Origin: a bacterium 1XD21-70 | GTDB taxonomy: Bacteria > Bacillota > Clostridia > Lachnospirales > Lachnospiraceae | Length of the DNA: 41,448 nucleotides | Direction: 5' to 3' | Assembly (NCBI GenBank): GCA_003669055.1 | Contig: RAYB01000041.1 | Span: 1 to 41,448 of the forward strand | Shown: positions 1-41,448 of the stretch, piece by piece | How the letters are laid out: every line of letters begins with the position of its first letter | Numbering within the stretch: position 1 is the stretch's first letter | The notes under the pieces: generated by a model | What the model was told of the DNA's origin: nothing | Seen by the model: the letters and a program-made list of their open reading frames with translations, nothing else | The model's database searches: none | Made by a program: the position numbers and the translations under genes

Positions 1-27
1 GAACCAATATATCTATATATAAAATTC

Positions 28-64
28 AAAATGGTTCCTGGTGCGATGCACCCGGAACCATTTT
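28..64. terminator. Perfect hairpin, probable terminator of the glf operon
   Basis: An 11-bp perfect inverted repeat (AAAATGGTTCC / GGAACCATTTT) encloses a 15-nt spacer that can pair further (GGTGC/GCACC). Read on the minus strand it follows the stop of the last glycan gene and ends in TTTT, then GAATTTT. It is symmetrical and could work in both directions. The T-run is short, so terminator function is an inference. Confidence 0.6.
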
Positions 65-77
65 GTCTACAGTCTGA

Positions 78-119
78 CCTCATCCCCCACGCAATATGCG
101 CTGGGGATGAGGTTTTTTT
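78..119 (+). terminator. Rho-independent terminator for plus-strand transcription entering from the left
   Basis: A 10-bp stem (CCTCATCCCC / GGGGATGAGG) with a 15-nt loop is followed on the plus strand by seven Ts. The T-run overlaps the stop codon of the minus-strand gene beginning at 1749, so this is a tight convergent end. The plus-strand gene it serves lies outside the window. Confidence 0.8.
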
Positions 120-1749
120 ATTCCAGGATATAGGTTTCCGACAATTCATGGGAGTATAGCTTCCTGGCGCTCCCAAAGCCTGTTTCTTCCTTAAGCCGTG
201 CTATCACCGCCCCGGCATCATACCCGCTGCTCCAGAACTCATTGGTGTCCACATAGACAATCAGCCCTTTTTGGGAATCCCTCCCTTCCAGGATCTGGTT
301 TACCTGGTCGATCTGCTCCTCGGGCATAATATACACGCCGCGAAAACCGGAAAGTTCAATCAGGTCCTGTGTCAGGGGCGCATTCTCATAATTGTCAATA
401 TAAAGGCAGTCCAGATCCTGGTACATGGCCGCCAGCCGTACCCGCTCCTCATTCTCCGGGTATAAATACTGCACATAGCCCTGCCGGTACCCGTTGGCAT
501 AACAAACAGCCATTAGTAAGAGCAGAGCCGCATATAACCTGCCGGCCCCCTTTCCCTTCCCCAGGCACCAGCCCGTAAACTTCATAACCCACCACACTGC
601 CAGTGTCACCATCAGCGGATAAAGGTTATAGATATACCGCACCCCCGGCACCACCGCTATCCAGGACACTGCAAAAAAAGAAAACCCGGCAGCCAGTGTC
701 AGGATCAGCGCTGCCTCATCTTCCGGGCGCAAGGCATCCTTCCGGCTTTTCCTCCCTGTATCCTCCTTTTGTGCACTCTTTCTCTTTCTAAAAAATATCC
801 ACAAGCAAACCGCCACAGTGGCCACGGCTACGAGCGCCGCCCCCCTTATCCACCCGCCAAAAAAATCCATATTTATGCTGGAGATATAAGAAACCAGGTT
901 CCTCACCACGCCTCCGCCCAAAAGGTTGTTCCGGGTCTCGGCTGCCACAAACTCATCCGTCCTGGTCAGCTGGGTAATACAGGCCGGAAACACACAGACC
1001 ATGGCGCCGACCGAGCCAAATAACGCCGCAGAATAGACGGCTGCCTCCTTCCACCTCCGTTTTCCCAGCTTCCACAGCACATAAAAACCGGAAAGGAAAA
1101 ACGCCGCAAATACAAAATAATACTGTGTCAGCAGCCCCAGGAAGGTGGCCAGGCAAATCCCCAAAAGCCACCGCGCCTTCTGCCCGTCCCGGATCATCTT
1201 CACATGGAGATACACACTGACGCTTGTGAGGAAAGCGGCCAGCATATACATCCGGATATAGATCCCAGTGCTTAAGCCGCCGGGAGAAAGCCCCCACAGC
1301 ACCATGGCCGCTGCCGGCATATACTTGCCGGGGGACAGCAGCCTGGCCGTTAAGTATACCATCAGCAGGCAGCCCGTGTAAAACACCACGTTCAAGGCCA
1401 TCCCCTGCCAGGTCGCGTAAACGCCTGGCGTGAAGGAACAGACCGTGTGCAGCAGCATATAAAATAGCGGGGGGTGCACATCCATGGACTGGTTATACCA
1501 GACCGAGCCGTAGGCAAAACCTTCCCCCGGCTGCACGGTCAGGTATTCCAAAAACTCCCTGCCCTCCACCCAGCGGCCAAATACATCCCCGGACACCACA
1601 AACGGCTTGTAATAGCTGTTGGACAGCCCCCAGGAGTAGATCTCATCGATGAAATATCCCTTTTTTGCCGCACAAAACAAGAGAAGCACCATCACCTGCA
1701 GGCCGGCCAGCAAAGCCACCTGCCACTGCCGCCGCCTCAGCCCCCTCAT
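118..1749 (-). CDS. GT-C fold membrane glycosyltransferase (GT39/ArnT-like)
   Basis: This 543-aa multi-pass membrane protein is likely a polyprenyl-phosphate-sugar-dependent glycosyltransferase acting on the outer face of the membrane. The first helix (about residues 10-28) leads into the acidic loop FIDEIYSWG (D35, E36), where GT-C enzymes keep catalytic acidic residues. MDVHPPLFY (about 89-97) is the usual second loop motif of this family. Many helices and a soluble C-terminal tail follow. The ATG overlaps the stop of the upstream PLP-enzyme gene (ATGA), implying translational coupling. It is the last gene of the glf operon. Donor and acceptor cannot be read from the sequence. Confidence 0.8.
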   Translation of the reverse strand: MRGLRRRQWQVALLAGLQVMVLLLFCAAKKGYFIDEIYSWGLSNSYYKPFVVSGDVFGRWVEGREFLEYLTVQPGEGFAYGSVWYNQSMDVHPPLFYMLLHTVCSFTPGVYATWQGMALNVVFYTGCLLMVYLTARLLSPGKYMPAAAMVLWGLSPGGLSTGIYIRMYMLAAFLTSVSVYLHVKMIRDGQKARWLLGICLATFLGLLTQYYFVFAAFFLSGFYVLWKLGKRRWKEAAVYSAALFGSVGAMVCVFPACITQLTRTDEFVAAETRNNLLGGGVVRNLVSYISSINMDFFGGWIRGAALVAVATVAVCLWIFFRKRKSAQKEDTGRKSRKDALRPEDEAALILTLAAGFSFFAVSWIAVVPGVRYIYNLYPLMVTLAVWWVMKFTGWCLGKGKGAGRLYAALLLLMAVCYANGYRQGYVQYLYPENEERVRLAAMYQDLDCLYIDNYENAPLTQDLIELSGFRGVYIMPEEQIDQVNQILEGRDSQKGLIVYVDTNEFWSSGYDAGAVIARLKEETGFGSARKLYSHELSETYILE

Positions 1750-2687
1750 CTGCCCACCCCCATCCTGCCATTCAGGTAATCAAAATACAAGGGAAGCCCC
1801 CCGGTATGGATAAAGAGGACTTTTTTCATGCCTTCTCCATAGCGTTCCAGCCATCTGAGCATCCCTGCATATGCCTTCCCCGTATAAACCGGATCCAGGG
1901 CGATCCCATGGCGTTCCATCATCCTTTGGATCACGCCCTCAATCTCCCCGTCATACCTTCCGTAACCGCCGCACCGGTAATCTGCCTCAAAGCAAACCTC
2001 CTCTTCCCCCTCCCCGGCATAGCGCCGGACGGCTGCTGCCCCTGGCCCTGCCTCCCGCGCCACGGAAATGCCGATGATCTTTTCCCTGCCGTGCTGCTGC
2101 CTTTTGCCTGCCAGGAGACCTCCCTGGGTCATCCCTGTGCCGCTCGCCAAGAAAATTGCCTCGAACTCTGCCTGGGCATGCTCCTGCCACAGGCGGATCT
2201 CCCGATACGCCTTCCGGTACGCAGACCTTGCCGTCTCCTCGTTCCCCATGCCGTGGGCATCTCCGTAGATATAATAGGGCTTATGTCCTTGGCTCCTCAA
2301 AGCCTGCAGGGTATTGCCCACCGTCCCTGCCACCGAATCCTTTTTGCAAAACACCCGCCCGGCGCCCATAAAATCCACCAGGGCGGCGTTAAACCCGTCC
2401 TGCTCCCCGTCCTCCTCGGAGGAAATAATCAGGCAGGGGATCCCCTGGCTTTTGCACATGGATGCCACCACCCGGTTCAGGTTCGACCGGCGGCTTCCGT
2501 ATGACACCATGAAGTCTGCCCCCTGCCGCCTCATATCCTCCAAAAATTCTGCCCCGATCCGGCACTTGTTCCCCCCGAAAGAGAACCCCAGCAAATCGTC
2601 CCGCTTGATAAATACCTCCTGCCCTCCCGGCAGCGTCTCCAGATACTGGATCGGAGTAGGCGCCAATAATTTATTTGCTGCTTCCAT
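1746..2687 (-). CDS. PLP-dependent D-cysteine desulfhydrase / ACC deaminase family protein
   Basis: A 313-aa fold-type II PLP enzyme. The family includes D-cysteine desulfhydrase and 1-aminocyclopropane-1-carboxylate deaminase. The PLP lysine is K41 in FGGNKCR, the phosphate-binding loop is SGTGMTQGG (about 182-190), and HTGGLPLYF lies near the C-terminus. The usual QSNHAR-like segment reads RRSNLNR (about 66-72), so substrate choice may differ from characterised members. It overlaps the upstream GT2 gene by 17 bp and the downstream GT-C gene by 4 bp, so it is firmly inside a glycan operon. That is odd for an amino-acid-degrading enzyme. Its substrate is not known from sequence. Confidence 0.78.
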   Translation of the reverse strand: MEAANKLLAPTPIQYLETLPGGQEVFIKRDDLLGFSFGGNKCRIGAEFLEDMRRQGADFMVSYGSRRSNLNRVVASMCKSQGIPCLIISSEEDGEQDGFNAALVDFMGAGRVFCKKDSVAGTVGNTLQALRSQGHKPYYIYGDAHGMGNEETARSAYRKAYREIRLWQEHAQAEFEAIFLASGTGMTQGGLLAGKRQQHGREKIIGISVAREAGPGAAAVRRYAGEGEEEVCFEADYRCGGYGRYDGEIEGVIQRMMERHGIALDPVYTGKAYAGMLRWLERYGEGMKKVLFIHTGGLPLYFDYLNGRMGVGR

Positions 2688-3561
2688 GTCCTTTTATCCC
2701 TCCGAAAATCGTCCTGAATACCCGCACCTCCATGCGTATGCCCCAAAACCACAGCCGGGCAGCCCACTCCTGGAAAGGACGGATATGCAGGTAATTCTTC
2801 ATATAGTAAAGGGTGCTCTCTTCCCGGATCCGCTGCCGTTCCAGTTCTTGGCTATATGCCTTGCTGACCGACACGGAATGCCCGTGGCGGTAGGATTCTC
2901 CCAGCAGCAAAACCGTCCGCCGCCCCAACGCCTTCATCCGGCTGGCCAGCACCATCTCCTCCTGGTACAAAAATATCCCCTCGTCATAGCCGCCGCACTC
3001 CAAAAATGCCGCCCCGTCCACCATCAGCATCGATCCATGGACCACATCGACATAGATTGCCTTTTTCCCATCTGACCTCGGCCTATGGCAGGAAAGGAAG
3101 CAGCAAAACACCCGTCTGCTGACCGGCCCCATCGACAGAAGCAGCCCTGTAAAGCCGTATAAACGCCAGCCGTTTAAGGAAGACCCGTACTGCCGGTCCT
3201 CCATGGACGCAGCCGCCACCCCCACCTCGGGATGGCGGCGAAAAACACGCGCCAACCCCCGGATGCAGCCCTCATCAAAGGAAACGTCCGGATTGGCAAC
3301 CAATACATGGGTCGCCCCGTTTTGTTCCACCGCATAGCGGATGCCCAGGTTGTTCCCCGCCCCGTAACCTCCGTTTTTCTCTGCACGGATGACATCAACC
3401 CGGTCTCCCGCAAGTGCCCGCAGACGCTGGAAGGAACCGTCGGCAGAAGCATTATCCACCAGTACAATCCGGTCGATACAGGCATAATCCCGGATCTGTG
3501 CCACCAGTTCTTCCACCGTCTGCGCATCATTATAATTCAATATCACACAATTGACCTTCAT
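2671..3561 (-). CDS. GT2 family glycosyltransferase (rhamnosyltransferase-like)
   Basis: A 296-aa cytosolic or membrane-associated GT-A fold enzyme. It has the N-terminal nucleotide-binding start VNCVILNYND, the VDNASADGS segment (about 35-43), NGGYGAGNNLGI (about 63-74) and the DXD-like ANPDV near residue 90. These are typical of the GT2 clade that includes rhamnosyl- and galactofuranosyltransferases. It starts about 30 bp after the GT8-GT2 fusion gene, with an AAAGGACGGGAGG stretch upstream, and overlaps the next gene by 17 bp. Because the operon starts with UDP-galactopyranose mutase, a galactofuranose donor is plausible for one of its transferases, but this is inference. Confidence 0.82.
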   Translation of the reverse strand: MKVNCVILNYNDAQTVEELVAQIRDYACIDRIVLVDNASADGSFQRLRALAGDRVDVIRAEKNGGYGAGNNLGIRYAVEQNGATHVLVANPDVSFDEGCIRGLARVFRRHPEVGVAAASMEDRQYGSSLNGWRLYGFTGLLLSMGPVSRRVFCCFLSCHRPRSDGKKAIYVDVVHGSMLMVDGAAFLECGGYDEGIFLYQEEMVLASRMKALGRRTVLLLGESYRHGHSVSVSKAYSQELERQRIREESTLYYMKNYLHIRPFQEWAARLWFWGIRMEVRVFRTIFGGIKGHGSSK

Positions 3562-3591
3562 ATCCTCCCGTCCTTTCCCCTGTGCGGCATC

Positions 3592-5562
3592 TCACTTGCC
3601 TGCCTTGGGAATGGTAACGCATTGTGCCAAGGTCTGCAGCCAGGAACTTTTATAAAAACGGTTCTTTACAATGCAGGCAAACCGCCCTGCCGGTGTCTTC
3701 CCCGGCAAACTCAGAAACGCCAGAAGAGCCTCCCGCTGGGAATCCTCCAGCCTTTTGCCGTACATCCTGCCAAAAGCCCTGGCCTGCCTAAACATCCGCC
3801 GGTAATTCTCCCTGACCTGGCTGCCCCGCAAGGCTCTCTCCTTCAGATCCCCAAGGCTCCCCGTATTCCTTGCGCCAAGGGTATTCCCCCCATGCTGGCG
3901 GTACAAAGAAAGCGGTTCTTGGACACAGGAAACCTCCCCAAAGCAGGAGGCGGTAAGGGCGATCCACCAATCATGCATGAAACACGCCTGCGGCACATCT
4001 TTTGCCATCTCGGCCAACGCACGGTTCATCATCAGTGCCCCGCCGGTAACCGGGTTCTCTGCCAGGATCTCCGAAAAAGCCGTCCGCCCCGGGCTGCTCC
4101 TCCCATAGGCAAAAAAGCTGGGGCTTATCTGCCTCAGCCCGGCGTCCACCACCTCCATGTCGGAAAACACCAGCGCCGGACGCCCCGGCCGTTCTATCTC
4201 CTTCATCCTTTTTAGGAGGACTTCCACCTTATCCGGCCGCCACACGTCATCCTGGTCGCTGAGCAGCACATAATCCCCCCCGGCCTGGGACAAAAGCCAG
4301 AAAAAGTTCATCGCCGGTTCCGGAACCTGCCCCGGGCGGCTTTGGTACCCTCCTTCCTTTGCCCGGTGCCTTATGAGCACCCGGCCTGGGTAAGCCTGCC
4401 GGTATTGCTCCAGGATCTCCCGGGTGGCGTCTGCGGAGCCGTCATCCGAAACCAAAATCTCGATCCCCGGCACCGTCTGGGCCAGGATCGAATCCAGCTG
4501 CTCCCCGATATACCGCTCCCCGTTAAAAGCCGCCAGCAACACCTGGATCCGTTCCTGCCCGGTACACTCCCGGCTTCCTTCCCCCGGCGCCCTTCTGCGT
4601 GCCTCGACCACCTTCATACCGAAATAGCGGCTAACCATGCGCCGGGCAAACGGGCATATAACGGTCACATAATCCATCAGATGGTAAGCAAGCATATACC
4701 GCTCCCGCCCCGCCTCCTTCGGCTCCCCGGCCCACGGCGTCAGGGCAGCCGCCGCCTCATAGGCCTTCCGGTAATGGTTGCGGTTCCCCGCAATCCAGGG
4801 GCGCTCATCCCCCGCATAGTGGATCACTGCCGGATGCCTCTTCGCCCGGCAAAATTCTTCCTTCCCGACCGCGCGGTACGTCCCTGATTGCCTCACTAGT
4901 TCCCGGTAGGAAAAATAGCGGTAGTTGGTGAAGAAATTATATTCGGGCGGCAGATAAAAGATCTCGTCCTTTAAGGCTCCGTTGATCGTGTCCTGGTCAC
5001 AGGCAAACAGGCTGCCTCCTTTTTCCTTATAAAAGCCCAGAAGCCTTTTTTCCACATCCCTCTCCCGCCATTTTTTAAGGTCAATCAGCAGAACCCCTGA
5101 GTTCACATACGCATCCTCCCTGCCTAAACCGATCCCCTGCTTCACAGCCTTATAAATCGTTGGCTCCATGACTGCCCCCAGGGTCTTATCCTGCAGGCTT
5201 GTCCTCCAAAGCCTTCCCAAAGGACGGGCAACCACCGTATCGCAGTCCAGGTACAGCACCCGCCTTACCGTCTCCGGCAGCAGGCGTCCCACAAACAGAC
5301 GCCCCATGGCGCTGATGTCAAAGCCCCGGGTGTCCACATCAAAATCAAACTGCCCCCGGATGTCCTCCATCTCCAGCCAGCAAACCGTGCGCCCATAACG
5401 CCCCGCCATCTCCTCTAGCAGCGCCTTGCTCCCCTCCGTGATCCCTATGGAAACCACATAGGCCACGATCCGCCTTTCGTTTTTGTTTTTCTCAAACAGG
5501 GAGGCCATGGAGGCCGCCATATGCTTCACATACTTTTCATTCGACGCATAAACAACATTCAT
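3592..5562 (-). CDS. GT8-GT2 fusion glycosyltransferase
   Basis: A bifunctional transferase of 656 aa. The start is set at MNVVYASNEKYV, which follows a clear AAAGGAG site. A longer ORF upstream to 5643 overlaps glf and has no similarity to the fold. The N-terminal half (about 1-290) is GT8: the VYASNEKYV strand, the metal-binding YLDCDTVV, and the late HYAGDERPW motif. The C-terminal half (from about 340) is GT2: IQVLLAAFNGERY, LVSDDGSAD and LLSDQDDVW. One polypeptide therefore probably adds two sugars in succession. Glf lies 40 bp upstream and the single-domain GT2 30 bp downstream. Sugar specificities are not readable. Confidence 0.85.
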   Translation of the reverse strand: MNVVYASNEKYVKHMAASMASLFEKNKNERRIVAYVVSIGITEGSKALLEEMAGRYGRTVCWLEMEDIRGQFDFDVDTRGFDISAMGRLFVGRLLPETVRRVLYLDCDTVVARPLGRLWRTSLQDKTLGAVMEPTIYKAVKQGIGLGREDAYVNSGVLLIDLKKWRERDVEKRLLGFYKEKGGSLFACDQDTINGALKDEIFYLPPEYNFFTNYRYFSYRELVRQSGTYRAVGKEEFCRAKRHPAVIHYAGDERPWIAGNRNHYRKAYEAAAALTPWAGEPKEAGRERYMLAYHLMDYVTVICPFARRMVSRYFGMKVVEARRRAPGEGSRECTGQERIQVLLAAFNGERYIGEQLDSILAQTVPGIEILVSDDGSADATREILEQYRQAYPGRVLIRHRAKEGGYQSRPGQVPEPAMNFFWLLSQAGGDYVLLSDQDDVWRPDKVEVLLKRMKEIERPGRPALVFSDMEVVDAGLRQISPSFFAYGRSSPGRTAFSEILAENPVTGGALMMNRALAEMAKDVPQACFMHDWWIALTASCFGEVSCVQEPLSLYRQHGGNTLGARNTGSLGDLKERALRGSQVRENYRRMFRQARAFGRMYGKRLEDSQREALLAFLSLPGKTPAGRFACIVKNRFYKSSWLQTLAQCVTIPKAGK

Positions 5563-5602
5563 GAAGCCCCGCTCCTTTCTCCTGTCCCGGGCACCGGCCG
5601 TC

Positions 5603-6706
5603 CTACATCCCGTATTGCCGGATCCTCCCCAGCGCAGAGGCAATCACCTTGTCCATGTCATAATATTTATATTCTGCCAGCCGCCCGCCGAAAATCACGT
5701 TTTTCTCCTGCATGGCCAGTTCCTCATACTGCCGGTACAGCCGCTGGTTCCTTTCGTCATTGACCGTGTAATACGCCTCCATGCCCTCCTCCCAGTCGGC
5801 CGGGTATTCCCGGGTAATCACGGTTTTGGGCTGGGTGCCAAACTCAAAATGCTTGTGTTCGATAATCCTCGTGTAGGGCGTCTCCCGGTCCGTATAATTG
5901 ACAACCGCCACCCCCTGGTAATTGTCCGTATCCAGCACCTCTGTCTCAAAACGCAGGCTCCGGTACTCCAGCTTCCCGAACTGATATTGGAAATAAGCAT
6001 CAATGGCGCCTGTATACACAATGGTTTCCCCCAGCTTATTATAATAATCCCTGTGCTGCAAATAATCAATGCCCGTGTGGACCGTACAGTCCTCAAAAAG
6101 CTTGTCCATGATCACATTGTAGCCGCCGATGGGGATCCCCTGGTACAAATCGTTGAAATAATTATTGTCATACGTAAAGCGCACCGGAAGGCGCTTGATA
6201 ATAAATGCCGGCAAATCCCGGCAATCCCGCCCCCACTGCTTTTCCGTATAGCCCTTCACCAGTTTTTTATAAATATCCGTCCCCACCAGGCTGATGGCCT
6301 GCTCCTCTAAGTTTTTCGGCTCCCCCTGCACTGCCCGTCTCTGTTTCTCGATAATCGTCCTTGCCTCCCCGGGCGTGCTGACTCCCCACATCTTACTGAA
6401 AGTATTCATATTAAAAGGCATATTATACATCTCACCCCGGTAGTTTGCCACCGGGCTGTTGGTATAACGGTTAAATTCAGCCAGCCCATTGACATAATCC
6501 CATACCTGGCGGTCGCTGGTGTGGAAGATATGGGCACCATATTTGTGCACATGGATCCCCTCCACCTCCTCGCAATATACATTCCCCCCGATATGGTTCC
6601 TTTTTTCCACCACCAGGCACTTCCGCCCCCTCTTTCTGGCTTCATTGGCCCAGACACCGGCATACAGCCCGCTGCCGACCAGCACATAATCATACTTTTT
6701 CATCAT
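5603..6706 (-). CDS. glf: UDP-galactopyranose mutase
   Basis: Flavoenzyme that interconverts UDP-galactopyranose and UDP-galactofuranose, supplying Galf to the transferases downstream. The N-terminal dinucleotide fold YDYVLVGSGLYAGVWA is followed by CLVVEKRNHIGGNVY. KYGAHIFHTSD, the VKGYTEKQWG segment and the C-terminal FGGRLAEYKYYDMD are diagnostic. At about 367 aa it has the normal family length. The start is taken at ATGATG behind AGGAGCAAGGAG; the ORF extends in frame to 6727. Only about 30 bp separate the start from the T-run of the upstream terminator, so it probably depends on read-through from the L,D-transpeptidase promoter. Confidence 0.95.
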   Translation of the reverse strand: MMKKYDYVLVGSGLYAGVWANEARKRGRKCLVVEKRNHIGGNVYCEEVEGIHVHKYGAHIFHTSDRQVWDYVNGLAEFNRYTNSPVANYRGEMYNMPFNMNTFSKMWGVSTPGEARTIIEKQRRAVQGEPKNLEEQAISLVGTDIYKKLVKGYTEKQWGRDCRDLPAFIIKRLPVRFTYDNNYFNDLYQGIPIGGYNVIMDKLFEDCTVHTGIDYLQHRDYYNKLGETIVYTGAIDAYFQYQFGKLEYRSLRFETEVLDTDNYQGVAVVNYTDRETPYTRIIEHKHFEFGTQPKTVITREYPADWEEGMEAYYTVNDERNQRLYRQYEELAMQEKNVIFGGRLAEYKYYDMDKVIASALGRIRQYGM

Positions 6707-6737
6707 GGCTCCTTGCTCCTTTTGCATGTTGTTTCTT

Positions 6738-6780
6738 AAAAAAACCCATCAGGCCGGCATTCTGCGGGTCTGATGGGCCT
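6738..6780 (-). terminator. Intrinsic terminator or attenuator between L,D-transpeptidase and glf
   Basis: On the minus strand an 8-bp stem (CCCATCAG / CTGATGGG, extendable) with a GC-rich 17-nt loop is followed by seven Ts. It lies directly after the L,D-transpeptidase stop and about 30 bp before the glf start. That leaves no obvious room for a separate promoter, so partial read-through is likely. Confidence 0.8.
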
Positions 6781-6784
6781 TGTT

Positions 6785-8200
6785 TTAATGGTAGCATATC
6801 ACCGGGATCCCCTGGTACACCAAATCATATAATGCCCTCGTCCGGTCCGGGGGCAGGTTGACGCACCCATGGCTCCCGTTTGTCTTGTAGATCGTGCCGC
6901 CGAAGCTTCCCCTCCAATTGGCATCATGGAGCCCGATGCCGCCGTTAAACGGCATCCAATAGGAAACCGGCGATTCATACTCATAGCTGCCATCCGCCCG
7001 CCTGGCTCCCCGCAGCACCCGATCCCTCTGTTTATAAGTCAGCGTATAGATACCGGCCGGTGTATGGTGCCCTTTGGCCTCATTTCCCGTCACGCAGGGG
7101 GCATCCCATACCACTGCCCCGTCCTTCACCATGTACACATGCTGGTTCGTCAGGTCAATCTCCACATAGGTCTGGCCCCACTCCTGCTCCCCGTGCAGCG
7201 CCGCCGCCGAGGCATACTGCGGTTCCCTGGACTGTGACTCCCCGGTACGCACTATGGCCGCTAAGGCCGCCGCCTCCGCAGCCTGGTCAATCCTCCACCC
7301 GTAAGCACCGCTGACCGACACCTCCCGGCCGTCTGCCGCGCGGAAGGTACGGGCTGTCCCTGCCGTGTCATGGCGGCCGGCCAGTTCTGCTACAAAGGCC
7401 GCCACCTTGCCGCCGTCAAGCTGGATCTCCCCGTCTGCACTCCCGGTCAGCCAAGTGCAGATCACGTCTGCCTTTAGCACCTCGCTGTCCCCGCCGAACA
7501 CATAGGTGATCTCCATCTCCCGGCAGCGGTTCATCGTATCGCAAAGGTTCTTTAAATTCTCGTCGTCCGCCCGCACCTGCACCTCATGGTAGCAGCCCTT
7601 CTCCTCTAAGCTTACCTCACGCTCGCCTGCCGTCACTGCGTCCCGGACTGCCTGTGCCACCTTCTCCGGATAGACGTCGCTGCCCCGCACCTCCGGCACA
7701 ATGGTAAACGGCTTCCCCTCCTCATAATCACTGACATGGGCATCCCTTGTCGCCACCGTGTTGCTGCTGTCCATGCAGTGAAGGCCTGCAATTTTAGCCT
7801 CCAGCGCCTCCTGGCTATATGTACTTTGCAGCTGGATCCGGTAGCTGTTTTCGGCATCCGGGCCGAACACCCGGCCAGCCTCGTTCTCCTTTTTAAGGAT
7901 CTCCTCCAACGCGCCTTCCGGCAGGCCTGTGGTATAGCCGATATCCTTGCCCTGGATCGTCTCCGTGGCTCCGTTTCGTCCTTTAATGGCCAGCTTGTAC
8001 TCATTGGAATAAAAATCGCCGATGTGGGACTTGGCCTCCTCCACCGTCATGCCGCTGATGCCAAGCCCGTTGACGGTCGTCCCCTGGACAAAAGTATTCT
8101 CTTCGGCCTTCTCCTCCCCATATGCCGTCAGCGACAGAACCCCCACCGCCATCCACACAGCAAATAACCTGCCTATTGCATACATTCCAGATTTTTTCAT
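6785..8200 (-). CDS. L,D-transpeptidase (YkuD) with PG_binding_4-type domains
   Basis: A 471-aa exported peptidoglycan enzyme forming 3-3 cross-links or attaching proteins to the wall. Residues 1-27 form a signal peptide or membrane anchor ending near SLTAYGEE. The middle (about 45-320) carries the VNGLGISGMTVEEAK-type repeats of Gram-positive peptidoglycan-binding domains. The C-terminal YkuD domain has H425 and the catalytic SHGCVN motif with C446, matching the family signature. The start has an excellent AGGAGG site six bases upstream. A consensus sigma-A promoter (8301-8329) precedes it with a leader of roughly 95 nt. A hairpin terminator follows. Confidence 0.93.
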   Translation of the reverse strand: MKKSGMYAIGRLFAVWMAVGVLSLTAYGEEKAEENTFVQGTTVNGLGISGMTVEEAKSHIGDFYSNEYKLAIKGRNGATETIQGKDIGYTTGLPEGALEEILKKENEAGRVFGPDAENSYRIQLQSTYSQEALEAKIAGLHCMDSSNTVATRDAHVSDYEEGKPFTIVPEVRGSDVYPEKVAQAVRDAVTAGEREVSLEEKGCYHEVQVRADDENLKNLCDTMNRCREMEITYVFGGDSEVLKADVICTWLTGSADGEIQLDGGKVAAFVAELAGRHDTAGTARTFRAADGREVSVSGAYGWRIDQAAEAAALAAIVRTGESQSREPQYASAAALHGEQEWGQTYVEIDLTNQHVYMVKDGAVVWDAPCVTGNEAKGHHTPAGIYTLTYKQRDRVLRGARRADGSYEYESPVSYWMPFNGGIGLHDANWRGSFGGTIYKTNGSHGCVNLPPDRTRALYDLVYQGIPVICYH

Positions 8201-8300
8201 ATTCCTCCTGCTTTCTGACCCTGCATCTTTCCTTCCTGCAGCATCCCGTTTTTCCCTGATCTCCCATCAGCCCTAAGGGCATGATGCCTCTGACTTCTTT

Positions 8301-8329
8301 ATTATAGGATCTGCCAAAGCTTCCGTCAA
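8301..8329 (-). promoter_or_regulatory. Consensus sigma-A promoter for the L,D-transpeptidase
   Basis: On the minus strand: -35 TTGACG, exactly 17 nt spacer, -10 TATAAT. The predicted start site near 8294 gives a leader of about 95 nt before the ATG at 8200. No riboswitch-like structure was recognised in the leader. It may also drive the glf glycan operon by read-through. Confidence 0.8.
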
Positions 8330-8362
8330 GGAAAAGGCGATGGGAGATTTCCCGAAAAATAC

Positions 8363-10402
8363 TTACTGCCTGACAAATACCAGCAGCAGATAGCCCAATG
8401 TCAGGCACAGCCCGGCAGCAAACAGCATCAGGCCAAAGGAAAAGCTTTCTTCTACCAGGCGCCCGTTCCTTTGGACTGCTTCCCCTATCCCAAGAATCCT
8501 TTTCCCCAGGCGCGCCCCTTTTTCCCTGGCACGCCGGGCAAACACAGGGACAGTCCCATCCGATGTCTTACCATGCCGTGTACTGTCCGCCACCCACGGA
8601 ATCTGGCTGTGGGTAGTCCCCCTCGCCGCCCGAACTACAAAATCCGCCGTCTGGTCCATCGCACGGCATAGCACAGCCGAGGCCTGCAAAAAGGCCGCCA
8701 CCGCAGCCGGAACCAGGTAACGGTCAACAAAACCGCAGACTGCCCCGCCGATCCCCGGCAGCACCACCTCAAGAAGCGGGCGGTACAAGAGCCATTCCAG
8801 ATCCAGCCACGAAGGCCAGCGGTCCGGGTAACGCACCCCGGGCTCCCTGGCCCCGTCCCGGTGAAGGTTTCCTTTGCCTCCCGTCAGCAGCCCGCGGACC
8901 ACCACCACATAAAGCAGCACGCCAATCGCGAGGGAAATGAGGCTCCCTTTTAAGTTTGCCAAGGAAAAGTAAGCGACTTTGTGCCCATGGCCTGCCTGCC
9001 CGAAAAAGGCCTGCCCCATATCCGCCAAACGGTCCATGCTCCCATGGGCTGACATCCCCAGAAGAGGCGGCAATAGGGAAGCCGACACCAACGCCGCGCT
9101 GCTGGGAACTTTCATATAGTTCCCCGACATGGCATCAAATTCCGCCTGCCTGGTGGGATGGCGCTCCACAAACAGGGCAAAGAACAGTTTTGCCATATAG
9201 GCCGCCGTCATCCCGCCGCTGATTAAAAACACCCACTCCGCCGCATGCCAGAAAGCAGGGAAGGCAGCCACTGCCGCATACTCGGCGATGCCCTCATGGA
9301 GCAGCGTCTTGCTCACGTACCCGCTCCAAAGAGGCACCCCGCCAAGCCCCAGCGCCCCCATCAAAAAGCAAAACAGCAAGAGCGGCTTCCGTCTCCCGAA
9401 CCCCCGGATCTCGTTTAAGTCCAGCTGGTGCAGGTTCATAAACACCACTGCCGCGCACAGGAACAATACCAGCTTAAACAGGGAATGGTTCACCATGTGT
9501 AGCATGGCTCCCCGCACGGCCAGGCCTCCGTCCTCCCCTGCCACACGCAAAAGGCCACCCACCCCGATCCCGGTGACAATAAACCCGATCTGGGAGACCG
9601 ACGAACATGCCAGGGTGCGTTTTAAGTTCACCGAGAACAAGGCGAGCAGTGCCCCCACAAACATCGTGGCAAGCCCTAGCAGCGCCATCCCCGTCCCCCA
9701 AAAAGGATCCTCGCGGAACATCCCGCAGGAAACCACGATCATGCCGAACACACCAGCCTTCGTAAGGATCCCGGAGAGCAGGGCGCTGGCCGGTGCCGGT
9801 GCCACCGGGTGCGCCTTCGGCAGCCAGATGTGAAGCGGGAAGCAGCCCGCCTTGGCGCCGAAACCAAACAGCAAAAGTCCGCCTGCCACGTACAGCTGTT
9901 TTTTCGGCGAACCAAGGGCACAGGCCATCCCTGCCCCGCCCTGCAGGCTTTTGCTCCCCGCTAGGATCCCCTCTGCCACCTCTGCCACCCGGCCGAAGGC
10001 AAGGCTCCCGCACAAGTCCTGCAGCAAAAACAGCCCCATCAGCATCACCATGCCGCCGGTCACTGCTACTGCCAGGTAGGTCTCTGCCGCCCTCAGGCTC
10101 TCTTTCCTCTCGTCAAAGGCCACCCACACATAGGAAGTAAAAGACATGGCCTCAAAAAAAACAAAAGTAGTCATAAAATCTGCCGACAGAAACACCCCCG
10201 CCGTAGCCAAGAACGTCGCCCAGAAAAACAGATAATACCTCTTCCTCTTCGCGTAGTGCGCCATATATTCCAGGGAGAAAACACCGCTGGCCCCCCACAT
10301 CAATACGGCAACCGCCAAATAAACCAGCCGGAACCCGTCAACCTCAAAATACAACCCCTGCCCGCACAGGCCGGGGACTGCCAGGCTTCTCACTGCCACC
10401 AT
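8363..10402 (-). CDS. Mrp/NuoL-type proton-translocating antiporter subunit (fourth copy)
   Basis: A 679-aa polytopic protein of the NuoL/MrpA-N/HyfB type and the last gene of the antiporter operon. It keeps the ion-path residues of the family: the glutamate in VFFEAMSFTSY, the lysine in GFGAKAGCFPLHIWLP and the second lysine in SGILTKAGVFGM. The C-terminal part is longer than in MrpD proteins, with a hydrophilic stretch rich in Arg and a final helix near 655-675. This resembles the lateral extension of NuoL-like subunits. It overlaps the preceding antiporter-like gene by 13 bp. It could be called a hydrogenase-4 or complex I subunit, but no redox subunit is present in the window. Confidence 0.85.
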   Translation of the reverse strand: MVAVRSLAVPGLCGQGLYFEVDGFRLVYLAVAVLMWGASGVFSLEYMAHYAKRKRYYLFFWATFLATAGVFLSADFMTTFVFFEAMSFTSYVWVAFDERKESLRAAETYLAVAVTGGMVMLMGLFLLQDLCGSLAFGRVAEVAEGILAGSKSLQGGAGMACALGSPKKQLYVAGGLLLFGFGAKAGCFPLHIWLPKAHPVAPAPASALLSGILTKAGVFGMIVVSCGMFREDPFWGTGMALLGLATMFVGALLALFSVNLKRTLACSSVSQIGFIVTGIGVGGLLRVAGEDGGLAVRGAMLHMVNHSLFKLVLFLCAAVVFMNLHQLDLNEIRGFGRRKPLLLFCFLMGALGLGGVPLWSGYVSKTLLHEGIAEYAAVAAFPAFWHAAEWVFLISGGMTAAYMAKLFFALFVERHPTRQAEFDAMSGNYMKVPSSAALVSASLLPPLLGMSAHGSMDRLADMGQAFFGQAGHGHKVAYFSLANLKGSLISLAIGVLLYVVVVRGLLTGGKGNLHRDGAREPGVRYPDRWPSWLDLEWLLYRPLLEVVLPGIGGAVCGFVDRYLVPAAVAAFLQASAVLCRAMDQTADFVVRAARGTTHSQIPWVADSTRHGKTSDGTVPVFARRAREKGARLGKRILGIGEAVQRNGRLVEESFSFGLMLFAAGLCLTLGYLLLVFVRQ

Positions 10403-11946
10403 CCCGCCTCACCCCCAATCTCTGCCAACAGCCTCATAAGCGGGGCAGAATGCACCCCCAAAAAGAAAATCACAGCCGCAAAGACAAGCAGCGGCACCAG
10501 CATCATCCAGCCGGGATCCCGGTACCCGCCGGGCTTCCCTTCCGGAGAGGGAGCCTCCCCCAAACGGCAGGCCTCCCCACATTCCAGCCGCGGAAAATAC
10601 GCACGCACCAACACCGTCAGCATATAAATCCCTGTCATCAGCGCCGAGTACAGGATCACTGCCACCCCCGCGCAGGCGAGCCCGCCGATGGCCAAAACCT
10701 CCTGCCCGCCGCAGGCAAACGCCGCCCGCACCAGGTTCCATTTGCTGATAAAACCGCCAAATAAGGGGATCCCCATCAGGGAAAAGCTTGCCACAGCCAG
10801 GCAGCCAAACGTCACCGGCAGCCTATGCCCCAAGCCGTCCAGTTCATAGACCTGTGTCTTGCCTGTCTGGTGCATCACCGCGCCCGCACAGAAAAACGAA
10901 CAGATTTTCATAAAGGCGTGGACTACCAGGTGGCTCAGCGCGGCTGCCAGCCCCAGCGGGCTCATGGTTGCCGCCCCGAACAGGATATAGGACAGGTTGC
11001 TGATTGTGGAGTAGGCCAGCCTGCGTTTCCAGTGGATTTCCCGCACTGCCATCGTCGAGCCAAAGACAATCGTGGCCAGCGCGGCAGCCATTACCACCCA
11101 CTGCGCCCAACTCCCCCTTAAGAAGCCCATGCCATAGCTGAAATACGTAAAACGGAGAATGGCAAAGGCTCCCGATTTCACCACTGCCACTGCATGCAGG
11201 AGGGCTGTCACCGGCGTCGGAGCCACCGTGGCCCGGGGCAGCCAGCCATGCAGGGGAAAAAGCGCCGCCTTGACCCCAAAGCCAAAGAATGCCAGCACAT
11301 AAACAAACAGCAGCAAATTTTTCTGCTCCGCGGCTGCCTGGCCAAGCACGCCTCCCGGCACAAATTCCGTATTCCCGGTAGTAGAAAAACTCAGCACAAA
11401 GACCAGCCCGATAAAGGCAAACGCCGCGCCGCCGATGGAATAGTACAGATACCTGCGGCTGGCTCTTTTTGCCTCCTTCGTCATGGGGAACAGCACCAGG
11501 GGAAAGGTCACCAAAGTCAGCATTTCATAGCAGAGGTACATGGTCACCAGGTTCCCCGCCAGGGCGATCCCTGCCGTCACCCCGTAGGTCATGGCATAGT
11601 AGGCAAAAAACATCCTTTTACGTTCTTCGTTCCTCATATATTCCAGCGCATACAGAGTCGCAAGCGGCCACAAAAATGCAATCAGCCCTGCAAACATGCC
11701 TCCCATCGGATCCAGCTTAAAACGCACCGTCAGATTCCCAAACAGGCGGAACAGGACAAGGTTTGCCCCCATCCGGTGCCGCAAAAGCCAAAAAATCACT
11801 AAGCTGTTGGCCAGCACCAGCCCCTCTGCCACACACGCCAGGCTCCGGCCGTCCCTCTCCTTTCCGGCCTTGAAGTGCACGATAAGCATTGCCGCTCCCC
11901 CGGCGATCGGAAGCAGAACCGGCACTGCCAGAAGCAATCCATTCAT
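10390..11946 (-). CDS. Mrp/NuoM-type antiporter subunit (third copy)
   Basis: A membrane protein of about 518 aa with 14 or so helices, homologous to MrpD and NuoM. The start chosen is MNGLLLAVPVLLP, which has GGAGG seven bases upstream; an in-frame extension to 11979 overlaps the previous gene. Family residues are kept: the glutamate in YLCYEMLTLVTFPLVL, the lysine in FGFGVKAALFPLHGWLP, and a lysine in the later ALLHAVAVVKSGAFAI segment. It lies 13 bp after the preceding subunit gene and overlaps the following one, consistent with one polycistronic message and one membrane complex. Confidence 0.86.
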   Translation of the reverse strand: MNGLLLAVPVLLPIAGGAAMLIVHFKAGKERDGRSLACVAEGLVLANSLVIFWLLRHRMGANLVLFRLFGNLTVRFKLDPMGGMFAGLIAFLWPLATLYALEYMRNEERKRMFFAYYAMTYGVTAGIALAGNLVTMYLCYEMLTLVTFPLVLFPMTKEAKRASRRYLYYSIGGAAFAFIGLVFVLSFSTTGNTEFVPGGVLGQAAAEQKNLLLFVYVLAFFGFGVKAALFPLHGWLPRATVAPTPVTALLHAVAVVKSGAFAILRFTYFSYGMGFLRGSWAQWVVMAAALATIVFGSTMAVREIHWKRRLAYSTISNLSYILFGAATMSPLGLAAALSHLVVHAFMKICSFFCAGAVMHQTGKTQVYELDGLGHRLPVTFGCLAVASFSLMGIPLFGGFISKWNLVRAAFACGGQEVLAIGGLACAGVAVILYSALMTGIYMLTVLVRAYFPRLECGEACRLGEAPSPEGKPGGYRDPGWMMLVPLLVFAAVIFFLGVHSAPLMRLLAEIGGEAGWWQ

Positions 11947-11959
11947 AACCATCCCTCCG

Positions 11960-13477
11960 TCACAACACTCCGGACGCAATCTTTTCCAGCATTGCTATCA
12001 GGGCACCGGGGAAGCAGCCAAACCACAATGCCCCCAATGCCAGGACGAACACCGGCGCCGTCATCCAGGCAGAAACCTTTATTTTTCCCGGCCGCCCCTC
12101 CAAAACCTCCGCTGTCTCTTCTCCCTCTTCTTTCTGCCTTGCCTCCGCCCCCGGGAAAAACCCCTGGATCGTCAGCGGCAGCAAATACCCGGCTGTCAAG
12201 AGAGCGCTCACCAAAAGCACCACCGGCCCCAGCCACGCCCAGGCGCCTGTGCCTGAAGCCAGCGCCCCCAGGCACAGATACCATTTGCTGATAAACCCGC
12301 TCAGCGGAGGGATCCCGACCAACGCCAGGGATGCCGCCGTATAACAGCCCAGCAGCAGCGGCATCCTCTCCCCCAGCCCCCGCATCTGCGCCACCCTTGT
12401 GCTTCCGGTGGCCACAATGACCGCACCGGCACACAAAAACAGGGCGTTTTTGATCAGGGAGTGGAAGACAACATGCGCCAATGCACCCACAAATGCCTGC
12501 GGCTGCAGCATGCTAAGCCCGAACAAAACATAGGATACCTGGCTGACCGTGGAGTACGCCAGCCGCTTTTTCAGCACAGGCTCCTTATAAGCCAGCATTG
12601 ACCCCATGAACACCGTCAGCAGCGTCAGCAGGATCCAGACGTGCTGCACCCAGGTTCCCCGCAGCGCCTGGGGACCCACCACATAGTAAACCACCCGCAG
12701 CACTGCCAATACTCCTGATTTTGTGATCACGCCTGAGAGTACCGCGCTGGCCGGTGCCGGAGCCACCGGATGTGCCGTGGGAAGCCAGCCATGGAGCGGG
12801 AACATCCCCGCCTTGGCGCCAAAACCTGCCAGGATGCAAAAAACCGCCGCCAAAAACAGCCCTTCCTGCCCCGGTGCCCCGGCCATCACGCCCCCCGGCG
12901 TAAATGCCTGGCTCCCGCAGGCCTCAAGCAGGAAAAAAATCCCGAACAATGCCAGGAATGCACCTGCCACCGAATAGAACAAGTATTTAAGGCCTGCTGC
13001 CACTGCCTCCTTCGTCCGCTCATGCAGCACCAACGGCAGAGATGTCAGGGTCATCAATTCATAAAAGATATACATGGTGACCAGGTTTGCCGAAAAATCA
13101 AGCCCCACTAAAACCCCCAGCACAATCAGGTAAAAACCAAAAAAACGGCGTTCTTCCTGCTCGTGCTTCATATAAGAAACCGAGTATATCCCCACCAGCA
13201 GCCAGACCGCCGCCGTCAGAAACGCAAACAGGCAGCTTACGCCGTCCACAGCCAAAAGCAGCGGCACCCCCTTTGCCAGCTGCCACAAAAGCAGGCGCCC
13301 GCCGCCCGCCAGCGCCAGAAGCACAAGCACTGCCTCCAAAAGCAGGGTGCCAAGCACCGCCGCCATCAGCCGCTTCCGGCTCTGCCAAAACCCCTTGTGC
13401 AAAAGGACGGCAATCCCCGCTGCCACAGGCAATACCACCGGGAATAACAAGCTTACGTTCCCTTCCATCACATCCAT
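11960..13477 (-). CDS. Mrp/NuoN-type antiporter subunit (second copy)
   Basis: An antiporter-like subunit of about 505 aa. The start is set at MDVMEGNVSLLFP behind AAAGGAG; the ORF is open up to 13528 and would then overlap mrpD slightly. It shows YIFYELMTLTSLPLVL (conserved glutamate), FGAKAGMFPLHGWLPTAHPV (lysine and histidine of the proton path) and SGVITKSGVLAV (second lysine). It resembles the mrpD product and the third copy, suggesting expansion by duplication. An acidic linker (about residues 440-465) precedes the last helix. Confidence 0.86.
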   Translation of the reverse strand: MDVMEGNVSLLFPVVLPVAAGIAVLLHKGFWQSRKRLMAAVLGTLLLEAVLVLLALAGGGRLLLWQLAKGVPLLLAVDGVSCLFAFLTAAVWLLVGIYSVSYMKHEQEERRFFGFYLIVLGVLVGLDFSANLVTMYIFYELMTLTSLPLVLHERTKEAVAAGLKYLFYSVAGAFLALFGIFFLLEACGSQAFTPGGVMAGAPGQEGLFLAAVFCILAGFGAKAGMFPLHGWLPTAHPVAPAPASAVLSGVITKSGVLAVLRVVYYVVGPQALRGTWVQHVWILLTLLTVFMGSMLAYKEPVLKKRLAYSTVSQVSYVLFGLSMLQPQAFVGALAHVVFHSLIKNALFLCAGAVIVATGSTRVAQMRGLGERMPLLLGCYTAASLALVGIPPLSGFISKWYLCLGALASGTGAWAWLGPVVLLVSALLTAGYLLPLTIQGFFPGAEARQKEEGEETAEVLEGRPGKIKVSAWMTAPVFVLALGALWFGCFPGALIAMLEKIASGVL

Positions 13478-13520
13478 GTCTCCGATTCTCCTTTGCTCCG
13501 GTCTCGTCTCATTTGGTATC

Positions 13521-15047
13521 TCAGTCAAACATCGCCAGCCCGCTGCCTATCCATCCCACGATCGGCTGCGAATACAGCCCCAGTACCAGATTCAGCAGAA
13601 TGAAGCAGGAAACTGCCAGATGCAGCTTCCATGCCCCTTTTTTGTCCCCCCATGCTGCCTGTGTTTTTTCCGGCATCACGCTGTCCGCCCCGTCCGGCTT
13701 TGTTGGTATCGTATACAACGTGATTACCAGGCGCAGGAAATATACTGCATTCAGAACCGTGCTGACCGCCAGCGCAATCACCGTCGGCAGCATTTTATGG
13801 GGGCTTTGCAGTGCCGAGGTGGCAAACAGAAGCTTGGAGATAAACCCGGACAGCATCGGGAACCCTACCATGGACAGCGCACCGACTGCAAAGCCGATCC
13901 CGGCTAAGGGATTCCGGTATCCTGCCCCCTGCAGGCTCCTAAAATCTTTCCTGTCCCCGGAAACCTCATAAAGCCCCACTGCACTGATAAACAAAAGCGC
14001 CTTTGTCGCCGAGTGGGTAAACATATGGAAAACCGCCGCCACCATCCCTGCCTGGGTTCCCAGGCCGATCCCCATATAGATATATCCGATCTGCGCCACC
14101 GAAGAATACGCAATCATCCTCCTGGTATCCTTTTCCAGGATTGCATGTACCGACCCCATCAGCATCCCCATAAGGCCGAACACAAACAGCACATTCACGA
14201 TCTCACTGGCAATGACATTTTCCCGCCCCAGGACACGGTAAAAAATCTTCACCAGCAGGAAAATATATCCCTTTGAAACCAGCCCTGACAATATCGCGCT
14301 CGCCGTCGGCGTGGCATAGCCGTAGGTGTCAGGGATCCAGTAATGGAACGGGTACAGCCCGCTTTTGATCGCCAGCCCCACGCTGACCACCGCCATGATC
14401 ACCAGCATAGGCACCGCATAAAGGCCGGCTGCCTCGATCGCTGCCACCGCCTCCTTGGCCGGGCTCATCAAGAGATGGCCGGTCACATCATAAAGGAGGC
14501 TCAGCCCGATCAAAAACAGCCCGGAGCCCAGCTGGCTCATAATCATATAACGGATCGCCGCCGACAGGCTGCGCCCTTTTTGCCGGATCATGATCAGCCC
14601 GCATCCGGCAATCGTATTGATTTCCACAAACACATATGCCGTAAACAGGTCGTTGGTGTAGATCAATGCCAGCAGCGAACTAAGCATCAGGTCAGCCATG
14701 ATATAAAAGAGGTTCTGCTTGCCCTTCTCCACATCCACTGCCGTGTGGTCCATGCCGCCCACCACGGCAAAAAACATCACCAGGCCGAACAGCACCGCTG
14801 TCAGCCCCTCCAGCACCCCCGCACGGATCTCATTGCCCCAGGGCGCCGGGAAATGCCCCATCATGTAAGTATAGCTCTGACCGCTCCTGATACAAAAATG
14901 CAGCACTGCCACCGACATCCCCGTAGTCACCAGGATCGCAAACAGGCTTAAATCCCTTGCCCTCTTCCCGTCGAGCACTGAGGATACAATCCCCGAGAAC
15001 ATCGCAATTATGATAGAGAAAAACGGAAAGTTCTGTACCATGCTCAT
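13521..15047 (-). CDS. mrpD: Mrp antiporter subunit D (MrpD/MnhD)
   Basis: A 508-aa polytopic antiporter subunit placed directly after mrpC, the normal MrpD position. The ATG overlaps the mrpC stop by 4 bp and follows AAGGAGGAGG. Conserved features are YVFVEINTIAGCGLIMI, where the family glutamate sits, AIKSGLYPFHYWIPDTYGYA and SGLVSKGYIFLLV with the two path lysines. It is expected to move protons in exchange for Na+ or other cations within the Mrp complex. Of the four antiporter-like proteins here it is the most confidently named. Confidence 0.88.
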   Translation of the reverse strand: MSMVQNFPFFSIIIAMFSGIVSSVLDGKRARDLSLFAILVTTGMSVAVLHFCIRSGQSYTYMMGHFPAPWGNEIRAGVLEGLTAVLFGLVMFFAVVGGMDHTAVDVEKGKQNLFYIMADLMLSSLLALIYTNDLFTAYVFVEINTIAGCGLIMIRQKGRSLSAAIRYMIMSQLGSGLFLIGLSLLYDVTGHLLMSPAKEAVAAIEAAGLYAVPMLVIMAVVSVGLAIKSGLYPFHYWIPDTYGYATPTASAILSGLVSKGYIFLLVKIFYRVLGRENVIASEIVNVLFVFGLMGMLMGSVHAILEKDTRRMIAYSSVAQIGYIYMGIGLGTQAGMVAAVFHMFTHSATKALLFISAVGLYEVSGDRKDFRSLQGAGYRNPLAGIGFAVGALSMVGFPMLSGFISKLLFATSALQSPHKMLPTVIALAVSTVLNAVYFLRLVITLYTIPTKPDGADSVMPEKTQAAWGDKKGAWKLHLAVSCFILLNLVLGLYSQPIVGWIGSGLAMFD

Positions 15048-15421
15048 GTCCGTTCCTCCTCCTTGGCCCGCATCAGGATCTCATCTAAATCCAGCGAGCC
15101 GTACCGCTCATAGAGCCGGATTGTCAGCGCCAGCATCAATGCCGTCGTGCTCACCGAAACCACGATGCCGGTCAGCACCAGGCCGCTGGGAACCGGATTG
15201 ATGTAAGCCGACACATCCTGGATATGGTCCGTCACGATCGGCACCATCCGCCCCTTGATATACCCCTTCACCGCCAGGAACAGATAGACTGCCGTATCCA
15301 TAATATTCATGCCCATGATCTTTTTGATCAGGTTCCGGTGCAGCATCAGCATGGTAAAACCGATCCCGAACAGGATGATAGACACAGTCTCCTCCAAATT
15401 GACGAACAGCAAAATATCCAT
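15044..15421 (-). CDS. mrpC: Mrp antiporter subunit C (MrpC/MnhC, NuoK-like)
   Basis: About 125 aa with three helices, homologous to NuoK. The chosen start MDILLFVNLEE lies just after the stop of the MrpB-type gene, with AGGGGGG at the right spacing. An upstream in-frame ATG at 15451 is inside that gene. The segment IKKIMGMNIMDTAVYLF and the later PSGLVLTGIVVSVSTTALMLALTIRLYERYG pattern are typical. The soluble C-terminus ends in charged residues. It overlaps mrpD by 4 bp. Confidence 0.9.
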   Translation of the reverse strand: MDILLFVNLEETVSIILFGIGFTMLMLHRNLIKKIMGMNIMDTAVYLFLAVKGYIKGRMVPIVTDHIQDVSAYINPVPSGLVLTGIVVSVSTTALMLALTIRLYERYGSLDLDEILMRAKEEERT

Positions 15422-15422
15422 G

Positions 15423-16418
15423 CTACATGCCCCCCTTCCGAAACAATGCATAAAAAGCGTACATGGTGCAGGCCACCACCAGCCCCACGCAGATATTGAG
15501 CGGCAGGATCAGGCCGCTGCTTAATATCGCCCCCGGTGTCCCCAGAGGTATGCCGCTCTCTAAATGGTTTGCTCCTGTGAAAAAGGAATAACTCTTTGCC
15601 AGGCAGTAAAACGTCAGTGCGCTAAGGGTCATCCTGCGGTATACCTTCTCCGTAAAAAAGCGCTCCGTCTTCCCAAAGCCAAATGCATTCAGGTAGAGGA
15701 TCAGCCCTGACCCCAGCACTGCGCCGCCGGAAAAGCCTCCCCCAGGGGAGAGATGCCCGTTTAAGACAATGTATATCCCAAACACCAGGATCAACGGCAC
15801 CAGGATACAGGCACATTTCTGGAGGATGATATCATTCTTGGGCTCAAATATCCGGTCATTGGCCTCCGCCAGGCGCTTTTTCGCCTTCTCGTCCCCCTCC
15901 GCCGCGTCAATCCGCAGAAGAACCAGCACACAGCACGATGCGATGAACAAAACGCAGGATTCCCCGAAGGTGTCAAATGCCCGGTAGTCCAGGATCATCC
16001 CTGTCACGATATTGACCGCCCCGGTCTCCTGGAGCCCCCGCTCGATGTAGCGCGCCGACACCTCATTGTTATCCGGGTTCCCGGCATTCCCAAAGGCCGG
16101 CAGATATGACACGGTCCACAGCAATACAAAGATAATGCTCAGGCACAAAAGCACTGACATCACCTGGTAAAAGCGGCGGAAACAGCGGATGCCGCGGCCA
16201 TTGTAAACCGTCCGGCTTCCTTCGGGGGCAGCAGCCGGTTCGTTGTGCTGCCCCCGAACCTTCTCCTGCTCATGCCTGGCTCCTCTTAAAGGCTTGTCCT
16301 CGCCCCGCCCCGGCACCCGGATCTCCATCCCTTCTGCCAAAAGGTCGGTCTCTCCGTCCACCCATCCCTGAAACCGGCGCCACCAACTGTTTTCATAGTC
16401 ATCTCTCAGCCTGCTCAT
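15423..16418 (-). CDS. MbhE-MbhF (MrpA C-terminal/MrpB) fusion subunit
   Basis: A 331-aa protein joining two normally separate parts of Mrp/Mbh complexes. Residues 1-75 are a hydrophilic extension of unknown role. About 80-190 contains ARYIERGLQETGAVNIV and LDYRAFDTFGE, the signature of MbhE, equivalent to the C-terminal part of MrpA. About 200-331 is MrpB/MnhB, with NGHLSPGGGFSGGAVLGSG and four helices. It overlaps the DUF4040 gene upstream by 20 bp. Together with that gene it supplies the pieces that canonical MrpA carries at its C-terminus. Confidence 0.85.
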   Translation of the reverse strand: MSRLRDDYENSWWRRFQGWVDGETDLLAEGMEIRVPGRGEDKPLRGARHEQEKVRGQHNEPAAAPEGSRTVYNGRGIRCFRRFYQVMSVLLCLSIIFVLLWTVSYLPAFGNAGNPDNNEVSARYIERGLQETGAVNIVTGMILDYRAFDTFGESCVLFIASCCVLVLLRIDAAEGDEKAKKRLAEANDRIFEPKNDIILQKCACILVPLILVFGIYIVLNGHLSPGGGFSGGAVLGSGLILYLNAFGFGKTERFFTEKVYRRMTLSALTFYCLAKSYSFFTGANHLESGIPLGTPGAILSSGLILPLNICVGLVVACTMYAFYALFRKGGM

Positions 16419-16665
16419 GCCGGCCCTCCTTTTGGATCGCCCGTATTTTTTTCAAAGTCACAAAAAACAGGATGCTGGTCACCCCTGCCCCCACCGCCGC
16501 CTCTGTAATCGCCAGGTCCGGGGACTGCAAAAGCACCCAGATCACACACATAATCAAGCTATAAGACATAAAAATCACAATCGAAGTCAGCAGATCCTTC
16601 ATAAATGCCACCGATACCGCACAGACCACCAGGCTCAGCAGCAATATAATCTCAAATATCCTCAT
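16399..16665 (-). CDS. MbhD-like DUF4040 subunit (MrpA C-terminal piece)
   Basis: An 88-aa protein with three helices. The motif LLQSPDLAITEAAVGAGVTS is the hallmark of the DUF4040/MbhD domain, which in standard Mrp operons is fused to the large MrpA protein. Here it stands alone between mrpG and the MbhE-MbhF fusion, the order found in archaeal membrane-bound hydrogenase (Mbh) clusters. It overlaps the downstream gene by 20 bp. Confidence 0.87.
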   Translation of the reverse strand: MRIFEIILLLSLVVCAVSVAFMKDLLTSIVIFMSYSLIMCVIWVLLQSPDLAITEAAVGAGVTSILFFVTLKKIRAIQKEGRHEQAER

Positions 16666-16685
16666 ATTCCCACCCCCTTATTCTC

Positions 16686-17177
16686 CTACGCTTTTGCTTC
16701 CTGCACCTTTGCGGCCTGCCCCTCTGCCTTCTGCACCTTTGCCGCCTGCCCTTCTGCCTTCTGCACCTTTGCCGCCTGCCCCTCTGCCTTCTGCCCTTTT
16801 GCCTCCTGTGCTTTTACCTTCTGCACCCTGGTTTCTTGTTCCCCGGCCTCTAACATCTTGTCCATCACCAGGATTTCGCCCAGGTCCTCATCCGTCATTG
16901 CCTCTAAGCGGCTGATCATATGGCCGGAAACCGGCGACGCAATCCAGAAAAAAGCCACCACCAAAAACAATTTCAGCGCATCCAGGGAAAATCCCCGAAA
17001 GACCATCAGCCCCAGCATCACAAATAAGATCCCCAGGGTATCCCCCATCGCCGCCGCATGCATCCGGTTAAGCGCCCGGCGGAACCGGTTCACCCCAAAC
17101 ACCGCCAGCACCTCAAAGACCAGGCCTAAAAGAAGCAGGCCTGCTGCCGCCACAAAACGCATCCATGCCAATACCAT
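16686..17177 (-). CDS. mrpG: Mrp antiporter subunit G with repetitive C-terminal tail
   Basis: A 163-aa protein. Residues 1-110 form a normal MrpG/MnhG: three helices with NRFRRALNRMHAAAMGDTLG, the conserved cytoplasmic loop. The family usually ends near residue 110-120. Here about 45 further residues form a tail of Lys, Ala, Gln, Glu and Gly built on a ten-residue unit (KAEGQAAKVQ), encoded by 30-bp DNA repeats. The tail should be cytoplasmic and disordered or helical. Start ATG and mrpF stop share one base (TGATG). Confidence 0.88.
   Translation of the reverse strand: MVLAWMRFVAAAGLLLLGLVFEVLAVFGVNRFRRALNRMHAAAMGDTLGILFVMLGLMVFRGFSLDALKLFLVVAFFWIASPVSGHMISRLEAMTDEDLGEILVMDKMLEAGEQETRVQKVKAQEAKGQKAEGQAAKVQKAEGQAAKVQKAEGQAAKVQEAKA
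16694..16830. repeat. 30-bp in-frame tandem repeat in mrpG
   Basis: Units at 16711-16740, 16741-16770 and 16771-16800 are almost identical. A degenerate unit lies at 16801-16830 and a partial one at about 16695-16710. The period is a multiple of three, so copy-number change would lengthen or shorten the tail without a frameshift. Confidence 0.92.
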
Positions 17178-17548
17178 CAGGGCACCTCCACATCCTTCTC
17201 GTTTTTCTGGCTCTGCCGCTTCAAATTGTCCTCGACAGCCCCCAGATCCGCCTTCAGCTGCTTCCTCTGCAGATACACGCCCGTGTATACCTTACAGAGC
17301 ACCACAACCCCCAAAAAGCTGACCATGGCATAAAGCAGGCAGATATCCACCAGGTAATTCTCATCCAGGTATACGGACAGAATCCCAATCAGCATGATAA
17401 TCATGGTTCCCACCATATTGACCGCAATAATCCGGTCCGCAATCCTCGGCCCTAACACCGACCGGACTATCGTAACGATAATCAGCACCGCCAGCACCAG
17501 CATCGACCCTACCAGCAGGCCGCTGCCAAGCATATTCAAAATCCCCAT
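17177..17548 (-). CDS. mrpF: Mrp antiporter subunit F
   Basis: About 123 aa. The start MGILNMLGSGLLVG lies within the end of mrpE with a GGAGGAAAAGGAA region upstream; an in-frame extension to 17632 is glycine-rich and reads through mrpE sequence, so it was rejected. Three helices and the family segment VLGPRIADRIIAVNMVGTM are seen. The cytoplasmic tail of about 35 residues is charged and longer than usual. It overlaps mrpE by 13 bp and mrpG by 1 bp. Confidence 0.88.
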   Translation of the reverse strand: MGILNMLGSGLLVGSMLVLAVLIIVTIVRSVLGPRIADRIIAVNMVGTMIIMLIGILSVYLDENYLVDICLLYAMVSFLGVVVLCKVYTGVYLQRKQLKADLGAVEDNLKRQSQKNEKDVEVP

Positions 17549-18015
17549 TCCCGTTCCTTTTCCTCCATCTCCTCCAGAAGCTTTACAAATACCGATTCTT
17601 CCATGCCCATGGCCAGGTCCCGGTCCAGGCAATGCACACAGAACCTGCCCTCCTCCACCGATACGGTGATCGTCCCCGGTGTCAGTGTAATCGAGTTTGC
17701 CAGCAAAGTTCTCGCCATGCCGCCTTTCAGCCTCGTCTCAAAATACACAAATGCAGGCTCCGGCTGCATTTGGGGCGAAAGGATGATCTTTAGCACGCAC
17801 ACATTCGCCTTGACAATCTCCTCCACCAGCACCCAGAAATAGCGCACCAAAAAAGGAGCCAGCCGGAACATAAGCAGTTCCCGCTTCAGGCTGTAATCCA
17901 TAAACCGGCACATAAAAAAAATCAGTGCGGCTGATATCACAAGGCCAAAGAGGCAGATTTCTGCCGTCACTTTGCCATTTAATATCAGCCACACTGCAAA
18001 TATCAGGAAAAACAT
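17536..18015 (-). CDS. mrpE: Mrp antiporter subunit E, first gene of the operon
   Basis: A 159-aa protein with two N-terminal helices and a soluble domain containing ARTLLANSITLTPGTITVSV, the diagnostic MrpE/MnhE motif. It is the promoter-proximal gene: a good sigma-A promoter lies at 18049-18077, giving a leader of about 30 nt with a GAGGGAA ribosome site. The order E-F-G-(MbhD)-(MbhE/F)-C-D follows. Confidence 0.9.
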   Translation of the reverse strand: MFFLIFAVWLILNGKVTAEICLFGLVISAALIFFMCRFMDYSLKRELLMFRLAPFLVRYFWVLVEEIVKANVCVLKIILSPQMQPEPAFVYFETRLKGGMARTLLANSITLTPGTITVSVEEGRFCVHCLDRDLAMGMEESVFVKLLEEMEEKEREWGF

Positions 18016-18048
18016 CGCCGTTCCCTCACTTTCCCCCTATTCCCAGAC

Positions 18049-18077
18049 ATTATACCTCTGTTTCCGGGGAAATACAA
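18049..18077 (-). promoter_or_regulatory. Sigma-A promoter of the Mrp operon
   Basis: Minus strand: -35 TTGTAT, 17-nt spacer, -10 TATAAT. It lies about 35 bp upstream of the mrpE ATG. No other gene stands between, so it should drive all ten antiporter genes. Confidence 0.75.
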
Positions 18078-18090
18078 GTTTATGTAATGT

Positions 18091-18142
18091 TAAATCATGG
18101 GAAGGAATCCTTGAATCCTAAATTATGGAAAAGGAATCCCTA
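18091..18142. repeat. Imperfect 28-bp-period direct repeat between divergent genes
   Basis: TAAATCATGGGAAGGAATCC at 18091 recurs as TAAATTATGGAAAAGGAATC at 18119. The pair lies just upstream of the mrp promoter and before the plus-strand gene pair. It might be an operator, but nothing shows this directly. Confidence 0.45.
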
Positions 18143-18169
18143 AAAAACCATAAAATCCTCCTATTTCTA

Positions 18170-18198
18170 TTTACATTCCCGCAAAAAAGTTATATTCT
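18170..18198 (+). promoter_or_regulatory. Candidate promoter for the plus-strand radical SAM pair
   Basis: TTTACA, 17 nt, TATTCT (or TATATT with a shorter spacer) lies about 50 bp upstream of the 102-aa ORF. The sequence is AT-rich, so chance matches are likely. Confidence 0.35.
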
Positions 18199-18249
18199 AA
18201 TCTTATATTTCACAAAATTTCCTTCTGCGGAACCGGGCATCCGATTTCC

Positions 18250-18558
18250 ATGGCAGCCCTGGATATCTTCTTTAAAAACAGCCAAGCTACCGGGATTTTT
18301 GATAAAGAGACAAAAGAACGCTATGAAAGGAGCCTTGCCCATTTAGAGCCCCTAGATTCCAATAAGAACTACCCCATATCAGGAATCGTCGGAAAAACCA
18401 CCAGCGCAAGGACAGCTACCCTTATAGAACGGTTCGTATCTTACAATCAGCAGCTATTAGAAGAAGAAAACGATACCGTTTTTTCACCCATATTAAATGC
18501 TGATATCCCCTTGCTCAAAATAGAACCGCTGACCAAACAAGCTATCAGCAAAAACTGA
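18250..18558 (+). CDS. Unknown 102-aa protein upstream of the radical SAM gene
   Basis: No family was recognised. The protein is hydrophilic with a charged helical N-terminal half (about residues 8-32), the segment SGIVGKTTSARTATLIERFVSYNQQLLEEE (about 43-72) and a short Leu/Ile-rich end. The ATG has no visible ribosome site. The frame is open back to 18154 but offers no other good start, so this may be the 3' part of a longer, eroded gene. Its stop is 11 bp before the radical SAM start, where a strong AGGAGGG site lies. Coding is supported by codon character and by the tight spacing; function is unknown. Confidence 0.55.
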   Translation: MAALDIFFKNSQATGIFDKETKERYERSLAHLEPLDSNKNYPISGIVGKTTSARTATLIERFVSYNQQLLEEENDTVFSPILNADIPLLKIEPLTKQAISKN

Positions 18559-18569
18559 CAGGAGGGTTC

Positions 18570-19436
18570 ATGGAACCTATTAAAATAGAAATCATGAAAA
18601 TAGTGGTTAGTAACGACCACACAAAGAAATATTATTTTAAAACGGAAAGCCAAACAGCTTCCCACATTGAAGCGTGCCTATTGCATTTATCCAGATATGG
18701 ACACATCATCTGTGTTTCCTCACAAATCGGATGCCCACAAAAATGTAAGTTCTGTGCAGCGGGAAACAGTACTTATATACGTAACCTGTCTTCTTTTGAA
18801 ATTCAGGAACAGATACGGCTGGTGGTGGAGGATAACCCCACATTGGCAACGGATAAATTCCAAGTCACTTATATGGGATCCGGCGAGCCATTAATCAATT
18901 ATAAAAATGTGTTTGACTCCCTGGACAATATCCGAATCCGGTTCCCTAATTTGGAAAAGGCTAATCTGTCAACCACTTGCCCCTCTGCCGCTAGGCAATG
19001 TTTTGATACAATTGACTGGAAAAAATATGATGGTTTTTTACATTTCCAGTATTCGCTCCACTTTACGCAGGATGTAATGCGCTGCCGATACCTTTCCCCT
19101 CAATTAATGAAGATTTCAGAGGCAATTGGCTATCTGAACCGGATTTCCCTCTTGTTAAATGATACTTATAAAATCAACTACATCCCATTTGAGCAAATCA
19201 ATGACAGCTTGGAACAAGTTGAGGAGTTGAAAAGTATCATGGATACCACCCAAAATGCCATCCTGAAAATAAGCACCATGTGTGAAATAAACGGATGCCA
19301 TTTATCCCCAAGCAGGGCTTTCGGGCAGTTTGCTTCCTGTGCAGGAAAAACCATTGAAAACGTCCAGGTCTTCAGCAGCGACGGAACGGATATCAGCGCA
19401 GGCTGCGGGCAATTTTATAATGAGAGTGTGTTGTAA
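18570..19436 (+). CDS. Short RlmN/Cfr-like radical SAM protein
   Basis: A 288-aa radical SAM enzyme. The cluster motif is GCPQKCKFC (C55, C59, C62), preceded by ICVSSQIG as in RlmN and Cfr. Further family marks are YMGSGEPLIN, SLHFTQDVMRCRYLSP, the NYIPFEQIND segment, and near the C-terminus GTDISAGCGQF, holding the cysteine that forms the methyl-carrying intermediate in RlmN. The N-terminal RNA-binding domain of RlmN (about 70 more residues ahead of the cluster) is missing, so an adenosine C2-methylation chemistry is plausible but the RNA target is uncertain. A perfect AGGAGGG precedes the ATG. It is one of only two plus-strand genes in the window. Confidence 0.75.
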   Translation: MEPIKIEIMKIVVSNDHTKKYYFKTESQTASHIEACLLHLSRYGHIICVSSQIGCPQKCKFCAAGNSTYIRNLSSFEIQEQIRLVVEDNPTLATDKFQVTYMGSGEPLINYKNVFDSLDNIRIRFPNLEKANLSTTCPSAARQCFDTIDWKKYDGFLHFQYSLHFTQDVMRCRYLSPQLMKISEAIGYLNRISLLLNDTYKINYIPFEQINDSLEQVEELKSIMDTTQNAILKISTMCEINGCHLSPSRAFGQFASCAGKTIENVQVFSSDGTDISAGCGQFYNESVL

Positions 19437-19516
19437 GTGAAGAATCTGTCAGAAACAGCCGCCGCTACTGACCCGGCAAAAAAGTTGAAGTTATGAAAAA
19501 AAGAACCTGTTAACAA

Positions 19517-19571
19517 ATAAAAAAGCAACCTCCTATAGGATATAATTACAATATCAAATATAGGAGGCTGC
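19517..19571 (-). terminator. Long hairpin, probable terminator of the polysaccharide operon
   Basis: Arms 19525-19537 and 19559-19571 pair at 12 of 13 positions (GCAACCTCCTATA / TATAGGAGGCTGC). An inner GATAT/ATATC stem leaves a 7-nt loop. Read on the minus strand it is followed by six Ts, then ATTTG. It lies about 290 bp beyond the last polysaccharide gene. It might instead be an element end, since an IS relic lies beside it. Confidence 0.5.
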
Positions 19572-19611
19572 TCAAAAACTGCCTTCCGGATGGCGCTATC
19601 CATGGTTAACT

Positions 19612-19743
19612 CTTTTGGTCATTGTAAAGCGTGCCGTTTACATCGCCCTTGGTATCGACATGAGTGGCTTAAAGAACCGGGGGCAGATCCATTCCCAGTT
19701 AGAGATCTATTTTGAGGAATGGCTTTCCGGCAGGAATCTGTAA
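19612..19743 (+). pseudogene. IS256-family transposase relic with internal deletion
   Basis: The plus-strand frame reads VKRAVYIALGIDMSGLK (19624 onward), the catalytic-core segment of IS256-type (Mutator-like DDE) transposases. It then runs straight into NRGQIHSQLEIYFEEWLSG and a stop at 19741, which resembles the extreme C-terminus of the same family. Most of the catalytic domain is thus deleted in frame. No start codon, ribosome site or complete terminal inverted repeats were found, so this is a dead fragment. Recognition is from memory of the family consensus, not a search. Confidence 0.65.
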
Positions 19744-19757
19744 CAGTAAAAATACTG

Positions 19758-19832
19758 TCAGCCTGTATAATTCAAGAGTTCTTCCATCGAAAGTTCCGGG
19801 TTATAGCCTGGTTTCTTCTTTTTTCTCGGCAT
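19758..19832 (-). pseudogene. Possible 24-codon N-terminal fragment of a mobile-element protein
   Basis: The frame starts ATGCCGAGA and encodes a Lys-rich MPRKKKKPGYNPELSMEELL, then stops. Such a basic start followed by GYNPE is reminiscent of small DNA-binding proteins on clostridial integrative elements, cut off after about 24 residues. It lies between the IS256 relic and the end of capG. The evidence is only this short stretch. Confidence 0.25.
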
Positions 19833-19858
19833 CCCAGCCTTACTGAAAAATCAGCATA

Positions 19859-21061
19859 TCAGTCTGTATACATTCTCCACACAAACTTATTTACAGTGTC
19901 TTTATATGATTGAATTATCTTGACAACTTTTGTACTTACATTTGTATCTATATAATCTGGTACCGGGATACCATAATCCCCATTCCCATTCATCGAGACT
20001 GCCAGTTCCACTGACTGTAATAAACCCTGTGTAGATATCCCCGAAATTATAAAGCAGGCCTTATCAAGGGCTTCAGGTCGTTCAGTAGATGTCCTTATGC
20101 ATACAGCGGGAAACGGCTTACCTACTGAAGTGAAATATGAAGACTCCTCTGGTAATGTCCCAGAATCCGAAACCACACAAAATGCGTTCATCTGCAGGCA
20201 GTTATAATCATGGAACCCCATTGGCTCATGTGCAATTACACGCTTATCTAATACAAACTTTCCGTCAGTGGTCATCTGCTCCAAACGACTCCGGGATCTT
20301 GGGTGGCACGAATAGAGAATTGGCATATCATATTTTTTTGCCATAGCATTTATTGCGTTAAATAGCGACAAAAAGTTCTTCTCTGTATCAATATTTTCTT
20401 CTCTATGAGCAGATAACAATATATATTTCATGGGTTCTATACTCACATCTGATTCATCTGAAATCCTTGCATGAATATCCGATGCTTCTATCGCCTCGAG
20501 ATTATTTGACAGTACTTCCGCCATCGGTGAACCTGTCACGTATGTCCTTTCCTTTGGCAAGCCACAGTCTGCCAAATTTTTTCTGGCATGCTCCGAATAT
20601 GCCAGATTCACATCTGATATAATATCTACAATTCTTCTGTTCGTCTCTTCTGGCAAACACTCATCTTTACAACGGTTTCCTGCCTCCATATGGAAGATTG
20701 GAATATGAAGTCTCTTTGCACCTATGACAGATAAGCATGAGTTCGTGTCACCTAATACAAGCACTGCCTCCGGCTTAATCCGAACCATCAGCTTATAGGA
20801 TCTGTCTATGATATTTCCCATAGTCGACCCGAGGTCATCACCTACCACATCCATATACACCTCTGGATCAGCAAGCCCCAAATCCCTGAAGAATACGCCA
20901 CTAAGGTTATAATCGTAGTTCTGTCCGGTATGAGCCAAAATCGTATCAAAATATTTCCTGCAATTGTTTATCACGGCGGATAACCTAATAATCTCCGGTC
21001 TGGTTCCCACAATAATCAGGAGTTTTATTCTTCCGTTATTTTTCCACTCAGGATTATTCAT
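19859..21061 (-). CDS. capG: Non-hydrolysing UDP-sugar 2-epimerase (CapG/FnlC type)
   Basis: A 400-aa enzyme of the WecB family. After CapE and CapF it is best read as the epimerase completing UDP-N-acetyl-L-fucosamine, acting at C2 of UDP-2-acetamido-2,6-dideoxy-L-talose. Family marks are VGTRPEIIRLSAV, HTGQNYD, VLGDTNS, FHMEAGNRC and SDSGTLPEESSYF (the UDP-binding region). The start overlaps the capF stop by 4 bp. It is the last gene of the polysaccharide operon. On sequence alone it could be an ordinary UDP-GlcNAc 2-epimerase; context favours CapG. Confidence 0.85.
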   Translation of the reverse strand: MNNPEWKNNGRIKLLIIVGTRPEIIRLSAVINNCRKYFDTILAHTGQNYDYNLSGVFFRDLGLADPEVYMDVVGDDLGSTMGNIIDRSYKLMVRIKPEAVLVLGDTNSCLSVIGAKRLHIPIFHMEAGNRCKDECLPEETNRRIVDIISDVNLAYSEHARKNLADCGLPKERTYVTGSPMAEVLSNNLEAIEASDIHARISDESDVSIEPMKYILLSAHREENIDTEKNFLSLFNAINAMAKKYDMPILYSCHPRSRSRLEQMTTDGKFVLDKRVIAHEPMGFHDYNCLQMNAFCVVSDSGTLPEESSYFTSVGKPFPAVCIRTSTERPEALDKACFIISGISTQGLLQSVELAVSMNGNGDYGIPVPDYIDTNVSTKVVKIIQSYKDTVNKFVWRMYTD

Positions 21062-22419
21062 GATCCACTCTCCTTAGGTTTAAACAGATTTTTATCAAAA
21101 CAAGCCTCTTTTCCTTTTACATCCTCATGATATGTCTCCGGATGATCTGCGTCAAATATCTCATTCGCCCACATCACTGTCACCATATCCTCTGTATCGC
21201 TGAGGTTTATAATATTATGAGTATATCCAGGAAGCATATACACACATTGTAACTTATCTCCACTTACTTCATACTCTCTAACAGGATAAGGCCTTCTCGT
21301 CTCAGGATCAATCCCTATTCTCCGTTCTTGTATCAAGCCGTGCCCGCTCACAACAAGAAATATCTCCATCTTGGTATGATGCCAGTGCTGGCCTTTCGTC
21401 TTTCCAGGCTTAGATACATTAATTGAAAATTGCCCCACATCCTTATTACGAAAAAAACCTGTAAAAGATCCTCTGTCATCCAAAGCACTTTTCAGATCAA
21501 AGATAGTCCTATCCTCCGGCAAATATGAAAGATATGTACTGTATAACCTCTTTTCAAAGCTATCCTGCGGAATGGATGTAAACAGTAACGATGTCGGCTG
21601 TTCGGAGAACTCCTTTAATAGTTCAACAATCCTCCCCAGTGTAACTCTGTGTGTTAACGGTACATAACAGTATTTGCCATCCTCCTTATCAAGCGGAACA
21701 GTTCCATCATACTTATCATGGCAAAATAACCCCTTTCCCAAAAACAATACTTGATTTTCCTGATATTGCTCGGCAGTTTCAGCATGATAAACCGGATACA
21801 TACACCTATGTTCTTTCCCTTCTAGTGCTCCAAGCATCTCATTAATCAAATCATCAATATATAGAAGTTCCAGTTCCACCGACGGATCATTTACTGTATA
21901 TGGTAAGTTGTTTGAGAATGCATTACAAAAAGTTGCAATTGCAGAATTATAGTTAGGTCTGCACCACTTTCCATATAAATTCGGAAATCTATATATCAGT
22001 ACCTTAGCACCTGTCTCTTCGCTATATTTGAAAAACAATTCTTCTCCGGCAAGTTTACTGCGTCCATACTCAGAATCGCCGAATCGCCCACTTAATGATG
22101 CCTGTATAGACGAAGATAACATTACAGGGCATGTATTGCTATTTCGCTTCAGTGCATCAAGCAGTTCGGATGCAACCCCAAAGTTACCTGACATAAACTC
22201 CGTTTGATCTTTTGGCCTATTCACACCTGCCAAATTAAAGACGAAATCACAGTCCTTGCAGTATCCCTCCAAATCATCAACTGTGTTGTCTATATCGTAC
22301 TCGTATATCTCTGATACCGAAAGTTCTGTGTCCCTTTTCGTTGTATCGCGAATGCACTTTAAGGTCTCTACGAGGTTTTTCCCAACAAAGCCTTTTGCTC
22401 CGGTTACCAATATCTTCAT
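21058..22419 (-). CDS. capF: Bifunctional UDP-sugar reductase/epimerase (CapF/FnlB)
   Basis: About 453 aa in two domains. The N-terminal SDR domain starts MKILVTGAKGFVGKNL, with an NAD(P)-binding GxxGxxG and a YGRSK-type catalytic site near SEYGRSKLAGEE. The C-terminal cupin domain (from about 330) contains KGQHWHHTKMEIFLVVSG, with the metal-binding histidines. This arrangement is specific to CapF/FnlB/WbjC, which epimerises C3 and reduces C4 of the CapE product. The start at 22419 follows GGAGG; an ATG at 22440 is too close to the capE stop. Confidence 0.93.
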   Translation of the reverse strand: MKILVTGAKGFVGKNLVETLKCIRDTTKRDTELSVSEIYEYDIDNTVDDLEGYCKDCDFVFNLAGVNRPKDQTEFMSGNFGVASELLDALKRNSNTCPVMLSSSIQASLSGRFGDSEYGRSKLAGEELFFKYSEETGAKVLIYRFPNLYGKWCRPNYNSAIATFCNAFSNNLPYTVNDPSVELELLYIDDLINEMLGALEGKEHRCMYPVYHAETAEQYQENQVLFLGKGLFCHDKYDGTVPLDKEDGKYCYVPLTHRVTLGRIVELLKEFSEQPTSLLFTSIPQDSFEKRLYSTYLSYLPEDRTIFDLKSALDDRGSFTGFFRNKDVGQFSINVSKPGKTKGQHWHHTKMEIFLVVSGHGLIQERRIGIDPETRRPYPVREYEVSGDKLQCVYMLPGYTHNIINLSDTEDMVTVMWANEIFDADHPETYHEDVKGKEACFDKNLFKPKESGS

Positions 22420-22445
22420 TATCAGACCTCCGTAAAACATCCAAT

Positions 22446-23510
22446 CTAAGCTTCAACCATATGTGGTCTTCCCTCAAGTTCTTCCTTCACGTAATCTGTC
22501 GTCATTATCTTTGCAACCACACCATCCACATCCAGCCTGTTAGTATTATGGCTTGTATAGGCCTCCTCCCCCTCAGTTAATACATTACCTTCAACATAAA
22601 ACTTATCATAGTTCAGGCTTCTTCCATCTGGAGTGATTTTGAAATAATTCCCCATATCAGTTGATCGTAAACGTTCCTCTCTTGTCATCAGTGTTTCATA
22701 TAATTTCTCCCCATGCCTTGTTCCAATTATTTTCTTCTCAGTTTTTCCAAAGACCTTCATAACACCATCAGCAAGGTCTCCGATAGCAGAAGCATCTGCC
22801 TTTTGAATAAATAAATCACCCGGTTCCGCATTTTCAAACGCAAAGGCTACTAAATCGACAGCCTCATCAAGATTCATTAAAAAACGGGTCATATTAGGAT
22901 CCGTTATGGTAATGGGTCTCTTGTTCTTAATCTGATCTATGAAAAGAGGAATCACGGAGCCACGTGAGCACATAACATTGCCATACCTTGTACTTGCTAA
23001 TATAGTACCACCTCTCTCGAATGCATTTTGAGCTCTAGCAGCCACAATCTTCTCTCCCACAGCCTTTGTCATCCCCATCGAATTAATGGGATAAGCGGCT
23101 TTATCAGTTGAAAGAAACACCACTCGCTCTACTCTATTCTCTACAGAAGCTGTTATTACATTATCCGTTCCAACAATATTGGTTCTTACTGCTTCCATAG
23201 GAAAGAATTCACAGCTTGGAACCTCCTTAAGCGCAGCTGCATGGAATACATAATTAGCCCCGCACATCACTTCCCGAACGCTGTCTATATTTCTGACATT
23301 TCCCACATAAAACCGGACTTTACTGGCATACTCATGATTATCTGCTTGAAGCATGTGCCGCATCATATCCTGTTTCTTCTCATCCCGTGAAATAATCCGT
23401 ATTTCACCTATTTTAGATGTAAGAAAATGTTTTAGGACAGTACTGCCAAAACTACCAGTACCACCTGTAATGACTAATGTTTTTCCGTTAAATGATTCTG
23501 TAATGTTCAT
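22446..23510 (-). CDS. capE: UDP-GlcNAc 4,6-dehydratase / 5-epimerase (CapE/FnlA)
   Basis: A 354-aa extended SDR enzyme, the first step to UDP-L-FucNAc. The cofactor motif is GGTGSFGS (about 16-23), the active site is STDKAAYPINSMGMTKAVGEK, in which Met replaces the usual Tyr as in CapE, FlaA1 and PglF, and HAAALKEVPSCEFFP lies upstream. The ribosome site is AGGGAG about 12 bases before the ATG. CapF follows about 25 bp downstream of its stop. A 59-codon ORF lies upstream. Confidence 0.93.
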   Translation of the reverse strand: MNITESFNGKTLVITGGTGSFGSTVLKHFLTSKIGEIRIISRDEKKQDMMRHMLQADNHEYASKVRFYVGNVRNIDSVREVMCGANYVFHAAALKEVPSCEFFPMEAVRTNIVGTDNVITASVENRVERVVFLSTDKAAYPINSMGMTKAVGEKIVAARAQNAFERGGTILASTRYGNVMCSRGSVIPLFIDQIKNKRPITITDPNMTRFLMNLDEAVDLVAFAFENAEPGDLFIQKADASAIGDLADGVMKVFGKTEKKIIGTRHGEKLYETLMTREERLRSTDMGNYFKITPDGRSLNYDKFYVEGNVLTEGEEAYTSHNTNRLDVDGVVAKIMTTDYVKEELEGRPHMVEA

Positions 23511-23537
23511 AAAAATCTTGCACTCCCTGTCATATAA

Positions 23538-23717
23538 TTATTTTATCCAAAAAATTTTTACTGTAAAAAGCAGCAAATAGAGATAAATCATCCATTTCAA
23601 TATCCTCTTTAAGACTGATAATGATTTCTCTAATATGTAAGAAGTAACATCATTGACTTTACGCATACCTGTTGAATTAAAAATCTGCGCCCTGATACAA
23701 CGAATATGATCATTCAT
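23538..23717 (-). CDS. Small ORF, 59 aa, with a C-terminal membrane segment
   Basis: This frame starts with ATG 13 bp after the GHMP-kinase stop and runs 59 codons to TAA, ending 27 bp before capE. The first 40 residues are polar and basic (MNDHIRCIRAQIFNSTGMRK...). The last about 18 are strongly hydrophobic (MIYLYLLLFTVKIFWIK), like a single membrane anchor. No family was recognised. No clear ribosome site is present, so it may be untranslated spacer or a relic. Confidence 0.35.
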   Translation of the reverse strand: MNDHIRCIRAQIFNSTGMRKVNDVTSYILEKSLSVLKRILKWMIYLYLLLFTVKIFWIK

Positions 23718-23729
23718 AAAATACTGTTT

Positions 23730-24743
23730 TCATACAACCTCATCCTTTGGGACATAAGTTTCAGGTGTATAGTGAACAACCTGTGTGCCGCTATCTTCAA
23801 AACAGAAAGGAATATAAAGCAAATCTTTCATTGCTTCCATTACAGATATTTTTTTATCTTCAACCACGTAGAAGACAAGAAATCCCCCTCCACCAGCGCC
23901 AAGCAGTTTACCTCCTGTAGCCCCTGCCTTTATCCCCCTATCATACAATCCATCAATACTGTCTGTTGTAATTGCTCCACCTGTTTGTCTTTTTAGTCTC
24001 CAAGTTTTATCTAATAACCGTCCAAAATCATCTAAATCGCTGTGTTTATCTTCAAGAATTCTCTCAGCCTCGTCCACCAGTTCATGCATCCGTTGCAGTT
24101 GTTTTATCTTTTCAGCATATCCAGTTGCATTTGCTTTCTGCATATCAGAACTAAAGCGTGTAAAACCCGTAAAAAACATCAGGAGATTATCATTAAGTTT
24201 CTTCTTTCTATCCGGATGGATGATAATTGGATTTACCCCATAACTCCCATCTTTGTTGAAATTTATTCTGTTCATTCCGCCAAAACTAGCCGCAATCTGA
24301 TCCTGCCATCCTCCCGCCTCATTGCAAAGAACGCGCTCAAGATAAATTGCTTCATCAGCAAGTCTTTTCTTATCCGCATACTTCCCTTTCAAACAATAAA
24401 AAGCGTTAAGCATCCCGACTGCAAAAGATGAACTGGTTCCCAATCCGCTCCGCGCTGGCAAATCAGCCTCATAAGTCAGTCTTATTTCATGCATATCAAG
24501 CATTTTCATAGCATTTCTAATAGCCGGATGATCAATATCGCTTTGTGACTTTACTCTCTCAATCTTGCTATACGATAGTTCAGTGGAATAATCAAAGAAA
24601 CGTGGAAGATGCCGAACAGTCACATAGCAATACTTATCAAATGTAGTTGATAGAACTGCTCCACCGTATTCTTGAAAGAAACTTTCCATATCTGTCCCCC
24701 CGCCAAAAAAGGACATCCGAAAAGGGGTTTTTGTAATTATCAT
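23730..24743 (-). CDS. GHMP sugar kinase, HddA-like
   Basis: A 337-aa GHMP kinase closest in motifs to D-glycero-D-manno-heptose-7-phosphate kinase (HddA). Motif 1 is KTPFRMSFFGGGTD (5-18), motif 2 DLPARSGLGTSSSF (94-107) is the ATP-binding loop, NEAGGWQDQIAASFGG is characteristic of the HddA/fucokinase group, and motif 3 is LLGAGGGGFLVFY. It would make a sugar-1-phosphate for nucleotide activation. No heptose isomerase, phosphatase or nucleotidyltransferase partner is in the window, so the real sugar is uncertain. It starts about 8 bp after the second kinase-like gene. Confidence 0.82.
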   Translation of the reverse strand: MIITKTPFRMSFFGGGTDMESFFQEYGGAVLSTTFDKYCYVTVRHLPRFFDYSTELSYSKIERVKSQSDIDHPAIRNAMKMLDMHEIRLTYEADLPARSGLGTSSSFAVGMLNAFYCLKGKYADKKRLADEAIYLERVLCNEAGGWQDQIAASFGGMNRINFNKDGSYGVNPIIIHPDRKKKLNDNLLMFFTGFTRFSSDMQKANATGYAEKIKQLQRMHELVDEAERILEDKHSDLDDFGRLLDKTWRLKRQTGGAITTDSIDGLYDRGIKAGATGGKLLGAGGGGFLVFYVVEDKKISVMEAMKDLLYIPFCFEDSGTQVVHYTPETYVPKDEVV

Positions 24744-24750
24744 TTACTTT

Positions 24751-25539
24751 TTATCTTCCCTTCTTAATTTCAAACAATTTATAAATGCTGTGCTTTTTGA
24801 TAAAAAAGAACAGCGCATAATAAATCAACATATTTTTGAGTCGGTAATTATACTCCTTGTCAAGCACATCGTTAGCATCATCCATTAGTCTTAATTTCAT
24901 TTCCGAAAGATCATCATTTTGTCGATGCCCTACGGATCTCATATAAGAGTAAACATCAAATCCTACTGGTTGGTAAAATGCTCCGAATTCAAAATCTATT
25001 AACATATATCTGTTATTAAAAAGGACATTCTCATTGTTAAAATCTCCATGTTCCAAAAACAACTTTACTCGTGGCTTCCTCGACAAAAATGCAATCCATT
25101 TTCTAAAAGCTATAAGCCTGCTGATACGTTTTCTATATTGAACAGGCCATGTCAGCAATAAATTCTCAACAATTTCCTCAATTATATAGCCATCAACCTT
25201 AGCATCCAAAGCCTGGTGATCTGAAACATCTTTTAATGATTCACATGGAACTAAATCCTTGCATAAAGCATATCCGCTATAATACTTATAAATGGCATAA
25301 TCAAAATCATATTCAAAGCTAATCTCAACCGGAAAATTAATGTCAAATACATGTTCAAAATTACGAAAAAATACTTTTTGCATAGCGATGCTTCTGTGAA
25401 GATAAAATCTTTGAGTGTCGGTCATGGCTATTACAAGAAGATATTTCTCTTTATCTGCTTTTTCTAAAACAAATGACACTGGGCATCTCGCAGTAGGCTT
25501 TATGGGTTTTAATTCAACTAATCTATACCCCCCCCCCAC
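24751..25539 (-). CDS. Aminoglycoside-phosphotransferase-like kinase, out of frame behind a poly-G tract
   Basis: A protein kinase-like fold of about 258 aa. The catalytic loop is LEHGDFNNENVLF (about 162-174) and the metal site is LIDFEFG (180-186). It is clearly paralogous to the N-terminal domain of the gene before it: TDTQRFYLHRS matches TTTQKFYLKRS and YQPVGFDVYSYMRSVG matches YQPCGFDRFDYYSSIG. It lacks the first 20-30 residues of that domain. The only possible start is a GTG at the edge of a G10 run, with no ribosome site. Removing one G would join it in frame to the upstream protein. So it is probably the third domain of a larger protein in an off or split state. Confidence 0.7.
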   Translation of the reverse strand: MGGGYRLVELKPIKPTARCPVSFVLEKADKEKYLLVIAMTDTQRFYLHRSIAMQKVFFRNFEHVFDINFPVEISFEYDFDYAIYKYYSGYALCKDLVPCESLKDVSDHQALDAKVDGYIIEEIVENLLLTWPVQYRKRISRLIAFRKWIAFLSRKPRVKLFLEHGDFNNENVLFNNRYMLIDFEFGAFYQPVGFDVYSYMRSVGHRQNDDLSEMKLRLMDDANDVLDKEYNYRLKNMLIYYALFFFIKKHSIYKLFEIKKGR

Positions 25540-27202
25540 AGATTTTTATAATTATTCTCTCTATGATTTCAATCTCCGAAATGGGTCTAACTACTCTTTT
25601 TATTACTTGTTTTATGTTCCTCTTCATTGCACCTGGAACACTTTGCAATGAAAAACCATCTTTTTGTATCAAGCCATTAAATGCTATCTCCTCTATGGCT
25701 CCAAATCTGGATTTATACTCGTACTCTCCATCTGCTAAATACAACTCCCTTATGCCATCATTTATAAGATTAACTATCGAGATATAATATAAGACAGTTC
25801 CAACGCTATAACTACGGTACTGTAAGTCGTAAGTCAAATTCTCTAAATATGCCTTATCACCAATAATGCTTAATAAGTTAATTCCTGCTATTTCTCCATT
25901 TAGATACAACACATCTGCATCTGTAATTGCATATTTTCTCACATACTCATCTGGAGTCAAATGGTAATTCGTTCCATATGTGGATAACTTAAACTCGAAA
26001 TATTTTCTAATTATTGAATTATCAATTTTGTCATGGAACCTCTTTATCTCTAATCGAAAATCGTTATCAAGTTTGTTATAATAGTATTTTCTGTTATACC
26101 TTGTTTTTTTACCAAGCGTTTTCAAGTAATCACCTTCATTATTAGGAAGTATATTTACCCAATGGTTATCAGCACTTAACCCTTTATAATCATTTTTAGA
26201 ATACATCACGTTTAAAAAGGAGACTTTCGGAAAATGATTAAAAATGTAACTAATCAGATAATTAAATGTCCTTTGCTGGATTGGTGTCAACCAGACCGCC
26301 AACTCCATTATATCTCCAGAAATATAACCTTGAATAACGAATTTTTTCCTGTCACATTCAATCACATGAAAATTAATTACATTTTCCAGACCATATTTTA
26401 TATCAAGTCTGTTGTGTATAAAGTTTGGCCTTACCATACTGTCATAATCTACATGGTCTTTTTGAATACTGATCTGAGGTAACTCCTCCTTGTCAATAAT
26501 CTCATTAATCTCATTTATCAGTTTCTGTTTTAGTACATTGAGCGAATCTGTTGCATCAGTTTCTCCAATACTTGAATAGTAATCAAACCTGTCAAAGCCG
26601 CATGGCTGATATTCCCTAAAAAACTCGTAATCCATTAATTCAAATTCATCTTCGGATTCGCTCGATAGATTATTGAAAGTAAAATCCCCATGTTCAAACC
26701 ATATATCAACTGTCTCAAGCTTGGATAACTCATGAAAGTATTTCTTAAAATCCTCCAGTTTAATTATTCGTTCCCTATATACCTCCGGAAAGCTTTGTAA
26801 AAAGTTCTCTTTTATTCTTTCTATCACCCTTTCAGAAACCACTACTGTTTCCGATTCTTTTAAATATAATGATTCTAATTTCTTAACTGGAATTATACTT
26901 CTATGCTTATAATTATAATCCCGGCAATCATACAATGCATAGAATGAGTCATTGTATTCTCCATATGCGAATGGCTGCAATATTCTGAATTTGTCCTTAT
27001 ATATTTCAGGTGCTTTTAAAGCCCAATCTACTGATCTCTTTAAATAAAACTTTTGTGTAGTTGTTTGCGCAATTACCGCATATATCTTTCTATCTTCGCA
27101 TTCGCATATGTATTTATTGGACCATCTTGATGTATCTTTAAATATATCTGTTCTAACATGGTTTATTTTGAATCCTTCATTTTTGAGTATTTGATAAATC
27201 AT
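25523..27202 (-). CDS. Kinase-acyltransferase fusion (APH-like plus GNAT/BioF2-like)
   Basis: About 559 aa; the start is set at MIYQILKNEGF with GAGG nine bases upstream (the frame is open to 27226). Residues 1-250 form an APH-like kinase with FEHGDFTFNN as catalytic loop and ELMDYEFF as metal site. From about 280 a second domain resembles the BioF2/CelD GNAT group: LKTLGKKTRYNRKYYYNKL, LYLNGEIAGINLLS, and YDLQYRSYSVGTVLYYISI. Such domains transfer acyl groups in cell-envelope or glycan modification. The protein ends in CGGGV, encoded by the G10 run, and overlaps the next kinase. It lies between a flippase gene and sugar-activation genes; the substrate is unknown. Confidence 0.72.
   Translation of the reverse strand: MIYQILKNEGFKINHVRTDIFKDTSRWSNKYICECEDRKIYAVIAQTTTQKFYLKRSVDWALKAPEIYKDKFRILQPFAYGEYNDSFYALYDCRDYNYKHRSIIPVKKLESLYLKESETVVVSERVIERIKENFLQSFPEVYRERIIKLEDFKKYFHELSKLETVDIWFEHGDFTFNNLSSESEDEFELMDYEFFREYQPCGFDRFDYYSSIGETDATDSLNVLKQKLINEINEIIDKEELPQISIQKDHVDYDSMVRPNFIHNRLDIKYGLENVINFHVIECDRKKFVIQGYISGDIMELAVWLTPIQQRTFNYLISYIFNHFPKVSFLNVMYSKNDYKGLSADNHWVNILPNNEGDYLKTLGKKTRYNRKYYYNKLDNDFRLEIKRFHDKIDNSIIRKYFEFKLSTYGTNYHLTPDEYVRKYAITDADVLYLNGEIAGINLLSIIGDKAYLENLTYDLQYRSYSVGTVLYYISIVNLINDGIRELYLADGEYEYKSRFGAIEEIAFNGLIQKDGFSLQSVPGAMKRNIKQVIKRVVRPISEIEIIERIIIKICGGGV
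25528..25537 (-). repeat. Poly-G tract (G10), candidate phase-variation switch
   Basis: Ten consecutive C on the plus strand, G on the coding strand, occupy the last codons of the kinase-acyltransferase gene and the first codons of the next kinase ORF. With G9 the reading continues TGT GGG GGG GGG TAT AGA into the downstream kinase. With G10 it stops at GTA TAG, and with G11 at GAT TAG. It is the longest homopolymer noticed in the window. Confidence 0.85.
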
Positions 27203-27228
27203 CTTTTTAGACCTCAACTTGCCCATTA

Positions 27229-28707
27229 TTATCTTTTAGCCGAAGCAACTACTAATGTTCTTATGCTCTCAATGTTAAAAATAATCAAGCCTATACATGT
27301 AGTAAACATAAAAATTGCCAGGCGTAATGCCTGAGACTCAATATAACTTACTGCAACAAATGACATAAGCATCGATAGCAAAACTGTTGGTATCAGCATA
27401 ATCATAATTCGTATATTAATCCCTTTAGTTGCAACAATATATTCTCGTTTTGTAAGAATTATAAATTGCAAAATCATAGATATATAGTATGAAATAGACG
27501 TAGCAATCGCTAATCCATATACTCCCAGGAATTTTGCAAGAATAAAGTTAAGCCCAATATTTACCAAAACACCAGCTGAATCAATAAAGACTAATACCCT
27601 TGTATCCTTTTGGACATAAAACATTTTCACCAAATAGTTTTTTATACAATATGCAATAATGCCTGGCAAATAACATATCAATAACAGTGAAATTACTTGA
27701 ATGTTCTCAGAAGTAATTTGACCTCTTCCAAAGACAATAGCAACTATATCCTTTGAAAAAAAACACATAGCCACGGCTATTGGTATAACAAAACCACATA
27801 GCAGATAATAATATTTGTTAAATACCTTTTTACTATCCTCACTCTTTTCTGCCATCATTGGATAAGCGTATGTCGAAATGATATATCCAACCACTCCATA
27901 CAGCGCTGTAGCCAATAAATTTGCATAGTTTAAACTTGCAACAGAGCCAGACATGAATCCAGAGGCCATTGATTTATCAACAATATAATTCATTTGATAA
28001 AGAACAGACACTATCAATAAAGGAAACGCCGTTTTTACCATGCCCTTTATCCTGTCATCATTTATTCTTGTATACATTTTAAAGCTATGTATTTTTGTTG
28101 TTCTGACAGCAGTCAGAAGTATTCCGACAATAACTGCTGATGAAATAATCCTAGTAACTACTATTCCCCATATTTCATACTGCCATAAAAAACAAAGATA
28201 GAGAATTATAAAAAGACTTGATATCACTCCCTCTAACGCCAAAAAAATATATATTTTATTTGCCTGAAGTAAAGTGGCAAGATAATTTATCAAAAAAATC
28301 CCGAATAGGTTGATCAAATTAATTCTTGTAATTATTACCATTTGGCTTATGTCATAAATATCAAAAAAACCTGGAACAAGAATTTTTAATAACTGTGGAG
28401 CAAATAACTCTGCAGCTAATATGATTACTGAGATAAAAAATATTCCCGCTGAAAGCAGTTTATTAGTGAGTTCGGTTCTTGTGTTCTCATTCTCCGATAG
28501 GTATGTTGGTATGAAAGTACACCCTAGAAACGTTGCAAATACGGAATATAATTCATTTATTAAACTATCCTCAAAGGAGATTACATCGGAAATATATCCT
28601 GCGCCATAATGATAGGCAATGAGCATGCTTTTAGCAAAACCCATCAATTTGCCTATTATAAGCAATAATGACATGCTAAAAAAAACTTTTAAGAATTTTT
28701 TGCTCAT
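27229..28707 (-). CDS. MurJ/Wzx-like lipid-linked oligosaccharide flippase
   Basis: About 492 aa with roughly 14 helices in the MOP (MviN/MurJ) fold. The start at MSKKFLKVFFSMSLLL follows AGGAG eight bases upstream and lies 4 bp after the deacetylase stop; the ORF is open to 28731. The early segment GKLMGFAKSMLIAYHYGAG resembles the conserved first helix loop of MurJ, and KNYLVKMFYVQKDTRV the middle of the family. It probably moves the undecaprenyl-linked repeat unit across the membrane. It stops two bases before the kinase-acyltransferase ORF. Confidence 0.83.
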   Translation of the reverse strand: MSKKFLKVFFSMSLLLIIGKLMGFAKSMLIAYHYGAGYISDVISFEDSLINELYSVFATFLGCTFIPTYLSENENTRTELTNKLLSAGIFFISVIILAAELFAPQLLKILVPGFFDIYDISQMVIITRINLINLFGIFLINYLATLLQANKIYIFLALEGVISSLFIILYLCFLWQYEIWGIVVTRIISSAVIVGILLTAVRTTKIHSFKMYTRINDDRIKGMVKTAFPLLIVSVLYQMNYIVDKSMASGFMSGSVASLNYANLLATALYGVVGYIISTYAYPMMAEKSEDSKKVFNKYYYLLCGFVIPIAVAMCFFSKDIVAIVFGRGQITSENIQVISLLLICYLPGIIAYCIKNYLVKMFYVQKDTRVLVFIDSAGVLVNIGLNFILAKFLGVYGLAIATSISYYISMILQFIILTKREYIVATKGINIRIMIMLIPTVLLSMLMSFVAVSYIESQALRLAIFMFTTCIGLIIFNIESIRTLVVASAKR

Positions 28708-28711
28708 CAGT

Positions 28712-29410
28712 TTATCTCCTGTTGATCCCATGATATATTCTTAATTTAAGCCATAACGGCAAATTCATAAAAATCTCATTCTTTATCTGCCTGCTCGAAG
28801 ACAATGCAAACGCTTCAGCGAAATCAAAATCACTTGCCATACCTCGATAATTGCTTAAAGCAATTCCCTTATCTACATAATCCACATCCGCAATTTGAGA
28901 CTTATATTGTCCTATCATTTCCCTCTTCATCTCTATAACACCTGATATGTCCAAATAATCCGATGGGTATCTTATTGGTGTCCACACCTCATATTCATAA
29001 AGTTTAGCTGATGATTTTTGCTTTTTCTTCATTGATTTAAAAATTGCATATAATACATTATGGTCTTTGTGACTTTCGTAGCGATTCGGTACAAAAATAT
29101 GTGTATACGGACTAATATCAAATTTTTTCACGACGCAAGAATTCTCACCAACCTTTTGATCTTCTATGTTAAGGAAAAATAAATTTCGGAGATTACAGAT
29201 CTTGGCAACAGACTTTATTTCGTCTTTCCTTAAATCTATAAGAACTGTTTCATCATTATAGCCTTCTGTCGTATGACCATGCCTTCCATCTGTTATTAAG
29301 AGCACATCAGACTGTTTGCCATATTTTGCCAGTAAACCACCACAACCTATGCTTTCGTCATCAGCATGCGGAGAAACAACCAGTATGCTATCATATTCCT
29401 TTATCTCCAT
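28712..29410 (-). CDS. PIG-L / LmbE family deacetylase
   Basis: A 232-aa zinc-dependent deacetylase. The motif VSPHADDESIGCGG (13-26) supplies zinc ligands and the catalytic aspartate, TDGRHGHT follows, and ESHKDHNVLY carries the third ligand. PIG-L enzymes remove acetyl from GlcNAc-containing lipids or sugars, so here it may expose an amine on the repeat unit for further modification. It lies 18 bp after the RtcB-like gene and just before the flippase, suggesting action before export. The exact substrate is not readable. Confidence 0.88.
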   Translation of the reverse strand: MEIKEYDSILVVSPHADDESIGCGGLLAKYGKQSDVLLITDGRHGHTTEGYNDETVLIDLRKDEIKSVAKICNLRNLFFLNIEDQKVGENSCVVKKFDISPYTHIFVPNRYESHKDHNVLYAIFKSMKKKQKSSAKLYEYEVWTPIRYPSDYLDISGVIEMKREMIGQYKSQIADVDYVDKGIALSNYRGMASDFDFAEAFALSSSRQIKNEIFMNLPLWLKLRIYHGINRR

Positions 29411-29428
29411 TCTTTCTATACCTCTTCA

Positions 29429-30769
29429 TCATTCCTTTAAAATAGCAACCGGAAACGTTTTTGCTAATACTGTCGCTAATCCATGCTTTTGCATCTGCTC
29501 CAAAACCAAATTCGGATCCTTGAAAGCCTTCATGTTCTGTTCAGCCATATTACCATTCCTGATTTTGAATAATGTAATGTTTTTATTTTTTAGTTCCATG
29601 CAAGTATCTGGCTCATTATAAATCCCCCTTGCAATGTGTTTATCCTGATTTCTTCCGACACCATGATTTGTTGAAAAAAAAGCTTCGTTATTCTTTGGAT
29701 TTCTTAATATAAATGATGTAGATCCCATCGCACCAGGGAGTATGCAATACTCACACTTACCAACTTTCTGTACTCCGTTTCTATGTACAATCATCCTTTT
29801 CCCGTTATGCTCTTCTACGGAAAGCATATCATGGGATTGATTGCCCATAATCTTACACTTTATTCCTTGAGACTTTGACCAGTTCTCTATTATCGCAATC
29901 CTGTTCATATCTCCGAAAAGTGATGCAATATGATGAGCAAAAATCAACTCCTTACCTACTTCACCTTTGGCAGAAATCTCCTTGTACACATTCAGGGCAT
30001 CATTTAATTTCCCCAATTCTATACGATTTTCTTTCTTATCAAGCCCTATTCTTTTAAAGTATTTATTACGTTTTATTCTGAAAAGCCCTGTAGCTATTAT
30101 TCCCTTTAAACTTGACTTGTTATTGTGTCTCATCTCAAACAAATCTGAATAAAGATTAAAAACATAATCTCCTACATTAATAGAGTCTGAATGGATCATG
30201 AAAATAAATTTTCCTTTTTGCAACCATCGTTCATCTGATTGACTATCTGCAATTTGATGTATTTCAAAAAAATGATTTCCACCTCCAAGTGTGTTAAGAT
30301 AACGTGCTGCACGATCTATTATTTCATCATTAATTACAGTCCTTGATTTCTCTATTACATCCTCTTTCTTATCTAATCCCAAAAAGTCATATAGATAAAG
30401 ATTTTCCAAAAAATCCTCTACCAACTTTGTTTCAAATTGTTCTCGTATTTCATTACTACTGTATTTGGGGAGACTAACTCTGGTTTTCAGTATTTCTGAA
30501 TATGCATTAAAACTTTTAACCAACTCATTTTTACTGTCACACTCTATACTTCCGAATGTAAATCCACAGTTTTCAACACCTAAACATGATAAGAAAATGC
30601 TATCTTCACTATAAACCAACGTTCCATTTGACATCCTGGAATTCTTTTTTAAATGTACATCCGGATAGACATATATATTGCATTTTGTATGTTCTTCAAA
30701 ATCATGTATCACATTAAGGCATCCGTCATCTGGAATTAATATACTATCTACAAACAACCTAACACCCAT
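29429..30769 (-). CDS. Divergent RtcB-family ligase-like protein in a glycan operon
   Basis: A 446-aa protein. Seen in sequence: PDVH (36-39), GVENCGF with C68, LGGGNHFFEI with N165-H166, MIHSDS with H193, HH at 279-280, VHRNGV with H329, LPGAMGSTSF (344-353), NHGVGRNQDK with H369, and AILKE with K445 at the end. These line up with RtcB metal ligands (Cys, three His), the guanylylated His in PHGAGR and the final GMP-binding Lys. The usual Asp three residues before the Cys is missing (V65; E66 is next to it). RtcB joins a 3'-phosphate to a 5'-OH using GTP and Mn2+. No archease, RtcA or RtcR gene is near. It overlaps the HprK-like gene by 11 bp. Confidence 0.8.
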   Translation of the reverse strand: MGVRLFVDSILIPDDGCLNVIHDFEEHTKCNIYVYPDVHLKKNSRMSNGTLVYSEDSIFLSCLGVENCGFTFGSIECDSKNELVKSFNAYSEILKTRVSLPKYSSNEIREQFETKLVEDFLENLYLYDFLGLDKKEDVIEKSRTVINDEIIDRAARYLNTLGGGNHFFEIHQIADSQSDERWLQKGKFIFMIHSDSINVGDYVFNLYSDLFEMRHNNKSSLKGIIATGLFRIKRNKYFKRIGLDKKENRIELGKLNDALNVYKEISAKGEVGKELIFAHHIASLFGDMNRIAIIENWSKSQGIKCKIMGNQSHDMLSVEEHNGKRMIVHRNGVQKVGKCEYCILPGAMGSTSFILRNPKNNEAFFSTNHGVGRNQDKHIARGIYNEPDTCMELKNKNITLFKIRNGNMAEQNMKAFKDPNLVLEQMQKHGLATVLAKTFPVAILKE

Positions 30770-31745
30770 TTTTTATTATCTCCTTTGCCATCGCCAACCC
30801 ATTTTCAGGAATGTAGAGATTAAAAATCTTAATTCGCATGGTCTTTTCTTCTTTTCTTCCATCTGAACATATATAACCCCATGGTGCCATCAACCTATTA
30901 GCCCTCTCTATCTCTGGAGCTGTATTTAAGAATAACGTCCAAATAACAGCATTTTCGGATATCTCCTCGACATGTGGTGTCTTTCGCTTTTGATCTCTAA
31001 TTAAGTTATAAAATCTATCAACTATGACTTCCCCAAATCCTATATTATCGGGTAATATTTCCTTAAACCCATTAAACTTTAATACTGTTTGGTATTTAGA
31101 CTCTGTATCCGAATCAATTCGCATAGCAATATTAAAGTTAAGGGCAGTAATACCATTAAACATAACTATGTTGTCTGCAAGAATATCCCCTTCTTCAGAA
31201 GACAGCGAATTTGCCATCGTGCTTTTGCCCACCCCATCAAGTCCGGCCAGGACTATATTTTTATCTTTCAAACGAATCAAACTACCATGTATACAATAAT
31301 ATCCGTAACATGCAGCATATGCCGATAACAACGGGAAGAGATATCGATTATAAAAGACCCCGCTATTATTTCTGTATTTCATTTCTTCGTTTAAGCATAG
31401 AAACTTTTTGACAATTTGTTTTCCCTGAAAGATAATTGTCTTATTCTGTATGTATTTAATCCTTATCGAATTTGGGGTGCATATATACTCAAGATTGTCT
31501 AAAACAATTCTCCCATCATCCATTTTAAAATTTCTGGAAACATATAATCTCTTTTCAACAGCTTCATTAAAAGTTTTAACAACATCCCTATTGAAAATCT
31601 CTATTTCCCAATCACCAGAGTTGACATTCACTGTTTTCTTGACATAATTCTGTAATTGACGAGAAACAAATATTCCAATTTCATCTGAAGGAAAGGCGAA
31701 AACACTGTTTCCTAACAACGGAAAATCAAATATGCAACCATTCAT
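30759..31745 (-). CDS. HprK/PEPCK-like P-loop protein
   Basis: A 328-aa protein. About 1-140 have no recognised domain. From about 150, HGSLIRLKDKNIVLAG leads into the P-loop GLDGVGKST (168-176), then the ILADN segment with D191, matching the ILADD-type site of HPr-kinase-like proteins. Relatives occur in peptide and polysaccharide clusters, distinct from the true HPr kinase, and are presumed to phosphorylate small molecules or proteins. It has GGGGAG upstream of the ATG and lies 6 bp after a GT4 gene. The tight overlap with the RtcB-like gene suggests that they work together. The substrate is unknown. Confidence 0.72.
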   Translation of the reverse strand: MNGCIFDFPLLGNSVFAFPSDEIGIFVSRQLQNYVKKTVNVNSGDWEIEIFNRDVVKTFNEAVEKRLYVSRNFKMDDGRIVLDNLEYICTPNSIRIKYIQNKTIIFQGKQIVKKFLCLNEEMKYRNNSGVFYNRYLFPLLSAYAACYGYYCIHGSLIRLKDKNIVLAGLDGVGKSTMANSLSSEEGDILADNIVMFNGITALNFNIAMRIDSDTESKYQTVLKFNGFKEILPDNIGFGEVIVDRFYNLIRDQKRKTPHVEEISENAVIWTLFLNTAPEIERANRLMAPWGYICSDGRKEEKTMRIKIFNLYIPENGLAMAKEIIKNGC

Positions 31746-31751
31746 AATTTG

Positions 31752-32837
31752 TCACTCCCCAAATCGTTCAAGATAAATTTTTGTAATCTTTTCGATGTCG
31801 TACTTATTCCACCTTTCATGCTCGAACTCTTTAATTCTCTGCCTTACTTGTTCATCATCTATATACTTTTTCATTGATAAATACAGGCTTTCATCATCAT
31901 TTTTCTCAGATATCATCAGCGGATTATTCTCAAGAATCTCGGACACCCCATCATTAGGTGTTGATATTATGGGTGTCTCAGCGGCAAGTGCCTCAGCGGC
32001 CACCATGCCAAATGATTCATTATCAGAGGGTATAAGCAACAAATCTATTTCTTTGTAGATGTTTTTTATATCTTTTCTCTCTCCTATCACTAAAATATCA
32101 TTTTCCAGTTTTGCATTCCTAATATAATCAATTACAGACATCTTATATTGTTCATCTACCGATGAACAAAAAACATTATCTCCTACCAGCAAATATTTGA
32201 TTTTTTTATGATCTTTGATAAGTCTTTCTACGGCCTTAACCCCTTTTAATTGTCCTTTAATTTTTTGAAATCTTGCTATCGTAGCAATAACAAAGATCTC
32301 ATCGTCAATATCATATTCTGACCGCAGTCTGCCTTTTTCTGAATAGTGGTATATATTTGATGGAATTCCCAGGTTGCTAACTATAGTATTTTTTACACCC
32401 ATGGATTGAAGATTAACTTCACATGCTTTGCTGACGCAAAAAATGGTTTTATTACATATCTTCAACGCATTGCTGGTCAACCTGTTTAATACGTACCACT
32501 GTCCATGACATGTCCAATAATTACCCTTTATAATTCCAAACCCAGCTATATAAAACAAGATAGATGTCAGCATCCCATTGCTGTGTACTATTTCAATTTT
32601 TTGATTTTTTAATACTTTTCTTATTTCAATAATATTTCTAATCACACGCTTTTTGCAGAGAAAATTAATAATATACGTTCCAAATCCCTTTTCAGAAAGA
32701 CATTTCACCAAGTCCCCATTTGAATTACAAAACAATACAACTTTATTGTTCGTTTTAGGCAGGTTATCAATTAAGTTTAATAAAAAGGTCTCCCCTCCGC
32801 CGAATCCAGATAAATCCGATGTAAATGCAATGTTCAT
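31752..32837 (-). CDS. GT4 family glycosyltransferase
   Basis: About 361 aa with GT-B fold. The start MNIAFTSDLSGFGGGE shows the usual glycine-rich loop; an ORF extension to 32894 runs into the polymerase gene. Donor-site features are VIATIARFQKIKGQ and SDNESFGMVAAEALAAETP, carrying the EX7E-type glutamates. Most likely a retaining enzyme using a UDP- or GDP-sugar. It follows the polymerase gene and precedes the HprK-like gene. Confidence 0.88.
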   Translation of the reverse strand: MNIAFTSDLSGFGGGETFLLNLIDNLPKTNNKVVLFCNSNGDLVKCLSEKGFGTYIINFLCKKRVIRNIIEIRKVLKNQKIEIVHSNGMLTSILFYIAGFGIIKGNYWTCHGQWYVLNRLTSNALKICNKTIFCVSKACEVNLQSMGVKNTIVSNLGIPSNIYHYSEKGRLRSEYDIDDEIFVIATIARFQKIKGQLKGVKAVERLIKDHKKIKYLLVGDNVFCSSVDEQYKMSVIDYIRNAKLENDILVIGERKDIKNIYKEIDLLLIPSDNESFGMVAAEALAAETPIISTPNDGVSEILENNPLMISEKNDDESLYLSMKKYIDDEQVRQRIKEFEHERWNKYDIEKITKIYLERFGE

Positions 32838-32906
32838 ATACGTACCACCTTTTGATTTATATGATGAATACAAACCATTTTCAGAATTTTTCAATCCAGA
32901 TAATAT

Positions 32907-34019
32907 CTAAAACTGCAACGCAAAGTTACCAACGGAACCTGGAATGCCAATCATATAAGCATCTACTACCTCCATGAGCATCCAACCTAGGCAAAAAGCG
33001 TACATGAGTTTTTTATTATTTTGAAAATAAATCTTGCTTCCAATTCTTTTGCAATTAGAATCATATAATTGCATTCCCGTCTTGTAATACATAGGTAAAT
33101 ATAGCAATAGAATCCTATATACTGCCGAATACTTCAAATTTAATGGCAAAAATATCAAGGTCGTCATCAAAACGATTTCATTAAAGGAGTAATTAATTTC
33201 ACTATAATGCTCTCTTTTAATAAATAAAACAAGGAATAATAATGACAAAAAAATACCTTTTGCAAAGCCAAGATGGTTATCATACACTTGTGCATAAAGA
33301 CTAAAATATCGCGGAATAATGTAATTCATCAATAACAACTCCATCACAATTCCACATGCCAAATATACTCGCATAAAGGCTTTTGGATTCAGTTTTCCAA
33401 GCCTGCATACCGCTACAGGTATAAAGGAGAATATCAAACCGATTGATGCATTATGAAATGAAACAGCCAATATCATCAGAAAAACTGACTTTACATATTT
33501 TTTTTGCTCCAATGCGATAAAAAACAAACAAGAAATACAAACTGCAACCTCCGCCCTCATCAAATGAAATAATAAAAACAAATGAGAAGCAATTAAATAT
33601 GTTCCTAAATAGCTAATGATATTTTCTTTCCTGATTTCTATATTTTTTATGAATATCCAGATACAAACAAACCCTATTGTGTGAATAACAAACAAACAAT
33701 ATCTATAATCGTCTGTAAAATATCTAACACACCAGTTTAATATACAATAACCAAATTCTTCCCTCGATGTTGCAATATAAGAAAACAAATCCTCAGATGC
33801 TTTGTTGATAAAAGCATACTGATAATATATAGCATCGTCACCTCCAAAACCCAAATCTATTTTTCTAAATACAGAAGCAAAAATGTAAGTTACATATCCT
33901 ATCAATAACAAAATATCCCCTATATGCGAATGTTTTCTTCTGATTTTAAGATCATATGCTTTTCTAAATACTATTGTTAAAAAAACAGATAGTATGGCTA
34001 TATATAAATACCCTGTCAT
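32907..34019 (-). CDS. EpsG/Wzy-like polysaccharide polymerase
   Basis: A 370-aa protein with about ten helices. Features shared with the EpsG family are FRKIDLGFGGDDAIYYQ (about 51-67), where the family usually has a GXDXXXY loop, the downstream EEFGYCILNW and HNASIGLIF segments. It would join repeat units on the outer membrane face. No other polymerase candidate exists in the operon, which supports the assignment. Sequence conservation in this family is low. Confidence 0.75.
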   Translation of the reverse strand: MTGYLYIAILSVFLTIVFRKAYDLKIRRKHSHIGDILLLIGYVTYIFASVFRKIDLGFGGDDAIYYQYAFINKASEDLFSYIATSREEFGYCILNWCVRYFTDDYRYCLFVIHTIGFVCIWIFIKNIEIRKENIISYLGTYLIASHLFLLFHLMRAEVAVCISCLFFIALEQKKYVKSVFLMILAVSFHNASIGLIFSFIPVAVCRLGKLNPKAFMRVYLACGIVMELLLMNYIIPRYFSLYAQVYDNHLGFAKGIFLSLLFLVLFIKREHYSEINYSFNEIVLMTTLIFLPLNLKYSAVYRILLLYLPMYYKTGMQLYDSNCKRIGSKIYFQNNKKLMYAFCLGWMLMEVVDAYMIGIPGSVGNFALQF

Positions 34020-34035
34020 AGTGTCTTTTCCTCAA

Positions 34036-35124
34036 TCACACCTTTCCTATATATTCATATAGCGGCAACAGAATACTATCCCAGCTATAATGCACCTGAA
34101 TCAATTTATATGCATTTACGCCTATCGTATCAGGGTTGATTTTTCCGTTTTTTATATGATAAAGCATTGCTTCAAATTCCTCATTTGTATTAGCAATCAA
34201 ACAGTTTTCACCATTAACGCATCCCTCAATAGCATAAAAATTGTCTTCAAATCCAATAACACATTTTTTATATGAAAAAGCTTCCAGCACTTTATTTAAG
34301 ATACCATTTTTCTTTTTTACAGTTGAAATAAAGATATCAATAGAATTATAGAACTCATCTAATTGCTCAACTGCACCTAAAACTTTAACAAACTCATATT
34401 TACTCAAAACATTCTTCTGGCTATTAGAAATATTTCTACCTGCCAGAATTAATTTAACCTTAATTTCATTCTTATTATTTATTGCTTCACATATTGATAA
34501 CATAGGATAAATGCATTCGTCCATATAATCTACAGTCCAATAACCAATAAAACCTAATACTATTTCTTTTTCAAAATCATGCTTTTTATTTGTAAAAAAA
34601 TCTGTTACATGTATTCCATTAGGAACCGTGATAATATCCGCTTTAATCTTTCCATAGCCATTAGAGACTTTATCAGCATCCCATTTAGATGCATAAACCA
34701 TACATTTGCAGTTTCTTGTTAAATATTTTTCTTTCATTCTATACGGAATGAGACGTAATATTCTTTTTATACTATTTGCATTAATTGTTTTCCCCATCAG
34801 CAATGAAAAAAGAGTCCCAAAATATAGACTGTCTCTCGTAAGAGAAACAAGCATTGCACGGCACCGCTTGTCTAATATTTTCGATATAGCATACGATACA
34901 TTCAATCCATAAGCCAATATCGCTTTGACCTCATTTTCAGTAATAATTGTCCCGATTATCCTCCTATATTTGTTATATTCTTGAATGTTATATCTGTACG
35001 GCATTTTCAATATTCTCACATCATAATATTGAGAAAACATTTTTATGTACTCACTTATTGGTAAGTATAAGCCGCCTATCGATTCATAGTTCTCCGGCAC
35101 AGCCAAAACTATCACCTTAAACAT
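34036..35124 (-). CDS. GT4 family glycosyltransferase
   Basis: A 362-aa GT-B enzyme. It has VYASKWDADKVSNGYG, VPNGIHVTDFF as the inter-domain segment, LGFIGYWTVDYMDE where the donor domain begins, and NKVLEAFSYKKCVIGFED, the EX7E region. It lies 16 bp upstream of the polymerase gene. The N-terminal domain is divergent, as expected for the acceptor side. Sugar unknown. Confidence 0.85.
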   Translation of the reverse strand: MFKVIVLAVPENYESIGGLYLPISEYIKMFSQYYDVRILKMPYRYNIQEYNKYRRIIGTIITENEVKAILAYGLNVSYAISKILDKRCRAMLVSLTRDSLYFGTLFSLLMGKTINANSIKRILRLIPYRMKEKYLTRNCKCMVYASKWDADKVSNGYGKIKADIITVPNGIHVTDFFTNKKHDFEKEIVLGFIGYWTVDYMDECIYPMLSICEAINNKNEIKVKLILAGRNISNSQKNVLSKYEFVKVLGAVEQLDEFYNSIDIFISTVKKKNGILNKVLEAFSYKKCVIGFEDNFYAIEGCVNGENCLIANTNEEFEAMLYHIKNGKINPDTIGVNAYKLIQVHYSWDSILLPLYEYIGKV

Positions 35125-35142
35125 ACGTATCTCCCTCGTAAA

Positions 35143-36192
35143 CTATTTTGATATTTCGATAACACTTGATACCACTTTTGCCCAAGGTGATTCAATATTA
35201 ATCGAATATGGTTCTCCTCTTCTAGCATTCTCAGATTTTTGCAGTATTTCGGATAAATCATCACTATCATTAAAAAACTCAACATTTGAATAATCGGCCA
35301 GTATTTCTCGTGCATACGGCATATTGCGAGCAATTATAGGTGCCCCATAAGCCATTGCTTCAACAAAAGGAACCGGAAACGACTCAATATCAGAAGCAAA
35401 TATTAACCCATGGTCGCAGAACAAATCTAATAAGTTTCCTCTTTCTTGAAATCCAATAAATTTGACATTAGACAATCCTTTTGACATAGAAGCCAATCTT
35501 TCTGCATAGACATTATCTGATTCTCTAAAAGTAAATATTATTTCTCCTTTATATTGTTTTCCCTTTTTTAACGATTCAATTATTATTTCATGCTTTTTAT
35601 ACACCAATGGCCCACATGGATAAACAAACCCCTTAACCCTACATCTATCTACTACTGGGGTCGTACTGATAGCTGGTGGAATGCATATTATTTTTTTGTT
35701 CTTTATCCTCTTTTCCAATCCTGATTTTATTGTATTCGTTTGCGTGATTATTAAATCGCTTTGATTTAATGATCTCATAGTTATTGGAGTAACCAAAGAA
35801 CAATATATGCAATAATATCTTTCAAACTTGTTAAAGATATTAAAAGTTCCTCTTTTCAATAAATGCAATGCGTTATGGAAATACACAACCTGAGGTACAT
35901 TCTTCACTGGCATTGATTTATTTTGTAATGATAAAATCACATGCGCATCACAGCTATTAACAATCTTGCGAAAATCTGAATACTCCCACACTATTCTATG
36001 AATCCAACTCTTTTTTATTCTTTTCTCCTGTATTACATGAATACCATCCGCCTCATCTAATTTTACAACTGAGGTAAAAAAAAACCATTCTACGCCATTC
36101 ATTGGATTCTCTTTAACATAATTATAAAAATCAGTTAATACAGATAATGCACCAGTTTTTTCAGCCGCAACATCTACTACAATAATATTCAT
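35143..36192 (-). CDS. GT4 family glycosyltransferase
   Basis: A 349-aa GT-B enzyme. VVDVAAEKTGALSVL begins the acceptor domain, QVVYFHNALHLLKRG resembles mannosyl- and galactosyltransferases of group 1, CIPPAIS is the linker, YPCGPLVYKKHEI the donor-domain start, and SDIESFPVPFVEAMAYGAPI the EX7E motif. It sits 26 bp after the WbuB-like gene. Sugar unknown. Confidence 0.86.
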   Translation of the reverse strand: MNIIVVDVAAEKTGALSVLTDFYNYVKENPMNGVEWFFFTSVVKLDEADGIHVIQEKRIKKSWIHRIVWEYSDFRKIVNSCDAHVILSLQNKSMPVKNVPQVVYFHNALHLLKRGTFNIFNKFERYYCIYCSLVTPITMRSLNQSDLIITQTNTIKSGLEKRIKNKKIICIPPAISTTPVVDRCRVKGFVYPCGPLVYKKHEIIIESLKKGKQYKGEIIFTFRESDNVYAERLASMSKGLSNVKFIGFQERGNLLDLFCDHGLIFASDIESFPVPFVEAMAYGAPIIARNMPYAREILADYSNVEFFNDSDDLSEILQKSENARRGEPYSINIESPWAKVVSSVIEISK

Positions 36193-36218
36193 GGTCGTTT
36201 TTCATTACTCCCCATATT

Positions 36219-37433
36219 CTATTGTCTTTCTGATACGCTATGTAAAATAATATCAGATGATACTGAACTACTATAATACCGTCTCAAGAAATCATACTCC
36301 CCATTTCTATCTTTAGAATAATCTTCTATCACCTTCATAATATTCATTTTAAATGCTCTGACATCATTACTTTCACACCACCAGCCAAAACCATTATCTG
36401 TTATAATATTTCCAATGTCTGTGTTTGGATCCGTAACAGCCAATACAGGAATTTTTGCCTGCATATAGCTTAACAACCTACTAGGGAAATTCGGTATAGT
36501 AAACCTATGATCCAAGAAAATCATGCCTGCATCGCAGGCTCCTACCATAGTATCGTAGTCTTCCTTTGGCATCCTCTTCATCAGTTTCAAATTCTTCTGC
36601 TTACTGGTATTAACATATTCTTCAAGTGTTCCATACTCTGTCCCGTCGCCAACGATAAGAAAATATGCTGCATCAATATCAGAGCATTTTTTCAGGCACT
36701 TGATTAGGAACGGGATTCCCTGTGGTTTTCCAAGATTACCTCCGTAAATAAAGACCTTCCTATCAAGCGGTATTCCATATTTTGAGCGAATCTGATTTCT
36801 TGTTTCCTCATTTACACTCTTATCAATCACATCAATAGAATTTGGGCAAACCTCCACTATCTTTGGATCAATTTCCGGATTATGTGTAATCACATAATCC
36901 ACATTAGCTTGACTCATGCAACCAATTTTATCTGATATCCTATATAGCTTCTTCTCCTGCTTTTGAAAATGCTTATAAAGCATCCCCTTAATGCCGGTTG
37001 TAGACATCATTCCAATATCAACAGCATTCTGGGGAAATATGTCTTTTAGGAGCAAATATGTTCTTGCACCATCATGGCTCTTTACATATTCGATGGCCGA
37101 AATAAATGTTATCGGCGGAGTGGAATACAATACAAGGTCAAACCTCACATCTGAAAAGTACTTCTTAATGGCACTCTTGAATGTAGGCGCAATCATTATT
37201 GTCGAAATACCCTTTTCTATGATATTAGTCTTTTGAATGTTCCCGGTCTTTAGGCGCAGGATATTCACACGGTCTTCTGTGACCACATGTGTCCCGATGC
37301 CCTCCCTCTTCTCTATGGGCGAAATCGCAAATACATCATGCCCGGTTTTAACAAATTCACGAAGTAAATCCGTATATATGTTCCTTTCTTGCAGCGACTC
37401 AAAACCCAGCAATGTTAAGAACAAAATGTTCAT
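36219..37433 (-). CDS. GT4 glycosyltransferase, WbuB/WcaI-like
   Basis: A 404-aa GT-B protein. LLKDIFPQNAVDIGMM, CMSQANVDYVITHNPE, VCPNSIDV and FIYGGNLGKPQGIPFLI are the characteristic blocks of the WcaI/WbuB group. WbuB of Escherichia coli O26 is assigned as the L-fucosamine transferase. Since this operon makes UDP-L-FucNAc through CapE-F-G, this is the best candidate to transfer it, but that is inference. It is the first dedicated transferase after the NeuD-like gene. Confidence 0.83.
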   Translation of the reverse strand: MNILFLTLLGFESLQERNIYTDLLREFVKTGHDVFAISPIEKREGIGTHVVTEDRVNILRLKTGNIQKTNIIEKGISTIMIAPTFKSAIKKYFSDVRFDLVLYSTPPITFISAIEYVKSHDGARTYLLLKDIFPQNAVDIGMMSTTGIKGMLYKHFQKQEKKLYRISDKIGCMSQANVDYVITHNPEIDPKIVEVCPNSIDVIDKSVNEETRNQIRSKYGIPLDRKVFIYGGNLGKPQGIPFLIKCLKKCSDIDAAYFLIVGDGTEYGTLEEYVNTSKQKNLKLMKRMPKEDYDTMVGACDAGMIFLDHRFTIPNFPSRLLSYMQAKIPVLAVTDPNTDIGNIITDNGFGWWCESNDVRAFKMNIMKVIEDYSKDRNGEYDFLRRYYSSSVSSDIILHSVSERQ

Positions 37434-37460
37434 ATACCAAATCCTCTTTCCCCTACAAAT

Positions 37461-38090
37461 TCAAGAACATACCGTGTCCATTCTTTTTGCCGGTAATCCT
37501 ATATATTTTCCACTTTCCCCAATATCTTTCACCACTACCGCTCCTGCCCCTATTAAAACATCATCACAGATTTTCAAATTGTTGCTCACAACGGCTCCCG
37601 GCCCTACCCAACACTCATTACCAATTACAACGGTTCCGCAAATATGTGCCCCCACCGAAATATGGCTCCAATCCCCTATTATGCAGTCATGGTCTACAGA
37701 ACTTGATGTATTAATAATCACGCCTTTTCTAATCTCAGACCCTGGATTAACCACAGCGCCTGCCATAACTACCGTACCATCTCCGATCGGAATGCTTTCG
37801 CTAATAAATCCTTTGGGGTGGATAAGCGTTGCGACCACACCGCCATCAGCCTCAATCTTTTCTTGTATCCGCTTTCTATGCTCGTGATTACCTATCGAAA
37901 CAAAGAATTCCGTTTCTTCATTCATATAATGATAAAAATCTCTCGAAGTTCCTATTACATCATATTCCCCACACTTTTTTACAACAGAGTTGTCATCCAA
38001 AAAGAGTAAATCCGAATATCTTCCACATAGTTTGGCTATCTCAGCACATACTTTTCCGTGTCCGGAAGCCCCAATCAAAACCAGCCTCAT
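37461..38090 (-). CDS. NeuD/PglD-type sugar O/N-acetyltransferase
   Basis: A 209-aa left-handed beta-helix acyltransferase. An N-terminal Rossmann-like domain starts LVLIGASGHGKVCAEIA (3-19). Hexapeptide repeats run from about 95 to 195: VVMAGAVVNPG, SVDHDCIIGDWSHISVGAH, CWVGPGAVVSNN and VLIGAGAVVVKDI. It ends in YIGLPAKRM. Together with the PglE-like aminotransferase and the PglC-like transferase it fits UDP-N,N'-diacetylbacillosamine synthesis; the 4,6-dehydratase for that path is not separately present, although one could lie outside the window. Confidence 0.87.
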   Translation of the reverse strand: MRLVLIGASGHGKVCAEIAKLCGRYSDLLFLDDNSVVKKCGEYDVIGTSRDFYHYMNEETEFFVSIGNHEHRKRIQEKIEADGGVVATLIHPKGFISESIPIGDGTVVMAGAVVNPGSEIRKGVIINTSSSVDHDCIIGDWSHISVGAHICGTVVIGNECWVGPGAVVSNNLKICDDVLIGAGAVVVKDIGESGKYIGLPAKRMDTVCS

Positions 38091-38099
38091 GCCACCCTC

Positions 38100-38302
38100 C
38101 TATGCCACACGGGTATTTGCATCTCCATTTTTACGGAATGCACACTTCTGATTATCCTTTTTGTGAAATCTCCCACCTTGTTTCTCCGGGATATGCTTCT
38201 TTATCACCTTTGCAGGGTTTTCTGCTGCAGTAGCTTCATTTTCGATCTTTCTAATCACAGCCGTTCCGGCTCCCACGATATAGCAAGCTTTTAGATTACT
38301 TG
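38100..38302 (-). pseudogene. C-terminal relic of a hexapeptide acetyltransferase
   Basis: The frame reads YIVGAGTAVIRKIENEATAA then ENPAKVIKKHIPE and a basic tail to the stop. This is the last coil and C-terminal tail of a serine- or sugar-acetyltransferase (compare the AGNPAKVIK ending of that family). The rest of the gene is absent: upstream sequence is the end of the intact sugar transferase. An ATG at 38303 exists but lacks a proper ribosome site. It is not the 5' part of the neighbouring NeuD gene. Confidence 0.6.
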
Positions 38303-39021
38303 CCATTTCCTGTAAATGCCTCCATTGTCGCACTGCCTTTTGAGTTAATCCCTTCCCGCTTAAGAACTACAGCTACCGTTTTAAGCAATATCCCCCAATC
38401 ACCAAGGAATGTAATATTGTTCACATACTCCATATCTTTCTTGAACTTATCCTCCCAGCTGCAAAGATTCCTCCCTTCTGTCTGGGCGTATCCCGTCAAT
38501 CCCGGTCTCACGTCATGCCTGTGCATCTGTTCTTCCGAATACTTGTCCAGATATTCAACCAGCAATGGACGGGGTCCTACCAAGGCAAGGTCTCCTTTGA
38601 CTATTGAAATCAACTCCAAAACTTCGTCTCCGCTTGAGGCCCTCATCAAGCTGCCAAACTTGGTCAGCCTTTGGTCGTCCGGGAGCAGTTTGCCATTAGC
38701 ATCTCTCGCATCCGTCATAGTGCGGAATTTCTTTATCTTGAATACCTCGCCGCCCAGCCCCGGCCTTTGCTGTGTGAATACTATCGGGCTTCCCATGTTT
38801 ACCCTCACCGCTATAGCGATGATCAGAAGGATTGGCCAGAACAAAATCAGCACGAGCAGTGCAAGTGCGAAATCAAGCGGCCGCTTAATATGTTTCTCAT
38901 ATATGCCATAAGGTTTATGCCCTTCCACCCATCCCTTTTTCTTTTCCAACTTACTGACAATAAAACCCAACCCAAAACAGGTTCCAAATAAAACAGCAAA
39001 AAAACCTATTATCTTCCCCAT
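38296..39021 (-). CDS. Initiating sugar phosphate transferase (PglC/WcaJ-like)
   Basis: A 241-aa polyprenol-phosphate sugar-1-phosphate transferase that starts the repeat unit. A short helix near 1-22 is followed by the re-entrant helix region KHIKRPLDFALALLVLILF, then QQRPGLGGEVFKIKKFRTM, SSGDEVLELISIVKGD with the catalytic Asp-Glu pair, LVGPRPLL and RPGLTGYAQ. These are all standard blocks of the bacterial sugar transferase family. GGAGGTGGAGG lies directly before the ATG. It is preceded by a decayed aminotransferase and followed by an acetyltransferase relic. Confidence 0.92.
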   Translation of the reverse strand: MGKIIGFFAVLFGTCFGLGFIVSKLEKKKGWVEGHKPYGIYEKHIKRPLDFALALLVLILFWPILLIIAIAVRVNMGSPIVFTQQRPGLGGEVFKIKKFRTMTDARDANGKLLPDDQRLTKFGSLMRASSGDEVLELISIVKGDLALVGPRPLLVEYLDKYSEEQMHRHDVRPGLTGYAQTEGRNLCSWEDKFKKDMEYVNNITFLGDWGILLKTVAVVLKREGINSKGSATMEAFTGNGK

Positions 39022-39033
39022 ACCTCCACCTCC

Positions 39034-39260
39034 TTACTGAAAGCATCTGTAGATGATACCAATGGTCACATCCTGTACATTCGCCGTCATCTTGTTATCA
39101 AACAGCAGGCACAATCCTCTTACTGATATATCCAGTTCCAGTATCTCGCTTGGACAACCCTTTCCAATAACCGTCAAAAATAGGGACTCCCTCTCACCAA
39201 ACTCTCCACAGCATCCTTGTCGGTTAGAAGGACAGACAGCCAGTAATTGCCACTGACATC
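39034..39260 (-). pseudogene. Decayed C-terminal fragment of a DegT/PglE aminotransferase
   Basis: Two frames together recover the end of a DegT-type gene. From 39260, DVSGNYWLSVLLTDKDAVES matches the SEPNFWLSCMIVDKNA part of the intact aminotransferase at 40018-41289. After a frame change, GKGCPSEILE matches GKSCPTEILE and RGLCLLFDNKMTANVQDV matches RGLCLPSDNKMTPEQQDI, ending at the stop at 39034. About 60 residues between these blocks are deleted. So it is a second, inactive copy from a different allele, lying directly before the intact sugar transferase. Confidence 0.8.
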
Positions 39261-39356
39261 TTTTTGCTTATTATTTTCGTGGCAATCTCTATAATCCTGT
39301 ATTAAAAAACAGCCTAAAAATCTCCACAGTTTAATCCTTGCTTGAAAGCAGAGGTT

Positions 39357-39540
39357 TCATTCTGAAAACAACGGCTCGCACATCGGGCTTATTACCTGCA
39401 TGATTCCCTGCTGAATTACTCTGTCCATTACAGTTGGGATTCCAGATTTCCTCACTCCTCCGTTCGGCTGGGATATCCCCCCCTGACCAGCTGGAGTTTG
39501 TACCCCCTATGCCGGATTTATTCCCTGATACTACCCTCAG
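39357..39540 (-). pseudogene. Group II intron reverse transcriptase/maturase relic
   Basis: The minus strand reads LRVVSGNKSGIGG (from 39540), a GGDIP segment, then after a 1-2 nt frameshift KPNGGVRKSGIPTVMDRVIQ and QGIMQVISPMCEPLFSE to a stop at 39357. This is the conserved RT1-RT2 core of LtrA-type proteins (IPKPNGG, LGIPTVMDRVIQQ). Only about 60 codons remain, with a frameshift and both ends missing. No intact intron domain V was identified. It lies between the truncated sugar transferase and the decayed DegT fragment. Confidence 0.78.
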
Positions 39541-39640
39541 TGGACAAGGGAACACACGGTTTTGCACCACAGACTGACGCCATGTCCGTCATACTGAAAA
39601 AAGCCCAATTCTTTTTTGAATCAGACTTTTTCAGTGCCTT
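39541..39640. other. Unassigned part of the recombination scar
   Basis: The sequence between the intron reverse-transcriptase relic and the truncated sugar transferase contains a CTGAAAAA...TTTTTCAG inverted repeat at about 39593-39633. No gene was recognised here. It may be part of the intron or another element. Confidence 0.3.
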
Positions 39641-40006
39641 CTAAATTACAAGGTTTCCCGTGATTTTCCCTATTATAACGCGTCCATCAAAACTAGCATT
39701 CCTTAACATCCTTTCAAATTTTCCAATACGTTCTTCGCCAGGAAGAAGTTTACCATTAATGTCTCGTTCATTTGTCATGGTTCTGAATTTATACATATCA
39801 AAAATGCACTCTCGTCCGTTCTTTGGATCAATCATTCCGGGACGAGGCTGTTTAAAGATAACTGGCTTTCCTAACTTTATCAATGCAAGCGCAGCAATGA
39901 TTAAATATAACCAGTTAAAAACGATAATAGCAAGTAACGCACAGATAATATCCAATATTCGTTTTATGTATTTTTCATAAAACCCTCGCTTATGTTGTAA
40001 CAACAT
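39641..40006 (-). pseudogene. Truncated sugar transferase (PglC/WcaJ-like) N-terminal fragment
   Basis: A 121-aa fragment. It carries KYIKRILDIICALLAIIVF, KQPRPGMIDPKNGRE, MYKFRTMTNERDINGKLLPG and KFERMLRNASFD, which parallel the intact transferase at 38296-39021. It diverges at the catalytic Asp-Glu site (FDGRVIIGK) and stops after GNLVI, losing the LVGPRP block and everything after. It follows the intact DegT gene by 11 bp, the position an intact transferase would occupy. Probably inactive. Confidence 0.8.
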
Positions 40007-40017
40007 TTTTATTTTCC

Positions 40018-41289
40018 CTAATTAAAGCATTGATGAATAACTTCTATAATTATATCCTGCTGCTCTGGGGTCATCTTATTGTCACTTGGCAGGCACAGGC
40101 CGCGGTGGAAAATGTCCATGCCCACATCATCCATAATGTCTCTGTCTATATACGCGTCGCTTCTGCCCCTTCCAGTCCCGTTTCTGGTAATGAACCCATT
40201 CATCCGATAGATAGGCTGCATATGCATAGGCTTCCAAATCGGACGGCCTTCCGCATTGATGGCAGCAATGGCTTCCAGAATTTCAGTTGGGCAGCTTTTT
40301 CCTGGTTCGCTGAAATAAAGGGCGTCCTGTTCCCCACGGACTTGTTTGCACATTGCATTTTTATCAACAATCATGCAGGACAGCCAAAAATTAGGCTCAC
40401 TGTCTTCCTCATTATATGGATTCATTTTGATAGGGAGATCTTTCAGCCCCTCTTTATAGCGCTTATAAATTTCCTTTTTTTGAGCAATATGTTCTTCCAG
40501 GTAAGGAACCTGCCCCCTGACCACACCTGCAATGATATTGCTCATGCGGTAATTGTAGCCCATCTCCTCATGCTGGTACCATGCCGCATTTTCTCGGCTT
40601 TGGGTTGACCATTTCCTGGCCTTTTTTGCTGCCTCGCCATCTTCCGTTAAGAGCATCCCCCCGGAAGAGCCGGTAATGATCTTATTGCCATTAAAAGAAA
40701 CCACATTATAATCGCCCAGAATGCCGGTCTGCCTGCCGCGGTAAGAAGCCCCCAAAGATTCAGCAGCATCTTCTATGATCAATGCATGATGCTTATCGCA
40801 AACAGCCCTGATCTCATCCATCTTCCCAGGGGTGCCATATAAATGGGCTACCACCACAAGCCTGATATCCGGATAAATCTCAAATGCCTTTTCCAGTGCT
40901 ATCGGATCCATATTCCAAGTCTCATACTCCGTATCAATAAATACGGTTTCACCACCCTCATATCCAATTGGGTTAACCGTAGCATCAAATGTAATATCCG
41001 ATGCAAATACCCGTTGGCCTTCCAGGGTGCCATGCCCGACATATGGCTTACCATATAGCCTCTCCCCAGCCAATTTAATAGCAAGATGCAGTGCAGCTGT
41101 GCCAGACGACAATGCAACAGCATTCTTACATCCGACTTTTTTACAGATAAGGCGCTCGGCCTCGTTGATGTTCTCACCAACAGTGCTCACCCAATTTGTC
41201 TGAATCGCCTCATCCACCCACTTTTTTTCACTGCCATGCATAGTAGGGCTAGAAAGCCATACCTTATTCTCAAATGGTTTGATTTCCAT
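40018..41289 (-). CDS. DegT/DnrJ/EryC1 aminotransferase, PglE-like
   Basis: A 423-aa PLP-dependent sugar aminotransferase that converts a UDP-4-keto-6-deoxy sugar to its 4-amino form. SSGTAALHLA (61-70) binds the phosphate, EDAAESLGASYRG (173-185) includes the ring-stacking Asp, and VVSFNGNKIITGSSGG (197-210) holds the PLP lysine K203. The opening WLSSPTMHGSEKKWVDEA resembles PglE. AGGTGG lies before the ATG. It is the first gene of the polysaccharide operon. A 4,6-dehydratase partner (PglF) may lie beyond the right edge. Confidence 0.9.
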   Translation of the reverse strand: MEIKPFENKVWLSSPTMHGSEKKWVDEAIQTNWVSTVGENINEAERLICKKVGCKNAVALSSGTAALHLAIKLAGERLYGKPYVGHGTLEGQRVFASDITFDATVNPIGYEGGETVFIDTEYETWNMDPIALEKAFEIYPDIRLVVVAHLYGTPGKMDEIRAVCDKHHALIIEDAAESLGASYRGRQTGILGDYNVVSFNGNKIITGSSGGMLLTEDGEAAKKARKWSTQSRENAAWYQHEEMGYNYRMSNIIAGVVRGQVPYLEEHIAQKKEIYKRYKEGLKDLPIKMNPYNEEDSEPNFWLSCMIVDKNAMCKQVRGEQDALYFSEPGKSCPTEILEAIAAINAEGRPIWKPMHMQPIYRMNGFITRNGTGRGRSDAYIDRDIMDDVGMDIFHRGLCLPSDNKMTPEQQDIIIEVIHQCFN

Positions 41290-41363
41290 ACTACAACCAC
41301 CTCTTACTTTAGTTCATTAGCAATTGCTTTTCTTGTAGCATTCACCTAAAACCCAAAACATTT

Positions 41364-41369
41364 ATCATA
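41364..41369 (-). promoter_or_regulatory. Possible -10 element for the polysaccharide operon
   Basis: TATGAT followed by AAAT lies on the minus strand about 75 bp before the first gene. No convincing -35 is seen 17 bp upstream, where the terminator stem sits. The real promoter may lie elsewhere, or transcription may enter by read-through. Confidence 0.25.
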
Positions 41370-41370
41370 C

Positions 41371-41431
41371 AAAATAAAAACAGGCTTCGCCACCCCGGCA
41401 CCCCTTCCATGCCCCGGGCTTTGAAACCTGT
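41371..41431 (-). terminator. Intrinsic terminator of the gene upstream of the polysaccharide operon
   Basis: On the minus strand ACAGGTTTC pairs with GAAGCCTGT around a very GC-rich interior, followed by TTTTTATTTT. It separates the polysaccharide operon from whatever lies to the right. Its position just before the operon leader also allows an antitermination role. Confidence 0.65.
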
Positions 41432-41448
41432 CTGACCGCCATTTCCTG

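Follow-up and report, generated by a model that had tools for sequence, protein, structure and literature searches.

RtcB proteins are ligases in which a histidine takes GMP from GTP and transfers it to a 3′-phosphate, giving an activated end (ppG) from which a 5′-hydroxyl then displaces the GMP (PMC8668186, PMC10944509), and in the parts of the RtcB literature examined the substrates are RNA or DNA ends. In human RTCB, the D119A mutant shows weak guanylylation and no ligation (PMC10944509), while in T. barophilus RtcB the R237C variant crosslinks to the 5′-OH RNA strand (PMC12135372). A chemistry in which one gene product makes a phosphate and another consumes it is described for lasso peptide clusters (pseudomycoidin), where the phosphate that an HPr-kinase homologue puts on a serine is then used by a nucleotidyltransferase (PMC8498205). 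A role of RtcB in glycan synthesis was not found among the listed titles and abstract openings of the literature searched, a scope in which subscription journals were mostly not included and which does not prove absence.

The window, i.e., the whole stretch of 41,448 nucleotides analysed here, carries an RtcB-like gene among genes for surface glycans. The features around it are as follows.

19859..23510, minus strand: Epimerase_2, Epimerase/Polysacc_synt_C and Polysacc_synt_2 proteins (Pfam), which we take to be CapG/F/E-like
23730..24743, minus strand: GHMP sugar kinase, nearest to HddA heptose-7-phosphate kinase (150.2 bits vs. a cut-off of 600)
24751..25539, minus strand: APH-like phosphotransferase (PF01636, 26.8 bits)
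25523..27226, minus strand: APH-like domain fused to a GNAT (Acetyltransf_6) domain (PF13480), with residues 18–280 being 30% identical to the adjoining APH-matching gene
27229..28731, minus strand: MurJ-like flippase (PF03023, 154.8 bits)
28712..29410, minus strand: PIG-L family deacetylase (PF02585, 63.6 bits)
29429..30769, minus strand: RtcB-like protein, 446 aa (PF01139 profile match and match to RtcB structures)
30759..31745, minus strand: HprK-like P-loop protein, 328 aa (PF07475, 20.1 bits; TIGR04352, 18.0; TIGR04355, 17.5; all below cut-off)
31752..36192, minus strand: three GT4 glycosyltransferases and an EpsG-type polymerase (Pfam)
36219..39021, minus strand: GT4 glycosyltransferase, PglD/NeuD-type acetyltransferase and Bac_transf sugar transferase (profile matches)

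The initial annotation had placed the gene among glycosyltransferases, a flippase and a deacetylase, and Pfam bears this out (GT4s, MurJ-type flippase, PIG-L). Eleven minus-strand genes, from 36192 down to 23730, overlap or are separated by gaps of at most 18 nt: the RtcB-like gene begins 11 nt before the HprK-like gene ahead of it ends, and the PIG-L deacetylase gene begins 18 nt past it. Between 31745 and 28731, the minus strand shows no terminator-like site; in the rest of the region, such sites (13 vs. 9.7 in shuffles) and promoter-like sites (66 vs. 80) are about as frequent as in shuffled sequence. We infer that the RtcB-like gene is co-transcribed with the operon. Moreover, the GC content is 0.30–0.38 from 23 to 38 kb (2-kb windows) and 0.53–0.60 at 1–18 kb, and this difference between the glycan stretch and its GC-rich flank suggests that the former is an exchanged cassette. 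Neither archease nor RtcA was detected among the 20 other window proteins run against Pfam, and no Rfam family reached its gathering score in the window. A defence role was considered and set aside, the best PADLOC E-value among the four proteins searched being 5.2e-5.

Some further features of the window were recorded in passing. A 121-aa frame at 39641–40006 (minus strand) resembles by eye the first part of the Bac_transf sugar transferase encoded intact at 38296–39021 (minus strand), of which it looks like a broken duplicate. The overlapping APH-like genes at 24751–25539 and 25523–27226 (minus strand) are paralogues (30% identity over residues 18–280), one of them with the GNAT fusion; in 200 genomes of the family, the pair has one other match at 1e-8 (G112:C39), in a frame with one stop. 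Finally, the GC-rich flank carries at 8363–18015 (minus strand) a gene run that reads by eye like Mrp-type antiporter subunits.

The reading frame at 29429–30769 is intact over 446 codons, whereas no open frame exceeded 132 codons when the same bases were shuffled 2000 times; an AAGGAG ribosome site lies ten bases 5′ of the ATG, and the GC content by codon position resembles that of the neighbour genes. The attribution to the PF01139 family made in the initial annotation is confirmed by a full-length profile match (131.7 bits vs. a curated cut-off of 27, E = 5.6e-38, positions 13–425 of 426). The RtcB fold claimed there also agrees with the structure model (mean pLDDT 82.1, below 50 in residues 218–262), for which the top 16 Foldseek matches are all RtcB chains (4dwq and 15 others; E ≤ 3.4e-15, TMq 0.63–0.73) and the first match after them stands at E = 1.0; since 65 other RtcBs were in the alignment from which the model was made, such a match is expected and is not independent evidence. 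The product is thus predicted to be a true, though extremely diverged, enzyme of RtcB fold belonging to a surface-glycan operon.

The extent of the divergence was assessed by aligning the RtcB-like protein to 123 other RtcBs, which were taken from genomes, from viral contigs and from plasmid records. Across the 72 columns conserved at 95% or more in these 123 sequences, which were mostly gathered by similarity to the RtcB-like protein and do not sample the family at random, it keeps 39 and is changed at 33, against a median retention of 72; the next lowest values are 61 (11 changed), for a second RtcB of the same genome, and 62, for the RtcB of a congener. The losses are unevenly spread: the core (His-GMP pocket and metal ligands) is kept at 10 of 11 positions vs. 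29 of the 61 other conserved columns (hypergeometric p = 0.0075, for core positions taken from published structures but selected after the alignment was seen). The ten retained residues, i.e., Cys68, Asn165, His166, Glu169, His193, His313, Ser352, His369, Gly372 and Lys445, comprise the nucleophile, the metal Cys, three His ligands and the N/E/S/G/K of the GMP pocket, and correspond to residues that bind metal or contact GMP in the human and P. horikoshii enzymes (PMC10630183, PMC8668186, PMC10944509). Roles were transferred to the RtcB-like protein through alignments and by motif, as listed below for the main positions.

30569..30574, minus strand: Glu66-Asn67 in place of the Asp-Ile-Gly of relatives, with the metal-B Asp lost or moved and the loop one residue shorter (alignment)
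30566..30568, minus strand: Cys68, shared metal ligand (E. coli C78; alignment, role from PMC10630183)
30272..30277, minus strand: Asn165-His166, GMP phosphate contact and metal-B ligand (P. horikoshii 202–203; alignment)
30263..30265, minus strand: Glu169, guanine contact (human E230; alignment, role from PMC8668186)
30191..30193, minus strand: His193, metal-A ligand (P. horikoshii H234, E. coli H185; alignment)
30179..30187, minus strand: Asp195-Ser196-Ile197 replacing Gly-Ser-Arg, Ile197 being at the position of the Arg in contact with the 5′-OH RNA strand (alignment, Arg role from PMC12135372)
29831..29833, minus strand: His313, metal-A ligand (P. horikoshii H329, E. coli H281; alignment)
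29663..29665, minus strand: His369, guanylylated His (E. coli H337; alignment, numbering from PMC8668186)
29435..29437, minus strand: Lys445, guanine contact (human K504; alignment, role from PMC8668186)

The near-complete active site proposed in the initial annotation holds for C68, N165, H166, H193, H369 and K445, which align to active-site residues of the family, but not for its other histidines: the columns of H279/280 are gaps in all 36 relatives of one alignment, and H329, there counted among the active-site positions, is the conserved His of an HRKG motif and, like H279/280, not a metal ligand; the metal-A ligand H313 had been overlooked. The loss of a conserved Asp near the metal Cys was correctly noticed. 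The metal-B Asp (E. coli D75), present in all 123 other sequences, is absent, and the motif GVDIGCG of most relatives reads GVE-NCG (D-I-G-C to E-N-C). What had not been considered is that Glu66 could stand in for this Asp, and the changes in the HSGSR motif had been overlooked as well; the new Asp195 might also act as a replacement at metal B; the view that the loss means changed chemistry is plausible given the human D119A mutant, but a neighbouring Glu may substitute. In the HSGSR motif, Gly is changed to Asp195 and Arg to Ile197, so that the Arg contacting the 5′-OH strand (T. barophilus R237, E. coli R189), four residues past the metal-A His, is an Ile here. Further changes affect the counterparts of E. 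coli Lys299 (to Asn) and Arg345 (to Lys).

Relatives sharing these changes were sought in samples of 24 genus, 299 family, 391 class and 398 phylum genomes (own genome counted, some genomes shared between samples), and none was found, the best other match per sample scoring from 66.2 to 83.4 bits. Two scans of 84,980 genomes, which detect only relatives bearing the exact words searched, gave the same outcome: 56 stretches and no relatives for the peptide scan, and 11 stretches for the motif PGxMG-x19-HG[V/I/F/L/M]GR, two of them RtcBs, both with normal GVDIGCG and HSGS. In viral contigs, the peptide scan and two motif scans returned no relatives, while an alignment scan returned at least 461, of which the best 80 are all at or below 30% identity. 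In addition, 33 plasmid and 99 phage records matched, all under 60% identity, with 30 and 12 matches, respectively, listed at 22–28%. In a tree of 73 sequences, the end branch of the RtcB-like protein measures 8.54 changes per column (median 0.23), and two opposite placements are both retained (p-AU 0.788 and 0.724). A clade restricted to glycan clusters could not be shown because no relative with these changes was found. With regard to gene context, no gene of the 19 RtcB loci compared in the family (L033–L051), flanks included, clusters with any of the 14 window genes around the RtcB-like gene. BLAST searches of 19 island genes at 1e-4 gave one match against these loci, a 61-residue hexapeptide stretch (L047), and one GT4 match (L063) against eight loci of the class (L061–L068).

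Ordinary RtcBs provide a control for the genomic location. The second RtcB of the genome (C11:50546-51625, 215.1 bits) belongs to the same family as the RtcB-like protein but keeps 61 of the 72 columns, the core residues, the metal-B Asp and the Arg contacting the 5′-OH strand. A gap of 145 nt separates its gene (9532–10884 in locus L052) from a Wzt-type ABC gene downstream, which heads a series of glycosyltransferase, NTP_transferase, GHMP kinase and SIS genes (469–9386), so that both RtcBs of the genome adjoin glycan genes. A functional link of this second RtcB with glycans was rejected, as no gene in 12 other RtcB loci clusters with its neighbours. Likewise, in a genome of the same class (L063, 4697–12154, minus strand), a row of polysaccharide deacetylase, GNAT, Wzy_C, GT4 and WecA-type genes is followed, at a distance of 191 nt and in the same orientation, by an ordinary RtcB; this RtcB, one of the 123 aligned, was discarded as a second glycan RtcB, its active site being normal and the locus of a congener (L062) having no such genes upstream. 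Adjacency alone, as these two cases illustrate, proves little, and what sets the RtcB-like protein apart is its place inside an overlapping gene run together with its changed residues. RtcB contexts are varied across the loci compared: in 5 of the 12 other loci, a gene whose tested cluster member matches the Suv3 RNA helicase lies near RtcB, as does an Hsp20-type gene. Of the 19 RtcB loci compared in the family, 17 and 15 contain members of two gene families without annotation (about 415 and 330 aa), and 10 a Band_7-type gene; none of the three was found in L061–L077 (of which L069–L077 have flanks of 1.5 kb only). A reading of the pair beside these RtcBs as “WYL regulators” is unproven, each having matched no family in one Pfam test.

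The overlapping HprK-like gene (30759–31745) encodes a P-loop, GLDGVGKST, and a motif LADN, at the site of which HprK carries ADD. Its match to TIGR04352 (18.0 bits, below the cut-off of 200) is confined to residues 149–197 around the P-loop, and its single-sequence model (pLDDT 31.9) is too low to use. Weak matches occur in 3 other genomes of 240, and no relatives were found in plasmids. The HprK-like assignment is thus weak, and this protein, too, may be altered, given the LADN/ADD difference.

How should such a protein be understood? The RtcB-like protein keeps the parts for the first two RtcB steps, except for the metal-B Asp, and, for the third, is without one RNA-strand grip. Given the overlap with a kinase-like gene, the simplest reading is the activation of a phosphomonoester made in the operon, and our best, if tentative, explanation is a diverged guanylyl-transferring RtcB whose substrate would be a non-RNA phosphate, possibly the product of a kinase of the locus. 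The protein would bind GTP, form a His369-GMP intermediate and pass the GMP to a phosphomonoester on a glycan, carrier or substituent; the phosphate would have been placed by a kinase of the same operon, with the overlapping HprK-like gene as first candidate, and a hydroxyl would then attack the ppG-activated phosphate to leave a phosphodiester-linked substituent. This activity, substrate and partner are what we infer from the full-length PF01139 match, the RtcB fold, the selective core retention, the change from Arg to Ile, the tight gene packing and the lasso peptide precedent (an HPr-kinase homologue, then a phosphate-using nucleotidyltransferase; PMC8498205). Against it stand a single sequence, with no relative bearing the same changes found from genus to phylum samples and in two genome scans; the missing metal-B Asp, which human RTCB needs for ligation, unless Glu66 replaces it; an HprK-like call resting on 18–20 bits around the P-loop; and the two ordinary RtcBs with full active sites that adjoin glycan genes. 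The non-RNA phosphate ligation imagined in the initial annotation is partly supported as a possible reading, being consistent with the kept guanylate pocket, the lost RNA-strand Arg, the overlapping kinase-like gene and the ordinary RtcB elsewhere. The complete scheme, in which the glycan locus would have recruited the His-GMP chemistry of an RNA ligase, with the HprK-like kinase phosphorylating a hydroxyl and the RtcB-like enzyme capping the phosphate with GMP, then joining it to another hydroxyl or releasing a GDP-sugar, we regard as doubtful.

At face value, 33 changed columns (vs. 11 in the sequence ranking second), a terminal branch of 8.54 (median 0.23), a lost metal-B Asp and no relatives found with the same changes would rather fit a pseudoenzyme or a protein under relaxed constraint, i.e., a former RtcB that kept its fold and perhaps GTP binding in the glycan locus, and is now structural, regulatory or on its way out. 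We consider this unlikely, as the 446-codon frame is intact, with its ribosome site and neighbour-like codon-position GC, and core residues are kept more often than other conserved columns. A retained fold and His-GMP pocket are equally what one expects of an RNA-repair ligase located in the glycan locus by chance, all the more so as RtcB contexts vary and two ordinary RtcBs adjoin glycan genes; the L063 case led us to lower slightly our trust in the guanylyl-transfer reading and to raise slightly that in RNA repair. Nevertheless, the latter seems distinctly unlikely: the RNA-strand Arg is now Ile, E. coli Lys299 is Asn and the metal-B Asp is lost, the gene, in contrast to the two ordinary cases, belongs to a series of eleven whose gaps never exceed 18 nt, and RNA repair need not depend on it, given the ordinary RtcB of the genome. 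Lastly, the RtcB half-reaction (His-GMP and phosphate to ppG) could make a GDP-sugar from a sugar-1-phosphate supplied by the GHMP kinase of the operon, which requires no joining to a 5′-OH strand and so fits the lost Arg; none of the genome's 19 NTP_transferase matches is on the contig of the window. Yet these 19 matches, one of them beside a second GHMP kinase (C11:42937-44588), weakened a missing guanylyltransferase as main reading, and the locus may extend past the contig end, so that we hold GDP-sugar synthesis to be highly improbable.

Judged by its sequence, the RtcB-like protein is a diverged variant of a known family, of unproven function. If the preferred guanylyl-transfer reading is true and a glycan or another non-nucleic-acid phosphate is the target, RtcB chemistry gains a new substrate class and glycobiology a GTP-dependent way to phosphodiesters, i.e., a further route to those of surface polymers, in addition to nucleotide-activated phosphotransfer and polyol-phosphate transferases. 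If the enzyme is dead, it shows how far the RtcB fold can drift with its nucleotide pocket kept. With the RtcB RNA ligases of known structure (P. horikoshii 4dwq/1uc2, human RTCB 8odo, Thermus TTHA1785 2epg), it has in common the fold, the His nucleophile, the Cys and three His ligands and the Asn/Glu/Ser/Gly/Lys of the GMP pocket; it differs from them by the absence of the metal-B Asp and of the RNA-strand Arg, by 31 other changed conserved columns and by its place inside a glycan operon. The lasso peptide pair offers a working analogy, a kinase-like gene standing beside a phosphate-using gene in both cases, but there the second enzyme is a nucleotidyltransferase and not an RtcB, and the substrate is a peptide (PMC8498205).
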